Of a stretch of 64,000 nucleotides of DNA, positions 1 to 64,000 are shown piece by piece. Source of the stretch: Pseudomonadales bacterium (GTDB lineage Bacteria; Pseudomonadota; Gammaproteobacteria; Pseudomonadales; DC-out160); NCBI GenBank assembly GCA_019090455.1, contig JAHRWA010000067.1, positions 1 through 64,000 of the forward strand. Direction: 5' to 3'. The first letter of the stretch is position 1. Each line of letters begins with the position of its first letter. The notes beneath the pieces are model-generated. The model ran no database searches. It was not told the origin of the DNA and saw only the letters and a list, made by a program, of their open reading frames with translations. The position numbers were made by a program, and so were the translations under genes.

Positions 1-69
1 ATTTCCTTGCTTAAGGGAGATACCATCGAATATCAGTCACCGGATAAGTTTCAAAGGAATTTATTTTGA
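1..69 (+). CDS. Possible C-terminal tail of an upstream gene (partial)
   Basis: Frame 1 is open from the left edge of the window for 22 codons and ends at a TGA at 67-69, with the tail sequence ...QRNLF. This could be the end of a gene that begins outside the window. The piece is too short to assign to a family, and an open stretch this long is expected by chance. From 70 to about 180 I see only AT-rich spacer before the next gene. Confidence 0.2.
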   Translation: MSLLKGDTIEYQSPDKFQRNLF

Positions 70-196
70 AAGTTAACGGGACAGCAGTGGTACTTTTTTT
101 GACTTTGATTTAAAAAATGATCTTTTGAAAACAAGAAACAAGAAATAATAATTCTAACGTGAGCAATTAAGCGGGCGAGTCTAAAGGAGATTGAAA

Positions 197-1759
197 ATGT
201 CGGCAGTTGGATTTTGGAATATAGCGCAGGAAGACCCGAGCCGTCTGGCAATAGTATCGGCTACTGGAGAAAAGCAAACATTTGGTGAATTGTACGATCG
301 CGTCAATCAAATATCTCATGGCTTAAGAGCGCTTGGGGTTGAAAAAGGCGGAGCGGTAGCGATGGTTCTGTCAAATGAGACTGAATTTCTCGAAACATAC
401 TTAGCTACTCAGCAAATTGGTGTTTATGTGACGCCAATTAATTACCATCTGACGGGCCCAGAGATTGCGTATATCTTGGATAATTGCGGAGCACAGGTAC
501 TAATTGCGGGAGAAAGGTTTGCAGACGCATGTCTCAAGGCGGTGGCGGAGCTTAACTATGACCTATCAAAATGCTATTCGGTGGGAGAAATTGAAGGGTT
601 TAAACCATTCTCATCACTAATTGAGGGACAACCTATTGATGCACCGGCCGATCGGCTAGCGGGTCAACTTATGCTTTATACCTCGGGTACCACAGGCCGT
701 CCCAAAGGAGTTCGCAAGCCTCTGGTTGAGGCGGCGCCAGAAGCGAGTGCGGCAGCGGCAGCGGCTATGGGGCCCATCTTTAATCTAACGCCAAACGAAG
801 GCGTACATATGGTAACGGGGCCGCTATACCATGCCGCACCCGGCGGTTTTTGCATGCGAAGTTTGCACATAGGGCATTCTATCGTTTTAGTTGATAAATG
901 GGACCCAGAAGAATGCTTGAAACTCATCGACCAGCATAAGGTCAGCGTCACTCACATGGTACCCACCATGTTTTATCGCTGCTTAAACTTGTCCGAGGAG
1001 ATAAAAAATAAATACGATATCTCGAGCATTAGAAGCGTCATACACGGAGCAGCCCCCGTTGCGATAGAAAAGAAGAAAGCCATGATTGATTGGTGGGGGC
1101 CGGTTTTAATTGAATATTATGGTGCTACCGAAGGCGGTGGTACTGTTTGTAAATCTGAAGATTGGCTTAAGAGACCTGGCACGGTAGGTATCAATTGGCC
1201 GGGAAGTGATGTCAAAATTCTGGATGATGAGGGGAATGAGTTACCCGCCAAAACCGAGGGAACCATTTTTATGTCCTCACTGTCTGGTAAATTCGAATAT
1301 TATAAAGATAAAGCAAAGACTGAGAAAAACCGTAATAAAGACGGTTTATTTACCGTTGGAGATGTGGGCTACCTAGATGACGAGGGATGGCTTTTTCTTT
1401 GTGATCGGGACTCTGATCTTATCATTGCCGGAGGGGTCAATATCTACCCTGCAGAAGTCGAAAAGACATTGATTACCTATGACAAGATAGAAGATGTTGC
1501 GGTATTTGGTGTACCCAATGAAGATTGGGGTGAATCGGTACAAGCTGTTATCCAACTCAAGCCCGGTATTGAAGAAACTGAAGCATTAAAAGCGGAAATA
1601 TTGGCGTTTGCCGGAGAGCGGTTGGCTAAATTCAAGCTGCCTCGCGAAATTGATTTTGCCGACACTTTGCCTCGGCTGGATACGGGAAAGCTGTATAAAC
1701 GTATTCTAAAAGAGAAGTATAAAGAGGAGTATGAAAAAAATAGGGCCGTGCATAGTTAA
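197..1759 (+). CDS. Acyl-CoA synthetase / AMP-dependent ligase
   Basis: Predicted cytoplasmic enzyme that activates a carboxylic acid, probably a fatty or aryl acid, to its acyl-AMP and then to the CoA thioester. The family motifs are in order: P-loop TSGTTGRPKG at residues 162-171, YYGATEGGG near 306, GDVGYLDDEGW near 389, DRDSDLIIAGGVNIYP after it, and a C-terminal DTGKLYKR with the catalytic Lys near 497. The length of 520 aa is normal for FadD/FadD13-like proteins. I chose the ATG at 197 rather than the TTG at 191 because AAAGGAGA at 183-190 sits 6 nt upstream of it. The gene stands alone and is followed by a terminator. No carrier domain follows, so it is not an NRPS module, although acting as a stand-alone activator cannot be excluded. 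Confidence 0.88.
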   Translation: MSAVGFWNIAQEDPSRLAIVSATGEKQTFGELYDRVNQISHGLRALGVEKGGAVAMVLSNETEFLETYLATQQIGVYVTPINYHLTGPEIAYILDNCGAQVLIAGERFADACLKAVAELNYDLSKCYSVGEIEGFKPFSSLIEGQPIDAPADRLAGQLMLYTSGTTGRPKGVRKPLVEAAPEASAAAAAAMGPIFNLTPNEGVHMVTGPLYHAAPGGFCMRSLHIGHSIVLVDKWDPEECLKLIDQHKVSVTHMVPTMFYRCLNLSEEIKNKYDISSIRSVIHGAAPVAIEKKKAMIDWWGPVLIEYYGATEGGGTVCKSEDWLKRPGTVGINWPGSDVKILDDEGNELPAKTEGTIFMSSLSGKFEYYKDKAKTEKNRNKDGLFTVGDVGYLDDEGWLFLCDRDSDLIIAGGVNIYPAEVEKTLITYDKIEDVAVFGVPNEDWGESVQAVIQLKPGIEETEALKAEILAFAGERLAKFKLPREIDFADTLPRLDTGKLYKRILKEKYKEEYEKNRAVHS

Positions 1760-1842
1760 GACAGTGCATAGTTAAGACAGTGTATAGTTAAGACAGTGCA
1801 TAGTTAAGATGGTAAATAGCTAGGCAGTGAATAGTTAAAATT
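1748..1842 (+). repeat. 16-bp tandem repeat across the acyl-CoA ligase stop codon
   Basis: The unit gtgcatagttaagaca occurs at 1748-1763, 1764-1779 and 1780-1795 (one change), then in increasingly diverged form at 1796-1811, 1812-1826 and 1827-1842. The ligase stop codon TAA at 1757-1759 lies inside the first unit. Each of the first four units carries the same TAGTTAAG core. There are no spacers, so this is a slippage-type array and not a CRISPR. Confidence 0.9.
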
Positions 1843-1893
1843 AGAAAAAGAGTAAAGCTAGACTAAGATTAAGCGCGTATAAGCTAATCGAAT

Positions 1894-1927
1894 CCCAGAT
1901 CCGCTGCGGTGGGGTCTGGGTTGTTTT
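1894..1927 (+). terminator. Rho-independent terminator
   Basis: CCCAGATCC pairs with GGGTCTGGG around a short GC-rich loop, and TTGTTTT follows. It sits after the acyl-CoA ligase and just before the efflux operon. Confidence 0.75.
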
Positions 1928-1978
1928 AAAAACCTCTCTCAATTGGGGCGTTCTCATTTTTTGGAAGGAATACCAGTT

Positions 1979-3436
1979 TTGTCACTACCCTCCACGGTAA
2001 CTCTCTCTCAGTGTGCACTTTTTCTCGCGTGTTTCTTCCTGACTAGCTGTTCTGCTTGGAAAGTCCAGGAATCGAGTCCTAACGACGTGCAAAGTCAGAT
2101 TAGATTGCCGGAAAAATGGGGGCTAAATCAGGCTCCGCACGATCCGCAATCCGATTCAGAGACCGTCAAGGCAAGTATTGCGAAAGAGGTTGTCGCTATT
2201 CCAAATTGGATTGTTCAATTTGAAAACCCACAATTGAATACCTTAGTTAGAGAGGCATTCAAGTCGAATCATGATTTAAAAGTGGCAGTTGCTAGGATGG
2301 AAAAGGCTAGGGCTCAAGCCACTGCGAGTGGTGCTGTTTTGCGACCCAACGTGAGTGCTAGCCTTAGCTCTGCAAGATCTCGTGCTAATCTACCGCAAAA
2401 GAGTATCGGTTCTTCGAAAAGCCTGTCTGTGGACATGTCATGGGAGATCGATTTATGGAATCGACTGTCATTGCAAGCAAAAGCCAGTATGCGTGATTTT
2501 AATGTGACGGAGGCCGATTGGCAGGCCGCTCGTTTATCTTTGTCTGCAAATGTCGCAAAAGCCTGGTTTGATCTAACGGAAGCGCGGTTACAGATGGAGT
2601 TGGTCGAACGGCGAATTGAAAACCTGTCGAATAATCTGAGCACCATTCAACAAGAATTTGATTTAGGTTTAAAAGAGGCGCTGGATGTGTACTTGGCCCG
2701 CGCTAATGTTGAGCGGGAGAGAGCGAAGTTGTCAGCGAGGCAGCGCGGTTTTGAGCAAGCTAGCAGAACAATCGCGGTGTTGTTGGGTCGCTATCCCTCA
2801 GTCGAGTTGGTAGGAGGCAGTGACTTTGAATCGCTGAATACATTACTGGCAGTAAAAAGAAAGGTGCCGCAATTGCCTTCTGAATTGTTACTACGTCGAT
2901 GGGATTTGATCGCTTGGCGGCATCAGCTAGCGGCAGCGAATAGCCGAATGTCAGCCGCACATTATAATCGATTTCCGAGGTTTTCTTTAACCAGCAATAC
3001 GGGCTCAAGAAGTGATAAGTTTGGAGATCTTTTGTCGAGTGATTTTTTTGTATGGTCGTTTCTTGGGTCCGTGAGTGCACCACTGTTTGATGGCAAACGA
3101 TTGGCTAGTGAAGCACGTAAAGCGGTAGCCAATGTCAGAGAAGTTGAGGCGAATTACGGTAAAGCGCTCTTGTCTGCATTCCAGCAAGTGGAAAATGCAA
3201 TTGGTTCTGAGCAGTTGTTGATGGAACAGGAAAGTGCATTGGACAAGGCTGTCAGTGAGTCGCTATCGGCTGAGAAATTAGCGTTTGAAAATTACTTAAA
3301 TGGATTGGTGGGTTTTATCACGGTACTTGAATCACAGCGTAGTTTGTTTGATTCACAAAGTGCCGCAATCGATATTCGAAATCAGCGTATCAAAAATAGA
3401 ATTGACTTACATCTAGCGCTAGGCGGGTCCTTTTAA
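1979..3436 (+). CDS. RND efflux outer-membrane factor lipoprotein (TolC/NodT family)
   Basis: Predicted outer-membrane channel of a tripartite RND pump. A signal peptide ends in an LTSC lipobox with the lipidated Cys at about residue 24. The remainder is the typical OEP repeat organisation: two long alpha-helical halves rich in Ala, Gln and Glu, each with barrel segments, ending ...RIDLHLALGGSF as in NodT-type proteins. I chose the TTG at 1979 because GGAAGGA lies 9 nt upstream. The frame is open back to another TTG at 1943, which has no good ribosome site. Length is about 485 aa. It is the first gene of a three-gene operon with the adaptor and permease that follow. Confidence 0.85.
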   Translation: MSLPSTVTLSQCALFLACFFLTSCSAWKVQESSPNDVQSQIRLPEKWGLNQAPHDPQSDSETVKASIAKEVVAIPNWIVQFENPQLNTLVREAFKSNHDLKVAVARMEKARAQATASGAVLRPNVSASLSSARSRANLPQKSIGSSKSLSVDMSWEIDLWNRLSLQAKASMRDFNVTEADWQAARLSLSANVAKAWFDLTEARLQMELVERRIENLSNNLSTIQQEFDLGLKEALDVYLARANVERERAKLSARQRGFEQASRTIAVLLGRYPSVELVGGSDFESLNTLLAVKRKVPQLPSELLLRRWDLIAWRHQLAAANSRMSAAHYNRFPRFSLTSNTGSRSDKFGDLLSSDFFVWSFLGSVSAPLFDGKRLASEARKAVANVREVEANYGKALLSAFQQVENAIGSEQLLMEQESALDKAVSESLSAEKLAFENYLNGLVGFITVLESQRSLFDSQSAAIDIRNQRIKNRIDLHLALGGSF

Positions 3437-3515
3437 GTTAGGCGCAGAATATAGGACCAAGATTTTGGACCTAGATTTAGGGCCAAAAAATTAGGAATAT
3501 GAACTTAGGTTAGTT

Positions 3516-4853
3516 ATGACAGAAATGACGACATCCCGGTTTAACAAATCAATATTAAGAAAAGTACCTTTAAAGTTCACACTCCCCATTGCCATTTTAC
3601 TGGGTTTTGGTTTTGTTGCGGGAATGATAATGATGAACCCTTCTGAAGCTAAAAAGCATCAAGGCAAGCAAGGGCCTGAAATGAGTGTGAAGGTACTGCC
3701 TGTTGTGCTGACCGAGTTTCAGGTGGAGGTGACGGCTTTCGGTGTGGTGAGGCCTCGTACTTCGAGTACATTGGCGGCGCAGGTGTCAGGGATGGTGACT
3801 GAGGTATCAAAGCGTTTTCAAGAAGGGGCATTTTTTGAAGCGGGAGATGTGTTACTTAAGATTGAAAGTCGAGACTACGAATCCGCCGTTATCATTGCGG
3901 AATCAGATTACGTGCAAGCGAATTATCAGTTGTCCGAGGAGCAGGCACGAGGTAAACAGGCCATGACTAATTGGCAACGCTTGGGGAAGGTAAAACAGCA
4001 ATCGGCGAGCGCGTCGGATTTGGTTTTACGTAAACCGCAATTGGCCGCCGCCCAAGCCAATGCCGCTTCTGCAAAAGCGCGATTAGAGCAAGCGAAACTC
4101 GATCTTGAACGGACGAAATTGCGGGCACCTTATGCGGGCCGAGTGTTGAATCGCAGTGTTGATCGAGGGCAGGTCATCACTGCCAATGCGCCTGTTGCCG
4201 ATATTTATGCCGTAGATTATTTGGAGGTCCGGTTGCCGTTAAGTGGTCGACAACGCGAATACGTCTCTATTCCAGAACAGTATCGTTATCACAAAAAGAC
4301 CGTAGCGCCAGGGAAAGTCAATTCTAGATTGGAAAAATCAAAGTTAGACAAATCAAAGTTAGAGGAATCGCATGATAGTAGGCCTGACACTTTGGTTACC
4401 TTAGAGGCGAGTGTGGGTCGAAATCATTATCAGTGGACGGGTAAAATTACGCGAGCAGAGGGAGCCTTGGATGCGACCAGTCGACAATTAAACGTCATTG
4501 TGCAGGTGGATAATCCCTACGATCAAAGAGAAGATGATGCACCGCCTTTAAAAATTGGACAATTTATCAAAGCAAAGGTGAAGGGTCGTCGATTAGAAAA
4601 TGTTTTTGTCTTATCTCCCGGTGCCGTCATTGAGGATCAGTTTGTTTTTGTTGTCGAGGATGAGCGATTGATGCGAAGGCGGGTGGATATTATATGGTCT
4701 GATGATGATCGTGTTGTTGTTTCGTCATTTAATAGTGCAGAGTCATCACAGGAAATCGCGGCTACATCGCTTAAAGTAGGGGATCTCTTGGTGGTTAGCC
4801 CAATCGGTAATGCGACGGTGGGTACTCCCGTGGCCATCAGTAATGATCAATAA
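3516..4853 (+). CDS. RND efflux periplasmic adaptor (membrane fusion protein, HlyD/AcrA type)
   Basis: Predicted periplasmic adaptor anchored by one N-terminal membrane segment (about residues 18-40). It shows the usual layout: first barrel-sandwich half with VTEVSKRFQEGAFFEAGDVLLKI split around the hairpin, an Ala/Gln-rich coiled-coil hairpin (about 125-205), the second half with RAPYAGRVLNRSVDRGQ, then beta-barrel and membrane-proximal domains. A charged low-complexity insert between the lipoyl and barrel regions (nt 4329-4373) is built from three 15-bp tandem units encoding LEKSK/LDKSK/LEESH. The start is ATG 3516, with a weak ribosome site. It lies between the channel and permease genes. 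Substrate is not predictable; dyes, detergents or drugs are usual for this family. Confidence 0.88.
   Translation: MTEMTTSRFNKSILRKVPLKFTLPIAILLGFGFVAGMIMMNPSEAKKHQGKQGPEMSVKVLPVVLTEFQVEVTAFGVVRPRTSSTLAAQVSGMVTEVSKRFQEGAFFEAGDVLLKIESRDYESAVIIAESDYVQANYQLSEEQARGKQAMTNWQRLGKVKQQSASASDLVLRKPQLAAAQANAASAKARLEQAKLDLERTKLRAPYAGRVLNRSVDRGQVITANAPVADIYAVDYLEVRLPLSGRQREYVSIPEQYRYHKKTVAPGKVNSRLEKSKLDKSKLEESHDSRPDTLVTLEASVGRNHYQWTGKITRAEGALDATSRQLNVIVQVDNPYDQREDDAPPLKIGQFIKAKVKGRRLENVFVLSPGAVIEDQFVFVVEDERLMRRRVDIIWSDDDRVVVSSFNSAESSQEIAATSLKVGDLLVVSPIGNATVGTPVAISNDQ
4329..4373 (+). repeat. 15-bp x3 in-frame tandem repeat in the adaptor gene
   Basis: The units ttggaaaaatcaaag, ttagacaaatcaaag and ttagaggaatcgcat lie head to tail and encode L-(E/D)-K-S-K-like pentapeptides. 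The repeat adds a charged insert and keeps the reading frame. Confidence 0.85.
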
Positions 4854-4892
4854 ACTCCGCTTAGAATGCACTGAGATTGAAAGGTACATAAA

Positions 4893-7800
4893 ATGAATGG
4901 GTTGATTGCATGGTTTGTAAAAAATCCAGTCGCTGCAAATTTATTGATGCTGTTGATAATGGGCTCCGGTTTATATTCAGTGACTAATTTAGTTCCCCTT
5001 GAAGTGTTCCCAGACTTTGCCATCAATAGTGTCAATATTTCAGTTACCCATCGCGCCGCTTCACCAGAGAGGATTGAAGAAGGTATTTCTATACCTATTG
5101 AAGAGGCAATCTATGATTTGGAAGGTATCGATAAACTGAATTCTAGATCCAGTGAAGGCTCTTCATTTGTTCGTGTTGAGATAGACAGTCAATATGATCG
5201 CAGAGAGTTATTAAACGATATTAAGAATCGAGTGGATGCGGTGAATAAACTCCCTCAAGATTCCGATCGACCTAAGGTCACTTTGTCAGAACATCGCAGA
5301 GAGGTGATTAGTGTGGTGGTGTCCGGAGATCTGACTGAAAAAGAAATGCGCGGATGGGGTGAAACGGTAAGAGATAATCTCACTCGATTGCCTGGCGTAA
5401 CACAAGTTCAGCTGGACTCGGTTCGTCCTTATGAAATTAGTATCGAAATCCCAGAGTCGGTTTTAAGGGAATATCACATCAGTTTGGAGGAGGTCGCTAG
5501 AGCGATAGAGCAAGGAACTGTGGATTTGTCAGCAGGCAATATTCGAACCCAAAATGCAGAAATATTGGTTCGAACGAAAGGTCAGGCATACGGGAAATCC
5601 GATTTTGAAAACATAGTAGTGCTCACCCAACCTAACGGAACGCGATTGACTCTTAAGGACTTGGGGAAAGTGGTGGATGGTTTCGAAGAAAATCAAGTGA
5701 CTGTCCGCTTTAATAATCGGGCCGCTGTTCTTATCGAAGTGTATCGAGTGGGGGATCAAAGTGCGATTGAGGTCGCCAACGTGGTAAAAGACTATGTCGA
5801 AATGATGGAGGAAAAACTACCCGTCGGCATAAAAATAGAAACTTGGCGAGACCGCTCTAAAGTAGTGAAAGCACGACTCAATACTCTTACGCGCAGTGCG
5901 ATTCAGGGCGGAATTTTAGTGTTTTTATTGCTGGCTCTGTTTTTACGTCCTATCGTTGCCGTTTGGGTTTGTGTCGGTATTCCGATTAGTTTTATGGGTG
6001 GCTTGGCCATGATGCCCGTTATGGGGGTGACGTTAAATCTTATCAGTTTGTTCGCCTTTATACTGGTGCTAGGTATCGTTGTTGATGATGCCATTGTGAC
6101 GGGAGAAAATATTTATGCACATTTTCAAAGGGAGGGCGTAGCCGAAGCTGCTGTCATTACCGGCACACAAGAGGTATGGGTCCCGGTGACTTTTGGCGTG
6201 TTGACAACCGTTGCGGCATTTTTGCCTTTGGCTTTTATTGACGGTTTTCGCGGCGCGATTTTTCTGCAGTTGCCGCTCATTGTAATACCGGTATTACTTT
6301 TTTCTTTGGTTGAGTCTAAGTGGATATTACCTGCGCATTTGCGGCATCTAAAACCCTTACCTCACAGCGCGACTCAAAAATTTGGTATCACACAGCTACA
6401 GCAAAAGGTCGCGAATGGACTTGAATCAGGGATTAAACGGTATTATCAACCGTTACTGGAGAGAGCATTATCTTATCGTTATGCCACGTTGGCGTTATTC
6501 TTTGGGGTTTCGTTGGTGGTATTAGCCGTAATAATGAGTGGTTGGTCTCGGTTTGTTTTTTTTCCTAGAGTGGAAAGTGAAACTGCCAGAGTCTCGTTGA
6601 CGATGCCGGTAGGGACTGATTTCCGTATTACTGATGCCAGCATTCAGAAAATGATGGTGGCAGCGCAAGCGTTGCAAAAACAATACGTCGATGACAACGG
6701 CGATTCTGTGATTAAGAACATATTATCCATCACCGGCCATGGGGGTGGGAATAGTGCAGGGCAGACCAATAAAGGAAGGGTCATGTTCGAAATAGTAGCG
6801 CCGGAGGAGCGCACAATGGATGTGACCAGTACACAGCTGGTGAGAGAATGGCGCAAAAAAGTCGGCGACGTTCCTGGGGCGGAAAGTGTCAACTACCGCG
6901 CCGAATTTGGACGAGGCGGGGACCCTATTGATATTCAATTACGTGGACCGGATTTCGAAAAGCTCCGAGACTTAGCCAACGCTTTAAAGCAAGAATTAGC
7001 ATTGTTCCCCTCAGTATTCGACATAGCGGATACTTTTTCTGACGGGAAAAAAGAACTTCAATTAAAATTGAAGCCCGAAGCGAATTTTTATGGGTTTACA
7101 TTGTTCGATATCATTAGCCAAGTTAGGCGTGCTAACTATGGACTGGAAGTACAGCGTATCCAGCGAGGGCGGGAGGATATTCGGGTTATGTTGCGATATC
7201 CCCCTAAAGAAAGAGCTTCACGTAATCAGCTGGAAAAAATGTTAATTCGCACAGCGGGCGGCGCAGAAGTGCCGTTACATGATTTGGTGGAAATCAAACA
7301 TGCCAAAGGACCGTCCTCTATCAAGCGAATCGATCGTTCAAGAACAGTCAATGTGACCGCGGATGTGAACAAAGATGTGGCCAATATGGGAGCCATCAAA
7401 AAAGCAATGGAACAGAGGATGGAAGAACTGTTGTTGCAATATCCTAATATTGAATACAGCTTGGAAGGAGAGGTAAGAGAGGAAAGGGAATCATTTCACA
7501 GTCTATTATGGGGCTTTGTTGCCGTTCTATTCATTATCTATTGTTTGTTAGCGATACCGTTTCGTTCCTATAGTCAGCCCCTTATTATTATGTCCATCAT
7601 TCCTTTTGGTGCAGCGGGAGCTGTCATCGGTCACTGGATTATGGGAATGGATCTTACGATTATGAGCATGATGGGTATGCTTGCGTTAACGGGTGTGGTG
7701 GTAAATGATAGTTTGGTGCTGGTGGACTATATCAATAAGCAGCTGATTGCAGGGCGCTCGCTATTGGAAGCTGTACGGATCGCCGGTGTGGCGCGGTTTA

Positions 7801-8039
7801 GACCGGTACTGCTGACCTCTTTAACCACTTTTGTCGGATTAATGCCTCTCATCTTTGAAAAAAGCACTCAAGCGCAGTTCCTAATACCGATGGCGGTGTC
7901 ATTGGGTTTTGGCGTGATGATCGCCACTGCCGTCACGTTAATATTGGTGCCAGTGAATTATTTAATATTGAAAGATATTCAATCGGGCTTGAGTAAAGGC
8001 ATTGCTCGTTTAGGAAGTGTGAAGAGTGTTTTTCGATAG
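4893..8039 (+). CDS. RND efflux inner-membrane permease (AcrB/MdtB-like)
   Basis: Proton-driven inner-membrane transporter of the HAE1 class, 1048 aa, which is the usual length. The N-terminus (WFVKNPVAANLLMLLIMGSG) is TM1. Two large periplasmic loops follow TM1 and TM7, and two six-helix bundles are visible. TM4 carries the proton-relay acidic pair in GIVVDDAIVTGENI near residues 396-410, and the second bundle has GVVVNDSLVLVDYIN near 940. The start ATG at 4893 follows GAAAGG. The adaptor gene ends 39 nt upstream, so the three genes form an operon. No regulator gene is adjacent. Confidence 0.92.
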   Translation: MNGLIAWFVKNPVAANLLMLLIMGSGLYSVTNLVPLEVFPDFAINSVNISVTHRAASPERIEEGISIPIEEAIYDLEGIDKLNSRSSEGSSFVRVEIDSQYDRRELLNDIKNRVDAVNKLPQDSDRPKVTLSEHRREVISVVVSGDLTEKEMRGWGETVRDNLTRLPGVTQVQLDSVRPYEISIEIPESVLREYHISLEEVARAIEQGTVDLSAGNIRTQNAEILVRTKGQAYGKSDFENIVVLTQPNGTRLTLKDLGKVVDGFEENQVTVRFNNRAAVLIEVYRVGDQSAIEVANVVKDYVEMMEEKLPVGIKIETWRDRSKVVKARLNTLTRSAIQGGILVFLLLALFLRPIVAVWVCVGIPISFMGGLAMMPVMGVTLNLISLFAFILVLGIVVDDAIVTGENIYAHFQREGVAEAAVITGTQEVWVPVTFGVLTTVAAFLPLAFIDGFRGAIFLQLPLIVIPVLLFSLVESKWILPAHLRHLKPLPHSATQKFGITQLQQKVANGLESGIKRYYQPLLERALSYRYATLALFFGVSLVVLAVIMSGWSRFVFFPRVESETARVSLTMPVGTDFRITDASIQKMMVAAQALQKQYVDDNGDSVIKNILSITGHGGGNSAGQTNKGRVMFEIVAPEERTMDVTSTQLVREWRKKVGDVPGAESVNYRAEFGRGGDPIDIQLRGPDFEKLRDLANALKQELALFPSVFDIADTFSDGKKELQLKLKPEANFYGFTLFDIISQVRRANYGLEVQRIQRGREDIRVMLRYPPKERASRNQLEKMLIRTAGGAEVPLHDLVEIKHAKGPSSIKRIDRSRTVNVTADVNKDVANMGAIKKAMEQRMEELLLQYPNIEYSLEGEVREERESFHSLLWGFVAVLFIIYCLLAIPFRSYSQPLIIMSIIPFGAAGAVIGHWIMGMDLTIMSMMGMLALTGVVVNDSLVLVDYINKQLIAGRSLLEAVRIAGVARFRPVLLTSLTTFVGLMPLIFEKSTQAQFLIPMAVSLGFGVMIATAVTLILVPVNYLILKDIQSGLSKGIARLGSVKSVFR

Positions 8040-8060
8040 ATTAAGAATGGGCACTATTGA

Positions 8061-8095
8061 GAATGCTAAGGGAAGCATTTTCGCCCCTAGCATTC
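8061..8095. terminator. Hairpin between convergent permease and barrel-protein genes
   Basis: GAATGCTAAGGG (8061-8072) pairs with CCCCTAGCATTC (8084-8095) apart from one mismatch, with an 11-nt loop. It lies between two converging genes, where a bidirectional terminator is expected. No strong T-run follows, so the call is moderate. Confidence 0.5.
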
Positions 8096-8111
8096 CTGGT
8101 ATTAATTTTAT

Positions 8112-8978
8112 TTATAGGCGAGCAGTGAGGGAAAAAAGAGTTGCATTAGTATTGATGCCATCTTCTTTCGTCTGCGAGAAACCTGCAGAAAGTGCAATCT
8201 TTGAATCGAGGAAGTACTGATAGGTTAGGGCATACTCCCTGGTAGAGCTTGTGTTTTCAGGGTTCAAATAGGCGGCATTGAAAGAAAAACCGAAGTGAGT
8301 CATAGGGTATAAAGTGATTCCCAACCCTAAATTACGAGCACTATTAGTATCGCCATTGATAAAGGTGGCATTGGTTGCTATGGCTACGTGACTGCCAGTT
8401 TGAGTTGCTGAAACACTACGGTAAGCTAGATTATAAATTTTCGCATTGGAACGAAACGAAAAACTGGTTCCACTAAAGAGAAAGTCTTCCGTCTCCAGCA
8501 TGTCGACATCAGTATAAGTTAATACTATAGCTGAGGTGTCGGATAAGTATTTGCCGTATGTAAAACTCGTTTCTTCTGTCGAAATTTTAAAACTCTGACC
8601 GTCAAAGGCAAAGCTTACATCAGAATCGTCACGCTCGAGGCCGAAAATAGATCCTGATTCCGATATGATATGTGTCAGACCTATATTTTTTATTTCCGTA
8701 TCAAGGCTTAAATCACCATCTGATTTTGCTGTGATGAAGTTCAGGCTCGAGCTTTGTGATAAGAAACCAGCTTCTGCAAAAGGCATGCTAGAGGGGGTGA
8801 TGGGCTTAAAATAAAATTCGCCTCCTATTGCTTTGCCGTCAGAACTGAGAGTGTTGGAGGAGCTAAAATCAGTATCCGTTGTTGTCGTTGCCACTATAAT
8901 TTCCATACGATATTCCTCGGATGGAGCGGCTTGTACAAAAGATGCAAAACAGGTTAATAACAGTGCTAGTTTTTTCAT
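8112..8978 (-). CDS. Secreted protein, probably an outer-membrane beta-barrel; family not recognised
   Basis: A 288-aa protein with a clear Sec signal peptide (MKKLALLLTCFASFVQA, cut before APSEEY). The rest is rich in Ser, Thr, Phe and Tyr, with alternating hydrophobic residues in many short strands separated by polar turns, as in small outer-membrane barrels. It ends SLTARL and so lacks the classical C-terminal Phe. I chose ATG 8978 because AGGAA lies 8 nt upstream; the frame runs further upstream but that part is not signal-like. The gene converges on the permease gene. I cannot assign a specific function. Confidence 0.7.
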   Translation of the reverse strand: MKKLALLLTCFASFVQAAPSEEYRMEIIVATTTTDTDFSSSNTLSSDGKAIGGEFYFKPITPSSMPFAEAGFLSQSSSLNFITAKSDGDLSLDTEIKNIGLTHIISESGSIFGLERDDSDVSFAFDGQSFKISTEETSFTYGKYLSDTSAIVLTYTDVDMLETEDFLFSGTSFSFRSNAKIYNLAYRSVSATQTGSHVAIATNATFINGDTNSARNLGLGITLYPMTHFGFSFNAAYLNPENTSSTREYALTYQYFLDSKIALSAGFSQTKEDGINTNATLFSLTARL

Positions 8979-9060
8979 TTTATTAGTTCCTGCGTTTATA
9001 TTAGCGGTATTTGAGGTGTCAATATTAGAACTGGCGAGTCGAACCAATATTGATTCAGCG

Positions 9061-9105
9061 ATGGTTAATAGAAGAATGGTTCATAGAAGAATGGTTTATA
9101 GAGAA
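9061..9105 (+). repeat. 15-bp x3 intergenic tandem repeat
   Basis: The units atggttaatagaaga, atggttcatagaaga and atggtttatagagaa lie head to tail in the 298-bp gap between the barrel-protein gene and the YchJ-like gene. I see nothing else of note in that gap apart from the ribosome site of the next gene. Confidence 0.85.
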
Positions 9106-9276
9106 GGTATATGAACTGCTCTCTTCTTAACGCATAAACCATATAGTAAAGATAGGAAGTAAGCTAGAGCTGAACGATATAGAGCCTCTATGTAGTGAGT
9201 CTTTTGGTAGCGCCATATTTGATGTTTTTAATTATGTCGTGTAGATAATTCGATTTGATTAAGAAGGAATTATAGG

Positions 9277-9666
9277 ATGGGAAAAGAGTGTTATTGCAGT
9301 AGTGGTATGTTTTTTGAAAAATGTTGTGAGCGGTATTTAAATGGCAAAGAAAACCCTAAAACAGCGGAGCAATTAATGCGTTCTCGCTATTCTGCCTACG
9401 CTCTTCAGAATGAAACGTATTTGATCAAAACATGGCATTCAACTACCTGTCCAGGCAACAAAACGCTGGGTGAGGAACACCTGAAATGGCACCGGCTAAA
9501 GGTGAAAGAAACAGTAATGGGTGGTGTCAATGACGAGACTGGAGAAGTTGCCTTTGAGGCTATCTATAAAATTAATGGTAAAGCCCATAAACATATAGAG
9601 CGTAGCTTATTTGAAAAAGAGGAAGGCGTTTGGCGTTACTTGGATGTGATGAAAGAAGAGGAGTAA
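9277..9666 (+). CDS. YchJ-family SEC-C motif protein
   Basis: A 129-aa protein matching the YchJ/UPF0225 pattern. It has an N-terminal SEC-C-like zinc motif (CYCSSGMFFEKCC at residues 5-17), then the conserved AEQLMRSRYSAYAL stretch, then an NTF2-like fold with TWHSTTCPG. The C-terminal zinc motif found in longer YchJ proteins is absent here, so this is the short form. The molecular role of the family is not established. ATG 9277 follows AAGGAATTATAGG. It is monocistronic and ends at a strong terminator. Confidence 0.85.
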   Translation: MGKECYCSSGMFFEKCCERYLNGKENPKTAEQLMRSRYSAYALQNETYLIKTWHSTTCPGNKTLGEEHLKWHRLKVKETVMGGVNDETGEVAFEAIYKINGKAHKHIERSLFEKEEGVWRYLDVMKEEE

Positions 9667-9683
9667 ATTTAAAGCGTTAAAAT

Positions 9684-9714
9684 AAAAAAGCGGATTGTAA
9701 TAATCCGCTTTTTT
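9684..9714. terminator. Bidirectional rho-independent terminator
   Basis: AAAAAAGCGGATT pairs perfectly with AATCCGCTTTTTT around the loop GTAAT. It has A and T tracts on both sides and serves both the YchJ-like gene and the converging ETF-QO gene. Confidence 0.9.
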
Positions 9715-9781
9715 ATTTTCAAGATGTTTTCAGCATCCCCACCGAAAGCCTCAGTAGGCAGTGATTGAGATGCGATATTCC

Positions 9782-11434
9782 CTACATGTTAGGATAATTA
9801 GGTCCGCCATTTCCTTCTGGACATACCCAAGTAATGTTTTGAGCTGGATCTTTAATATCGCAAGTTTTGCAATGTACGCAGTTCTGCGAGTTAATTTGAA
9901 ACTCCTTCTTACCCTCTTCATCTTCTACGATTTCATAAACGCCAGCGGGGCAGTACCGCTGTGCTGGTTCGTCAAAATCCGTCAGATTTTGATTGAGTGG
10001 AATGCTAGGGTCGGTCAATTGCAAGTGAATTGGCTGGTCTTCTTCATGGTTAGTGTTAGATAGAAAGATCGAGTCCAATTTACTAAAGGTAATGGCTCCG
10101 TCTGGTTTGGGGTAATCAATTGTCTTAGCGGCACTGGCCTTAATTAAGGTGGCATGATCAGGTGTGGGATCATTCATGGTGAAAGGCATTTTTCCGTTGA
10201 GAATATTGATGTCTACAAACGCAAAAGCACCACCAATTATGTTGCCGAATTTATGCATAGCTGGGCCAAAATTACGTTGCTGGTGCAGCTCTTCGTAAGC
10301 CCAAGATTCTTCAAAGGCTTTCGTGTATTCAGTGAGCTCATCATGGCTACGATCACCGGCCATTGCGGTAGCGACTATTTCAGCAGCGATCATGCCGGAT
10401 TTCATCGCTGTGTGAGTTCCTTTAATCTTGGCAAAATTCAATGTACCTGCGTCACAGCCAACGATCAGCCCACCTGGAAAGGTCATCTTAGGAAGTGACT
10501 GTAGACCCCCTTTTGAGATGGCTCTTGCACCATAACAAAGACGTTTTCCGCCTTCCAAAAATTTCTTGATTTCTGGGTTTAATTTGAATCGTTGCATTTC
10601 GTCAAATGGACTGACATGAGGATTGCTGTAACCCAAATCCGTAATAAGGCCGAGTGTGACTTGATTGTTGTCCAAGTGGTAAAGGAAGCCGCCGCCTTTG
10701 CTATTACTTTCATCGAGAGGCCATCCTGCGGAGTGAACAACTAAACCTTCCTGATGTTTTGCGGGGTCAATTTCCCATAGCTCTTTTATACCGAGACCAT
10801 AGTGCTGAGGATCTTTGCCTTCGCGGAGGTTAAATTTATCCATTAATTGCTTGCCTAAATGACCGCGGCAGCCTTCGGCAAAAATCGTGTATTTAGCGTG
10901 TAACTCCATGCCAGGCATGTAACCATCTTTCTCTTCGCCTTTCTCGTCGATACCAAAATCGCCGGTGGCTATCCCTTTCACGCTGCCGTCTTCGTTGTAG
11001 AGGATCTCAGTAGCGGCAAAACCAGGGAATATTTCAATCCCTAACTCTTCTGCTTGTTCTGCTAACCAACGACAAACATTACCAAGGCTTACAATATAGT
11101 TGCCTTCGTTGTGCATGGTTTTGGGGACAAAAACATTGGGGACTTTTATGGCAGATTCTTGAGACCGGAATACAAAAACGTCATCGCCTTTGACGGGTAC
11201 ATTTAAAGGAGCGCCTTTTTCTTTCCAGTCAGGGAAAAGTTCTTGTAAGGCCGTGGGTTCGAGTACGGCTCCTGATAATATATGAGCGCCGACTTCTGAG
11301 CCCTTTTCAACGAGGACAACACTGATTTCTTGATCATTTTCTTTCGCTATTTGTCCAAGCCGGCAAGCCATAGCCAAGCCTGATGGACCACCACCAACGA
11401 TGACTACGTCGACTTCCATTGATTCACGTTCCAT
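9782..11434 (-). CDS. etfD: Electron transfer flavoprotein-ubiquinone oxidoreductase (ETF-QO)
   Basis: Inner-membrane-associated FAD and 4Fe-4S enzyme that passes electrons from reduced ETF, loaded by acyl-CoA dehydrogenases, to ubiquinone. The N-terminal FAD motif is VVIVGGGPSGL at about residues 10-20. The C-terminal ferredoxin-like part has CPAGVYEI followed by NCVHCKTCDIKDP and WVCPEG, giving the cluster cysteines. The length of 550 aa is normal. I chose ATG 11434 because GGAGG lies 8 nt upstream; a TTG at 11449 overlaps that site. It is divergent from etfB-etfA, its direct partners, across a 541-bp gap. The symbol follows one current usage; the product assignment is firmer than the symbol. 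Confidence 0.95.
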   Translation of the reverse strand: MERESMEVDVVIVGGGPSGLAMACRLGQIAKENDQEISVVLVEKGSEVGAHILSGAVLEPTALQELFPDWKEKGAPLNVPVKGDDVFVFRSQESAIKVPNVFVPKTMHNEGNYIVSLGNVCRWLAEQAEELGIEIFPGFAATEILYNEDGSVKGIATGDFGIDEKGEEKDGYMPGMELHAKYTIFAEGCRGHLGKQLMDKFNLREGKDPQHYGLGIKELWEIDPAKHQEGLVVHSAGWPLDESNSKGGGFLYHLDNNQVTLGLITDLGYSNPHVSPFDEMQRFKLNPEIKKFLEGGKRLCYGARAISKGGLQSLPKMTFPGGLIVGCDAGTLNFAKIKGTHTAMKSGMIAAEIVATAMAGDRSHDELTEYTKAFEESWAYEELHQQRNFGPAMHKFGNIIGGAFAFVDINILNGKMPFTMNDPTPDHATLIKASAAKTIDYPKPDGAITFSKLDSIFLSNTNHEEDQPIHLQLTDPSIPLNQNLTDFDEPAQRYCPAGVYEIVEDEEGKKEFQINSQNCVHCKTCDIKDPAQNITWVCPEGNGGPNYPNM

Positions 11435-11475
11435 AGGTCTAGCCTCCAAAAATTGTTATTAAAATAGGTGTATTT

Positions 11476-11493
11476 GCTAGGCAACGGCCTAGC
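11476..11493. promoter_or_regulatory. Perfect inverted repeat in the ETF-QO leader
   Basis: GCTAGGC and GCCTAGC flank the 4-nt centre AACG. The repeat lies about 42 bp upstream of the ETF-QO start and just downstream of its predicted transcription start. It could be an operator half-site pair or a small leader hairpin. No regulator can be named from the sequence. Confidence 0.4.
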
Positions 11494-11507
11494 GTTAAAT
11501 CGCGCGT

Positions 11508-11537
11508 ATTATAGGGAAGTCATTCGCCAAAGGCCAA
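11508..11537 (-). promoter_or_regulatory. Predicted sigma70 promoter of ETF-QO
   Basis: Read on the minus strand, TTGGCC (11537-11532) is followed after 18 nt by a perfect TATAAT (11513-11508). Transcription would start near 11501, giving a leader of about 65 nt. Confidence 0.5.
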
Positions 11538-11975
11538 TGAAAGGCTCTTGAAAAAAAGGCATTTAGATTTCTAATTATTGATTTTAATCAGGATTATCTG
11601 TTGCTTGAAGTAGCTGGCACGGAGCTAGTTAGAATTTGCTGTTGTCGCCTTTAACTTAAGGGTGTTGCTCTAGTCTTATGATTAGTTGCCTACGCCTGGT
11701 AATTTTTAGTCTCAACCTAGGAGAATTCTGTAACGAGTGGATTTGATGTATAGGAGTAAAAGTACCGTTTAATCAGTTGTTTACTTCTTTCGTTAAGCTA
11801 TTCTTATCGTCTGCTCGTTCGATAAGCTATTGACCTATAACCCAATACACTGCAATATACCGGCTCCTTTTTGCGGGTGCCCTATAGAGAATGATTGTTA
11901 ATTTATTAGCGTTCGTTCTGAATCAGTAAGCAGCCGTCGTAATATTCACTAAATAATAGAAAAGCCGAGGATTCC
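11538..11975. other. Divergent intergenic region, etfBA side
   Basis: Apart from the ETF-QO promoter and the leader repeat, this region contains no convincing gene. It must hold the etfB promoter, but I see no clear -35/-10 pair. A ribosome site is weak before ATG 11976 (GCCGAGGATTCC). Confidence 0.5.
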
Positions 11976-12728
11976 ATGAAGGTTCTTGTTGCTGTCAAAC
12001 GAGTTGTCGATGCTAACGTAAATGTTCGCGTAAATGCGGACAACACGGGCATTGATTTAAATAACGTTAAGATGGCCATGAACCCTTTCTGTGAGATTGC
12101 TGTTGAAGAAGCAGTGCGTCTTAAAGAGAAAGGGGTGGCTACAGAGATTGTTGTAATCTCAATGGGTAAGAAAGACTGTCAAGAGCAAATCCGTACAGCC
12201 CTAGCATTGGGTGCGGATCGAGGTATTTTGGTCGAAACTGACGAAGAATTACAACCTCTTGCTGTTGCCAAATTGTTGAAAGCAGTTGTCGATGAAGAAA
12301 AGCCTGAAATCATTATTTTCGGTAAACAAGCCATTGATAACGATAACAGTCAAACAGGGCAAATGTTGGCTGCTCTATGTGGCTATTCTCAAGCTGCTTT
12401 TGCGTCTGAGATTCTAATAGAAGACGGCAAGGCGACTGTAACGCGTGAAGTTGACGGCGGTTTACAAACTTTAGCCTTAAACCTTCCTTTAGTTGTTACT
12501 ACTGACTTGCGATTAAACGAACCTCGTTATGCATCGCTACCCAACATAATGAAAGCCAAGAAAAAGCCTGTTGATGTGAAAACGCCAGCAGACCTTGGTG
12601 TGGACGCAGCGCCTCGATTAAAGACCGTTAAAGTAGAGCCACCTGCAGAGAGAAAAGCAGGCGTGAAGGTCGAAACTGTTGAGGAACTAGTAGACAAACT
12701 GAAAAACGAGGCGAAGGTTATATCATGA
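11976..12728 (+). CDS. etfB: Electron transfer flavoprotein subunit beta
   Basis: Cytoplasmic small subunit of ETF, which binds AMP and docks with acyl-CoA dehydrogenases. Length is 250 aa, as usual. It starts [19 protein letters not shown], and the family signature region follows ([17 protein letters not shown]..., near residues 160-180, then [20 protein letters not shown]). The ATG of etfA overlaps its stop codon (ATGA at 12725-12728), which indicates translational coupling. It works with etfA and with the divergent ETF-QO gene to feed beta-oxidation electrons into the quinone pool. Confidence 0.96.
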
Positions 12729-13654
12729 GCGTTTTAGTCTATGCAGAACACGACAATGCGACCTTAAAAGGCGCTACTTTGAGCACCGTAGCTGCGGCAA
12801 AAGAAATCGGCGGAGACGTTGTTGTTCTTGTTGCTGGTAGTGGTTGTGCAGCGGTAGGAGAAGAGGCAGCCAAAGTTGAGGGCGTGTCTAAGGTATTAGT
12901 TGCAGATAATGCAGCATATGAAAATCAGTTAGCTGAGAACATCGCCGATTTGGTAGTAGAGCTTGGAAAAGACTACAGCCACATATTGGCTTCAGCAACG
13001 ACTACAGGTAAAAACTTCTTACCTCGCGTTGCTGCTTTATTAGATGTTGCGCAGATTTCTGAAATTATTACAGTCGTTAACGAAAATACATTCCAGCGTC
13101 CTATCTATGCTGGTAATGCAATTGCGACAGTAGAAAGCACTGATGCTATTAAAGTTATCACTGTTCGAGCGACTGGTTTTGATGGCGTTGCAGCTGAAGG
13201 TGGATCTGCATCTGTTGAGGCAGTTGATGTGGCGAAAGATGCTGGATTATCCAGTTTCATTAGCGCAGAAATCGCGAAGTCTGATCGTCCTGAACTGACC
13301 GCTGCTGACGTTATTATCTCTGGTGGCCGTGGTATGCAGAATGGCGACAACTTTAAGATTCTTGAAGCGGTTGCTGATAAGTTAGGTGCTGCAATGGGTG
13401 CTTCTAGAGCAGCTGTTGATGCAGGCTTTGTACCTAATGATATGCAAGTAGGGCAAACAGGTAAAATCGTTGCTCCAGACTTATATATAGCTGTTGGTAT
13501 CTCAGGTGCGATCCAGCATCTTGCGGGTATGAAAGACAGTAAAGTGATAGTTGCAATCAACAAAGATGAAGAAGCGCCTATTTTTCAGGTTGCTGATTAC
13601 GGTTTGGTTGCTGACTTATTTGAAGCAGTTCCTGCGTTGGAAAAACTTCTATAA
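12725..13654 (+). CDS. etfA: Electron transfer flavoprotein subunit alpha
   Basis: Large FAD-binding subunit of ETF, 309 aa. The C-terminal FAD domain is well conserved: [10 protein letters not shown] near residue 196, then [45 protein letters not shown] in pieces around 225-268, and [18 protein letters not shown] near 280. Its start overlaps the etfB stop by 4 nt. A strong terminator follows, so etfBA is a two-gene operon. Confidence 0.96.
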
Positions 13655-13706
13655 GCACACAATATTGAAAAGGGAAGATTGCTAAAACCTTCCAATGAAA
13701 TATTCG

Positions 13707-13737
13707 AAAATGCCTGCACTTTGTGTGGGCATTTTTC
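13707..13737 (+). terminator. Rho-independent terminator after etfBA
   Basis: AAAATGCC pairs with GGCATTTT, with extra pairing of GCAC and GTGT inside the loop. A T-tract continues on the downstream side. Confidence 0.8.
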
Positions 13738-14102
13738 GTTTGTGGATTAATGTTTTAGTAATAATTCCCTTAAGCCAATCCCTATCTATAATGATGTGCG
13801 ATGGCCTTTGCTTATATTCAGCGTCATTGTGATAAGTTCGCAATATTCATCAGTTAGTCTTGGTTCTAAGTTATCGCTTAGAAGCTACTGACCTTAGAGG
13901 GGATCCTGCTTTTGTAGAGTTTCAGGTTTTTAATTGAATGGTGAATAATTTACGTAAACATGAGTGACGACAAATCAGCGTTAACAATACTCTCAATTGA
14001 TTATTTTGATCTGGCATTCAAAATAGTTGTAATAATTCGTGATCTACTACGACTTACATCAGTATCTGAGTTAGATCAAGAGCGAAATTCAAAGGAAATA
14101 AA
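13738..14102. other. Intergenic region without a recognisable gene
   Basis: No credible coding sequence or RNA is seen here. The stretch is AT-rich and presumably holds the promoter of the radical SAM gene. CAAAGGA at 14091-14097 is the ribosome site for ATG 14103. Confidence 0.4.
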
Positions 14103-15056
14103 ATGCACGCGACTTTTCCGTTACTGAAGAATACAAATTTTCCTGCCTTAAACCGAGATCGCGTGGAGACTTTACAAGTGAATCTTGGATACCGTTGTAA
14201 TCTCCGATGTTTACATTGCCATGTAAACGCGAGTCCTGACAGAAAAGAAATGATGGACGATGAGAATATTGCCTTAATCTTAAAGGTTCTGGCCGCTCGG
14301 GAAATTCAACACCTAGATCTCACGGGTGGGGCACCTGAATTACATAATTGTTTTCGACAGTTGGTGTCACAGGCAAGGGCTCTGGGAGTTCAGGTTACGG
14401 ATCGTTGTAATCTTACCGTACTGTTTGAACCGGGTCAGGAGACTTTGGCAGAATTTTTAGCGGAGCACTCAGTCGATATCGTTGCTTCTTTACCGTGTTA
14501 TTCCATTGAAAATGTAGATCAACAAAGAGGCGTCGGCGTCTTTGATAAAAGTATATTGGCATTACAAAAGTTAAATGATTTAGGCTATGGAAAACCCAAT
14601 TCAGGACTGTCACTAAATTTAGTTTATAACCCACAAGGAGCGTCTCTCCCGCCAGATCAAGTGACGCTAGAGGCAGATTATAAAAAGGTGTTAAAAGAAG
14701 AGTTCGACGTTGAGTTCAATGATTTATTTGTTATCACGAATATGCCGATTAAGCGGTTTGGATCCACTCTTATTTCGAAGGGGCAATTTGATGAATATAT
14801 GGAGCTACTGATTAATAGTTTTTCCCCCGCTAACTTGGAAGGCGTCATGTGTCGAAGTTTAGTGAGTGTTGATTGGCAAGGGTACCTTTATGATTGTGAT
14901 TTTAATCAGCAGTTGGAAATACCGTTAGCGGGTTTTGGTAAACCGCATATGCGAGACTTGATAGGTGGTGATATTACGGGGACGTCAATAAGAGTTGCGA
15001 ATCACTGTTATGGCTGTACAGCCGGTCAAGGCAGTAGTTGTGGAGGAGCGCTTTAA
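14103..15056 (+). CDS. arsS: Arsenosugar-biosynthesis-type radical SAM protein (ArsS-like)
   Basis: A 317-aa radical SAM enzyme. The 4Fe-4S motif is C32-x3-C36-x2-C39 in GYRCNLRCLHC. The DLTGGAPE motif and the Cys-rich C-terminus (CYGCTAGQGSSCGGAL) match the ArsS/DUF3641 family, which is linked to arsenosugar formation. That role comes from the family and not from anything specific here; no arsM methyltransferase or arsR regulator lies next to it. The downstream gene starts at the base immediately after its stop, and its ribosome site GGAGGAG lies inside this gene's end, so the two are co-transcribed. Confidence 0.85.
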   Translation: MHATFPLLKNTNFPALNRDRVETLQVNLGYRCNLRCLHCHVNASPDRKEMMDDENIALILKVLAAREIQHLDLTGGAPELHNCFRQLVSQARALGVQVTDRCNLTVLFEPGQETLAEFLAEHSVDIVASLPCYSIENVDQQRGVGVFDKSILALQKLNDLGYGKPNSGLSLNLVYNPQGASLPPDQVTLEADYKKVLKEEFDVEFNDLFVITNMPIKRFGSTLISKGQFDEYMELLINSFSPANLEGVMCRSLVSVDWQGYLYDCDFNQQLEIPLAGFGKPHMRDLIGGDITGTSIRVANHCYGCTAGQGSSCGGAL

Positions 15057-17252
15057 GTGCAGCCCAATATGATGAAGAAAATTCTTATTTTAGCGATAGT
15101 GTTGATATTGATAGCTGCATTTTTTATGTTTGACCTCCATCATCTACTGACATTTGAAGGTCTCAAATCAGGCCAAGCTGAATTTGAGCAAATTCGTTCT
15201 GACTTTCCTTTTCTGGTCGCGTTTGGTTTTTTAGGGATTTATATTCTGGTGACGGCGCTTTCACTTCCGGGTGCCACTATCATGACGCTGGCGGCAGGAG
15301 CATTATTCGGTTTCGCCTGGGGAGTTGTATTGGTGTCCTTTGCCTCGACTTTGGGCGCTACCTTAGCCTTTTTAGTTTCTCGATATTTGTTGCGAGATAT
15401 TATTCAGGCAAAATTTGGTGATCGTTTACAAGCGATTAATAGCGGCTTTGAGAAAGAGGGGGCTTTTTATCTTTTTACTTTAAGATTGGTGCCTCTATTT
15501 CCATTTTTCGTTATTAATCTTTTAATGGGATTAACCTCAATTCGTACATGGACCTACTATTGGGTAAGTCAGGTAGGTATGTTTGCAGCGACTTTGGTCT
15601 ACGTCAATGCCGGAACACAATTGGCACAGCTGGATAGTTTGTCCGGTATATTATCTCCTTCTCTACTCGCTTCTTTTACTTTGCTAGGTGTTTTTCCTCT
15701 GATAATAAAGCGTTTTTTATCGGGCTTAAAAAAGCGTCTAGTTTATGCTAAATGGGAAAAACCGAAATCATTCGATCGTAATTTAATAGTGATCGGTGGG
15801 GGAGCGGCGGGTTTGGTTAGCGCCTACATTGCGGCTGCAGTAAAAGCGAAAGTCACTCTTATTGAAAGTCATAAGATGGGAGGAGATTGCCTCAACTACG
15901 GATGTGTTCCCAGTAAAGCTTTAATTAAAAGTGCGAAGCTTGCGCAGCAGATACGCCAGGCGGAAAAGTACGGTTTAGAGGCAGTGGAACCGTCATTTAG
16001 CTTTCGTAAAGTCATGGCTAGAATACACAAAATTATTGCTGAAATTGAGCCGCATGACAGTGTCGAGCGGTATACCGGGTTAGGGGTGGACGTGGTGCAA
16101 GGCTACGCACAGCTGATCGATCCGTGGACGGTTGAAATTAAATTAAATGACGGTGGGACTCAACGCTTAACGGCGAGATCTATTGTTATTGCAGCGGGGG
16201 CTAAACCCTTTATTCCACCACTGCCTGGAATCGACCAAGTGGGATGTCTCACCAGTGATACCCTATGGGATGAGTTTGCAAAATACGAAGAAGTGCCTAA
16301 GAGAATGATTGTGTTGGGTGGTGGGCCTATCGGCTGTGAATTAGCGCAGAGCTTTTCTCGGTTAGGATCTAAAGTGACTCAAGTTGAAATGTTAGGGCGC
16401 GTAATGATACGCGAAGACGAGGATGTGTCAGCCTTCGCAAAGGCGGCTTTAGAATCCAGTGGTGTTAACGTTTTGACAGATCACAAGGCGTTGCGTTTCG
16501 AGGTGGATGGCGAGCGTAAGTTTATAGTGGTAGAACATCAGCAAAAAGAGCATCAGAAAACAGAGCGTCAGAAAACAGCGCAGCGTATCGAGTTTGATAC
16601 GTTGATCTGTGCGGTTGGGCGAGTGGCTCGATTACAAGGTTATGGTTTGGAAGCCTTGGGTGTCCCTACAGAACGAACGGTGGTGACGAATGATTATCTG
16701 GAAACGCTTTATCCTAATATTTACGCCGCAGGCGATGTGGCGGGGCCTTATCAATTCACACATACCGCTTCTCATCAGGCTTGGTACGCCGCAGTGAATG
16801 CATTGTTTGGCAATTTTAAAAAATTCAAAGCAGATTATTCAGTGATTCCCTGGACTACGTTTATTGATCCCGAAGTGGCAAGGGTGGGTATCAATGAGCA
16901 GGAAGCGGAAGCCCAAGGTATAGCGTACGAGACAACGCGATATGGAATTGACGATCTAGATAGAGCCATCGCGGATAGTGCTGCAGAGGGATTCGTTAAA
17001 GTGCTAACGGTACCGGGTAAGGATAAAATTCTTGGTGTGACTATCGTAGGTGCACATGCCGGTGAACTGTTAACGGAATACGTTCTCGCGATGAAGCATG
17101 GTCTTGGTTTGAATAAAATCTTAGGGACCATACATACCTACCCAACCTTGTCAGAAGCAAACAAATACGCAGCGGGAGAGTGGAAACGTGCTCATGCACC
17201 AGAGAAACTGCTGGTTTGGGTCGAGCGATATCATACTTGGAGGCGTGGGTAG
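15057..17252 (+). CDS. TVP38/TMEM64 membrane domain fused to FAD-dependent pyridine nucleotide-disulfide oxidoreductase
   Basis: A 731-aa two-part protein. Residues 1-225 are a multi-pass TVP38/SNARE-associated (VTT) domain. From about 240 it is a mercuric reductase/lipoamide dehydrogenase-like flavoprotein: VIGGGAAGL near 243, redox pair in GGDCLNYGCVPSK near 275-287, NAD motif VLGGGPIGCELAQ near 422, FAD motif YAAGDV near 560 and a dimer domain ending HTYPTLSE. Lipoamide dehydrogenases have HxHP here; the catalytic second His is Tyr in this protein, as in mercuric reductases, so lipoamide dehydrogenase activity is unlikely. GTG 15057 was chosen because GGAGGAG lies 8 nt upstream. An in-frame 15-bp x3 repeat (16533-16577) adds a Gln/Lys/Glu-rich loop. 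The fusion is a known architecture and occurs here beside arsS. Confidence 0.88.
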   Translation: MQPNMMKKILILAIVLILIAAFFMFDLHHLLTFEGLKSGQAEFEQIRSDFPFLVAFGFLGIYILVTALSLPGATIMTLAAGALFGFAWGVVLVSFASTLGATLAFLVSRYLLRDIIQAKFGDRLQAINSGFEKEGAFYLFTLRLVPLFPFFVINLLMGLTSIRTWTYYWVSQVGMFAATLVYVNAGTQLAQLDSLSGILSPSLLASFTLLGVFPLIIKRFLSGLKKRLVYAKWEKPKSFDRNLIVIGGGAAGLVSAYIAAAVKAKVTLIESHKMGGDCLNYGCVPSKALIKSAKLAQQIRQAEKYGLEAVEPSFSFRKVMARIHKIIAEIEPHDSVERYTGLGVDVVQGYAQLIDPWTVEIKLNDGGTQRLTARSIVIAAGAKPFIPPLPGIDQVGCLTSDTLWDEFAKYEEVPKRMIVLGGGPIGCELAQSFSRLGSKVTQVEMLGRVMIREDEDVSAFAKAALESSGVNVLTDHKALRFEVDGERKFIVVEHQQKEHQKTERQKTAQRIEFDTLICAVGRVARLQGYGLEALGVPTERTVVTNDYLETLYPNIYAAGDVAGPYQFTHTASHQAWYAAVNALFGNFKKFKADYSVIPWTTFIDPEVARVGINEQEAEAQGIAYETTRYGIDDLDRAIADSAAEGFVKVLTVPGKDKILGVTIVGAHAGELLTEYVLAMKHGLGLNKILGTIHTYPTLSEANKYAAGEWKRAHAPEKLLVWVERYHTWRRG
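16533..16577 (+). repeat. 15-bp x3 in-frame tandem repeat in the oxidoreductase gene
   Basis: The units gaacatcagcaaaaa, gagcatcagaaaaca and gagcgtcagaaaaca encode EHQQK, EHQKT and ERQKT. They fall in a surface loop of the NAD-binding half and preserve the frame. Confidence 0.85.
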
Positions 17253-17347
17253 AATAGTATCTTGCTTTAACAGAGGAGTGGTAAAAGAACGGTTAATGGG
17301 AAACAGCCCAATAAAAAATGATGATGATTCGCATTTCAATTTACTTG

Positions 17348-17371
17348 GAAACCGCCACAATTGGCGGTTTC
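17348..17371. terminator. Hairpin terminator candidate between convergent genes
   Basis: GAAACCGCC pairs perfectly with GGCGGTTTC around ACAATT. It lies between the fusion oxidoreductase gene and the converging SDR gene. The downstream tract is T-rich but interrupted. Confidence 0.6.
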
Positions 17372-17422
17372 GTTCGTTCAATCTATTAATAAATTAAAGT
17401 GATTAACAATTTAGATTATTAG

Positions 17423-18259
17423 CTACCTGAATTTATTGCCAATCTTAACTGAAGTGGATAATACCTTTTGGTAGCTTGTGGGTAAAAACCGTTGAAATAG
17501 ATCAATGACTTTTGCATCCGCTCCGATCAATACTCGGCGCTTATTCTGCTTCAAGCCCTTGATGATGGCTTTAGCTGCACCTTCAGCGGTTGTTGCTGCA
17601 ATTTTCTCAAAGTCAGCGGCCATAGCATCTTTATCAATTTTCATGATGTCAGTATCGGTGACTCGTGCGCTCTTGGCGATATTGGTTTTAATGCCTCCAG
17701 GATGAATGGTCGTACAGCTTATGTTGCTGCCACTAATCTCTAGTTCCTGTCGCAGAGATTCAGTAAATCCACGTACTCCGAATTTTGCTGCATTGTAGGC
17801 CGATTGTGTAGGTACGCTAATGATACCGAAGACACTCGAAATATTAATGATATGAGCCTCATCGGCTTGCTTCAAATAAGGCATGAATGCCTTAGTGCCA
17901 TAGACAACTCCCCAGAAGTTGATGCCCATAATCCATTCAAAGTCATCATAGGCCATATCTTCTACAGTGGCGCTTAGAGCGACACCAGCATTATTGATAA
18001 CGATATTCACGCCGCCATGATCTTTGTCTACTTGCTTAGCCCAGGCTTCCATTGCTTCTCTGTCGGCTACGTCTAAAGTCTGTGATGTTACCTTTACGCC
18101 AAACGATTCAGCAAGCTTGACCGTCTCTTTTAAGCCTACAGCATTAATATCGGTAATAGCGATATGGCAACCTTCTTTCGCTAAGCTGAGCGCAAGTGCT
18201 TGGCCTATGCCTGAGGCGGCACCGGTAATTGCTGCAACTTTGTTTGATAAATTCTTCAT
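17423..18259 (-). CDS. Short-chain dehydrogenase/reductase (SDR)
   Basis: A 278-aa classical SDR, a cytoplasmic NAD(P)-dependent oxidoreductase. The cofactor motif is TGAASGIG (residues 12-19), with D37 after the second strand, NNAG at 89-92, catalytic Ser near 141-142 and Y155-x3-K159. The C-terminal extension (KQNKRRVLIGADAKVIDLFQRFLP) is typical of the SDR subgroup often annotated as acetoin or ketone reductases. Substrate is unknown. AAGGAAA lies 5 nt before the ATG. It is a single gene, convergent with the TVP38 fusion. Confidence 0.9.
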   Translation of the reverse strand: MKNLSNKVAAITGAASGIGQALALSLAKEGCHIAITDINAVGLKETVKLAESFGVKVTSQTLDVADREAMEAWAKQVDKDHGGVNIVINNAGVALSATVEDMAYDDFEWIMGINFWGVVYGTKAFMPYLKQADEAHIINISSVFGIISVPTQSAYNAAKFGVRGFTESLRQELEISGSNISCTTIHPGGIKTNIAKSARVTDTDIMKIDKDAMAADFEKIAATTAEGAAKAIIKGLKQNKRRVLIGADAKVIDLFQRFLPTSYQKVLSTSVKIGNKFR

Positions 18260-18793
18260 ATTTTTCCTTTGATCGTGACGTACCTGGCTAAGGTGAATAA
18301 TTTTATTGTTATGGCCAATGGGAGAACGTGTTTGTAAATGAAATATCGTGTTTACAAGATGTGGTGATTCTACAGTGTCTAGTGCGTATTTTCTTCTGTT
18401 TTTTCGCTCTTCGACTGCCGTTATTGTGACTATATGTGAGTTGGCTGTTGGTGCTGCCCTGTGATCTAAAAAACAGGGGTTTTGGTCAAAAAAGGAGATT
18501 TGGGGTTGAGGTATGACGACTGTGCTTTGGTGAGAATAATAGATTATTTCAATGGATTACCAATAAGTGAAATGATCTGTAGTACTTAACGTAAGGTATT
18601 GAAATCACGTTAGGTTCATCACGAAGTGTAGCTAATTCACCTGGAGATTTTTACCTGAATCCGTATTGAATAAATTTATCTGTATAGAAAATATTCAAGC
18701 TACACTTAAATAATGGATGAGAATTACTGCGTGGTTATAGTCAGTTTTTATTACCATTAGTGATAAAGCAGGTTGTTCTAATGAGTTTTTGAG
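18260..18793. other. Divergent intergenic region without a recognisable gene
   Basis: The region lies between the SDR gene and the large c-di-GMP gene. It must contain both promoters. The only structure I see is an inverted repeat, TTGAATA (18666-18672) and TATTCAA (18692-18698) with a 19-nt spacer, which is weak and AT-rich. Confidence 0.35.
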
Positions 18794-21700
18794 ATGGCAA
18801 ATAGAAGTGAAAATAAGTCAGTGGAAAATAGACTCTTTCCACGAAATCAACTGAAATTAAGCGCGAGTTTTTCAACGGGTGTTAATGAGCGAAGCCGCCC
18901 TTGCATCATCAATGATTTTTGTGAAGGAGGTCTTTTTTTTACTAGTAGTAAAAGCCTTTCTCAGAGCCAAGATAGAAACGAATCTAGCGTACGTGGCGGA
19001 AACACGATCTATCTGGAATTTCAGTGTGAAGGTCGTTTCTACAAATTTGCCTGTATTGCTGTTCGGATCATGGGGGATTCCATAGCGGTTCGATTTTTAG
19101 AACAATCGTCTGTTCCCCTCCCACTTTTAAGCGATCTATCGAAACGGTATCAAGCAGATACTAATGAAGTGTCTTTAGCCAGTGACTACGGCAAATTATG
19201 GGGTGACTGCGAAAGACTGTTTTGCGAGGAGGTCGATCCGCTTATTGCCAATACGTTTCAGACCATCGGTATAGGTATGGTCAAAATTGCTGAAAATGCG
19301 GCTAACGACAATGAACAGAATAAAATTCTAGAAGCTCAAAACACACTAGTGACAAAGAAACTCTCCATCATAGAGAGTTATAAAAACGCCATTCTCAATG
19401 GACTATACCGGTCATCTGAAAAGGAGAATGTTAGGTCAATAGGAGAGGATGATCTCTTTGCGGACACCAAATTGTCAATTGTAGAGAAGGACGATTTTGA
19501 ACATTGGTTAAGTCTTAAGGTTATGGTGAGTAGAGCAGAAAATAAATATAGCGAAAGTTTGCTGTATTTGAAAATGCGCATTAGTGCGTTATCGAAAGTT
19601 AAAACCGAGAAAATTGAAGATCCGTTGGCGCCAGCCGCTATTTGTTATGTATTTGGGGAATTGATTCAGCGTTTTGATTTCGGCGGGAAAATCGAAAAGT
19701 ACATTTATCGAGTGTTTGAGGAAGAATTATTAAATCATCTAGAATCTTTTTATGAGGAGCTCAATGATCTTTTAATAGAAAATGGAATTTTGCCAGATTT
19801 AGAAAGCCTTTCAGGTAAGAATCAGGGAAAGAAAGAGAAGAAGAGACAATCTTCAAATGTTAAAAGAGAACAGAAGGCGGCGAATGATGCGACTGCCTAT
19901 CCACCCACAACACCGTTACAACCAGAGTATGATAATTCGCCGAAAACAGAAACACCGATCTCTCACACTTTAAATAATTCAATCGATCAAGCTGGCGTGC
20001 CGTCTAGTGGAGATACCACTTCTTTGGAAAAGCAGCGAGGAAAGGTTAATTCAGAGCAGATAATTAATTCAGTACAGAATCTAATTCGCGTAAGAAAAAA
20101 ATTCCCTAAGAATGAACAGCAATTTGATGGTAACGAAACGGTAAGAACAAATCAGAACCCGCAACTCAGGCACGTTCCTCCCGCTCCAATTAATACTGTA
20201 CCATTGCAAAATAACTTGGCACCCGGTCAGGTAGGAGCACCCGGTCAAGCAGGAGCACTCGGTCAAGCAGGAGCACCCGGTCAAGCAGGAGCACCCGGTC
20301 AGGTAGGAGCACCCGATCAAGCGGGAGCACCCGATCAGGTAGAAACACCCGGTCAAGCGGGAGCACCCGATCAGGTAGGAACACCCGGTCAAGCAGGAAC
20401 ACCCGGTCAAGACAGAGGAGTTGCATCGAATGGCGTGTGGAATAATGCGCTTTCCAATTCCGCTTACGCTGAACAAGTTGTTCACCATTTTCAAGGTGAT
20501 ATCGCTCACTATTATCAATTGTTGGATGACGCTGACTCGATTGTTGATGCGATATATGACGCTGAATTATCGGGTAGTAGTCCAGCAGATAGGTTGGGGC
20601 TGGGTCTTGAGCAAAGCGTGCTGCGGCAAATATTTCTTTCAGCTGAGAAAAACCCGGAGCTAGGGCAACCTGATTTTAGCGACAAAGAAAACGAAACGAT
20701 TCAGATCACAGATGGTTTGGTCAATTCGATTATGTCGAGCGAGTCCATTACTCACAAGGTGAAACCCTTTTTATCAAAGTTGAGATTACCTCTTTATAAA
20801 ATGTTATTGGAGGATACTCAGTTAATCGACGTGGAGAGTCATCCTGCACGAAAATTGATTGATAGTATTGCAGAGGTGCGCCTGGAGAAGGGCCAGTTAC
20901 CAGCAGAATATCTTGATTTACTGGATTCCGGTGTTGATCGAGTCGTCAAGCACTTTGATGGCAACCTGGATGTTTTTTCAGAATTGGCAGAAGAACTCGA
21001 CAATAAATTAACACGGCGTGACAATTTATATAAACGTAATGTCTCCCGAGTTGTAGAGGTTTGTGAGGGAAATGAAAAGCGACAAAGCGCCAAAAAATTA
21101 ATTGCCATGGAAATCGATAAGCATTTTTGGAGCGGCAAGCTTATCCCAAAAATGCTATTGGAATTGCTCGAAGGAGGGTGGATTGAGCTTATGCAGTTTG
21201 CACTCTTGCGGAAGGGAGAGGAGAGCGAGCATTGGAAGATGGTCGTGTCCACGTTCGACAGCTTGGTCAGGCTATTAGATGGCGAATTTAGAGATGACGA
21301 AAATGGAGAGAGAGTTGTAGGTCAAATTATGGGGACGGTACGAGCGGGATTGCAAAGCATTAATGTGCTGGACAAATGTGAGAAAGTTTTGCATCAGCTA
21401 GAGAGACAACTTTTCGGTGCAGAAAGTAGTGAAATTGAGTGGGTTGACTATAAGCTAGATAGCGTGAGTTCAATGTCTGATGAGGATGTTGTGGAAGCGG
21501 GATTTAGGTTGTTGTCTGAAGAAGACTGTAGTCAGTATGAATCGAAAGAGTCTGCAGAATTGGCAAAAAAATCTTTAGCTCGATGGATAACTCGAGCTAA
21601 AAATATTACTACAGATGAAAGAGTTGAGTTTACCTCAGATAAGCCGGTTGGCAAGGATTCGGAAAAGATTAAGCAGGTTGGACAATTGGTTTGGGTGAGT

Positions 21701-23188
21701 CCCGATAGTAATTATTTTGTCTTTGTTAATGAGCAGGGACTGAGATTCAAAGAGCTGGATTTAATGACGTTTGCTGTCCTGTTACGCAATAAAACCGCCA
21801 TCGTGCTGGAGTCAAATGAAAAGCCGGCTGTGGCTGAAGGCCTAAACGTGATGGCTCAAGAGCTGAATCGGCAAGTGGTTTACGAGTCAACACACGATAC
21901 ATTAACAGGCTTACTCAATCGGAAAGAGTTCGAGAAAAAAGTTAAGAGCGCCATCTATACCGCCAAACTACACGAAACGTGTCATCTGTTGTGCCATATT
22001 GATTTATCTCAATTGAAAGTGGTTAACTCTGCTGCGGGATTAGCAGCTGGCGATCAATTACTACAGGATATCGCAAGGCTCTTGGAGTCGGAGTCACCAG
22101 AAAATAGCTTTATTGCTCGGCAAACTGGCACGGAGTTTGGGATACTGATTACCGAGCATTCAGAGGATAAAGGTTATCGCTTTGTGGATGGCATGCTTCA
22201 GGCCATAATTGCTCATCGCTTCGAGTGGGAGTCACAGCTGTACCATCTGGGTGCGAATGTAGGATTGCTTGAAATTAATAACAATTGTGATGAGTTAGAA
22301 GATAGCTTAAAGGAGGTGGTAAATTGTTGTCGCAAAGCATCCGATGCGGGCGGAAATCGAATTGTCTCCTTTGTTACTAGCGATTTGGAACCCGATAATC
22401 TAGTGGCAGCAGCCTTGATTTCCACTGTTAACGTCGCCATTGATGAGAAAAAACTGCGTTTGCGTATGCAACGAATACAGCCCATAAACGAAGCCATAGA
22501 ATGTCAGCTACCCAATTATGAAATCTTACTATCAGCATTGGATCGCAATGGACGCGCAATTTCACCGGCTACGTTTGTCAGCATTGCAGAGCGTCATCAC
22601 AGAATGAATGTGATTGATCAGTGGGTGGTTCGCAATACTTTTGATTGGATAGTCGATAATCCGGTTTGGTTTGAGTGTTTCGGTACTATATCCATCAATC
22701 TTTCTGGTCACTCTTTGAATGATGAATATTTGCTTAATTTTCTGTTTGAAGAACTTTCGAATAAATCGGTTTTGAAAGAAAAAATCTGTTTTGAAGTGAC
22801 GGAAACTTTAGCGGTTACTAACTTGGATGGTGTTGTTGATTTTATGCGGGAGATGAAAAATATAGGGTGTAAATTCTCTCTTGATGATTTTGGATCGGGC
22901 ATGTCCTCTTATACCTACTTGAAAAAGTTGCCAGTGGAGACAGTGAAGATTGATGGCTCCTTCGTTAAGAATATTGATACCGATGTCACCGATTTAGCTA
23001 TCGTCAAGTCAATGAATGATACGGCCCATCTGATGGGTAAGAAAACTGTCGCTGAGTATGTCTCGAATAAGGATATATTAGAAAAACTAATTGAAGCGGG
23101 TGTGGATTATGCCCAAGGTTTCTATATTGAAGAGCCACGTTGGCTCGACGAATGGCAGCCTGAATCTGAAGGACCTCGTCAGCCTTAA
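18794..23188 (+). CDS. PilZ-like / DUF1631 / degenerate GGDEF / EAL signalling protein
   Basis: A 1464-aa cytoplasmic protein with no membrane segments. Residues about 10-110 look like a PilZ domain (FPRNQLKLSASF, then NDFCEGGLFF). A long helical region matching DUF1631 spans roughly 140-1000. A GGDEF domain (about 1030-1190) has TGTEF at its signature and is probably not a cyclase. The EAL domain (about 1225-1455) keeps the main catalytic positions: E in YEILL, SINLSG, FEVTET, DDFGSG, VKIDGSF and TVAEY, so it may be an active c-di-GMP phosphodiesterase. The linker at residues 475-540 is eleven GAPGQA-like hexapeptides encoded by an 18-bp repeat. Likely role: c-di-GMP sensing and breakdown. 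The effect controlled is unknown. Confidence 0.85.
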   Translation: MANRSENKSVENRLFPRNQLKLSASFSTGVNERSRPCIINDFCEGGLFFTSSKSLSQSQDRNESSVRGGNTIYLEFQCEGRFYKFACIAVRIMGDSIAVRFLEQSSVPLPLLSDLSKRYQADTNEVSLASDYGKLWGDCERLFCEEVDPLIANTFQTIGIGMVKIAENAANDNEQNKILEAQNTLVTKKLSIIESYKNAILNGLYRSSEKENVRSIGEDDLFADTKLSIVEKDDFEHWLSLKVMVSRAENKYSESLLYLKMRISALSKVKTEKIEDPLAPAAICYVFGELIQRFDFGGKIEKYIYRVFEEELLNHLESFYEELNDLLIENGILPDLESLSGKNQGKKEKKRQSSNVKREQKAANDATAYPPTTPLQPEYDNSPKTETPISHTLNNSIDQAGVPSSGDTTSLEKQRGKVNSEQIINSVQNLIRVRKKFPKNEQQFDGNETVRTNQNPQLRHVPPAPINTVPLQNNLAPGQVGAPGQAGALGQAGAPGQAGAPGQVGAPDQAGAPDQVETPGQAGAPDQVGTPGQAGTPGQDRGVASNGVWNNALSNSAYAEQVVHHFQGDIAHYYQLLDDADSIVDAIYDAELSGSSPADRLGLGLEQSVLRQIFLSAEKNPELGQPDFSDKENETIQITDGLVNSIMSSESITHKVKPFLSKLRLPLYKMLLEDTQLIDVESHPARKLIDSIAEVRLEKGQLPAEYLDLLDSGVDRVVKHFDGNLDVFSELAEELDNKLTRRDNLYKRNVSRVVEVCEGNEKRQSAKKLIAMEIDKHFWSGKLIPKMLLELLEGGWIELMQFALLRKGEESEHWKMVVSTFDSLVRLLDGEFRDDENGERVVGQIMGTVRAGLQSINVLDKCEKVLHQLERQLFGAESSEIEWVDYKLDSVSSMSDEDVVEAGFRLLSEEDCSQYESKESAELAKKSLARWITRAKNITTDERVEFTSDKPVGKDSEKIKQVGQLVWVSPDSNYFVFVNEQGLRFKELDLMTFAVLLRNKTAIVLESNEKPAVAEGLNVMAQELNRQVVYESTHDTLTGLLNRKEFEKKVKSAIYTAKLHETCHLLCHIDLSQLKVVNSAAGLAAGDQLLQDIARLLESESPENSFIARQTGTEFGILITEHSEDKGYRFVDGMLQAIIAHRFEWESQLYHLGANVGLLEINNNCDELEDSLKEVVNCCRKASDAGGNRIVSFVTSDLEPDNLVAAALISTVNVAIDEKKLRLRMQRIQPINEAIECQLPNYEILLSALDRNGRAISPATFVSIAERHHRMNVIDQWVVRNTFDWIVDNPVWFECFGTISINLSGHSLNDEYLLNFLFEELSNKSVLKEKICFEVTETLAVTNLDGVVDFMREMKNIGCKFSLDDFGSGMSSYTYLKKLPVETVKIDGSFVKNIDTDVTDLAIVKSMNDTAHLMGKKTVAEYVSNKDILEKLIEAGVDYAQGFYIEEPRWLDEWQPESEGPRQP
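20216..20413 (+). repeat. 18-bp x11 tandem repeat encoding GAPGQA-like hexapeptides
   Basis: Eleven units of ggagcacccggtcaagca and near variants lie in frame inside the c-di-GMP gene. They encode LAPGQV, GAPGQA, GALGQA, GAPDQV, ETPGQA, GTPGQD and similar. The Gly/Pro content makes an extended flexible linker; it is not true collagen because the period is six with Gly not at every third residue. The array is a candidate for copy-number variation between strains. Confidence 0.93.
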
Positions 23189-23326
23189 ACCGCAGAAAGT
23201 GGTTGATCTGTGGCTATGCGTAGACAGCCTAAACCTTTCAAAACTGATACCATTTCAATAGATTAGCTGAAGATGATAAGCTAAATCTTCGGTACGCACG
23301 CTTCCCCTATAATCAAAAGGTAGACT

Positions 23327-26300
23327 ATGACGGTTGTTGAATTTCTCTCCTCTTTAGCGAAAAAAGATATTCGTTTGTGGTTAGAGGAAGGGAACTTACG
23401 TTTTAATGCGCCAGAGGGGGCTTTTACGGCTGAGGTTCGCGATGAGATTGTAGCTCGTAAGCCTGAGATTATCGCATTTCTCTCCCGCGTGACAAAGTAT
23501 GTGGATACACCTATCGCGTTAGCTTCTCGAGATGAGCCACTTAGCCTTTCGTATTCACAACAACGGCTCTGGTTGCTGGACCAGCTTGATCCAGGTAGTG
23601 CAGCTTACAGTATGCCCGTCATCTTACGTTTGGAAGGCGAGCTTGATGTCAATGTATTACAACAAGTTCTAGCGAGTATTGTTAAGCGTCATGAGATTCT
23701 TCGCACACGGTTTGATGTTGTAGATGGAGTCGCTGTTCAAGTAATCGACCCCCCCTCGGCGAACTGGCCATTGTCGGTGACCGAGTTAAAATTAGGTTTA
23801 GAGTTAAATGATTCGCCAGGAGCACAAAGACAAGACGCACTCAGGAAGTTAATACAAGAAGAGGTTGCTGCGCCTTTCGATCTCTTAGCAGGCCCTGTTT
23901 TTCGAACGCGATTAATTAAGCTTTCGGATTCTAGTTCTAGCTCGAGCTCTGCGGATGAGTACATACTGCTAGCCAATATGCACCACATTGTCTCTGACGG
24001 TTGGTCCATGGGGGTTTTGGTCAAAGAGGTTTCCAGTTTGTATGCTGCCCTCAGCGCGGGGACCTCGATTTTGTTGCCTCCACTGCCACTGCAATATGCC
24101 GATTATGCGGTTTGGCAGCGCCAGTGGTTAAGCGGAGAAGTGTTAGAACGACAGCTAGATTACTGGAGAAAACAACTAGAAGGCGTGGCTGTTTTAGCCT
24201 TACCGACAGACCATCTGCGTTCCGCTGTGGTCTCCGATGCGGGTGCTGAATTCACATTCGATTTGCCTGATGAGTTAACGCAAAATTTACAAGCGCTAGC
24301 GCTCGATAAAGAAGTGACTCTATTTATGTTGCTACTGGCAGCATTTAATGTGTTATTGCATCGTTATACTGCTCAGTCGGATATTTGTGTCGGTAGTCCC
24401 ATTGCCAATCGCAGTCGTCAGGAGTTGGATTCTTTAATCGGGTGTTTTGTTAATACGCTTGCGTTTAGAAATGATTTAAGTGGTGATCCGACCTTTAGTG
24501 AATTATTGGAACAGGTAAAGGAGCATGCGCGTAGCGCCTATGAACATCAAGATGTACCATTTGAACGCTTAGTCGATGAGTTGGGTGTGGCTAGGGATAT
24601 GAGTCACACGCCTCTCTTTCAAACCTTTTTTGTTTTACAAAATCAACATGAATTTTCGACGCTTGAGCTGGGTGGACTGAAGGTTTCGCCAGTGGATCTG
24701 GATATTCGCACATCCAAATTCGATTTAAGTTTAGCAATGGCAGAGAGTGAAAAATCATTGGCTGGGAAGTTCAGCTATCGTACGCAATTGTTCGACGAGG
24801 AAAGTATTCAGCGATTGGTTGCCAATTGGCAATGCTTACTAAACGCCATCGTCAGCAACCCCAATGAAAAAATAGCAAAACTCAATTTACTCAGTCAGTC
24901 TGAAAAACGGCGGTTAGTGGTAGACCTCAATCTAACGAAAACGCAATCTTTCGTCGAACATGAGTATTGCCTGCATCAGCTGTTTGAAAAACAAGTTGAA
25001 ATATCCCCGAATAAAATTGCCTTAGTGTTTGGCGATAAGCGAATGAGTTACGAGGAGCTAAACGCAAAATCAAATCAACTCGCACGCGTTCTTCAACGAT
25101 TCAAACTTCAACCCGATAGCCTAGTGGGGCTGTGTGTTGAGCGTGGTATAGAAATGGTTGTTGCCATTTATGGGATACTCAAGTCGGGTGCAGCCTACGT
25201 GCCTCTTGATCCCGCCTATCCAAAAGATCGTCTACGTCATATGTTGTCGCACAGTGGCGCGAGTGTGCTGCTGACTCAAAATCATTTACGGGCGCTCATG
25301 CCTGAGACTAACGCAGAGATAGTCTGCTTGGATGACTTTTCCGATAAGATAGGTAAAGAGAATCAACATAATCTCAACATAGCGGTGCAAGCAAACCAGT
25401 TGGCTTATGTTATCTATACCTCGGGCTCAACGGGTGTACCTAAAGGTGTCGCTATCGAACACCGCAATACAGCCGCCTTAGTAGATTGGGCGAAAACGGT
25501 TTATTCTCAAGATGATTTAAATGGCGTTCTAGCGGGCACATCAATCTGTTTTGATTTGTCCGTATGGGAAATCTTCGTCACCTTATCTTGTGGCGGAAAA
25601 CTGATTATCGCTGAAAATGCCCTAGAACTACCGGATATTCCCGCAGCTCACGAAGTTAGACTTGTGAATACTGTTCCTTCCGTTATAGCCAGTTTGCTCC
25701 GAGAAAACGCAATTCCACCGCAAGTGCGCGTGATCAATTTAGCCGGCGAGGCGTTAAAGCAGACCCTAGTCGATGCCCTTCATAACAAGGTTGGAATCGA
25801 AAGAGTTTATGATTTATATGGCCCTTCAGAAGATACCACTTACTCCACATTTGGTTTACGCACCGCCGGAGGTAGGGCGAATATCGGTCGTCCTATTCAG
25901 AATACACAAACTTATATATTAGATAAATATCTAGCCCCGGTTCCTTATGGCGTGCCGGGCGAGCTTTTTGTTGCAGGTGGTGGCGTAGCGCGGGGTTATC
26001 TAAACGAGCCGAAGTTGACTGCTGAAAAGTTTCTATCAAATCCCTTTAAAGATAACCGAATGTATCAGACCGGCGATTTAGTCCGGTATTTACCTGACGG
26101 GAAATTGGAATACCTGGGGCGTATTGATGATCAAGTGAAAGTCAGAGGCTTTCGAATTGAATTAGGAGAAGTGGAGTTAGCGGTACTTCAGCATGTAGCC
26201 ATTGAAGAAACGCTGGTGACCACGCGAGAGGCGGATGATGAAGAGGGCGTAGACCGATTGTTAGTGTGTTTCATCGTAGTGAAATCAGACTGTCAATTGG

Positions 26301-29300
26301 AGTCCACCGGGCCTAACAGTTTGAGAATGTTTTTGAAGGAGAAGTTACCTGACTACATGATCCCTTCGGAATTTGTATTGCTAGACGAATTCCCCCTGAC
26401 ACCCAATGGCAAAGTGGATCGACGAAAATTACTTGCGACTATTCCGAGTTTGAATAAACTGTCAGATCCTTCAGAGCAGGCTTTCATTGCACCACGATCA
26501 GAAGTGGAAATTCAGTTGGCCTTGATTTGGAAGCAGGTGCTTGGGCTTGATACAGTAGGTGTGCGAGACAATTTCTTTGACCTAGGTGGGCATTCTCTTA
26601 TTGCTACGCAAGTGCTCTCTCGGATGAGACTTCAGTTTAAACTCGAATTACCGCTGCGAACGATATTTGTTAATCCCACGATTGAATCCATCGCGATAGC
26701 GATACAGACAGCGCAAAAGGACCAGTCACACCCAACATCGAATGCTGGCCCCATAGTTGCGTTCCCCCGTGATAGTCAAACCGAAATCCCTTTGTCATTT
26801 GCACAGCAGAGACTTTGGCTAATCGATAAAATTGAATCAGGTAGTGTTGCCTACAATATGCCAGCGGCTTTTCGGGTCAATGGTGCGTTAGATCCTGACA
26901 TATTGCAGCAAGCGATGGATGCCATTATTGAGCGTCATGAAATACTACGAACCACTTTTAGAGAAGACAACGACTCTGTTACGCAGTGTGTGCATGCCGT
27001 CGCTAATTCTAGTTTTAAGAAAAAACAGCCCCACTATTTCTCAACACAAAACCTATCACATTTGCAGGGGGATATTTTAGAGAAAGCAATAAACTATCAT
27101 GTGATGGCTGAAGCAACTCAAGGATTTAATTTAAGTGCCGGTCCTCTTCTGCGTATCCGAATTTTAGATCTCGCTCAAGACGAATACGTAGTCCTAGCCA
27201 CGATGCATCATATTATTTCAGATGGTTGGTCTATGGGGGTATTAATCAGTGAGCTGCAAACCTTGTATGGGGCTTTTCAACGGGGAGAGCCTTCGCCCTT
27301 AAACCCATTGCCAATACAGTACGCTGATTTTAGTGTTTGGCAACGGGATTGGTTGCAAGGTGATGTACTCGACCAACAGCTACATTATTGGCAAAAGAAC
27401 CTTTCGAATGCGCCTCTAACAGTATTACCCACTGACTTTCCCCGTACCAACGATGCCAATTATCAGGGTGACGTTGAACTGTTTCGTGTTGGCAAGGAAT
27501 TGACCCAGCGCTTGGATACGCTGAGCAAGGCAGAGGGCTGTACGCTTTATATGACTTTGATGGCTGCCGTTAATGTGCTGCTAAGCCGCTACTCTGAGCA
27601 ACAAGATATTGTGATAGGCACACCGATTGCGAACCGGAATCGAGTGGAGCTAGAGCCATTGATCGGGTTTTTTGTGAATACCCTAGCGATTCGCACTGAC
27701 TTATCAGAGGACCCATCGTTTATTACTATCGTGCGACGAGTGAAGGAGTCCACCTTAGGTGCTTATGCCCATCAGGATGTTCCCTTTGAGCGACTGCTTG
27801 ACGAGTTACAGTTAGAACGGGATCTCAGTCGATCTCCTCTTTTTCAGGTTCTTTTTGCTTTTCAGAATACGTTGGATAGTCAATCCCTAACACTTAATCA
27901 ATCCGGAACACTTAATCATTCAATAACGATGCCCGGTTTTGATATGGTTCCCATGGAATCTTCATCTCAGCAAGTGAAGTTTGATTTGTCCATTAACATG
28001 AGTCTAGTGGATGGTGAAATACAAGGGTCGATCAGTTATAAAACCGGATTGTTTACACAAGAAACGATAGCCGCAATGACGGGATATCTAGTGAAAGTGT
28101 TGGATAGGGTGGCGGTGACGCCGTCACTCACTCTTTCGAGTATGCCGGTATGGTATCGCAAGGATAGCCTACTCACGGATGAAGTACTTAATGATAATCT
28201 AGCGCTTACTGTCACTGCTTCGTCTCAAGACTTATCACTCAAAGACGTTTCTTATCTTGGTCCCAGAAATGAAATAGAAACTGTTGTTCAGCGGTCATGG
28301 GAGACGGTTCTCAAGCGCGAGAATATTAGTATCACTAGCGATTTTTTCGAATTGGGTGGGCACTCTCTATTAGCCAATCGGATAGTCTCCCGGTTACGGC
28401 GACGTTTTAAAGTCAAACTTCCGTTGCGGCAATTGTTTGAGAACCCCACCATAGAGGGCATAGCGAGCTTGATTGAAGATGCCTTAGCAGACGGGCAACA
28501 TTTTCAAATGGCTTCGGCTGCAAGCAAAATACCATTAGCAGATCGTCAGCAGAAATTGCCACTTTCTTTTGCGCAAGAACGCATGTGGTTTCTCGATCAA
28601 TTAGATCCCGGTGGCGCTGCCTATAATTTGCCGATCGCATTGCGTTTAACGGGTAAGTTAGAACCAGAAATATTGCAGCTCGCCTTTACTGAATTGGTGA
28701 TCCGCCATGAGATTCTAAGAACAACTTTCCATGTAGAAGACGACGAGGTTTGGCAAGAGATACATCCTGTTGATGAATGGCCGTTGCCTATAGTCGACCT
28801 TTCTCATCTTTCAGTCGATGCTGCTAATGCCGAACTTCAAGCTCTGGCCACCAAAGAGGCGACTCAAGGATTCGATTTGTCCACGGGTCCATTAATGCGA
28901 ACGTCCTTGATCAAATTGCCGATCAGTACGCAGCGGGCCTTGCTCGCGACGATGCATCATATGATTACTGATGGATGGTCCTTAGGTTTATTGATGCAGG
29001 AACTCAGCGCGCTTTATGATGCTTTCAGTAAGGGTGTTGCGCCTTCATTCTCGCCGCTAGAAATTCAGTATGCGGACTACGCTTTTTGGCAGCGTCATTG
29101 GTTGGATGGTCAGAGGTTGGATGGTCAGAGGTTGGATGGTCGCAGTGTAAAGGAATCCCAATTTAAAGACGAAGGAATCGATGTCAGCCTAAAAGAACAG
29201 ATCGATTATTGGCGTGCTCAAATCAAACCAGAGTCATTCGTTTTAAACTTGCCCACCGACTTTCCGAGAGAAAATAAGCAATCCTTAGCAGGGGGCAGTG

Positions 29301-31975
29301 TAACGTTAGTCTTGCCAAAGAGCTTAAGCCATCGTATCCATCAGCTCAATCAACAAGAAGGCTGCACGCTTTATATGAGTTTGTTGGCTGTCTTCAATAT
29401 CCTCTTGGCGCGCTATACGGGGCAACAAATTGTTAATGTAGGCTCTCCCATAGCCGGTAGAAACCGGGAAGAGATAGAACCTTTGATCGGTTTTTTTATC
29501 AACACTTTAGTCATGAGTGTTGATGTGTCGAGTAACCCGTCTTTTATAGAATTATTGCGACGAGTTCGAGAGGTGGCTTTGGGTGCTTATGCCAATCAAG
29601 ACCTGCCATTTGAAAAATTAGTAGAAGAGTTGAATCCACCACGTGATCTGAGTCGAACACCTCTGTTCCAAGTCTTCTTAAACGTACTAAACCTGCCTAC
29701 CATAGAAACCAGTATGGAAGCTCTTAAGGTAGAAAGTCTAGAGAGGGAAGAATTCGAAGCACAATCTAAATTCGATTTAACGCTATATGTTAAGGAAGTT
29801 AAGGCAGTTAAAGAGGCTGAAGGCGAAATAAAGGGAAGCGATGATTTAACAAAAGATATTGAGGAATCAGGAAAGTCTATTGTACTAAACCTTGTTTATA
29901 ACCGGGCATTGTTTAGTGCTGACCGAATGGCGTTACTACTAGAACATTTTCAAATGATATTAAATCAGGTAGTGACTAATCCAGATGAGGGGGTTGATTC
30001 TCTTTCTTTCTCTAATGGAATGTCTCATGCATGCGCCTCTCTTCCCGTGTTAGAGCAAGCAATCCCACGAGTGGAGTATGAAAGCCCATTGGCTAGTTTC
30101 GAAAGGCATGCGTTGAAAAATGGATCGTCGATTGCAGTAACTGATCAATGGGGAGAGTGGAGTTATCAACAACTTGATGATGCCAGTACGCGATTAGCTA
30201 ACGCACTGATGAGTGGCCAGTTAAAAATAGAGACGGGTGACTGTGTCGCAATCTATGCTGCCCGGCAAGCCAATTTGGTAGTGGCATTATTAGGGTGTTT
30301 TAAAGCCCGTATTCCTTTCGCGCTACTCGATCCGGCTCATCCCCATGGGAAGCTGGTAACAATGTACCGCTCTTTAGGAAAAGCAGTGTGGTTACAACTG
30401 TCCACTAGAGCTTTGCCTGAACAGCTTGAGGCTGGATTATCAAAGCAATCTTCTAACCGACGTTTAACGTTAGCGTCAGAATATCCCCTTATGGTTGAGC
30501 AGTTGGAACTCAATACCACAGCTCCCTTAGTATCATTAGAATCACAAAGTGAAGACGATATTGCTTACTACAGCTTTACCTCGGGAACCACGGGGGAACC
30601 GAAGCTCATTGCTACCAGCGTCAATCCGCTGGGTCATTTTCTACATTGGTATCAAGAGACTTTTGATTTTACCCAACAAGATCGCTTTAGCGTGTTGTCT
30701 GGTTTAGGGCATGATCCTTTATTGAGAGATATTTTCACACCATTGTCTGTGGGTGCTCAGTTGCATATGCCTAATACCGATACTTTATTGGAGTCTGGCT
30801 GCTTGGCCCAGTGGTTTGTTGATAATGCCATTACAGTCACTCATCTGACGCCGTCTATTGCCCACTTGATTCTTGATAATGAACAGCCGTTGCAATCGGA
30901 TACACTGCGATTAGTGTGTTATGGCGGTGAAGAATTGAGAGCGCATGATCTGGAGAAGATGAGAGCCTTTGCATCGCAAGCAAAAATGATTAACTTCTAC
31001 GGTGCTACTGAAACCCCGCAAGCTGTTTCTTACAAAGAGTTGTCTTTCATTGAAAATCAAAGCCCTTTGATCGGAGATCTCATTACCGTGGGCCAAGGTA
31101 TTGAAGGCGTCGATATCTTGGTCCTGAATAGTGAAGGACGGTTAGCAGCAATAAGTGAAGTCGGTGAGGTTTGTATTCGTACGCCTTATTTATCCCAAGG
31201 TTATCTAAATGACAGAGCCTTAACCGAGCAGCGATTCAAAATTGTTAATTGGAGTAGTACTGAAGAGCGAGTGTATTTCACTGGCGATCAGGGACGATAC
31301 TGTATTAACGGGGACGTAGAGCTGTTGGGACGATCTGACAGTCAGGTTAAAGTGCGCGGCAATCGAATTGAGCTAGGTGAAATCGAAGCCGCATTGAATA
31401 CAGTGGAATGGATACAGCAGGCGTGTGTATTGGTACAAGAGGCTGACTTAGTGGTTGCCTTTTTGACGGCGACTGACAAAGAGGCGGGGGCATTGGATGC
31501 TACGCTTGTTAACCCATTACGTGCTTCACTTTCTGCAACGTTACCGGAGTTCATGATCCCCAGTGTTTTTAGGCTGGTGGATCGCATACCGTTAACGCCC
31601 AGTGGCAAGATGAATAGAGGATTGTTGCCGAAGGTCAACCCGACACAAATCACTGGTGTTGAATATGTCGAGCCCACTACCGATGTGGAAAAACTGGTTG
31701 CAGCTATGTGGCAGGATATTTTGAATGTTGAAAGAGTGGGATTGAAGGATAACTTTTTCCATCTCGGTGGACATTCATTATTAGCAACAAAAATAGTGGC
31801 AAGAATCAGAACGCAATACGCAATCGAGCTACCGCTGCGATCCTTATTCGAAGAGCCAACTCTGGAGAATCTGACGAAGTTTGTGGAGACGACATTGTGG
31901 GTTCGGGAGACCGAGGAGGGGAAGGTTGATGATGACTCGCAAGTGGATGCCGACCGGGAGGAGTTTGAGCTTTAA
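23327..31975 (+). CDS. Non-ribosomal peptide synthetase 1: docking-C-A-T-C-T-C-A-T
   Basis: A complete NRPS gene, 2882 aa. Domain order by approximate residue: TubC-type N-terminal docking domain 1-58; C1 70-520 (HHIVSDG 218); A1 540-1030 (TSGSTG 698); T1 1060-1130 (GGHSL 1089); C2 1155-1605 (HHIISDG 1294); T2 1643-1715 (GGHSL 1678); C3 1745-2220 (HHMITDG 1877); A2 2250-2765 (TSGTTG 2418); T3 2780-2850. Module 2 has no A domain. A1 pocket residues, by alignment to GrsA, read D-L-W-N-N-A-L-T-Y-K, which resembles alanine-type codes from memory (weak). A2 has GHDPLLRDIF in place of the FDxS motif, giving D-P-R-H-C-G-F-Q-A-K, which I do not recognise. There is no thioesterase, so another protein must finish the chain. 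ATG 23327 follows AAAAGG. Confidence 0.93.
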   Translation: MTVVEFLSSLAKKDIRLWLEEGNLRFNAPEGAFTAEVRDEIVARKPEIIAFLSRVTKYVDTPIALASRDEPLSLSYSQQRLWLLDQLDPGSAAYSMPVILRLEGELDVNVLQQVLASIVKRHEILRTRFDVVDGVAVQVIDPPSANWPLSVTELKLGLELNDSPGAQRQDALRKLIQEEVAAPFDLLAGPVFRTRLIKLSDSSSSSSSADEYILLANMHHIVSDGWSMGVLVKEVSSLYAALSAGTSILLPPLPLQYADYAVWQRQWLSGEVLERQLDYWRKQLEGVAVLALPTDHLRSAVVSDAGAEFTFDLPDELTQNLQALALDKEVTLFMLLLAAFNVLLHRYTAQSDICVGSPIANRSRQELDSLIGCFVNTLAFRNDLSGDPTFSELLEQVKEHARSAYEHQDVPFERLVDELGVARDMSHTPLFQTFFVLQNQHEFSTLELGGLKVSPVDLDIRTSKFDLSLAMAESEKSLAGKFSYRTQLFDEESIQRLVANWQCLLNAIVSNPNEKIAKLNLLSQSEKRRLVVDLNLTKTQSFVEHEYCLHQLFEKQVEISPNKIALVFGDKRMSYEELNAKSNQLARVLQRFKLQPDSLVGLCVERGIEMVVAIYGILKSGAAYVPLDPAYPKDRLRHMLSHSGASVLLTQNHLRALMPETNAEIVCLDDFSDKIGKENQHNLNIAVQANQLAYVIYTSGSTGVPKGVAIEHRNTAALVDWAKTVYSQDDLNGVLAGTSICFDLSVWEIFVTLSCGGKLIIAENALELPDIPAAHEVRLVNTVPSVIASLLRENAIPPQVRVINLAGEALKQTLVDALHNKVGIERVYDLYGPSEDTTYSTFGLRTAGGRANIGRPIQNTQTYILDKYLAPVPYGVPGELFVAGGGVARGYLNEPKLTAEKFLSNPFKDNRMYQTGDLVRYLPDGKLEYLGRIDDQVKVRGFRIELGEVELAVLQHVAIEETLVTTREADDEEGVDRLLVCFIVVKSDCQLESTGPNSLRMFLKEKLPDYMIPSEFVLLDEFPLTPNGKVDRRKLLATIPSLNKLSDPSEQAFIAPRSEVEIQLALIWKQVLGLDTVGVRDNFFDLGGHSLIATQVLSRMRLQFKLELPLRTIFVNPTIESIAIAIQTAQKDQSHPTSNAGPIVAFPRDSQTEIPLSFAQQRLWLIDKIESGSVAYNMPAAFRVNGALDPDILQQAMDAIIERHEILRTTFREDNDSVTQCVHAVANSSFKKKQPHYFSTQNLSHLQGDILEKAINYHVMAEATQGFNLSAGPLLRIRILDLAQDEYVVLATMHHIISDGWSMGVLISELQTLYGAFQRGEPSPLNPLPIQYADFSVWQRDWLQGDVLDQQLHYWQKNLSNAPLTVLPTDFPRTNDANYQGDVELFRVGKELTQRLDTLSKAEGCTLYMTLMAAVNVLLSRYSEQQDIVIGTPIANRNRVELEPLIGFFVNTLAIRTDLSEDPSFITIVRRVKESTLGAYAHQDVPFERLLDELQLERDLSRSPLFQVLFAFQNTLDSQSLTLNQSGTLNHSITMPGFDMVPMESSSQQVKFDLSINMSLVDGEIQGSISYKTGLFTQETIAAMTGYLVKVLDRVAVTPSLTLSSMPVWYRKDSLLTDEVLNDNLALTVTASSQDLSLKDVSYLGPRNEIETVVQRSWETVLKRENISITSDFFELGGHSLLANRIVSRLRRRFKVKLPLRQLFENPTIEGIASLIEDALADGQHFQMASAASKIPLADRQQKLPLSFAQERMWFLDQLDPGGAAYNLPIALRLTGKLEPEILQLAFTELVIRHEILRTTFHVEDDEVWQEIHPVDEWPLPIVDLSHLSVDAANAELQALATKEATQGFDLSTGPLMRTSLIKLPISTQRALLATMHHMITDGWSLGLLMQELSALYDAFSKGVAPSFSPLEIQYADYAFWQRHWLDGQRLDGQRLDGRSVKESQFKDEGIDVSLKEQIDYWRAQIKPESFVLNLPTDFPRENKQSLAGGSVTLVLPKSLSHRIHQLNQQEGCTLYMSLLAVFNILLARYTGQQIVNVGSPIAGRNREEIEPLIGFFINTLVMSVDVSSNPSFIELLRRVREVALGAYANQDLPFEKLVEELNPPRDLSRTPLFQVFLNVLNLPTIETSMEALKVESLEREEFEAQSKFDLTLYVKEVKAVKEAEGEIKGSDDLTKDIEESGKSIVLNLVYNRALFSADRMALLLEHFQMILNQVVTNPDEGVDSLSFSNGMSHACASLPVLEQAIPRVEYESPLASFERHALKNGSSIAVTDQWGEWSYQQLDDASTRLANALMSGQLKIETGDCVAIYAARQANLVVALLGCFKARIPFALLDPAHPHGKLVTMYRSLGKAVWLQLSTRALPEQLEAGLSKQSSNRRLTLASEYPLMVEQLELNTTAPLVSLESQSEDDIAYYSFTSGTTGEPKLIATSVNPLGHFLHWYQETFDFTQQDRFSVLSGLGHDPLLRDIFTPLSVGAQLHMPNTDTLLESGCLAQWFVDNAITVTHLTPSIAHLILDNEQPLQSDTLRLVCYGGEELRAHDLEKMRAFASQAKMINFYGATETPQAVSYKELSFIENQSPLIGDLITVGQGIEGVDILVLNSEGRLAAISEVGEVCIRTPYLSQGYLNDRALTEQRFKIVNWSSTEERVYFTGDQGRYCINGDVELLGRSDSQVKVRGNRIELGEIEAALNTVEWIQQACVLVQEADLVVAFLTATDKEAGALDATLVNPLRASLSATLPEFMIPSVFRLVDRIPLTPSGKMNRGLLPKVNPTQITGVEYVEPTTDVEKLVAAMWQDILNVERVGLKDNFFHLGGHSLLATKIVARIRTQYAIELPLRSLFEEPTLENLTKFVETTLWVRETEEGKVDDDSQVDADREEFEL
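29102..29146 (+). repeat. 15-bp x3 in-frame tandem repeat in NRPS 1
   Basis: ttggatggtcagagg occurs twice exactly and once as ttggatggtcgcagt, encoding LDGQR, LDGQR and LDGRS. It lies in C3 at the point where other C domains read WL.G..L..QL.YW, so it lengthens a surface loop. Confidence 0.88.
29789..29815 (+). repeat. 9-bp x3 in-frame tandem repeat in NRPS 1
   Basis: gttaaggaa, gttaaggca and gttaaagag encode VKE-VKA-VKE inside a Lys/Glu-rich insert near the end of C3. Confidence 0.7.
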
Positions 31976-31995
31976 GTTCTGTGGTGACCGTTCCT

Positions 31996-32040
31996 GATGT
32001 GGTTAACGCCTTTGATGTGGCTAACGCCTTTGATGTGGCT
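31996..32040 (+). repeat. 18-bp tandem repeat just after the NRPS 1 stop
   Basis: gatgtggttaacgccttt, gatgtggctaacgccttt and the half unit gatgtggct lie head to tail, beginning about 20 bp after the NRPS 1 stop codon. The 179-bp gap to the next gene holds nothing else that I recognise. Confidence 0.85.
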
Positions 32041-32154
32041 ACACGACGGATTCTCTGGATTGTGTTGACAGGTGGGTATGGATATTACTTGAGAACGACT
32101 CAACTAACGGTTAAAGTTCGCTCCTTTAATGAGACCCACAGATGAGGAAAATTG

Positions 32155-32919
32155 ATGGATATTCAAGGTAAAGTTGTAGCAATCACTGGTGGCGGACGTG
32201 GTATTGGGCGAGCTGTCGCATTGACACTAGCCGCTAAGGGCGCCAAATTGGCATTGTTAGATCTCGATGAAGCAGCAATGGCTGAGACGGTTAAACTGGT
32301 CAGCGAAGCCGGTTCTGAGGCCAGAGCCTATGTTTGTAACGTCGCTGATGAGGCGACTGTAGAGAAAACTTTCAGTCAAATCGTAGCGGATTTCGGTACG
32401 CTGCACGGCTTATTGAATAACGCCGGTATTCTCCGGGATGCCACTTTGATTAAAGTAAAAGACGGCAAAGTCATCAAAAAAATGACCGCTGAAAACTTTA
32501 GTCTTGTTGTGGATGTTCACATGAAAGGCTCTTTCTTATGTGCTCGTGAAGCCGCAGCACAGATGGTTGAATTGGGCGTAGAAGAAGGCTGTATTGTAAA
32601 CCTATCTTCCGGCGCATTTCGTGGCAACTTCGGTCAAACCAATTATTCCGCTGCTAAAGCCGGTATCGTTGCGATGAGTCGAGTATGGTCTAAAGAACTG
32701 GCTCGTTTCAACATCCGATCCATGGCTATCGCACCAGGAACCATTGACACTGAATTATTACGAACCATGCCACCTGCGGCGCTAGAAGGTTTGGCTAAGA
32801 CAATTCCATTGGGTCGTATCGGTGATGTTAAGAACATTGCACAAACGGTAATTATGATATTCGAAAATGATTACCTGACCGGTGATGTTATCGATGTTAA
32901 TGGTGGAATGTTTTTATAG
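32155..32919 (+). CDS. SDR-family oxidoreductase (FabG-like)
   Basis: A 254-aa classical SDR. Cofactor motif TGGGRGIG is at residues 11-18, D36-L-D follows strand 2, NNAG is at 88-91, catalytic Ser 151/152, and Y164-x3-K168. The C-terminal SGDVIDVNGG-like ending (TGDVIDVNGGMFL) is typical of FabG/PhaB and related 3-oxoacyl reductases. ATG 32155 is preferred over the overlapping TTG at 32152 because GAGGAAA lies 7 nt upstream. It lies downstream of NRPS 1 in the same direction but behind a repeat-containing gap, so co-transcription and a tailoring role are possible but unproven. A fatty-acid role is equally likely. Confidence 0.88.
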   Translation: MDIQGKVVAITGGGRGIGRAVALTLAAKGAKLALLDLDEAAMAETVKLVSEAGSEARAYVCNVADEATVEKTFSQIVADFGTLHGLLNNAGILRDATLIKVKDGKVIKKMTAENFSLVVDVHMKGSFLCAREAAAQMVELGVEEGCIVNLSSGAFRGNFGQTNYSAAKAGIVAMSRVWSKELARFNIRSMAIAPGTIDTELLRTMPPAALEGLAKTIPLGRIGDVKNIAQTVIMIFENDYLTGDVIDVNGGMFL

Positions 32920-32972
32920 AATATAGTCGTTACAGGGTCTGTTGATTTAATCGATTGATCTGAAAGTGCCTT

Positions 32973-33019
32973 TTTTGTAGGTTATGCGGTTGTCGTTTGG
33001 AGGCTCGTAACCTACAAAA
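32973..33019. repeat. 12-bp perfect inverted repeat
   Basis: TTTTGTAGGTTA (32973-32984) and TAACCTACAAAA (33008-33019) with a 23-nt centre, about 50 bp after the SDR stop. The T-run is on the outer left and the A-run on the outer right, so neither strand has a terminator-type U-tail. The remainder of the 335-bp gap to the hydrolase gene holds nothing recognisable. Confidence 0.7.
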
Positions 33020-33254
33020 TAAGGTATTCATTGCTACATCCAGTCTATTTTTTATTAGGCAATCCCCTGCCTTTAAATCACCTGATCAATCGGTGGAAGC
33101 TCTTCAGTAAGATAATTCACTATCTTGTGCACACACGTAATCAAATAATGGTACAGACCACGAGTTTCGGGGACTGACAGATGCTATAGTTTTCCTAATT
33201 GCTAGATTCCTAATTTAAATATTGTTTCATCGCATTTCTTTTTTGGGTAGATTT

Positions 33255-34283
33255 ATGCCGTACTTACCAATGGTAATAATATGTTTGTTTTTCACGACGA
33301 TTCTAGGCTGTAACGGCTCAAGCTTGGACAATTCGGAAGAAAATACGAATGAAGTGACAGAATACCAAGACGTTCTTTCTTCGTTATCCTATATGACAGG
33401 CTATCCTGTTGGCGTAAATGTAGAGAGAACAATTGCCATGACAGTTTGGTTCCCAGAACAATATGACGAGCTAATGCCCGTTATCATTGTTTCACATGGA
33501 GGCATGGGAAGTATTAATGGACACAGGCAGTTTTTACACCTCGCCAAAGAATACACAAGCAATGGCTATGTTTCGATACACATCAATCATCCTACCTCGA
33601 AAACTACAGGCAATGAGGCACAAGAACTAGCGTTTCATCTCTGGGATCGTCCTTCTGATGTTATTGCAGTGCTGAATGCTCTCGAAAATGACACTCTATC
33701 TTTAGGCCCACTGACCGCCTCCCTAGATCTGAATTCAATTGGTTTCATTGGGCACTCTTTAGGAGCTTATACTGGTCATGCTGTTGCGGGGGGTAGATTT
33801 GTTGATCCTACAAACTCTAATGCTGAATGGGGTTTTCACGATGAGAGAATAAAAGCCGTTGTATTATTGTCTCCTCAAGGCTTTGACGCATTTGGTAGTT
33901 TCGATGAAGAGCATAGTCTCGACATGACTTCTTCACTCAATAGCTGGCAGGATATTAATATTCCAAGTTATTGTCTTGTTGGTGAAGCTGAAAAAGACGG
34001 TGTGGCGGGTGTGTCCGACTTAACTTCTTGTCCGGAGTGTTTTCGCTTGATTGATTGGAGACTTTTTCCATTTTACCGCTATCCCTTAGACGGTACGAGA
34101 TACCTTTCAATTATTCCTATGCAAAATCATCATCAAATGGGAGAGGGTGGAAGTGATGAAGTTAAGGAATTTATTTCTAAGAATTCCCGATTGTTTTTTG
34201 ATTTTTATCTGAAGAGCGAAGGAGAAGCAGACAAGATAGGGGATGAGAATAATTCTGTTGGTGCAATAAAATATAATCGATGA
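33255..34283 (+). CDS. Alpha/beta-hydrolase lipoprotein (PAF-acetylhydrolase/dienelactone hydrolase-like)
   Basis: A predicted membrane-anchored esterase of 342 aa. The N-terminal hydrophobic segment ends in ILGC with the lipidated Cys at 19. The fold signatures are SHGGMG near 80 (oxyanion region) and the nucleophile elbow GHSLGAY with Ser168. MQNHHQMGEGG near the C-terminus probably supplies the catalytic His. The frame is open back to TTG 33222, which would add basic residues to the signal peptide; neither start has a strong ribosome site, so the start is uncertain. A related hydrolase lipoprotein gene lies 0.9 kb downstream. The substrate is unknown. Confidence 0.78.
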   Translation: MPYLPMVIICLFFTTILGCNGSSLDNSEENTNEVTEYQDVLSSLSYMTGYPVGVNVERTIAMTVWFPEQYDELMPVIIVSHGGMGSINGHRQFLHLAKEYTSNGYVSIHINHPTSKTTGNEAQELAFHLWDRPSDVIAVLNALENDTLSLGPLTASLDLNSIGFIGHSLGAYTGHAVAGGRFVDPTNSNAEWGFHDERIKAVVLLSPQGFDAFGSFDEEHSLDMTSSLNSWQDINIPSYCLVGEAEKDGVAGVSDLTSCPECFRLIDWRLFPFYRYPLDGTRYLSIIPMQNHHQMGEGGSDEVKEFISKNSRLFFDFYLKSEGEADKIGDENNSVGAIKYNR

Positions 34284-34372
34284 TGTTATATTTTTGTAGG
34301 TTTTTTTCTAATACAGAATGAGTCTGGAGCAAACGCAAGAGAGAGCAATGAGCCACTTATTTTCATGTTCCT

Positions 34373-34801
34373 CTAAAACTCGTATTCCCAAACAAGCTCT
34401 AGCATAGAAAAAAGAAAAACGCCTAGCCCCATGCCAATAAAAAGTCGTAATGTATTTCCGACGTCGACAGAGAATGTCATCTCTAAACCCTTTTCAATAA
34501 AAAAAACCATCACAAAAACCGCTGAAATAAGCGTGTTTCGCAATAGTGATCTATTACTATTAAAACCTAAGTAGATTATTGGGCAAACCACTGCGCCTAT
34601 ATACAACCCCATACATCTAGCACATAGGCCTAGCTGTATTTCGCCGAGAGTAAAACTTCTGTTTTCTTTTCTATGACAAATAAAATGTAATATATCTTCG
34701 AATAACTCAAGCTGTAACAAGGGTAGCAATGAAGAGATTACAAAAAAAAGACATATGTAGCGAACAAGATGTAACGGATAGGGGCTTTTTGTTTTATGCA
34801 T
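34373..34801 (-). CDS. DUF2085 membrane protein
   Basis: A 142-aa protein with about four transmembrane helices. The DUF2085 signature is present: an FICHRKENRSFTLG block (about residues 39-52) followed by LCARCMGLYIG. The conserved Cys/His residues suggest metal or redox binding, but the family has no established function. It lies on the opposite strand between the two alpha/beta-hydrolase genes. Confidence 0.75.
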   Translation of the reverse strand: MHKTKSPYPLHLVRYICLFFVISSLLPLLQLELFEDILHFICHRKENRSFTLGEIQLGLCARCMGLYIGAVVCPIIYLGFNSNRSLLRNTLISAVFVMVFFIEKGLEMTFSVDVGNTLRLFIGMGLGVFLFSMLELVWEYEF

Positions 34802-35152
34802 ATAATTCTTACCTTCTATTTACATACCCGTCTGTTGTCCAGTCGTCAAATAGTTTATTTGGTTTATACAAAAAACTACATTAGCCTTGTTTTTTCGACC
34901 TAATTGCAGCGAAACCTACCACAGTCTGGAATGAAAATTACAAGAATAATGGAAATATTTATTGTAATTGTTTGATATGAACTTTAGGTATATTTCCTAA
35001 ACCTTAAAGTTTAGTATTAGCGGCTTTTTTTAAAACCGAATGGAGTTGGAAAAGCACGAATCACTGCTATCGTTTTAATGCGAAAGTTCTCTGAATACGA
35101 AAGTTCTTTGAATACAACAATTAGCAGCACATTAATAACTTGGGAATATATT
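34802..35152. other. Intergenic region without a recognisable gene
   Basis: AT-rich divergent gap. TTGGGAA at 35140-35146 is the likely ribosome site for the next gene. The stretch 35078-35152 is open in frame with it but has no ribosome site or signal-peptide character. Confidence 0.35.
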
Positions 35153-36532
35153 ATGTTGGAGAAGTCATATAGGAATAATCGTAGCTTAAGAGGCATGATT
35201 ATATTCGTATTACTCGGTTTCGTTATACTAGGGTGTGGAGTTGAAAATCTAATTCCTCGTAATAACAACCCCCTCTTAGGCCGAGGGGATATTGATTATT
35301 GCGTGAGTGAAATGCTGGCTGAAAATCCAGACATTGAAGATTTATCTGATGTCGGCAATAGTGCCTCAGGATTAAATATATTTTGGCCTAACTCCGCATT
35401 AAATCACGAGACGAAAAGTGCTTCGGGTTACCCTGTCGTTATTTTCCTGCACGGACAGCCAGCTAGCATTAATACATTCAATACAGAAGCGCAATGGGCT
35501 ACCGATAATGGGTACGTTGCTATCAATTTTAACTACCGGCAAAAAAATATCCTGCAATCTATAGAAGATATCGATTGCGGTGTTAAGTGGATTAAGGCGC
35601 ATCACGATACGCTAAATGAACCAATGGATGTCGAACGTATTGCACTCGTCGCTCACTCTTTTGCGGGCATGCCTGGCCACTTGATTGGCGCTGGAGCCAC
35701 TCGAGAAAAAATAGAAAACAGTCCGTATTGGGATACTCGAACTAATGATTTAGTCTTTACCGAATCGCTTCACGATTGGATGAATGTCGAAAATACAGAG
35801 GGTCATCGACTTAATGACTACAGTAGTGATGTCGCTTCAGTGGTTATCATTAATTCATCTTCCGATGCTGTTCTCGCGACATCGGGAGGCTCATTACTAT
35901 TAAACTATGATGTTAATGATTTGGAAGATTGGGTAGCTCCCTCTCCCTACCATTTTCCGGAATTGGTGCCAGAGGCTATTTTGCCGGGCAGTGTGTCTTA
36001 CTGCGATGAAACTGGGGAGTTTAAAAATGCAGGCAACGACACAGACAACGAAACAGTGACATATTTTTTTCTTGAATCTGAAAACATTTTAGAATGCGCT
36101 GAAACCTCTCCAGATCAATGGGAGATTGCAATTGCGGGTACCGCTCAAAGTAGTACGGATATGTTAAATATATTATCGTTTTACCACGTACCGGATAGCC
36201 CTGTGAAAGCAAGTGGTGGTACTCCCTATTTGTTATTAACGGGGCATTTAGACCCTAAGGTTCCCTCGGTTAACTCCTATGGCTCTCTGCATTATCTCAC
36301 TTTAGACAGCTTGAGTGAGCCTTTCGATATTCGACCTTATGGCGCGACTCAGTTGGTGGCTCATTTTGATCAAGGTCATGGCTTCGATCAATTTTCTGCA
36401 AGTATTCATGCCTTCATTTCAGCGAGTATCGGAGATCCGACTGGACCGGAGAATGATATCAATATTGATCATTGCGCATTGACTACTGAGGATTGCCGTC
36501 AAATAGGCCATTTGGATGAATTGGCCCTCTGA
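35153..36532 (+). CDS. Alpha/beta-hydrolase lipoprotein
   Basis: A 459-aa predicted lipoprotein: basic N-terminus (LEKSYRNNRSLRG), hydrophobic core, lipobox VILGC with Cys28. The hydrolase part has FLHGQPAS near 98-105 (oxyanion HG), DCGVKWIKAHHD near 141-152, and the nucleophile elbow AHSFAGMPGH with Ser169. LLTGHLDPKVP near the C-terminus probably carries the acid and HFDQGHGFDQF the His. It is related in layout to the hydrolase gene upstream but longer, with an insertion of about 120 residues. ATG 35153 was chosen because GGGAA lies about 8 nt upstream. Substrate unknown. Confidence 0.75.
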   Translation: MLEKSYRNNRSLRGMIIFVLLGFVILGCGVENLIPRNNNPLLGRGDIDYCVSEMLAENPDIEDLSDVGNSASGLNIFWPNSALNHETKSASGYPVVIFLHGQPASINTFNTEAQWATDNGYVAINFNYRQKNILQSIEDIDCGVKWIKAHHDTLNEPMDVERIALVAHSFAGMPGHLIGAGATREKIENSPYWDTRTNDLVFTESLHDWMNVENTEGHRLNDYSSDVASVVIINSSSDAVLATSGGSLLLNYDVNDLEDWVAPSPYHFPELVPEAILPGSVSYCDETGEFKNAGNDTDNETVTYFFLESENILECAETSPDQWEIAIAGTAQSSTDMLNILSFYHVPDSPVKASGGTPYLLLTGHLDPKVPSVNSYGSLHYLTLDSLSEPFDIRPYGATQLVAHFDQGHGFDQFSASIHAFISASIGDPTGPENDINIDHCALTTEDCRQIGHLDELAL

Positions 36533-36564
36533 CTAATGAGTTAGCGATAACATGCAAGTAAGTC

Positions 36565-36629
36565 GTCAGGCTCATGTTGGGATTGGAATAGATTATTACA
36601 GTATTTTTCAATCCCAATATGAGCCTGAC
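36565..36629. terminator. Long hairpin between convergent genes
   Basis: Arms of 21 nt at 36565-36585 and 36609-36629 pair at 20 positions, with one G-T wobble, around a 23-nt loop. Arm ends read GTCAGGCTCAT and ATGAGCCTGAC. It lies 32 bp after the hydrolase stop, with a convergent nitrilase-like gene beyond. There is no U-tract, so it may be a transcript-stabilising or bidirectional stop structure, not a standard terminator. Confidence 0.65.
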
Positions 36630-36718
36630 TCAGGTTTGCTAGAGAGAATCTGACTCGACTTCTATTTTTATTCTAACAGAACAAAAATTGTGTTTAAAAT
36701 AACAATAGCCAATAACCC

Positions 36719-37543
36719 CTACAACGCCAACCGATACACCTCTATTAAACTACCGTTGCCCAATGGAGCTGATTGATAGTTTGGTGCTACCGGAGTCGAA
36801 GATTTGGCGTAGTCTTTCCCCATCATTGTTTCTGTCGCGGTTGCTTGTTCGACAATATTTCGGCCGGTTAACAAATCACTATGCAAGCAATATCCGCCAA
36901 CTTTAGCGGCGAGATTGTTTTTAGAATGGGCCGTCGTTCCCGCTAACCAAATATGAACGTCAACTCGTGCACCACCGTTATTTTGAACCCATTTTTGTAA
37001 TGAATGTTGTGGATCACTATTCTCGCCGCAGACCTCTATACCAAAGGTAATACCGTTGACTTGGAAAATGGGGTCGGTATCTTTGTAATTCCATGCTGCT
37101 TGGTTATCAGCTGCCTTCAGATTTCCATCATCCATTTTTTTATAATACTTATGAATTAATTGCCCATTATGTAAAACAGGGACTACGTTGTAGCCTTTTT
37201 TGGCGTGAACAGTGCCGCCTTTTTGATAAAAAATGGAGCCGGCGACAATGATGAGGTCAGCATACTGGCCGGAAAGGGTCTTTAGTTTTCCGTAAATACT
37301 GTGCTTATCACTTCGGGATAGAGGAGTCGGGGCAGAACCTGCAGCTGTGAATGCGCCGCCCATATCACTGAAATAATATTAGGGAACAATGAGTAATTTT
37401 GTTGCGGGCACGATGCCTTTTACGTGATTAATTGCCGCATTAGCTTGGGCTACTGCATTGGTAAAGGTCGCGAAGGTGCCTTTGCCCACTCCGCCAAACT
37501 GCGCTGGATCGGGGACCAGTAGACCTGCTATTAATGTTGGCAT
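36719..37543 (-). pseudogene. Nitrilase-superfamily-like gene with in-frame stop at the catalytic Glu position
   Basis: Two same-frame pieces form one carbon-nitrogen hydrolase-like protein of 274 codons: an N-terminal piece (37543-37382) ending LLIVP, a TAA at 37381-37379 (codon 55), and a C-terminal piece continuing YYFSDMGG. In nitrilases this position is the catalytic Glu in a PE motif; one G-to-T change would turn GAA into TAA. The other triad members appear intact: Lys in HKYYKK (about 132-136) and Cys172 in GIEVCGE. ATG 37543 has AAAGGA 6 nt upstream. Sequence error, recent nonsense mutation or a restart at ATG 37363 are the options. A restart product would lack the Glu. Confidence 0.72.
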
Positions 37544-37615
37544 CGTCATTCCTTTGAAGAGATATTTCAATCGAGAGAATTTAAGAGTAGGGGAGTCTAG
37601 GAGGATCAATATTTC

Positions 37616-37631
37616 ATGTCAATCGTGACAT
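37616..37631. promoter_or_regulatory. Palindrome in the divergent gap
   Basis: ATGTCA-ATCG-TGACAT is a perfect inverted repeat between the nitrilase-like gene and the glutaredoxin gene. It has the size of a regulator operator, but no regulator gene is nearby. Confidence 0.35.
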
Positions 37632-37717
37632 CCACGTGAATCCCTTTAGAAGATAACGCCTAAATTTGGTATCCTCTCTTACCTCAATTTATCAAGCCGC
37701 GTTAAGAGCAATAAATA

Positions 37718-37975
37718 ATGATTCTGGATTTTTATACAACCCTAGGCTGTCACCTATGTGAAGATGCATTACTCTTGCTACACGAGGCGAATCTGGCGCA
37801 TCCGTTTGAGCTAAATTCAGTTGAAATTTCCGAAGATCACCAGCTCCTTGAGCGTTATGGTATTCGCATTCCTGTCGTTGCAAAGAGAGTAGATGGTATA
37901 AAAAGGCATAGCGCGGAAGAGCTTTCATGGCCTTTCGATAAGCATCAGTTGAACCAGTTTCTATCGACAGAATAA
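37718..37975 (+). CDS. Glutaredoxin-like protein (DUF836/YruB type)
   Basis: An 85-aa thioredoxin-fold protein. The redox motif is C11-H-L-C14 in YTTLGCHLC, followed by the conserved IPVV cis-Pro segment at about residues 50-53. The length and the motif match the small glutaredoxin-like family. It is probably a cytoplasmic thiol-disulfide protein with unknown partner. It begins 107 bp after the divergent nitrilase-like gene's outer frame and is followed by the CoA transferase gene, 88 bp downstream in the same direction. Confidence 0.82.
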   Translation: MILDFYTTLGCHLCEDALLLLHEANLAHPFELNSVEISEDHQLLERYGIRIPVVAKRVDGIKRHSAEELSWPFDKHQLNQFLSTE

Positions 37976-38063
37976 CTTCTAGCGTCGCAAATAACCAAAC
38001 GAATAGCTGAACCAGTAAAATAAAAATAACGATTATCACAATTCAAAACTAAGGAGAAAATTC

Positions 38064-39269
38064 ATGGCGGGTGCATTAGACGGATACCGTATCATTGATT
38101 TAACGGCCAACGTACTCGGTCCTACCGCCCTACAAAATCTAGGTGACATGGGCGCTGATATCATCAAAGTCGAATCTCTCGCAGGTGATGATGTGCGTTA
38201 TATTAGCGCAGGATTGCATGAGGGAATGTCGGCGGTGTTTATGAACTGCAATCGCAATAAGCGCAGTATCAGTCTCAATCTCAAAACCAAAGAAGGGTTG
38301 GAAGTCCTCACTAAATTGATCGCCGGTGCGGATGTGTTTGTCCATACCATGCGCGTTAAGGCCATTGAGAAACTCGGGCTCAGCTACGAAAAAGTGTCCG
38401 CGATAAAACCTGATATCGTTTACGCCCAAGCCAACGGCTTTGGTCAAAACGGTGTTCATGCGGATCGCCCTGCTTACGATGATATTATCCAGGCGGTTTC
38501 CGGTATGGGTATGCTGAATAAGCGCTTGTATGGTGAGCCCGGTTACGTCCCGATGCCTATTGTCGATAAGATTGTGGGCGTTATGTTGGGGTCTTCAGTC
38601 ACAACCGCTCTTTTACATCGGGAGAGAACCGGTGAAGGACAGTTTGTTGAGGTTCCTATGTTCGAGTCGATTGTCGCATTTAATCTGATTGAACATCTTC
38701 ACGGAAAAGTGTTCGAACCACCCGTCGCTGAAATGGGCTATCCTCGAGTTTACAATAAATACCGTCGCCCGTATAAAACCAAAGATGGATACCTTGGTGT
38801 ACTACCGAATACTCAAAAACATTGGTCCGATTTCTTTGGGATTATTGGTATGCCAGAGCTGCGCGACGATCCTCGGTTTATCGATTTTGCGCAACGTACG
38901 ATTTATTTTGAGGAGCTATATACGGTAGTGGAAACCACATTACCTGAAAAAAATACGGCTGATTGGATACAGTTGTTCACCACTGGCGATATCCCTTTTG
39001 CAGAGCTGAACGATTTGGAAGATGTGTTGCATGACCCTCATTTGGAGTCAGTGGATTTCTTTAAAAAAATGGAGCATCAAACCGAAGGGACAATTCGTAC
39101 TACCGACATTCCTGTTCATTATTCAAAATCACCTGGCGAGATAAAACGTCTTGCACCTAATTTAGGTGAACATACGGAACAGATATTATTAGAATTAGGC
39201 TATTCAGCTGATGAAATTGACGAAATGATCCAAAATAAAACAGCTTCTAAATTTGTAGAGGAAAGCTGA
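38064..39269 (+). CDS. Class III CoA transferase (CaiB/BaiF family)
   Basis: A 401-aa CoA transferase that moves CoA between acyl-CoA and a free acid. It opens ALDGYRIIDLTANVLGP with the ADIIKVE motif at 31-37, and has NRNKRSISLNLKTKEG near 63-78. The nucleophile Asp is expected at D139 in RPAYDDIIQA. The length is normal for the family. AAGGAG lies 7 nt before the ATG. Substrate is not predictable from the sequence. Together with the acyl-CoA ligase, the ETF genes and the SDRs it adds to a picture of varied acid catabolism. Confidence 0.9.
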   Translation: MAGALDGYRIIDLTANVLGPTALQNLGDMGADIIKVESLAGDDVRYISAGLHEGMSAVFMNCNRNKRSISLNLKTKEGLEVLTKLIAGADVFVHTMRVKAIEKLGLSYEKVSAIKPDIVYAQANGFGQNGVHADRPAYDDIIQAVSGMGMLNKRLYGEPGYVPMPIVDKIVGVMLGSSVTTALLHRERTGEGQFVEVPMFESIVAFNLIEHLHGKVFEPPVAEMGYPRVYNKYRRPYKTKDGYLGVLPNTQKHWSDFFGIIGMPELRDDPRFIDFAQRTIYFEELYTVVETTLPEKNTADWIQLFTTGDIPFAELNDLEDVLHDPHLESVDFFKKMEHQTEGTIRTTDIPVHYSKSPGEIKRLAPNLGEHTEQILLELGYSADEIDEMIQNKTASKFVEES

Positions 39270-39628
39270 TAGATAGTAGATATGTAGAAGCGGTATTTTC
39301 CTCTTTCGTTGATAACGATGGATTGATAGCGATGGATTGATACCGTTTTGTTCCCTCACCTTTTTTTGGAACCCCTTCTAAAAGATATCCTCAAACCTCT
39401 TTGTGATAAATATCTTTCATCCTCATTTCTTGAAGTGCTCAGTTACAAAAGTTTACAGTATCTGAGGAGCTTACATTTTAATCAGAACTAATCTTAACTG
39501 AGAGTACTTTAATTGAGAGTTTTAGCGCTTTAGAAATCTAGAGCGCAATCGTTTTTGATATAGGTAATACAGCTTATTTCCTATGATATGAAGAGCCTTA
39601 CTCTCCCCCTGAATGTAAGGAAGTATCG
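39270..39628. other. Intergenic region with a 14-bp duplication
   Basis: No gene is seen. cgatggattgatag (39316-39329) is repeated at once as cgatggattgatac (39330-39343). AAGGAAG just before ATG 39629 is the next gene's ribosome site. Confidence 0.5.
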
Positions 39629-40549
39629 ATGAATTTATCACGCAAAATGTTATTTCTACTGATGTCAGTGTCTATTGCCGTTGGGACTAGTGCCTGTAAA
39701 GAGAGTGTGGATGAACTGCTGAATTCGACAGAAAATTCAGATGACTCTGGTTCTGGAGATACGGGTTCTGGAGATACAGGTTCAGGAGGAGGAGAGACTA
39801 ACGACGAAGACGATAGCGACGAAGGCACGGAGACCAGTGAGATAGAATGTTTTGGAACAGATGAAACGGATATCGATGATGACGTTCCTGATTGGGTGAA
39901 GGATAATTTCCATTGTTCACGTATATACACCATGACCCAAAATAACGTCGAGTATTTGGTGATAGAAACCGATGATGTTCCCAACCATGGATCCCCTTAT
40001 CACGGTGCAGACAGTGAATACTACGAGGAGGTTCCTGACGGTAATAGAGAGCAGAACTTTGACCTTGAAGAGCAGGACTTTGTCATTAAGTTTCCACTGA
40101 CACCGACAACCGATGATCCAGCAGTGACTGTCCCCGGTGCTTGCGGAGTTGCCGTAAACGGTGTTGTTTTTTATCAAGGGTCTTCTAGTACCGGTTCACT
40201 CGATGATGAGTTAGAGACAATGGATAACGGTAATGGCCATGTTGCGGGTGGTTCTCTTCAGTATCATTATCATGGTACTCCGCTTTACGTAGAAGATTAC
40301 CAAACTGCGTTATTGGGTATCATGCTAGACGGATATCCGATTTACGGTGAAAAAGAAGAAGATGGAACGGAGCCAACGGATCTTGATGAGTCAGGAGATG
40401 ATCCTACCTTTGGTCATACTCATGCTACCTCTCACTTTCCTAATGGCATGTTCCATTATCATATTAGGGATTGGGATAACTTTGGTGTCCCTATTCTGCC
40501 TAATTCAATGCAAGGTGACGCCAGTAGTCAGGCTCAGGTTTCTAATTGA
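39629..40549 (+). CDS. YHYH-domain lipoprotein
   Basis: A 306-aa predicted lipoprotein with a TSAC lipobox (Cys23), followed by an acidic Ser/Gly/Asp/Glu-rich linker. The C-terminal two thirds match the YHYH domain: GSLQYHYHGTP near residues 209-219, LLGIMLDGYPIYG near 229-241, then HTHATSHFP and FHYHI. The His-rich sites suggest metal binding. A 15-bp duplication (ggttctggagatacg at 39749 and 39764) makes TGSGD-TGSGD in the linker. The stop overlaps the start of the MORN-like gene, and a SCO-type copper protein follows, so a copper-related role is plausible by context. Confidence 0.82.
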   Translation: MNLSRKMLFLLMSVSIAVGTSACKESVDELLNSTENSDDSGSGDTGSGDTGSGGGETNDEDDSDEGTETSEIECFGTDETDIDDDVPDWVKDNFHCSRIYTMTQNNVEYLVIETDDVPNHGSPYHGADSEYYEEVPDGNREQNFDLEEQDFVIKFPLTPTTDDPAVTVPGACGVAVNGVVFYQGSSSTGSLDDELETMDNGNGHVAGGSLQYHYHGTPLYVEDYQTALLGIMLDGYPIYGEKEEDGTEPTDLDESGDDPTFGHTHATSHFPNGMFHYHIRDWDNFGVPILPNSMQGDASSQAQVSN

Positions 40550-41145
40550 TAGCGAGGGTCTGCATTCTATTCTCCCTGCTACTAATCTGTTCCTGTCAGG
40601 GGGAATACGATCGCTTAGATTCGAATTTTTCCCAGCATAAGCAATATACTTTTTATAAAAATACGCCTTTTTCAGGAGTCCAAATAAGTTCGTTCAATAA
40701 TGGAAAAAAGAAATCAATCACCCCTTTCAAGGATGGTTTAAAGCAAGGAATTAGCTATAAGTGGCACAGTAATGGCGTGCTGGCCTCCGAGAGACCATAC
40801 CATCAAGGCGAGAAACAAGGCACCCATCGAGGTTGGCACCTCAATGGGAAAAAGAAGTTCTATTACCAATTTGATAAAGGTCGTTACCAAGGGGAAACCT
40901 GGCAATGGTTCGCCAACGGTAATGTCTCCGACTATACCTTAAATAATGATACTGATGAGCTGGTTCATAAAAAGTGGCGTCGATCCGGCTCAATCTTCTG
41001 GAATACCGTTAAATCACCCGATGTGAGAGAGGCGATATACGGTCTACGTGGTGGTGGTTTATGCCGAAAGATTGAGGACGAAGAAGGTGTTCAAAAACGA
41101 CAGAGTATTAGTAGTGAAATCCGTTTATCGAATGCTAAAAGTTAG
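40546..41145 (+). CDS. YwqK/MORN-repeat lipoprotein
   Basis: A 199-aa protein with a probable lipoprotein signal (LLLICSC, Cys17). The body is a series of MORN-like variant repeats of the YwqK type: G-x-x-x-x-W-H-S-N-G, GWHLNGKKK, TWQWFANG. Homologues are annotated as YwqK-family antitoxins, but no toxin gene is seen here, so that role is doubtful. The TTG start at 40546 overlaps the TGA of the YHYH gene, which suggests coupled translation. A later start is possible, since TTG is a weak start codon. Confidence 0.7.
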   Translation: MIARVCILFSLLLICSCQGEYDRLDSNFSQHKQYTFYKNTPFSGVQISSFNNGKKKSITPFKDGLKQGISYKWHSNGVLASERPYHQGEKQGTHRGWHLNGKKKFYYQFDKGRYQGETWQWFANGNVSDYTLNNDTDELVHKKWRRSGSIFWNTVKSPDVREAIYGLRGGGLCRKIEDEEGVQKRQSISSEIRLSNAKS

Positions 41146-41231
41146 AATTAGCTAAGCCTTTGAGCCAGTTTTTTACTTTGAGTTAGTGGTGTCGAATCGG
41201 TAGGGAATCGATCGTAGAGAAAGGATGCTCG

Positions 41232-41939
41232 ATGAAAAGCAGTTTATTGATATTGCTGGTGTACTTTATTCTAGGAGGTTGTGACAAAAACCAATTAGAT
41301 CATGACGGTCTAGAAATGGATTTTGAAGCCAGCATCGAAGCGCTTAAATCAGCCGGTTTTGACCAGCAGGGAACGCCTCAAGCGGGATTGCCCTATGTTA
41401 GGCACCTCAATCTCGACGTGACTTGGGATGCCGACGACAAAGATATTATCCAATTGCCAGACTTCTCCTTCACCAATCAATTTAACGCCACAATCTCTCG
41501 CGAAAGTATTCGTGACAAAATCATACTGGCTAATTTCTTTTATGGTGAGTGCCACGGTATGTGCCCGCTCATTATGCGCAACATGCAAAAGATCGCGAAG
41601 GATACTTTGACCTTGGAGGACGTTGTCATTCTGTCTCACACCTTAACCCCAGCCGAGGACAACGCAGACAAATTAGCGAAAATTGGTGCTATGTATGGCG
41701 CTAAACAGGATAGATGGCATTTGGTTACGGGTAACAAAGATGAAATCTATTCTTTAGCAAGAGACACCTATCATGCAGATGTGACCAAGGGCGTCGAGAA
41801 GAAGCGGGATAGTCAATTTCGTCACTCAGAGCATATCTATCTGATGGATATGCAAGGTCGAGTGCGAGGAATGTATAACGGTAAAGATCCCTCCGCTATC
41901 AATCGAGTACTGAAGGATTTGCGGCGCTTGTTGAAATGA
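41232..41939 (+). CDS. SCO1/SenC-family copper chaperone lipoprotein
   Basis: A 235-aa predicted inner-membrane-anchored lipoprotein (lipobox LGGC, Cys17) facing the periplasm. The thioredoxin-like SCO domain has the copper ligands C107-x3-C111 in GECHGMCPL and a distal His in RHSEHIYLMD. Family members deliver copper to cytochrome c oxidase or act as thiol reductants. The segment DTYHADVTKG resembles the usual loop before the His. It lies 86 bp after the MORN-like gene in the YHYH cluster. No cytochrome oxidase genes are in the window. Confidence 0.87.
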   Translation: MKSSLLILLVYFILGGCDKNQLDHDGLEMDFEASIEALKSAGFDQQGTPQAGLPYVRHLNLDVTWDADDKDIIQLPDFSFTNQFNATISRESIRDKIILANFFYGECHGMCPLIMRNMQKIAKDTLTLEDVVILSHTLTPAEDNADKLAKIGAMYGAKQDRWHLVTGNKDEIYSLARDTYHADVTKGVEKKRDSQFRHSEHIYLMDMQGRVRGMYNGKDPSAINRVLKDLRRLLK

Positions 41940-41991
41940 CTTGTTGAAATGACTTCTCGAAATGACCAGTTGAAATGACCAATTGTAATGA
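41927..41991 (+). repeat. 13-bp x5 tandem repeat across the SCO stop codon
   Basis: cttgttgaaatga occurs at 41927-41939 and 41940-41952, then as cttctcgaaatga, ccagttgaaatga and ccaattgtaatga. The SCO stop TGA is the last triplet of unit 1, and every unit ends in TGA. Thirteen is not a multiple of three, which fits a position at the end of the frame. Confidence 0.9.
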
Positions 41992-42003
41992 ACAAGGAAA
42001 CCC

Positions 42004-43851
42004 ATGTTGAATACGCTGATAAAAGGATTTACTAAAAGGGAAATTGTTCTTTTTGTCGGGATTGTTTTATCGGTTGCAGCTTGCGGTCTGATATTGTTTG
42101 TACCGAGCCAAACTGAGCTAGCGAATCTTTACCATCGTAGCGGTTTTTATTTTATTTTCCTCACCTTTATTGCCTGGGTTTATTGTTTAATTCCTCGGGG
42201 CTTATCTTCTCGGAATTGGTACCCCGTTACCTTCAAACATGAATCCGTAGCCAATGGGCTAGTTCTACTCTTAGCCGTTTGTTTGGTTGCGGGGATGTTC
42301 TTAGCGAGTCCACCTGAATTTCGCATATTGGCAGATGAGACCAATCTGTTAGGGATAGCCGCTAGCATGTATGACGAACATGAATTTTATAATACGACGA
42401 GCGGTCTTTACTATTATCACAGTTTTCATGAGCTGAGACATGTTTGGGGAATACGGCCCGTCTTTTACCCCTTCTTAATTTATGTCTCTCATGCACTATT
42501 AGGATACGATGCTTATCACGGGTTTCTCGTCAATGCAGTGGCTGGTGTCATTAGTTTGTGGTGTTTGTATTGGCTGTTGAAACAGGTCTTCCCTACGGCA
42601 TTAGCCATCGCAGGATTGTTAACGCTTGCTGCATTTCCTGTATTTGTTATGTGGGTGACGTCTAGCGGATTTGAAATTGTCAATTTAGCGCTATCACTGA
42701 TTTGTTTTTGTTGGTTGTTCCAGTTTTTAGAAACCCAAGACACTTATCATCTTGAGCGTCTCGTACTGAGTTTGGTCCTGTTGGCGCAAACACGATATGA
42801 ATCAGCTATGTTCGCCGTGGGCATGTTGATTGTTGTGGCCAGTGTGATGCGACATCAACATTATCGGCAGCTCTCTCTTCGGGCTATCATTTGGCCCTTG
42901 CTATTCCTACCTATCGCGGTCCAACGGTTGCTGAAGACGAGTAAGAAGGATTATCAGGTTTATGACGACAAGTCCGTTTTCAGTTCAGATTTTTTGATTG
43001 AACATGCCCAAACAGCGGTTGATTATTTTATGGCGAGTGACCCTCGTTACGGCAGTATTGCGTTGGTCACTGTTCTGGCCTTAGGGGGGTTAATTTTTGG
43101 GGGAGGAAAATTGGCACTCAACTGGCGACAAACTCCATTGACTATCCGAGGAGTCGCAGTAGCGGGTGGTATTGCCTATGGATTGTTGGGCGTTGCAATA
43201 TTTTCGTATTACTGGGGGGATCTGACTGCTGCCTTTACGATTCGGTTAGGGATTATTTTTCTGCCATTATTGATCGTTTTGGCACTTGTCTTTGTGAACA
43301 TGTTTTTTGTAAAAATGGTTTTTATGAACGTGCCCTTTATAAGGGGAGCCTTTATGAACTGGCCCTTTGTTAAAGAGGTGGTTGTGAAAGAGATGTTTGT
43401 TAACAAATCGGCAGAAACCAATGCCAGAGCACAACACTTCGTAGTGATTGCCGCCATTGGCTTGATCTTATTCTATTGGCCGGGAGCAGGGAAAAATGAA
43501 TCGACTTCGCAACTCACGCTTTATCGTCAATACAAGACAGTACTGAATTATCTTGAAGTGCATTACCCCGATCGTAACATCGCCATTATTGCAGACCGTC
43601 CAGGTCTCTATACTCCTCATCGCTGGGGAGCCGTCAGTTTTTCCTATGGCAACAAACACAAGAAACGTCTCACCAATGACTTAAAAAGGAAGCTCTATCA
43701 AGAAATACTGGTATTGCAGAGTATTCGCTATGGGAAGGACCTACCACTTAGGAAGCAAGCTTTAGATCCGTACTATAAAACTGAAATGCTCTATGAAAGC
43801 CAATATAGTGCGACGAAGAAGCTTAGGCTCTCACGCGTGGTCTTGCCGTAA
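42004..43851 (+). CDS. Multi-pass membrane protein, probable GT-C glycosyltransferase (ArnT/PMT-like)
   Basis: A 615-aa protein with about ten or more transmembrane helices and a C-terminal soluble domain (about 495-615). An acidic DE pair in a first extracytoplasmic loop (LADETNLLGI, near residue 109) is typical of GT-C transferases that use polyprenyl-linked sugars. The overall layout fits GT39/ArnT-like proteins, but the similarity is not strong enough to name a substrate. Residues about 435-470 consist of repeated F(V/I/M)-x(2-3)-(P/V)F units such as FMNVPF and FMNWPF, another internal duplication. It is the last strong gene before a small repeat-protein gene. Confidence 0.7.
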   Translation: MLNTLIKGFTKREIVLFVGIVLSVAACGLILFVPSQTELANLYHRSGFYFIFLTFIAWVYCLIPRGLSSRNWYPVTFKHESVANGLVLLLAVCLVAGMFLASPPEFRILADETNLLGIAASMYDEHEFYNTTSGLYYYHSFHELRHVWGIRPVFYPFLIYVSHALLGYDAYHGFLVNAVAGVISLWCLYWLLKQVFPTALAIAGLLTLAAFPVFVMWVTSSGFEIVNLALSLICFCWLFQFLETQDTYHLERLVLSLVLLAQTRYESAMFAVGMLIVVASVMRHQHYRQLSLRAIIWPLLFLPIAVQRLLKTSKKDYQVYDDKSVFSSDFLIEHAQTAVDYFMASDPRYGSIALVTVLALGGLIFGGGKLALNWRQTPLTIRGVAVAGGIAYGLLGVAIFSYYWGDLTAAFTIRLGIIFLPLLIVLALVFVNMFFVKMVFMNVPFIRGAFMNWPFVKEVVVKEMFVNKSAETNARAQHFVVIAAIGLILFYWPGAGKNESTSQLTLYRQYKTVLNYLEVHYPDRNIAIIADRPGLYTPHRWGAVSFSYGNKHKKRLTNDLKRKLYQEILVLQSIRYGKDLPLRKQALDPYYKTEMLYESQYSATKKLRLSRVVLP

Positions 43852-43985
43852 ATCCAAATTCACTTTTGTTATTTATTATGTCTGGACGGTCCCAGCGATA
43901 TTGTGCAGGATATGAAGATTGAGTTTATGAACAATTAACCTGAATAGATTCAAATCTACCCACCACAATAAACGATGGAACGTAA

Positions 43986-44543
43986 ATGAATATAACAAAA
44001 TGGTTAGTAAGGTTGATATACCGAATCGTGGGGGGCTTGGATACCAAGGCTTTGGGTGACACGATAAATGATGTGCTACGTGAGAACCCCGATTTTATTG
44101 CTAACGTGGTGGGTGCGGTAGACCCAAAACCGGTGGCCAATTCCGTCAACAAACTGCTCGATGAGCATTCTGAAATGGTGTATCAATTAATTTCAGATGT
44201 GAATGCGACTTTCGTATCCCGCTTTGTGAACGATCTTCTTCTTCGACGCCCAGATTATGTTCCTGAGTTGCTCGAAGGGATAGATCCGGTATTGATTGGT
44301 AAAACAGTGAATCATATCTTAGAAGACAAGCCTGAATTCGGGTCTAAATTGCTAAGCGCGATTAACCCCGAAATTGTCGGCAATACGGTTAACGGCTATA
44401 TCAAAGAAAATCCAGATTTGGTACCCGCTCTGTTAATGAGTTTAAATAAAGATGAGCTAGTGGGTTTGGTATCACGGTTACAAAAAGAAAATGTGGAGTT
44501 TTTTGAACACCTACAGTTAGCCTTTATGGGTGAGGAAGCGTAG
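43986..44543 (+). CDS. Helical repeat protein of unknown function
   Basis: A 185-aa protein. After a short amphipathic start it consists of about four repeats of 33-34 residues with the pattern (D/N)P-x-(P/I/V)-x-x-x-(T/S)VN-x-(L/I)-x(3-5)-P-(E/D)-x-V-x-x-L-L. Examples are GIDPVLIGKTVNHILEDKP and AINPEIVGNTVNGYIKENP. It has no signal peptide or membrane segment. I do not recognise the family; a HEAT-like or scaffold role would be a guess. Its end lies 4 nt before the ATG chosen for the methyltransferase gene. Confidence 0.72.
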   Translation: MNITKWLVRLIYRIVGGLDTKALGDTINDVLRENPDFIANVVGAVDPKPVANSVNKLLDEHSEMVYQLISDVNATFVSRFVNDLLLRRPDYVPELLEGIDPVLIGKTVNHILEDKPEFGSKLLSAINPEIVGNTVNGYIKENPDLVPALLMSLNKDELVGLVSRLQKENVEFFEHLQLAFMGEEA

Positions 44544-44547
44544 CGGA

Positions 44548-45255
44548 ATGTCTGATGCATCTGGCAGTAAACTGAGTGACAACAGAATAATCGAGTCCTG
44601 GTCTAAGAATGCGGCTCCGTGGATTCTAGCCATTCAAAAAAAGACAATCGAAAGTCGTAAACTCGTGACAGACCAAGCGATAATCGATGCTGTTCTGTCG
44701 GTTTCTTCTGTCAGAGTCCTTGATATAGGATGTGGTGAAGGGTGGCTTGCACGAGCGTTGTCTAGTCGAGAGCTATGGGTTTCAGGCATTGATGTGATTC
44801 CTGAATTAGTGGAAGCCGCTAGAAAAAATAATGAGGGAGAGTTTCATGTCATGGCATATGAAGAACTCGCCGAGGAACGCATTTATGAAGTTTTTAAATG
44901 GGGTCAAAAATTCGATACAGCGGTATGTAACTTTTCGCTTCTAGGTAAAAGCACTGTTGAGCACATTTTTAAGGTACTACCCAGCATACTGCATGACAGT
45001 GGTTACTTCATCGTGCAAACATTACATCCCATCGAATGCTGTAGCGAATATCCCTATGAGAGTGGATGGCGTGAAGGGTCGTGGGAAGGCTTTGACGATG
45101 AATTTTGTGATCCTGCGCCTTGGTACTTTCGTACGGTGGAAGCATGGCGTGCACTTTTCTTCAAGAATGGGTTTGAGATAGTTCAGTGTAGAGAGCCGGT
45201 TCACCCTAAAACGGGAAAACCGGCTTCGTTGCTTCTGATCGGTAAGAAAATATGA
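44548..45255 (+). CDS. Class I SAM-dependent methyltransferase
   Basis: A 235-aa Rossmann-fold methyltransferase. Motif I is VLDIGCGEGWLARAL at about residues 57-71, the acidic end of strand 2 is GIDV, and motif IV-like FDTAVCNFSLLGK follows. Residues after 160 (HPIECCSEYPYESGWREGSWEGFDDEFCDPAPWYFRT, in pieces) form a cap that recognises the acceptor. I chose ATG 44548; the frame is open to a GTG at 44530 inside the upstream gene. The stop of the upstream gene is 4 nt before, so the two are probably co-transcribed. The acceptor is unknown. Confidence 0.83.
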   Translation: MSDASGSKLSDNRIIESWSKNAAPWILAIQKKTIESRKLVTDQAIIDAVLSVSSVRVLDIGCGEGWLARALSSRELWVSGIDVIPELVEAARKNNEGEFHVMAYEELAEERIYEVFKWGQKFDTAVCNFSLLGKSTVEHIFKVLPSILHDSGYFIVQTLHPIECCSEYPYESGWREGSWEGFDDEFCDPAPWYFRTVEAWRALFFKNGFEIVQCREPVHPKTGKPASLLLIGKKI

Positions 45256-45292
45256 CTGGCTTAAAAGGTACCTCGGACTAAAAGAACTGGGA

Positions 45293-45330
45293 CTAAAAAG
45301 AGCGTATGGCTCGTACGGACGCTTTTTTAT
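45293..45330. terminator. Terminator candidate at convergent gene ends
   Basis: AAAAAGAGCGT and ACGCTTTTTT can pair with one bulge around a 13-nt loop, followed by a T-rich tract on the plus strand. It overlaps the last codons of the DUF1566 gene and would stop the methyltransferase transcript. Confidence 0.4.
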
Positions 45331-46177
45331 CTTTTAGGCTGTAAGCTTGTTCACCTTTAGAAAATCCTTGATACCAGGCATATTTATCAAAGGACTCGGT
45401 GGACGTCCAATAAAACCCTTTTCCTAGCTGATCTACTAATTTCCGGTTTTTATACAGCATGCTTAGCTCGATTTGCGAGGGCAAGTACCAATCTCGAAAG
45501 CCGTTTAGCCAATAATTAGCAGCGACTTTTGCGGCGGTTCCTGCATCAGAACAGTTCGCGACGATATCGCCAGTATTCAATCCGCCTGTGCCTATTTTGG
45601 TGCCATCTGCACCGGGTATGTTTTTGTCCGTACATCCCCAGTGAGTGCTACTACTCTGGTCAGATGGGGCGGCTTCTAGGCCATGTGCTCCACCATCGGT
45701 GGTATAAAATACTTTGCCTCCTGCGGGGCCTGTATCACCGATGTTGTAGACACGAGAGCCATTTGATTGGGCTACCCACTTGGGGACACCATCTACCAAT
45801 ATCAGTGACATCGGGGTAGATGACTTAGACGGGGCCGCAGTGAGCTTCCAATCCGATCCATCCCAGAACAATATGTCACCTTTATTGGCACTAACCGGTA
45901 AAAAATCAACCCCGTTTACACCAGCAGGCCCCGTGGCACCCTTCGGGCCTGTTTTGCCTTGTGGTCCAGCTGCGGGCTTCGCGCTTTCTAACAGGGTAAT
46001 TCTCGAATCGTTATCATTGGCAGCTTTTTTGACGGAATCGAAGTTACCGTTCATTTCAGCGGCTATTACCGGAGATCCAGCATCGAATGTATTCAGTTCA
46101 CTGATAGGGTGAGCGCTTAATGGTAGAGAAATTAAAGAGAGTGGGACTATAAAAAAAGTGCTGAAATTGAGCTTCAT
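45293..46177 (-). CDS. Collagen-like / DUF1566 (Lcl C-terminal-like) secreted protein
   Basis: A 294-aa secreted protein. Signal peptide 1-22 (…LPLSA-HP). A short stretch of collagen-like triplets (GPQGKTGPKGATGPAG) is at residues 71-86. The C-terminal half is a DUF1566 domain with the usual FRDWYLPSQIEL motif, LYKNR, GFYWTSTE and a terminal KDKKASVRAIRSF. The architecture resembles the Legionella collagen-like protein Lcl, which is an adhesin; adhesion here is an inference. It is the second gene of a pair with a small lipoprotein gene 15 bp upstream. Confidence 0.8.
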   Translation of the reverse strand: MKLNFSTFFIVPLSLISLPLSAHPISELNTFDAGSPVIAAEMNGNFDSVKKAANDNDSRITLLESAKPAAGPQGKTGPKGATGPAGVNGVDFLPVSANKGDILFWDGSDWKLTAAPSKSSTPMSLILVDGVPKWVAQSNGSRVYNIGDTGPAGGKVFYTTDGGAHGLEAAPSDQSSSTHWGCTDKNIPGADGTKIGTGGLNTGDIVANCSDAGTAAKVAANYWLNGFRDWYLPSQIELSMLYKNRKLVDQLGKGFYWTSTESFDKYAWYQGFSKGEQAYSLKDKKASVRAIRSF

Positions 46178-46192
46178 AATAATGAGTTCCTT

Positions 46193-46426
46193 CTATTGCC
46201 AATGACTATCGTTCCAATTACTCGAACCCCAGATGGCTAATTTAGATTGATAAGCTTTATTGTTTTTTGTTTCATCGTTTTTTGTTGCGACATCAGTTGA
46301 TAAAGTATCCGTTGCTAAGATACCGTTCCCATTTCCTGTATTGTCATTGTTTCCGTCTTGGTTATCGCAAGCAGTGATTGAGATTAAAAAAACCAAAGCA
46401 AAAAAACGACAGCTAAACTTCATCAT
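46193..46426 (-). CDS. Small lipoprotein of unknown function
   Basis: A 77-aa predicted lipoprotein: MMKF start, hydrophobic core and ITAC lipobox at about residues 16-19. Then comes an Asn/Asp/Gly-rich linker and a Trp-rich tail (WGSSNWNDSHW). ATG 46426 has GGAG 8 nt upstream. It lies 15 bp before the collagen-like/DUF1566 gene, so they form an operon and may act together at the cell surface. No family is recognised. Confidence 0.65.
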   Translation of the reverse strand: MMKFSCRFFALVFLISITACDNQDGNNDNTGNGNGILATDTLSTDVATKNDETKNNKAYQSKLAIWGSSNWNDSHWQ

Positions 46427-46747
46427 ATTCCAGTCTCCATTCAATGCACCCACTTAATATGACAATTTAAGGAGCAAGCATTAACCCATAATTATGACAA
46501 GATGTCATTGAAATATTTAATAATAATGGATTAGTTTTCTGGCGCAAAATACAAATGACCAAGTGATTCAAGGCTCGGTTAAAGTGGGTCAAAATAGTCA
46601 CAGATACGCGAGCTGTTAGGAACTAAATGTTATGCAATTATATTTTTTATGAGAACAAATTCCATGCATTAATGAAGAGGTTTATCCGGAATTTTCTAAA
46701 CTAAAGGAGTAGGTAATCGAATTTGTAATAAGGTGGAGATCGAAAAA
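46427..46747. other. Divergent intergenic region without a recognisable gene
   Basis: AT-rich gap that must hold the promoters of the lipoprotein operon and the rhodanese gene. I see no clear promoter pair. GGTGGAG at 46731-46737 is the rhodanese ribosome site. Confidence 0.35.
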
Positions 46748-47179
46748 ATGACTAGATGGCTAAAAAGTAAGTTAATGATATTTATTTCAGCCTTTATATT
46801 TGGCCAGTTTGCACTGGCGGCAGAGGACACTCCGGATAGTATTATGGGCACCATTAAGGTGACTGCGGAGAAATTGTTTGAATTGGTTGATGACTTTGAT
46901 GATCTGGTCATCATCGATGCCCGTAAAACCGAAGATCGCGAAAAAGGTTATATCGAAGGCTCACTGGGTATACCGGATACGGATATGAATCCTGCTGTTT
47001 TAGCCAAACATTTGGCGACGAAAAAAACCCCCGTTATTTTCTACTGTAATGGCCCCAAATGTGGCCGCAGTGTAAAGTCATCAAAAATGGCGGTAGCCGA
47101 AGGCTATAAAAACATTTATTGGTTTCGAGGTGGTTGGGAAGAGTGGAGCAATAAGGGATTACCCGTTACCAAAGACTAA
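46748..47179 (+). CDS. Periplasmic rhodanese-like protein
   Basis: A 143-aa single-domain rhodanese (sulfurtransferase fold) with a Sec signal peptide ending ALA-AED at about residue 24. The domain has LVIIDARKTEDREKGYIEG (about 53-71), and the active-site loop is C100-NGPK-C105 in YCNGPKCGRS. The final WRGGWEEWSNKGLPV segment (in FRGGWEEWSN...) is standard. Cys100 is the probable sulfur carrier. ATG 46748 was chosen because GGTGGAG lies 10 nt upstream; the frame is open to GTG 46733. A strong terminator follows. Confidence 0.85.
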   Translation: MTRWLKSKLMIFISAFIFGQFALAAEDTPDSIMGTIKVTAEKLFELVDDFDDLVIIDARKTEDREKGYIEGSLGIPDTDMNPAVLAKHLATKKTPVIFYCNGPKCGRSVKSSKMAVAEGYKNIYWFRGGWEEWSNKGLPVTKD

Positions 47180-47204
47180 TTAATTTAAGCAAACGTTATT
47201 CCAC

Positions 47205-47234
47205 AAAAAAACCGCTAATGACAGCGGTTTTTTT
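47205..47234 (+). terminator. Rho-independent terminator
   Basis: AAAAAAACCGCT pairs perfectly with AGCGGTTTTTTT around a 6-nt loop, directly after the rhodanese gene. It can also work on the opposite strand. Confidence 0.9.
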
Positions 47235-47311
47235 GTGTCTGATGATGACCGTCGGAGATCACTATGCGCCAATCCCTATACATAGATAGATTAGCGAGAT
47301 AAGTGAGAAGT

Positions 47312-47383
47312 GTCGTGCTGCGGAATATTACTGTGCTACTGGATAGTGTCGTACTACTGGATAGTGTCGTATTACTGGTGATT
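47312..47383 (+). repeat. 18-bp x4 tandem repeat at the end of the kinase pseudogene
   Basis: The units gtcgtgctgcggaatatt, a shorter form ending gtgctactggatagt, gtcgtactactggatagt and gtcgtattactggtgatt follow each other. The last unit reaches the TAA of the kinase pseudogene on the opposite strand. Confidence 0.75.
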
Positions 47384-48069
47384 AAACTGAATTGGATCGT
47401 TGGTTGGAAAAGCGATGAGCCTCACTCTCGGGTATGACGAAAGATTCATAGTTGATCGGTACTGATCCTAATGGAATAGTGAGTGTAAACGTCGTTCCTT
47501 TACCCAGCTCGCTTTCTAGGACAATGGCATCATCTTAATCTATGTTAATAGAGGACTTCTTCCGCAGTTCATCGAGACAGCTTTCAGCTTGGCCGAGTAT
47601 GTCAGCAAAGGCCATGAAACCAAGAGTGCCGCCATGGCCTTTTAGGGTATGCCTCTCTCGAAATAATCGCTCAACCTCCGTATTCATATTATCTTGATGG
47701 GTATAAGTCGCAAAGTTATTGAGTGCGGATTGACTGCCTTTAAACCAGTCATCAATTTCTTGTACATTGCTTTTGCTAGATCAGACGATTGAGATTCATT
47801 CAAAGGGGGTTTGCTAGCAGTCTTAATCAGTTTTCGTTTCGAATTTTTTTTGTATGAGTGCGGCTAGTTCAGTAGTGGTATTAAACAGTGTTGAAAAAAC
47901 CTCGTTTGATGCCACCTCCACGATCCGCGTAAGAGTGATAGTTTGCGATTCCAGTGCGGACAATTTAGCTTGGTACGAGGCAAAGAATGACATGCCGATT
48001 GAAGAGAGACTCAATGCGATGAGGACAGAGATGATTAACGTTCTTGAGGGGGATTCTTTCCAAAAACAT
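47382..48069 (-). pseudogene. Decayed partial copy of the adjacent Hpt/CheA-like kinase gene
   Basis: Three separate parts of the neighbouring 894-aa kinase can be recognised in order on the minus strand. From the start at 48069, the N-terminal membrane segment and coiled part (LSLSSIGMSFFASYQAKL) is read after a one-base frameshift near 48040, to about 47830. Then comes the Hpt region at about 47790-47536, with RHTLKGHGGTLGFMAFADIL-like sequence. It ends with the extreme C-terminus at 47535-47382, in which GKGTTFTLTIPLG and YESFVIPE match GTTITLRIPI and FSSFIIPE of the intact gene. The periplasmic domain, HAMP/PAS and most of the ATPase domain are missing. It is a tandem duplicate that has lost its middle. 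Confidence 0.85.
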
Positions 48070-48202
48070 AGTACATTCCTATGGTGTTTTTATTCCATCT
48101 GTACGAACCGTTAACCAATTTGGAAGACTGTTAAAAAAACTGATGTTCATCTATATATTTGATCTAATGAATTGGCCAAATAAAAAGTGCTAATAAAAAG
48201 GT

Positions 48203-50887
48203 CTAATGAGAAATACGTCCATTCGAGGCACTCTGTGAGGCGTCGTGCTCTGGAATGATGAAAGAGCTGAAATCAACGGGCACGATGTCGATAGGAATGC
48301 GTAAGGTGATCGTTGTGCCTATCTTAAGTTGACTGGTTAAGCTGACAGTCCCATTCAGTTTTTCAATGCTACTGGTCACCGCATCCATTCCTACACCGCG
48401 ACCACTGATGTCTGAGACCGTGTCTTTGGATGTCAGTCCAGGCAGAAAGATGAGCTGGAGTTTTTCTTCAGGACTAAAGGTCGTACTTTCATTTTCTGAT
48501 ATGAGCCCCTTTTCCAACGCAATCGCACTGAGTTTATTCGCGTCGATTCCTGCTCCATCATCTGAAATTACGATTTCTAAAATATTATTGATTGTGGTGG
48601 CGGACATACGAATACAACCGGACTCTTTACCTTGTTCTTCTCTCGCTTCTTCTGATTCTATGCCATGGTCTAGGGCATTACGGAGAATATGCACGATGGC
48701 ATCGTCTGCACTTTTTAATAGATCCCTATTCACCAGTATATCGGGAGTTTCGATGACGAGATCGTTGAGTGGTTTGTCCATTGATTCAGACAACCGTGAT
48801 ACCAGTTTTGTATATTTTTGGCAATAACTACCAAAATATTGTGTGTTCAAATCGCCGATTGCAGTAAATAACTGGGTGATGTCATAGGATTTACTGTCTT
48901 TGAGATTGTTAAGCATATTTTCATAGATGGTTTTGTTGACCCAAATTCCTTCATCGGATTCGGAAGAGAATATTTTCGATTTTATTTGAGATATCTCTTT
49001 TAACTCCTCTTCTGCTGACGCGATATGTTGGCTCCATTGCTTAAAATCAATGGTGGTCTTTTTTCTCAACTCATCAAGACAGTTTTCTGCTTTTCCCAGA
49101 ATTCCGGCAAAATGCATAAAGCCAAGGGTGCCACTGTGCCCCTTAAGGGTATGCATATCCCTAAAGAGTTTTTCGACTTGATCCTTCATGACGCCTTGGT
49201 TAGCGTAGGTATTAAATTGTGATAGGGCTGATTGACTTCCACTAAACCAGTCTTCAATTTCTTGTGAATTTCCCCCGATCATGGCGATAACGCGTTCGGT
49301 GAGATTTTCTTGCCTTAGTTTGCTAGCATCTAAAGCGGCTTGAATTCTACGTTGTTCTGTTACATCCGATGCGAGAATCATCATTTTTATTAGCTGGCCG
49401 TCTTCATCAGTGATGGGCTGATATTCAATCTGAATGACTTCGTCACCTAAGTCGCCGTCTCGTTGTATTTCTTGAATGGGGGATAGTTTGGAATACATAC
49501 TCCAGCGGGAGAGTAGTGCGGTATTATTGGCGCAGATGCCAATCCAATCTTCGAATAACGCAACGTCGTCATCGGTGAGTTGCAAAAGCGTTCTTAATGA
49601 GGAGGTATCGAATTGCTGAGTATGAAAAATGACTTCTGCCATTTTTGAGTGTTCATTATTGATGGATAGATCGGGGTTGAAAGTGAATATCCCCTCTTTG
49701 ACGGAATTGAGAATGTCAGCGACCTCATGTTGCACCGCCACTAATTCTTCTGTCCTCTGTGCGACTTTGTCATCGAGATTTTGTATCATATCTTTTAGAT
49801 CCACTCTCATGGATTCTACAGAACCTAGCAAACAACCCAATTCATCCTTTCTATTGATTTGTTTCAACTCGGTATCCAAATTGCCTGCTGCAATGAGCGA
49901 AACAGAATCTGACAGCTCCTTTAAGGGTGCGAATAGATTCTTTCTCAGTAGTACTAAGGCGATGGCTAATCCTAGGATGCCTAGCCCCACAAATAATCCT
50001 ACAATCATCTTTTGCGTATGGATAATCGAATTTCGAAATACCGTGATATCCTCCTGCAATACGAGTTTCATGGCAGGCTGACCGTTGGATAATTTAGGGA
50101 AGTAATTAATTTCCAGTATGTTTTCCTGCGAAGCGCTAGATAACATTGATAGACCGGGAATATTTGAAACACCGGAAGAGCGAGAAAGATCTATCGAAGT
50201 CCAACTATCACTTTGATAAAGTGTGACATTATCAAGAGACTCCACTTTTAGTGGTGCGCCTAAAACCGTATCGATGATTTTGAGATTGTGAGCCGGAGCG
50301 ACCACCACTTCCACATAGCCTGCCAAACTGAGACCACCCACGGGATATAGCAAGGAATAATAGGCAATATTATTGCTATGCCATAACATGCCCAATGCTT
50401 TGTACCTATCTGCCTTTTGTCGAACGCTAGCAATATTGGCGATGGAATTTGGTAGGCTAGAACCCAAATTTTCTAAACCATCAGTACTGGATACGATGTG
50501 TTGTAATTTCTTGTCATAAACTCGAACTTTAATCAGATCAATAACGCCGGCCGTCACATAGCGCTGATGGAATTGCTCGCTTAATGCTGTGGCGAGTGTT
50601 TGTTTCTGATCTGGGTTTAATGGGGCTTTTTTTGTTTGCTTAACAAGCTTGCGTATGGTTTTTGATTTTTGAACCAATTCAGCTAATTCGCTAGTGGTAC
50701 TAAAAAGCTTTGAGAATATTTCGTCAGAGGCGACTTCAACTACTCTGGTCAACGTACCCGTTTGGGATTCCATTGCCGCTAATTTTGCTTGGTAAGAGGC
50801 GAAAAAAGAGAGGCCAATGGATGCCAAGCTAAGTGAAGTGAGTAAAGCAATGATGAGAGGCTTAGAGGGCAGTTCTTTTAGTAACAT
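48203..50887 (-). CDS. Membrane sensor kinase: periplasmic sensor-HAMP-PAS-Hpt-CheA-like HATPase
   Basis: An 894-aa inner-membrane signalling protein. TM1 is at about residues 12-32, followed by a periplasmic sensor domain to about 290 and TM2 (GLFVGLGILGLAIALVL, about 300-320). A HAMP domain (about 320-375), a coiled coil (DDKVAQRTEELVAVQ) and a PAS-like domain (about 385-515) come next. An Hpt domain carries the phospho-His in MHTLKGHSG near 577, and a CheA-type HATPase domain has RNALDHGIE near 735, DDGAGI and GRGVGMDAV. No CheW-like or receiver domain is present, so the phosphoryl group probably goes to a separate response regulator, for example the CheY-like one nearby. An incomplete copy lies directly downstream. 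Confidence 0.88.
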   Translation of the reverse strand: MLLKELPSKPLIIALLTSLSLASIGLSFFASYQAKLAAMESQTGTLTRVVEVASDEIFSKLFSTTSELAELVQKSKTIRKLVKQTKKAPLNPDQKQTLATALSEQFHQRYVTAGVIDLIKVRVYDKKLQHIVSSTDGLENLGSSLPNSIANIASVRQKADRYKALGMLWHSNNIAYYSLLYPVGGLSLAGYVEVVVAPAHNLKIIDTVLGAPLKVESLDNVTLYQSDSWTSIDLSRSSGVSNIPGLSMLSSASQENILEINYFPKLSNGQPAMKLVLQEDITVFRNSIIHTQKMIVGLFVGLGILGLAIALVLLRKNLFAPLKELSDSVSLIAAGNLDTELKQINRKDELGCLLGSVESMRVDLKDMIQNLDDKVAQRTEELVAVQHEVADILNSVKEGIFTFNPDLSINNEHSKMAEVIFHTQQFDTSSLRTLLQLTDDDVALFEDWIGICANNTALLSRWSMYSKLSPIQEIQRDGDLGDEVIQIEYQPITDEDGQLIKMMILASDVTEQRRIQAALDASKLRQENLTERVIAMIGGNSQEIEDWFSGSQSALSQFNTYANQGVMKDQVEKLFRDMHTLKGHSGTLGFMHFAGILGKAENCLDELRKKTTIDFKQWSQHIASAEEELKEISQIKSKIFSSESDEGIWVNKTIYENMLNNLKDSKSYDITQLFTAIGDLNTQYFGSYCQKYTKLVSRLSESMDKPLNDLVIETPDILVNRDLLKSADDAIVHILRNALDHGIESEEAREEQGKESGCIRMSATTINNILEIVISDDGAGIDANKLSAIALEKGLISENESTTFSPEEKLQLIFLPGLTSKDTVSDISGRGVGMDAVTSSIEKLNGTVSLTSQLKIGTTITLRIPIDIVPVDFSSFIIPEHDASQSASNGRISH

Positions 50888-51284
50888 CGTTTATCTCCTC
50901 AAAGATCCAATTCCCATAGTGTTACTTTTTCCCATGGGCCAAAATAAGTATAGAACGGAAACTTTCGGTACGCGGATAAAGTGAATACTTAAGCCAGTTC
51001 TGAGAGTAGTGAGAGTGTTTTCATTGATAATGAATAATGGGTGAACGCTAATTCGAGTTAAATAGAATGAGATCGATAAAGTGCTTTGTTATTTATATTA
51101 ATGGCTTTCGCGTTTTAAGTGGAGTTTACTAGAGCGTTGCGACGTGAGATGCTGATATTGGTTTGCGTTCTCGTGCTCTCTGAATTAATTATGAACATGC
51201 TACACTTTACTTTATTCGCATTTAAATAATGCCAATGCGACTATGTTCCATAGAGCAGTCCTCTTCGTATTAGGTGATTTGGCC
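50888..51284. other. Divergent intergenic region without a recognisable gene
   Basis: Gap between the kinase and the chemoreceptor-like gene. The stretch 51243-51284 is open in frame with the next gene but has no ribosome site. No clear promoter motif is visible. Confidence 0.35.
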
Positions 51285-52469
51285 ATGAAGTTGAAGGTTA
51301 TTTCTGTTTATCGGAAAGTCTCCGTTAGAAACCGGCTTTGGTCTTGCGGTTTATTTATTATCTTTAGTTGTGCAATCAATGCATTCTCTTTTTATGTTTC
51401 TGTAAATGCTTCTTTAAATTTACTTCTCCTGTTAATCGTGATTCCGCATATTTATTTTGTTACTGAATCAATTTGCACTCCTTTGGACTTGATGACAAAA
51501 GCCGAAAGGTACGATGACCCGAATCAGCCGATTCAATTATTAGATGAGCAGGGGGGTGATGAGTTAGCGTCGTTTTCTCAGGAGCAAAACAAATTAGCGA
51601 AAGAGATTAATTCTGTCATCTTTGTTAGCCAAGGCTGCAATGAACAGCTCGACAATATGTCAGAAGATTTAAAAACGCTGCTCAATGATGTTTGCGACTC
51701 CATGCAGGTTCAATTGAATAGCACGATACAGCAAAGAGCCTCTATTACTTCGGTAAACGCTGCCACGGAACAACAAGAGGAGTCCTTGGATGAAGCGATA
51801 GATGCCGTCATGCAAGCGAAGGAGGAGGTGAAGGCAGTCCAAAAACACACCAAGAAAAATATCGATACCTCTAGTGCCATGGTTGACTATCTTGTTTCTT
51901 TAGAGACGGATGTACTCGAGTTGATCACATTAACGGAAGAAGTCAACAACTCTCTGGAGATGATAAAGGCAATTGCAGACCAAACAAACCTCCTTGCGCT
52001 TAATGCTTCTATTGAAGCAGCTAGAGCGGGTGAACATGGCAGGGGTTTTGCTGTTGTTGCTGATGAGGTGCGAAATCTCGCATCCAAATCGAATCAATTT
52101 GCTTTGGGAATAAACGAAACAGTAGAGCAGCTGCAAAAAAGCACCCATCTCATTGTAGGGCGTATGACCGATTGCAAACAAGAGTCGGAGCATTGCGTGG
52201 CTAATGCGAAATACGGGCACCAAGCACTATCCAATATTATCCATGTTGTCGATGCCATTACCGGATCTAATGCGGAGACGGTGGAGCAAATTAATGATAT
52301 GCGGGGTCACACTCGCGATCTCACCGAAAGTACAGAATCGATTATATCGGAAGCAGAAAAGAGTTCGGAAAAAATTGAAGTGTTGCGACAGCACTACACT
52401 GGCTTAGAAAGCGTCATGCAAATACTGAGCAGTACTCTCTCCCTATTCGGTCGTAATAGCCGTAGATAA
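51285..52469 (+). CDS. Methyl-accepting chemotaxis-like protein without a large sensor domain
   Basis: A 394-aa protein. Two close hydrophobic segments (about residues 15-60) anchor it with almost no periplasmic part. The remainder is a long helical signalling domain with the highly conserved hairpin tip [38 protein letters not shown] at about 230-268. Its flanks are typical methylation-helix coiled coils. Since it has no ligand domain it probably senses internally or at the membrane, or signals through partners. I chose ATG 51285 because AGGTGA lies 8 nt upstream; ATG 51243 has no such site. No cheA, cheW or cheR gene is in the window. Confidence 0.85.
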
Positions 52470-52470
52470 T

Positions 52471-52493
52471 AATGACCGAATTCAAAGGTCATT
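52471..52493. terminator. Weak hairpin between convergent genes
   Basis: AATGACC and GGTCATT pair around a 9-nt loop just after the receptor stop, followed by CTTCTAT. It is a modest bidirectional terminator candidate. Confidence 0.4.
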
Positions 52494-52506
52494 CTTCTAT
52501 ATTCTT

Positions 52507-53871
52507 CTACGATAAGCGAGGAGTGTGTTGGTCTCTATTGGGTGCGTTATTCGCAAGGAGCGCATTTTTTGTCGCATTTAAGTTGTCAATGTAGGCAGCT
52601 ATCGAATTCTGAGAGCAACCGTCCCACAAATTCATTTCCTGTCCACAAACACACACCACTGTCGGTATAACTTGATCGACAAAGTCGTTGTCTAAGTAAA
52701 ACGCAACTTCGTCTTTGGAATGGCAGCCCTTGCAATGATAGTGTGCTGAAATTGAAACCACAGAGCCATGACCCACAAGATTTGGATGATCAATTGCCAT
52801 ATTAAGAAATTCGGGCGAGGACTCAATAAAACTGATTTCAACAGCGGTCGGAATTCGAGAGATATGATTAATCCATACTTGTACGCCGCCTTCGGTATGG
52901 TTCATTATGTTCTTCGTGCTGATGATGAGCTTCCCTTCGGAGACTTCATGCATAAATCTATAATCGGCATCATCACCGACAAATCCACTGAGGGAGACTT
53001 CCAGATGCCGGCTCCCTTCGGTTATTTTTCTCACTTGCAAATCAGACATCAACATGTTTTTGAATATAGTGAGGTAGTGAATAGTATCCCCTAGTCTGGC
53101 TGTCATCACATCTTTGGTGTTGACTAGGGCTGCAATAGGGATATGTCTTCTATCTTCTTCGGGCTTGGAGTCGTCTAGATCATTAACGCTGAAGTATTTT
53201 TCGATCTCCGTCATTTTTGACATGGTATCCGAAATTTCACTGACGATGTGTTGTTGAGCTGATTCAAGACGGGTATGTAAGCCACCCAGTGTTTTGAGTA
53301 CCTCTTGCGTTTTACTTTCTGTGGCCTCTAGTTTTTCCAGTGCTCTGACCATTTCTAGCTTCATGGTATCAACACTGTAGTAAAAACTAATGTCACCGTA
53401 ATCCGTCGCTACGGTTTTGCAAAAACACTTGATTTTTGGATAGGAGACGGAGCCAGATATAATTCTCGGAGTCAGCATAGTGATGGCCAAATATTGCTTT
53501 GTCATAAGACTTAAACATTTACCTGCGACAGTGTTCATGACTTCTTTTAGAGGAGATTCTATGGTATTTCTAATGTCTCCTTCGCATGGCATATCAAAAC
53601 ATTGAGCGAATACTTTTGAGTCCGCTGCGATGGCGACTACCCCAGTAATTGATCCAACAAAATCAATATAGGCAATCGTATTTCCTTCGGGGCAAAAACT
53701 AGGGGTTGTGAATTCCGAGCTTTCCCCTGGTACCAATTCTATTTCAAATAGCTCTTCCAAAAGAACGAAGTAGAAGCTGGACAGTAGCTCGATAACTGGC
53801 TCAATGACCACCGACTTTATTTTATCTTCCGCTATACTAAACTCTTTTTGATTTGATTTTACAATTGCCAT
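52507..53871 (-). CDS. CheX-like phosphatase-domain protein with a Cys-rich C-terminus
   Basis: A 454-aa cytoplasmic protein with no membrane segment. Residues about 20-180 match the CheC/CheX layout, and the phosphatase signature is present: S106-x3-E110-x2-N113 followed by P135, within SPLKEVMN and LTPRII. A coiled coil spans about 170-220. The C-terminal third is unassigned and has a possible zinc site (CKGC near 396-399 and CVCG near 425). The N-terminal domain is homologous to that of the histidine kinase gene on the other side of the regulator (shared ISG…PK… segment). It probably removes phosphate from CheY-like regulators, such as the one encoded immediately upstream on the same strand. 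Confidence 0.75.
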   Translation of the reverse strand: MAIVKSNQKEFSIAEDKIKSVVIEPVIELLSSFYFVLLEELFEIELVPGESSEFTTPSFCPEGNTIAYIDFVGSITGVVAIAADSKVFAQCFDMPCEGDIRNTIESPLKEVMNTVAGKCLSLMTKQYLAITMLTPRIISGSVSYPKIKCFCKTVATDYGDISFYYSVDTMKLEMVRALEKLEATESKTQEVLKTLGGLHTRLESAQQHIVSEISDTMSKMTEIEKYFSVNDLDDSKPEEDRRHIPIAALVNTKDVMTARLGDTIHYLTIFKNMLMSDLQVRKITEGSRHLEVSLSGFVGDDADYRFMHEVSEGKLIISTKNIMNHTEGGVQVWINHISRIPTAVEISFIESSPEFLNMAIDHPNLVGHGSVVSISAHYHCKGCHSKDEVAFYLDNDFVDQVIPTVVCVCGQEMNLWDGCSQNSIAAYIDNLNATKNALLANNAPNRDQHTPRLS

Positions 53872-53958
53872 GAGAATTACTCTATTTCGGTTGCTCTCTT
53901 TAATGCGACTAGGATTATGCCAGATGTAAGCTCTGATTTAATCTAGGCTCCGAGGTTT

Positions 53959-54336
53959 TTAATGCAAAGCATCGTTGATTGCACTGTCAAAAACAGTACA
54001 AAATTCCGCGTTCTTGAATTTTAACGGCTTTTCAACAAAGCCCTTCGCGCCGAGCTTCAGGCAATCCATGATTAGTTTTTTGTCATCAATGGCCGAGACA
54101 ATGACGGCTTTAGCGTTAGCGTCAAAACTCAATATATCCATTAAACAATCGTGACCGTCCTTATTAGGCATTGTTAAATCTAACGTCACTAAATCCGGTT
54201 TATGTTGCATATAGGACTGTAGTCCCTGCACACCATCTTCTGCGATCCCCACGATTTCATGCCCTTTTGATTCCATATAGCCTTTTATTTTTTCAGCTAA
54301 AAAGGAGCTATCGTCTACCACTAAAACCCTCGCCAT
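53959..54336 (-). CDS. CheY-like single-domain response regulator
   Basis: A 125-aa receiver domain. It has the acidic pair D8-D9 (VLVVDDS), the phospho-acceptor D53 in VTLDLTMP, the Ser/Thr position in VIVSAIDD, and the Lys in EKPLKF near 103. There is no output domain, so it acts by protein contact. I chose ATG 54336 because GGTGA lies 6 nt upstream. It is 87 bp upstream of the CheX-like gene in the same direction and is probably its substrate. Confidence 0.9.
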   Translation of the reverse strand: MARVLVVDDSSFLAEKIKGYMESKGHEIVGIAEDGVQGLQSYMQHKPDLVTLDLTMPNKDGHDCLMDILSFDANAKAVIVSAIDDKKLIMDCLKLGAKGFVEKPLKFKNAEFCTVFDSAINDALH

Positions 54337-54711
54337 ACAAATCACCCTGAAGTTACTGGTTTGATCAAAACAGACAACGAACAGCAAAAACGTTTCATTG
54401 TTCTCTTCGCATTTTCATTAAGCGTAGCATCCTGATCGTATCTGTCCTTCGGTAGAAAGTGTTTCCCTAGCCATAGATTGAAATATCATAAGACCGGATT
54501 GGTCATAAGAAAAATAGGGGTAAAAGAGTGATGTTCGCCATACAAAATAGGCAATGGAAATAACGTGATGTGCTGGAGTGAAAGTGATCTACGAGCTGCT
54601 ATGCTTCTTATTATGTTCTCGGATAATGAACGTCATATTCGATTGGCGATGCGAGTAATAAATTGATTGAAAATGTACGTTATATTTGGTCAGTTGTGTT
54701 CAGAGAGATAG
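54337..54711. other. Divergent intergenic region without a recognisable gene
   Basis: Spacer between the CheY-like gene and the CheX-kinase gene. It must contain promoters for both directions. I see no clear motif. Confidence 0.35.
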
Positions 54712-55977
54712 ATGGAAAGTAAGATAAGTAACAAGGCAGAGGACTCAAGTAGTGGCGATAACGTAGACGCTCAACTCCTATTGTTTGGCGAATTGTTTTT
54801 TGAGAACTTGGAAGACGTTGCCGAAGTCAGTGTTGAGATTAAGTCATCTCATTTGTCCGAGGGCGTTGGATTTAAGGCCGATGACGGTATCTGGGTTTAT
54901 GTCGATTTTCACGGTACCCGCTTTATCTCCCTAGGGATTCATTTGTCTGAAAATGTGATCAATGGACTACGTGCTGAATTAGGAGGCGCAGACAATCAAA
55001 GTTTCGAGATGGAAATGCTATTCGATATTCTGAAAGAAATTCTCAATACATCCTGCGGTAAATTAACAACAGCAATTCAACAGGAAAATGATGTTTTGAC
55101 TCTGAGGGCGCCAGGACTAATTAGTGGCGGTAAGTTGCGACTTCCTAAGGTGCCTTTTCATAGTTTGGTGAAATCAACTGATATTGGCGTCTTTACTTTT
55201 GTGTTGAGTATTGATGAGGCGAAGCAACAGTTACAACGATTGTACGAACGTTCGGAAGAGGTGAATGCAGCGAAAAGTAGTTTTTTGTCAGTCATGAGTC
55301 ACGAATTACGGACGCCGCTGAATTCTATTTTAGGATTTAGTGCACTGGGTCTTAAAAAGTTGGATCCTGGAACCCGGCACCATCGCCTAATGAGTAATGT
55401 CAATAACAGCGGTCAACATCTATTGAGCATAGTCAACTCGGTACTCGATATGGCGAGCATCGAGGCAGGCAAATTTACTATTTCTCGATCCCCCATGAGT
55501 TTGTCGAATTTGATAGAAGAGACTATTTTACAAGTGTCAGTATTGGCTGAAAATAAAGAGATATCGCTGACTTTCGAAGATCAGTTGGCTGAAGCTGATG
55601 AAGATAAAGTCATTAAAATTGACGGTGATGCATTGAGAGTGAAACAGATGTTGTTGAACTTGCTCTCAAATGCCATCAAGTTTACGGAAAAAGGCGGCGT
55701 GATTGTTACCTTAAGGGCTGAAGAGATTGACGATAAGATCTGGCTCAATATTGATGTCAGTGATACGGGAATTGGAATCTCACCTGAGGATATTAAATGT
55801 TTGTTCTCTAAATTTTCACAGATCGATGCGGGTCAAAGCCGGAGCTTCGAGGGGACGGGTCTAGGTTTAGCGTTAACGAAGGAATTGGTGCAGTTTCACG
55901 ACGGTTCCATTAGCGTGACATCGTTGCCTGGAGAAGGCAGTACGTTCACATTATCATTCCCCCAATTAATGCAATGA
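54712..55977 (+). CDS. Cytoplasmic histidine kinase with N-terminal CheX-like domain
   Basis: A 421-aa protein with no membrane segment. Residues about 20-170 are a CheX-like domain with the complete phosphatase signature D105-x3-E109-x2-N112 and P134. A short coiled coil leads to a HisKA domain with H197 in MSHELRTPLNSILGFS. The HATPase domain follows, with N-box LLSNAIKFTEKGG near 318-330, DTGIGISPED near 350 and GTGLGLALTKELV near 383-395. A sensor that is itself phosphatase-like fused to a kinase is unusual. It is followed 7 nt later by a receiver-domain gene, its likely partner. Confidence 0.85.
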   Translation: MESKISNKAEDSSSGDNVDAQLLLFGELFFENLEDVAEVSVEIKSSHLSEGVGFKADDGIWVYVDFHGTRFISLGIHLSENVINGLRAELGGADNQSFEMEMLFDILKEILNTSCGKLTTAIQQENDVLTLRAPGLISGGKLRLPKVPFHSLVKSTDIGVFTFVLSIDEAKQQLQRLYERSEEVNAAKSSFLSVMSHELRTPLNSILGFSALGLKKLDPGTRHHRLMSNVNNSGQHLLSIVNSVLDMASIEAGKFTISRSPMSLSNLIEETILQVSVLAENKEISLTFEDQLAEADEDKVIKIDGDALRVKQMLLNLLSNAIKFTEKGGVIVTLRAEEIDDKIWLNIDVSDTGIGISPEDIKCLFSKFSQIDAGQSRSFEGTGLGLALTKELVQFHDGSISVTSLPGEGSTFTLSFPQLMQ

Positions 55978-55984
55978 GGTTGAT

Positions 55985-56371
55985 ATGGATCTTTCACAGT
56001 TAAATGGCAAAATAGCCTTAGTTGTCGATGATCAGGATTTGAATCGAGAATTGGCAGCGTGCTTTTTGGAAGATGTAGGGATGGCTGTCATCGAAGCCGT
56101 TGATGGTGTCGATGCTGTTGAGAAATTCACAAACCATCATGACAAAATTGATATTGTTTTTATGGATATTAAAATGCCAAAAATGGATGGCTATGAAGCA
56201 ACAAAATGTATCCGTGACTTGGCGGCAGGAAAGGACATAACGATTATCGCGATCACCGCGAATGTACTACAAGCTGAAAGCGAAAATTGTCTCGCGGCAG
56301 GGATGACTGACTACATCTCGAAACCCATCAGCGAAGAGTCATTTTATGGCATGCTGAATAAATGGTGCTGA
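55985..56371 (+). CDS. Single-domain response regulator (receiver)
   Basis: A 128-aa receiver domain. It has the acidic pair D15-D16 (LVVDDQD), D61 in IVFMDIKMPKMDG, the Thr in AITAN and the Lys in YISKPIS near 110. It resembles the receivers attached to hybrid kinases of the BarA/EvgS type. It starts 7 nt after the CheX-kinase gene with GAGGTTGAT as ribosome site, so the two form a kinase-regulator operon. Confidence 0.92.
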   Translation: MDLSQLNGKIALVVDDQDLNRELAACFLEDVGMAVIEAVDGVDAVEKFTNHHDKIDIVFMDIKMPKMDGYEATKCIRDLAAGKDITIIAITANVLQAESENCLAAGMTDYISKPISEESFYGMLNKWC

Positions 56372-56835
56372 TGATTATAACTTGATAGGGGTTCTTCTAT
56401 GGCCGGTTTTTCCAAAGATTGGCTTCGATAAACTGATCCTATCCTGAATGACTTTCACTGCTACAACATACTCCCCTTTTTCTAACTTCCCTTTTTTCAA
56501 GATTTTCTATTCTTCAATTGGTATGGTTTCCAGTATCCGATATTTGAGTCTTTAATGAACGATTAAAAGAAAAGTGAGGAATCTACTGATTTTGCTCTAT
56601 ATTTGATTGGTAGGTGAGCTTTTGTCGGTTTTGTTGTTGATTTTTATGGTAAAACTACAAGTATGCGCGGCATTCTCTATGGGGCTGTTTAACAACTGTG
56701 TAACTACAGGATTCTTCGAGTAGGGAGTTCAAGAAAAATAAGAATATTCAATCAGTGGCCAGAGTCAGGAACGTCATCCAAAGTGGCCGTAACCTTTGCC
56801 CAATCTATCCAATATCACTCTCGGGATCAGTCCTT
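56372..56835. other. Intergenic region before NRPS 2
   Basis: No gene or RNA recognised. The NRPS 2 frame is open upstream to a GTG at 56755, but that stretch has no docking-domain character. The promoter of NRPS 2 should lie here; I see no clear -35/-10 pair. Confidence 0.4.
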
Positions 56836-59800
56836 GTGACTATTGTTGATTTCCTGTCGGAACTTAGGTTAGCCGATATCAGGCTATCCCTTAACAACGG
56901 TAAGTTAAAAGTCAGCGCGCCAGCCGGTGCATTGACCGGTGAAATCAAAGCGCAATTAAAAGCGCGAAAACAAGAGATTCTTGATTTCTTGGCAGCTGTG
57001 GATTCCTCTTCTGTCATTTCCTCTGGGGCTGATCCACAGGACCCTTCTTCAATCCTCTCGTTTTTGAAGTCAGCTGCTTTAATTTCAGCAAAATTAACAG
57101 CAGACGAGGCAGATAAGACAGGCTTATTTCCCTTATCCTTCGCCCAAGAAAATCTCTGGTTTTTGTATCAGATGAATCCACTGAGCACGGCGTACAATAT
57201 GCCGATTACCGTGCGTTTAAGAGGGCAGCTGGACTTAGCGGTATTTGAGCGTGTTATTGAGGAGGTGATCCGTCGTCACGAAAACTTAAGAACCACTTTT
57301 GCTGAGACAGATGACGGTGAAGTTTATCCCGTGATACACGAATCCACTTCATGGAAATTGGAAGTTGATGATTCGGTTTTTTCTTCTCTGGGTAGTGATG
57401 ATTTAAGTGACCAATGTATCGACCAATTTATCAATGAATGTATAGAACAAGAAGTGCAGCGTCCTTTCAGTCTCGAGAAGGGTCCGCTGTTTCGGCTGCG
57501 ATTGATTCCACTGCATTCGAAAAAAACCGAAGATCCTCAGGATGAGTGCGACTATCTCATGCTAGCGGGCATGCATCATATTGTTTCTGACGGTTGGTCT
57601 ATCAATGTCCTAATGGCGGAAATAGGCGCGTTGTATGTCGCCTACCTTCAGCATCAGCCTTCCCCCTTCGCGGACCTTCCGATTCAATACAGCCATTACG
57701 CGCAATGGCAACGTCAGCGTTTGCAGGGTGAATTATTAGAGGGTCAACTGGGTTACTGGACTAAATTATTAGACGGCGCGCCTAGTCATATTGGTTTGCC
57801 AACGGATCGGCCAAGACCGGCGGTACAGACCGATAATGGCGCGCGCTTACCCATAGAATTCTCCACAGCCTTAAGTGCCAGATTAGATCGTTTTTCTCAA
57901 GATCAAGGTCTCACCCTATTTATGACCTTGATGGCGGGCTATCAGATTTTATTGTCACGCTATGGGGGGGAGGAGGACCTGTGTGTTGGGATTCCCGTGG
58001 CGGGGCGGCGACAGCAGGAGACCGAAGGGCTGATTGGTTTTTTTGTTAACGCATTAATTACGCGCACAGATTTGAGTGGCAATCCTTCGGTTCGAGACTA
58101 CCTGGCTAGAGTAAAGGGTCTCGTGCTCGATGTCTTTTCTCACGATGAAGTCCCGATGAATACGGTCTTGGATGCGCTAAAGGTGGAGCGTAATCTCAGT
58201 TATTCGCCTTTAGTGCAGGTAGGGTTTCAAATGCAACGCTTTGACGCCAGTGCCAATGAAACTGACATGCAGAATCAGATGATGGCTGAATTAAAGAGGC
58301 TGACCAATCTAGAGATGGAATGGGTGACTGCTAAAAAAATGCCCTCAAAGTTCGATCTTATCTTAAGTCTCAACCAAACCAAGACCGAGCAAGGTGATCA
58401 GCTCACGGGCTATCTCGATTACAATACCGATCTCTACGATGAAGAGACGGTGGTTGCCATGATGCAGCAGTATCATCATCTGCTAGAGGCAATCACACAA
58501 GATCTAGATTGCCCTATTCATCATTTGCCGCTGGTGTCTAAGGACCGTCTTTACGCGTTGTTGGGCGTAGACTGCAATCAAGAAACCATTCTTCCGGTCA
58601 CCGCGAATCAGCGTGGTCTGATTGTGGATTCTCTGTTGCATCCAGACACACTACAAAATTCATTGGGATACTACACCGATATTTTTCAGGAAGTAGATCA
58701 GGATATCTTTGCCAAAGCGGTGCAAGGGGTAACGGATCAACATGGCCTGCTGCGAACGCGTTTTCTCAGCTGTGATTTACCGTATCTCGACGATGTGGTT
58801 CAAATTGTGGCAGCAGAAAAAAAGACGAAATTTACTTTTACTGATTTACGCCATGAGTCGGTAACGCCGCAAGATTATATCGATTCTGTTATTTATAAAC
58901 CCTATGACATATTGAGTGACGATCTATTAGCAATAGAGTTAGTTCAGTTCGACGAGGCGCACTTTGTTGTCATTTGCGCAGCGCATCATGCGTTATTGGA
59001 TGGGGTATCGTTATACGCTCACCTCGATGCAGTGATAGAAGCCTATCTTGGCGACCAAATAAAAACAGAGGATTCGATAGAGGGCCAGTTTGAAAGCCAT
59101 TCGTTTGAAAACTATTTAGCCATTGATAACAAAATCATGGATACGCAAAGGGTTGTTGATTATTGGATTGCGAAATTCAGCACCGTCGACCCCTTGACTA
59201 TTCCGTTTCCACTAGAATCGTCGTCCTTAGAACCGTCGCCATTAGACCAAAAGACCACTGGCTCAGAAGTTCGAGAATTACTCACTATCGACCCCCTCCA
59301 TGTCAAGGCAATGCGAGAGTACTGCGAAGGAGTTGGAATCAGTGTCTCTCTTTATCTTAAGGCTCTCTATAGTATTTTAGTGAAAACGTACTGCGCCACT
59401 GAGAGTGATTTTCATTTATACGAATATTTTGGCGGACGTCCCCCAGGGCATGAGAAATCATTAGGGTGTTATTATCAACAGACTCCCTTTATCGTCTCAG
59501 CAGTTCTTTTTGAACAAGACGCGCTGCTCTCAGACTTGTTCGACTATAGCCGCCAGATGCAGCGGGAGAGTAGAGATAAACGAACCCTTTCTATCTCAAA
59601 GCAGCGTCAAATCGCACCGAAGGGTCCCGTCACATTCCTTTATAACTTTTATCATTTCGATACGGATATTCGTTTTTCTCAAGGAGAAGAGATGTCGGGT
59701 CAGATAAATGATGGGCAGTTAAAGGGCGAGCTGTTAAAGGCCGAAATCGGTTCTCCTAAAGTGGAGTCGGCGGTTCAGCTTATCGTCAAGGACTTGCACG

Positions 59801-62800
59801 GACAGCTTCGTATTGATTTACGATACGATGCCAGGGTGTTTTCCAGTTTTGACTTTGCAGCGCGGCTGATTTCACTCAGTCATCAACTTGTTAAGAATGA
59901 AACTGGTGAGAATCAACTGGGAAGAATAGATGAACTTGATTTTCTCCTACCGAAAGAAAAACTGTTTTTAGCCAATACTGTTTTTCAAAACAGTGCATTA
60001 CCACCGGTTACCTCGGTACAGCAGCTATTTGAACAGCAGGTAGAAAAAACGCCCGATGCAATCGCAGTGACATGTGCGGAGCAAAGCCTAAATTATCAGG
60101 AACTCAACCAGCAGGCGAATCAGTTAGCGCATTATCTACGAGCGCAGGGAATAGAGGCGAATTCGAGGGTCGGTATTTGCGTAGAGCCATCACTGGATAT
60201 GATCGTCTCTGTTTTAGCGGTCTTAAAAGCGGGAGGCGTTTACGTTCCGCTTGATACACGATATCCCATAGAGCGATTGTCATATTTGATTGATGATTCG
60301 GATGTGATGTTGGTGATAACGCAAAGTGGCTTGGTCAGCCGCTTAAACAATTCGAAGGTAAAAGTCTTTGTCACTGATAGTGAAGAGCAAGGGCTCATAG
60401 ATTTTTCTCTAGGCAATCCCAATAACCGAACTCGCCTAGACGACTTGCTCTATATTATTTATACCTCCGGTTCCACAGGTTTACCCAAAGGCGCAGGGGT
60501 GACACATCGAGGAGAAGTTAATTTATTAACTTGGTTTACTCGCGAGTTTGATGTTTCTGCGACGGATAAAACCTTATTGATGAGTGCGTTTGGTTTTGAT
60601 CTGACGCAAAAAAACCTCTTTGCTGTTTTGATCAAAGGCGGCTGCTTAGTGATTCCAGAGCTGGATTATTACGACCCCGATTTGCTCACTGAGCATATTG
60701 AGCGAGATGGAATCACATTACTCAATTGTGCCCCTAGCGCTTTTTACCCTTTGCTGGAAGAGGGCGATTCTTGTTTGAATAGGTTTAGTAACTTAAGTAG
60801 TTTGCGAATTTTGTTTTTAGGTGGTGAACCCATTCGGATTGAGATGTTGTCCCATTGGCTATCTGCAGAGGATTGCATTTGTGAGGTGGTGAACACCTAT
60901 GGTCCAACGGAATGTACTGATGTGGTGGCCTATCACCGTATTGATCCTTCAAGTGGTGAAGGGGCTCCCATGGGCAAGCCCATTGATAATACGCAACTCT
61001 ATGTCGTGGATTCCACGCTTGCGACTATCAAGCCAGTCCCGCTGGGCTTAGTCGGTGAGCTTTGCGTAGCGGGTATCGGTGTAGGCGTGGGTTATTTGTC
61101 TAAAGATGAAAAGGTTGGAAAACAATTAACCGAGTCGGTTTTTATCGAAAACCCCTTTGGTGAAGGGAGGCTGTATCGAACGGGAGATTTGGTACGCTAT
61201 CGAGAAAATGGCGATTTAGAATATATTCGACGTAAGGATTTCCAAGTCAAAATACGCGGTATGCGTATTGAACTAGGCGAGATCGAAGTGGCGTTGAGGC
61301 AACTAGGTGGCGTGAAAGACAGTTTAGTCATTCTCGCATCAGTAGAAAACCAGTTACTCGCCTATGTGGTTTGCGATAGCACTTTTGACCGAGAGTCCTG
61401 GCGTGAAGCGTTACGGAATCACCTACCCAATCACATGATTCCCAATGCACTGATTAGCGTCGATACCTGGCCATTAACACCCAACGGTAAGGTGGATAGA
61501 ACCGCGTTACTCAACTTAGTGGCTAGCAGTGATGCTGATCTGTACGTCGCGCCGCGATCAGAAATCGAATTACAGTTAGTGAGTATTTGGTCCAGCGTTT
61601 TGAAAGTGGATAAGATTGGCGTCTACGATAACTTTTTTGATTTAGGCGGCCATTCATTATTAGCGACCCAAATCGCCGCTCGCGCTCGTAAAGCCTTTAA
61701 TATTCCATTGCAGCTTCGGGATCTGTTAGGGCAACCCACTATCGATGCGATTGCAAAGCAAGTGGCTAAATTAATGAAAGGCGATTCGTCTCTCTCCTTA
61801 GCGCCAGTGATTGAGCGAGCAGACCGTAGTCAACGGTTACCGCTTTCCTTTGCCCAGCAACGTCTTTGGCTGTTGGATCAATTAGAACCGGGATCGGTGG
61901 TTTATAACATGCCATTGACGGTTAGGGTGCGCGGTAATTTGAACGTGGAGTTATTGCGGCAATCTTTTGCAGAAGTGGTCCGGCGGCATGAGTCATTGCG
62001 AACCCTTTTTATTTTAGGGGAAGGTGTTTTAGGGGGTAGTGTTGTAGGAGATGATGAGGATTTAGGTACAGTTTACCAACAGATAGCAGATCCAGCGAAA
62101 AGAGGCGCTAGCGATTGGGCATTACCCGTGACCTCAGTAGCCTTAGAGTCTTTAGGAAACACAATCTCCGCCCAAGAAATAGAAGTGAAGCGTCTGGTGG
62201 CGATAGAGATAATGACGCCTTTCGATTTGGAGACAGGACCGCTTTTTAGAACCTCGTTGTTTAAGTTAGATGAAAACGATTATGTCTTCGTTGCAGTGAC
62301 CCACCACATCGTATCTGATGGTTGGTCCATGGGGCTGATGATACAAGAGGTCGCGTCGATTTATGCGAGTTTATCTCTTGGATATGCCGATGAATACGAA
62401 GACCTTCAATCAAACGAATTGCTATTACATAAAGAAGCGCCGCTACAGTATGCCGATTTCGCACAATGGCAAAGGAACTGGTTACAAGGCGAAGTGTTAC
62501 AGCATGAATTGGATTACTGGAGTGAGCAGTTAAAAGATTTAGAATACTTAAAATTCCCCACCGATTACCCCAGACCACCGATACAGACCTACCAAGGTGC
62601 CAGTTATCCTTTTTCATTAACTCCTCAGCTAAGCAAACGGTTACAGTTATTAGGGCACAGACAAGGCGCTACCTTGTTTATGACTTTGTTGGCGGCCTTT
62701 AAAGTTTTGTTATTTCGCTATTGCGGACAAAATGATATTTGTGTGGGAACACCAACGGCGAATCGCCAACAGGAAGAGTTGGAATCGATAATCGGATTTT

Positions 62801-64000
62801 TCATTAATACACTAGCGTTGCGTACGCAGGTGGAGGGTGAAAGCTCCTTTGTAGAAATATTATCGTCAGTTCAACAAAACACCATGGCCGCGTTTGATCA
62901 CCAAGATGTCCCCTTTGAGCGTATTGTGGAAGAGGTGACAACGCAGCGTGATATGAGTCGCTCGCCATTATTTCAAATCATGTTCGTCATGCAGAATACA
63001 CTGCCTCTTGACCAACAGGTGATTCACGGGGCGGATTTAGTTTTTGAACCTATTACGCCTGATATCGAATCGGCGAAGTTCGATATCACGCTCACTATGA
63101 GTGAAGAGGAAAGTTTGAGTGGCGTCTTCCAGTACAATACAGATCTATTCACTCAATCTCGGATTAGTGATTTTGCTCTCGATTTTGAGCGACTATTAAC
63201 GGCGGTAGTGGATCAGCCTGAGAGTAAAGTTTCGAGTCTGCCTCTCGCTTCACAAATAACGAGTCCTTCAGAATTAAATGGACAGCAAGCAATACCGGAT
63301 TGGAATACAGAGTCTTCGGCTACAACGGAGCTTGCAAGCTCATCATCGATGGGTTATGAGCCGCCTCGTAACGGTGTAGAAGAATCAATACTAGTGATTT
63401 GGACAAAGGTTCTGTCATCTAAAGTTCTTTCATCAAAAGAAAGGGTCGCAACTCAACATCAAAATCAAATCGGTATTCACGATAATTTCTTTGAGCTAGG
63501 TGGACATTCGCTATTAGCCACGCAAGTGATATCAAGAATCAAAAGACAGTTTAAGATTGAGGTGCCACTACGTGTCCTTTTTGAAGCGCCAACCGTGGCA
63601 CAGCTTGCACAGCAAGTAGAGACCCTTCAACAATCAGGTCCACAGATAACGGTCCCAAGAATACAAAAGGTGTATCGAGAGAATAGCCCTATCGCGGTTT
63701 CTTTTGGCCAGCAACGATTATGGTTTCTCGACCAATTAAGTCCCGGTAGTTTCGGTTTTAATATGCCTTTTGCCCTGCATATAAAAGGATGCTTGGATCA
63801 TCACGTTTTACAGAAAACCTTTGCAGAGGTTGCCCGACGGCATGAAGTCCTTCGATCTCGATTTGAATCGAAAGAGGGTGAGCCGGTTGTCGTGATAAAA
63901 GCGACCACGGAGTGGGACTTGTCACTACTCCCCGTGGAGTTGCCGGACACCATGACGGCTAGCCAGCGAGAAGAAAAATACAAAGCGCTAGCAGGAGAGG
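56836..64000 (+). CDS. Non-ribosomal peptide synthetase 2 (partial): docking-C-C-A-T-C-T-C...
   Basis: The frame is open from GTG 56836 to the window end (2388 residues, no stop). Domains by approximate residue: TubC-type docking domain 1-58; C1 98-555 (HHIVSDG 247); a second condensation-type domain 578-1030 (HHALLDG 717, start ILPVTANQRGLIVDSL like the TPxQxGM class); A 1055-1550 (TSGSTG 1210); T1 1575-1645 (GGHSL 1605); C3 1668-2135 (HHIVSDG 1824); T2 2175-2258 (GGHSL 2224); C4 from 2285. The C3-T2 module has no A domain. A-domain pocket residues read D-L-K-N-F-G-T-D-V-K, a code I cannot assign. The GTG start is supported by alignment with the docking domain of NRPS 1; its ribosome site is weak. 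Confidence 0.93.
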   Translation, partial: MTIVDFLSELRLADIRLSLNNGKLKVSAPAGALTGEIKAQLKARKQEILDFLAAVDSSSVISSGADPQDPSSILSFLKSAALISAKLTADEADKTGLFPLSFAQENLWFLYQMNPLSTAYNMPITVRLRGQLDLAVFERVIEEVIRRHENLRTTFAETDDGEVYPVIHESTSWKLEVDDSVFSSLGSDDLSDQCIDQFINECIEQEVQRPFSLEKGPLFRLRLIPLHSKKTEDPQDECDYLMLAGMHHIVSDGWSINVLMAEIGALYVAYLQHQPSPFADLPIQYSHYAQWQRQRLQGELLEGQLGYWTKLLDGAPSHIGLPTDRPRPAVQTDNGARLPIEFSTALSARLDRFSQDQGLTLFMTLMAGYQILLSRYGGEEDLCVGIPVAGRRQQETEGLIGFFVNALITRTDLSGNPSVRDYLARVKGLVLDVFSHDEVPMNTVLDALKVERNLSYSPLVQVGFQMQRFDASANETDMQNQMMAELKRLTNLEMEWVTAKKMPSKFDLILSLNQTKTEQGDQLTGYLDYNTDLYDEETVVAMMQQYHHLLEAITQDLDCPIHHLPLVSKDRLYALLGVDCNQETILPVTANQRGLIVDSLLHPDTLQNSLGYYTDIFQEVDQDIFAKAVQGVTDQHGLLRTRFLSCDLPYLDDVVQIVAAEKKTKFTFTDLRHESVTPQDYIDSVIYKPYDILSDDLLAIELVQFDEAHFVVICAAHHALLDGVSLYAHLDAVIEAYLGDQIKTEDSIEGQFESHSFENYLAIDNKIMDTQRVVDYWIAKFSTVDPLTIPFPLESSSLEPSPLDQKTTGSEVRELLTIDPLHVKAMREYCEGVGISVSLYLKALYSILVKTYCATESDFHLYEYFGGRPPGHEKSLGCYYQQTPFIVSAVLFEQDALLSDLFDYSRQMQRESRDKRTLSISKQRQIAPKGPVTFLYNFYHFDTDIRFSQGEEMSGQINDGQLKGELLKAEIGSPKVESAVQLIVKDLHGQLRIDLRYDARVFSSFDFAARLISLSHQLVKNETGENQLGRIDELDFLLPKEKLFLANTVFQNSALPPVTSVQQLFEQQVEKTPDAIAVTCAEQSLNYQELNQQANQLAHYLRAQGIEANSRVGICVEPSLDMIVSVLAVLKAGGVYVPLDTRYPIERLSYLIDDSDVMLVITQSGLVSRLNNSKVKVFVTDSEEQGLIDFSLGNPNNRTRLDDLLYIIYTSGSTGLPKGAGVTHRGEVNLLTWFTREFDVSATDKTLLMSAFGFDLTQKNLFAVLIKGGCLVIPELDYYDPDLLTEHIERDGITLLNCAPSAFYPLLEEGDSCLNRFSNLSSLRILFLGGEPIRIEMLSHWLSAEDCICEVVNTYGPTECTDVVAYHRIDPSSGEGAPMGKPIDNTQLYVVDSTLATIKPVPLGLVGELCVAGIGVGVGYLSKDEKVGKQLTESVFIENPFGEGRLYRTGDLVRYRENGDLEYIRRKDFQVKIRGMRIELGEIEVALRQLGGVKDSLVILASVENQLLAYVVCDSTFDRESWREALRNHLPNHMIPNALISVDTWPLTPNGKVDRTALLNLVASSDADLYVAPRSEIELQLVSIWSSVLKVDKIGVYDNFFDLGGHSLLATQIAARARKAFNIPLQLRDLLGQPTIDAIAKQVAKLMKGDSSLSLAPVIERADRSQRLPLSFAQQRLWLLDQLEPGSVVYNMPLTVRVRGNLNVELLRQSFAEVVRRHESLRTLFILGEGVLGGSVVGDDEDLGTVYQQIADPAKRGASDWALPVTSVALESLGNTISAQEIEVKRLVAIEIMTPFDLETGPLFRTSLFKLDENDYVFVAVTHHIVSDGWSMGLMIQEVASIYASLSLGYADEYEDLQSNELLLHKEAPLQYADFAQWQRNWLQGEVLQHELDYWSEQLKDLEYLKFPTDYPRPPIQTYQGASYPFSLTPQLSKRLQLLGHRQGATLFMTLLAAFKVLLFRYCGQNDICVGTPTANRQQEELESIIGFFINTLALRTQVEGESSFVEILSSVQQNTMAAFDHQDVPFERIVEEVTTQRDMSRSPLFQIMFVMQNTLPLDQQVIHGADLVFEPITPDIESAKFDITLTMSEEESLSGVFQYNTDLFTQSRISDFALDFERLLTAVVDQPESKVSSLPLASQITSPSELNGQQAIPDWNTESSATTELASSSSMGYEPPRNGVEESILVIWTKVLSSKVLSSKERVATQHQNQIGIHDNFFELGGHSLLATQVISRIKRQFKIEVPLRVLFEAPTVAQLAQQVETLQQSGPQITVPRIQKVYRENSPIAVSFGQQRLWFLDQLSPGSFGFNMPFALHIKGCLDHHVLQKTFAEVARRHEVLRSRFESKEGEPVVVIKATTEWDLSLLPVELPDTMTASQREEKYKALAGE
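59209..59253 (+). repeat. 15-bp x3 in-frame tandem repeat in NRPS 2
   Basis: ccactagaatcgtcg, tccttagaaccgtcg and ccattagaccaaaag encode PLESS, SLEPS and PLDQK inside the second condensation-type domain. Confidence 0.75.
63408..63437 (+). repeat. 15-bp x2 in-frame duplication in the T2 domain of NRPS 2
   Basis: aaggttctgtcatct is followed by aaagttctttcatca, encoding KVLSS-KVLSS within the first helix-loop of a carrier domain. A further His/Gln-rich stretch lengthens the loop before NQIGIHDNFFELGGHS. Confidence 0.75.

What the first reader, a model, noticed from the sequence alone, without database searches (positions are those of the whole stretch)
26790..28480. A-less C-T module in NRPS 1
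C2 is followed by a T domain after only about 50 linker residues; roughly 500 residues of adenylation domain are absent. The normal pre-T linker (…PR(S/N)E(I/V)E…) is kept, as if the A domain had been cleanly removed. Both C2 (HHIISDG) and T2 (GGHSL) look functional. Known ways to run such a module are loading by a trans-acting A domain or passing the chain through unextended.
Basis: partly seen in the sequence, partly recalled or inferred. Interest (0 to 1): 0.75.

Follow-up and report, generated by a model that had tools for sequence, protein, structure and literature searches.

The report
NRPS module lacking its adenylation domain
One module of a bacterial peptide-making enzyme lacks the part that selects its amino acid, and so does one module of a second such enzyme nearby; both are kept intact in a sister species, so they probably borrow a neighbour's selecting part, a trick already known elsewhere.

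Summary
NRPS1 (window 23327-31975, 2882 aa) reads TubC_N-C1-A1-T1-C2-T2-C3-A3-T3. Between C2 and T2 there are 32 residues, against 526-612 in 35 canonical C-A-T modules of this genome and its sister species. It is not an artefact or a decaying module. The same C-T junction is present in a second species of the genus, where T2 is 89-90% identical (second best of 16 orthologous T pairs) although synonymous sites are saturated, while the C2-T2 linker is only 22% identical. All seven C motifs and the T2 serine are intact. The most obvious route, a dedicated free-standing A or A-T protein, was looked for and not found; MbtH is also absent. That leaves intermodular loading, most simply A1 charging T1 and T2 in cis. 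This C-A-T-C-T layout is the one shown to work that way in fungal SidC, with bacterial parallels in yersiniabactin HMWP2 and capreomycin CmnA/CmnI. Passing the chain through unextended is not excluded. It is a new member of a known kind of non-canonical NRPS.

The parts
23327..31975 (+). NRPS1 gene, 2882 aa, TubC_N-C1-A1-T1-C2-T2-C3-A3-T3
   Evidence: ORF; Pfam; HMM map
23333..23485 (+). TubC_N (beta-hairpin) N-terminal docking domain
   Evidence: PF18563 residues 3-53, E 3.3e-20
23543..24916 (+). C1 condensation domain
24983..26413 (+). A1 adenylation domain, pocket code DLWNNALTYK (Ala-like by recall); the proposed donor for both T1 and T2
   Evidence: 429.6 bits, over cut-off; printed positions 330/331 are shifted by one; corrected by hand
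26480..26668 (+). T1
26777..28156 (+). C2 condensation domain of the A-less module; HHIISDG, second His codon at 27209-27211
   Evidence: 395 bits; within the main LCL-like C clade
28157..28249 (+). C2-T2 linker (about 31 residues) where an A domain would normally lie; disordered in the model, 22% identical to the sister species
28250..28474 (+). T2 carrier domain of the A-less module; Ser1680 codon at 28364-28366
28550..30013 (+). C3 (contains an insert that splits the Pfam match)
30095..31621 (+). A3, Lys2/aminoadipate-like adenylation domain, code DPRHCGFQAK
   Evidence: best stretch of TIGR03443
31661..31849 (+). T3, followed by an acidic C-terminal tail ending DREEFEL (candidate docking motif)
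56755..64000 (+). NRPS2, incomplete at the contig end (67631): TubC_N-C-C*-A-T-C-T-C-C*-A...
61831..63255 (+). C domain of the second A-less module (NRPS2 module 2)
63355..63582 (+). T domain of the second A-less module; 34 residues from the C domain

Best explanation
This is a working A-less elongation module. T2 is phosphopantetheinylated on Ser1680 and charged by an A domain that serves another module, most likely A1, which sits immediately upstream in the same chain and would load both T1 and T2 (in cis, one module downstream). C2 then joins the chain on T1 to the aminoacyl group on T2, and C3 passes it on. A1's code resembles alanine codes, so the simplest prediction is that the A1 residue is inserted twice in a row. 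NRPS2 would use the same rule for its own module 2. Shown: absence of A, intact C2 and T2, conservation with purifying selection in a second species, no free-standing NRPS-type A domain found. Inferred: that A1 is the donor, the residue, and that the module extends the chain.
For: Same junction in a second species, at 63% protein identity over the junction and with a syntenic upstream gene. T2 is 89% identical with pN 0.07 against saturated pS 0.73, C2 68%, linker 22%; T2 is the second best conserved of 16 orthologous T pairs. NRPS2's A-less module is likewise conserved: C 80%, T 81%, linker 45%. Own-genome TIGR01733 search: the best single-domain ORF reaches 259.5 bits and lies next to a PrmC-like methyltransferase and an asparagine-synthase-like gene, so probably the exosortase-associated ligase type; no A-T-only ORF. 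The sister genome shows no clear one either, though it is fragmented. No MbtH gene. Precedents with the same logic: SidC C3-A3-T3-C4-T4, where A3 loads T4 even with T3 mutated (PMC10192304); HMWP2 A loads PCP1 and PCP2 in cis and PCP3 in trans (PMC9547227); CmnA-A1 loads CmnI-T (PMC12400406).
Against: Nothing in the sequence ties T2 to A1: T2 is not a copy of T1 (best own-genome identity 50%, to the NRPS2 A-less T), C2 is not sister to C1, and the two A-less C domains are not sisters, so no shared donor can be read from phylogeny. The assembly is in 106 contigs and NRPS2 is cut by a contig end, so a dedicated A or A-T gene could be missing. Several well-studied bacterial A-less C-T modules (rotihibin, WS9326A, syringomycin) use separate A or A-T proteins.
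Confidence: 0.5

Rival explanations
1. T2 is charged by another A domain already in the assembly lines (A3 of NRPS1, an A domain of NRPS2, or one of the other NRPS lines of the genome) acting across modules or proteins, as CmnA-A1 does for CmnI.
For: More than 20 full-strength NRPS A domains exist in the genome. Inter-protein loading is proven for CmnA/CmnI (PMC12400406) and HMWP2/HMWP1 (PMC9547227). Two A-less modules in neighbouring NRPS genes could share one donor.
Against: Needs a longer-range contact than A1. The cis case studied in SidC is an upstream A acting one or two modules downstream.
Confidence: 0.2
2. Pass-through or skipping: T2 is never aminoacylated. The chain moves from T1 to T2 (or straight to C3) without extension.
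For: Explains the missing A without any donor.
Against: A merely skipped module should decay, but C2 keeps all motifs and T2 is among the most conserved carriers between the two species. An active, unextended transfer through T2 would also keep them conserved, so this is not excluded.
Confidence: 0.17
3. A dedicated free-standing A or A-T protein loads T2 in trans, as in rotihibin, WS9326A, enduracidin and syringomycin.
For: The usual solution in several bacterial clusters (PMC8552735, PMC7539972, PMC8949500).
Against: No such gene found in the genome or clearly in the sister genome. The one AMP-binding gene in the window outside the NRPSs (191-1756) scores 109.5 bits with TIGR01733 against a cut-off of 317.4 and looks like an acyl-CoA synthetase beside an efflux pump. 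No MbtH gene, although the WS9326A trans-A enzymes depend on MbtH-like proteins.
Confidence: 0.1
4. Assembly error or recent inactivating deletion.
For: Draft assembly; junctions of repetitive NRPS modules can collapse.
Against: Same in-frame junction in an independent species, in both NRPS1 and NRPS2, with a diverged linker.
Confidence: 0.03

Closest known systems
SidC/SidD fungal siderophore synthetases (PMC10192304)
   Same: C-A-T followed by C-T in one chain; the A-less T is loaded by an upstream A domain.
   Different: Fungal, loads N5-acetyl-hydroxyornithine, A-less modules at the end of the line. Here a bacterial line with an internal A-less module, an Ala-like A1 code, and no demonstrated loading.
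Yersiniabactin HMWP2 (PMC9547227)
   Same: Bacterial; one A domain serves the next, A-less module in cis.
   Different: HMWP2 uses heterocyclisation domains and cysteine; here the domain is an ordinary LCL-like C.
Capreomycin CmnA-A1/CmnI and viomycin VioA-A2/VioI (PMC12400406)
   Same: A-less module charged by an A domain of another module. CmnI structure 9uay is among the fold matches of C2.
   Different: CmnI is a separate T-C protein, with an MbtH partner for CmnA-A1; here C2-T2 are built into the chain and no MbtH gene was found.
Rotihibin RthA module 2, WS9326A Cal19, syringomycin SyrE module 9 (PMC8552735, PMC7539972, PMC8949500)
   Same: C-T module without A; in RthA it is also module 2.
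   Different: Those are served by separate A or A-T proteins; none found here.
Thalassospiramide synthetase module 1 (PMC5577590)
   Same: Missing A function thought to be covered by A domains elsewhere in the pathway.
   Different: There the A domain is truncated, not cleanly absent, and it is the first module.

Membership tests
A-less (C-T) NRPS elongation module | C and T adjacent in one chain with no A domain between | tested here: met
   32-residue gap against 526-612
A-less (C-T) NRPS elongation module | Catalytically intact C and T | tested here: met
   Motifs and model; activity itself not tested
A-less (C-T) NRPS elongation module | Maintained by selection | tested here: met
   Two species, two NRPS genes
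Loaded in cis by an upstream A (SidC/HMWP2 type) | Complete A-bearing module directly upstream in the same protein | tested here: met
   C1-A1-T1 precedes C2-T2; A1 429.6 bits TIGR01733
Loaded in cis by an upstream A (SidC/HMWP2 type) | Upstream A transfers its residue onto the A-less T | not testable with these tools
   Needs intact-protein mass spectrometry
Served by a dedicated free-standing A or A-T protein (RthB/SyrB1 type) | A-only or A-T-only gene of NRPS type in the genome | tested here: not met
   draft assembly, 98.3% complete
Served by a dedicated free-standing A or A-T protein (RthB/SyrB1 type) | Shuttle aminoacyltransferase (SyrC or TEII type) in the cluster | tested here: inconclusive
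   Alpha/beta hydrolases at 33222-34283 and 35078-36532 begin with lipoprotein-like signals, unlike cytosolic shuttles
Skipped module | Carrier domain not modified or inactive | tested here: inconclusive
   T2 serine and surroundings strongly conserved; modification not testable here

The most novel reading that the evidence does not exclude
A bacterial assembly line in which two consecutive NRPS proteins each contain an internal A-less module charged in cis by the A domain just upstream, so that 'one A, two carriers' is a repeated design rule, doubling a residue twice in one product.
Probability: 0.35. Interest if true: 0.5.

Novelty: new member of a known kind. Interest (0 to 1): 0.33.

Why it matters
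Predicting a peptide from an NRPS gene assumes one A domain per residue, and A-less modules break that rule. This locus offers a compact bacterial case, an internal C-A-T-C-T block present twice with no obvious external donor. It could show whether ordinary LCL-type bacterial modules use cis intermodular loading, which is useful for product prediction and for engineering shorter synthetases.

Tried and rejected
Duplication origin (C2-T2 as a copy of C1-A1-T1 that lost A): not supported, since C2 is not sister to C1 and T2 is only about 50% identical to its best own-genome match. Common origin of the two A-less modules: not supported by the C tree. The acyl-CoA synthetase at window 191-1756 as the trans donor: rejected, far below the amino-acid adenylation cut-off and beside an efflux pump. 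The C78 single-domain ligase as donor: rejected on score and neighbours. dN/dS in the strict sense: synonymous sites are saturated, so only pN and identity contrasts are used. Naming the organism: the genome-contig scan returned no record of this genome. Frequency of A-less modules in the order: the order-wide profile search scored only 7 candidates per genome at E<=1e-25, so it gives examples, not a rate.

Full report
What was claimed.

Check of the observation. The gene is one open frame, 23327-31975. Pfam and domain models built here agree on TubC_N-C1-A1-T1-C2-T2-C3-A3-T3. The distance from the end of C to the start of T is 526-612 residues (median 548) in 35 canonical C-A-T modules of this genome and its sister species, and 32 here. 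C2 carries all seven condensation motifs, including HHIISDG; T2 has FFELGGHSLL with Ser1680. AlphaFold on an 11-sequence alignment (mean pLDDT 76.7) shows a complete condensation fold, a disordered linker of about 30 residues and an intact carrier bundle. Its best fold matches are ordinary C domains and PCP-C didomains, and CmnI is among them.

More than one. NRPS2, whose 5' part lies in the same window (56755 onward), also has an A-less module 2: a C domain at 61831-63255, then a T domain after 34 residues. In the NRPS contigs of this genome that I fetched, these two are the only A-less C-T modules.

Not an artefact and not decaying. A second species of the genus has both genes with the same junctions. 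The upstream DUF1631/GGDEF/EAL gene is syntenic with NRPS1 there. Between the two species T2 is 89% identical, C2 68% and the C2-T2 linker 22%; in NRPS2 the values are 81%, 80% and 45%. Synonymous sites are saturated, so this is strong purifying selection on the domains and drift in the linker. T2 of NRPS1 is the second best conserved of 16 orthologous carrier pairs.

Who loads T2? The usual suspects were looked for. With TIGR01733, every hit above 260 bits in the genome lies in a multidomain NRPS frame. The best single-domain gene (259.5 bits, cut-off 317.4) sits next to a PrmC-like methyltransferase and an asparagine-synthase-like gene, so it is probably an exosortase-associated ligase rather than an NRPS enzyme. 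The AMP-binding gene at the start of the window is acyl-CoA-synthetase-like (109.5 bits). No MbtH gene was found. The sister genome shows no clear free-standing A either, though it is in 570 contigs and 87% complete. A dedicated trans partner is therefore unlikely but not excluded, because the contig ends inside NRPS2.

Mechanism. The layout C1-A1-T1-C2-T2 is the layout in which SidC A3 was shown to load T4 one module downstream, even with T3 mutated (PMC10192304). HMWP2 does the same in a bacterium (PMC9547227), and CmnA-A1 loads a separate A-less protein (PMC12400406). The simplest explanation is that A1 loads T1 and T2. A1's pocket reads DLWNNALTYK, which by recall resembles alanine codes, and is the same in the sister species (the script printed positions 330/331 one residue early, corrected by hand). 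The prediction is a doubled residue. Shown: architecture, integrity, conservation, lack of a found external donor. Inferred: identity of the donor, the residue, and that the module extends the chain.

What the phylogeny does and does not say. C2 falls in the main LCL-like clade, but is sister neither to C1 nor to the A-less C domain of NRPS2. T2's best own-genome match is only 50%. The two A-less modules thus look independent in origin as far as these trees resolve, and neither looks like a recent copy of its neighbour.

Elsewhere. A-less C-T junctions also turned up in Tumebacillus lacus, Pseudosporangium, Actinokineospora, a Streptosporangiaceae strain, Nostoc, Rhizonema, Corallococcus llansteffanensis and another genome of the same order, where it is a terminal C-T module. 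These are examples and not a census.

Verdict. Real, functional-looking and conserved, but of a kind already described. The cis-loading reading is testable with an established assay.

Noticed in passing
window 58582-59493 (NRPS2); also contigs C39, C14 and C79 (L061-L065, L067): Several modules have an extra C-like domain between C and A (C-C*-A-T). These C* domains form their own well-supported group in the C tree, keep an HHxxxDG motif (e.g. HHALLDG), and match solved structures only weakly. Function not worked out.
   Followed up: partly
window 30095-31621: A3 of NRPS1 is Lys2/aminoadipate-like (TIGR03443 stretch, code DPRHCGFQAK). With C3 it resembles module 1 of the 7859-residue NRPS on contig C39.
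   Followed up: partly
L067 (contig C79), 1-6899 and 7022-8002: An 8.3-kb contig with C*-A-T-C-A-T-TE is probably the missing 3' end of NRPS2, judging by parallels with the C39 line and the sister species; a tyrosine integrase gene lies next to it.
   Followed up: partly
window 31955-31972 and 23333-23485: NRPS1 ends in an acidic DREEFEL tail and both NRPS1 and NRPS2 begin with TubC_N docking domains, suggesting NRPS1 hands its chain to NRPS2; the binding pair was not tested.
   Followed up: no
window 51243-55977: Between the two NRPS genes lie an MCP-like protein, two proteins with CheX-like domains (one fused to a histidine kinase) and a response regulator, an unusual chemotaxis-like signalling group.
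   Followed up: no
window 33222-34283 and 35078-36532: Two alpha/beta-hydrolase-like proteins with lipoprotein-type signals just downstream of NRPS1; no assigned role.
   Followed up: no
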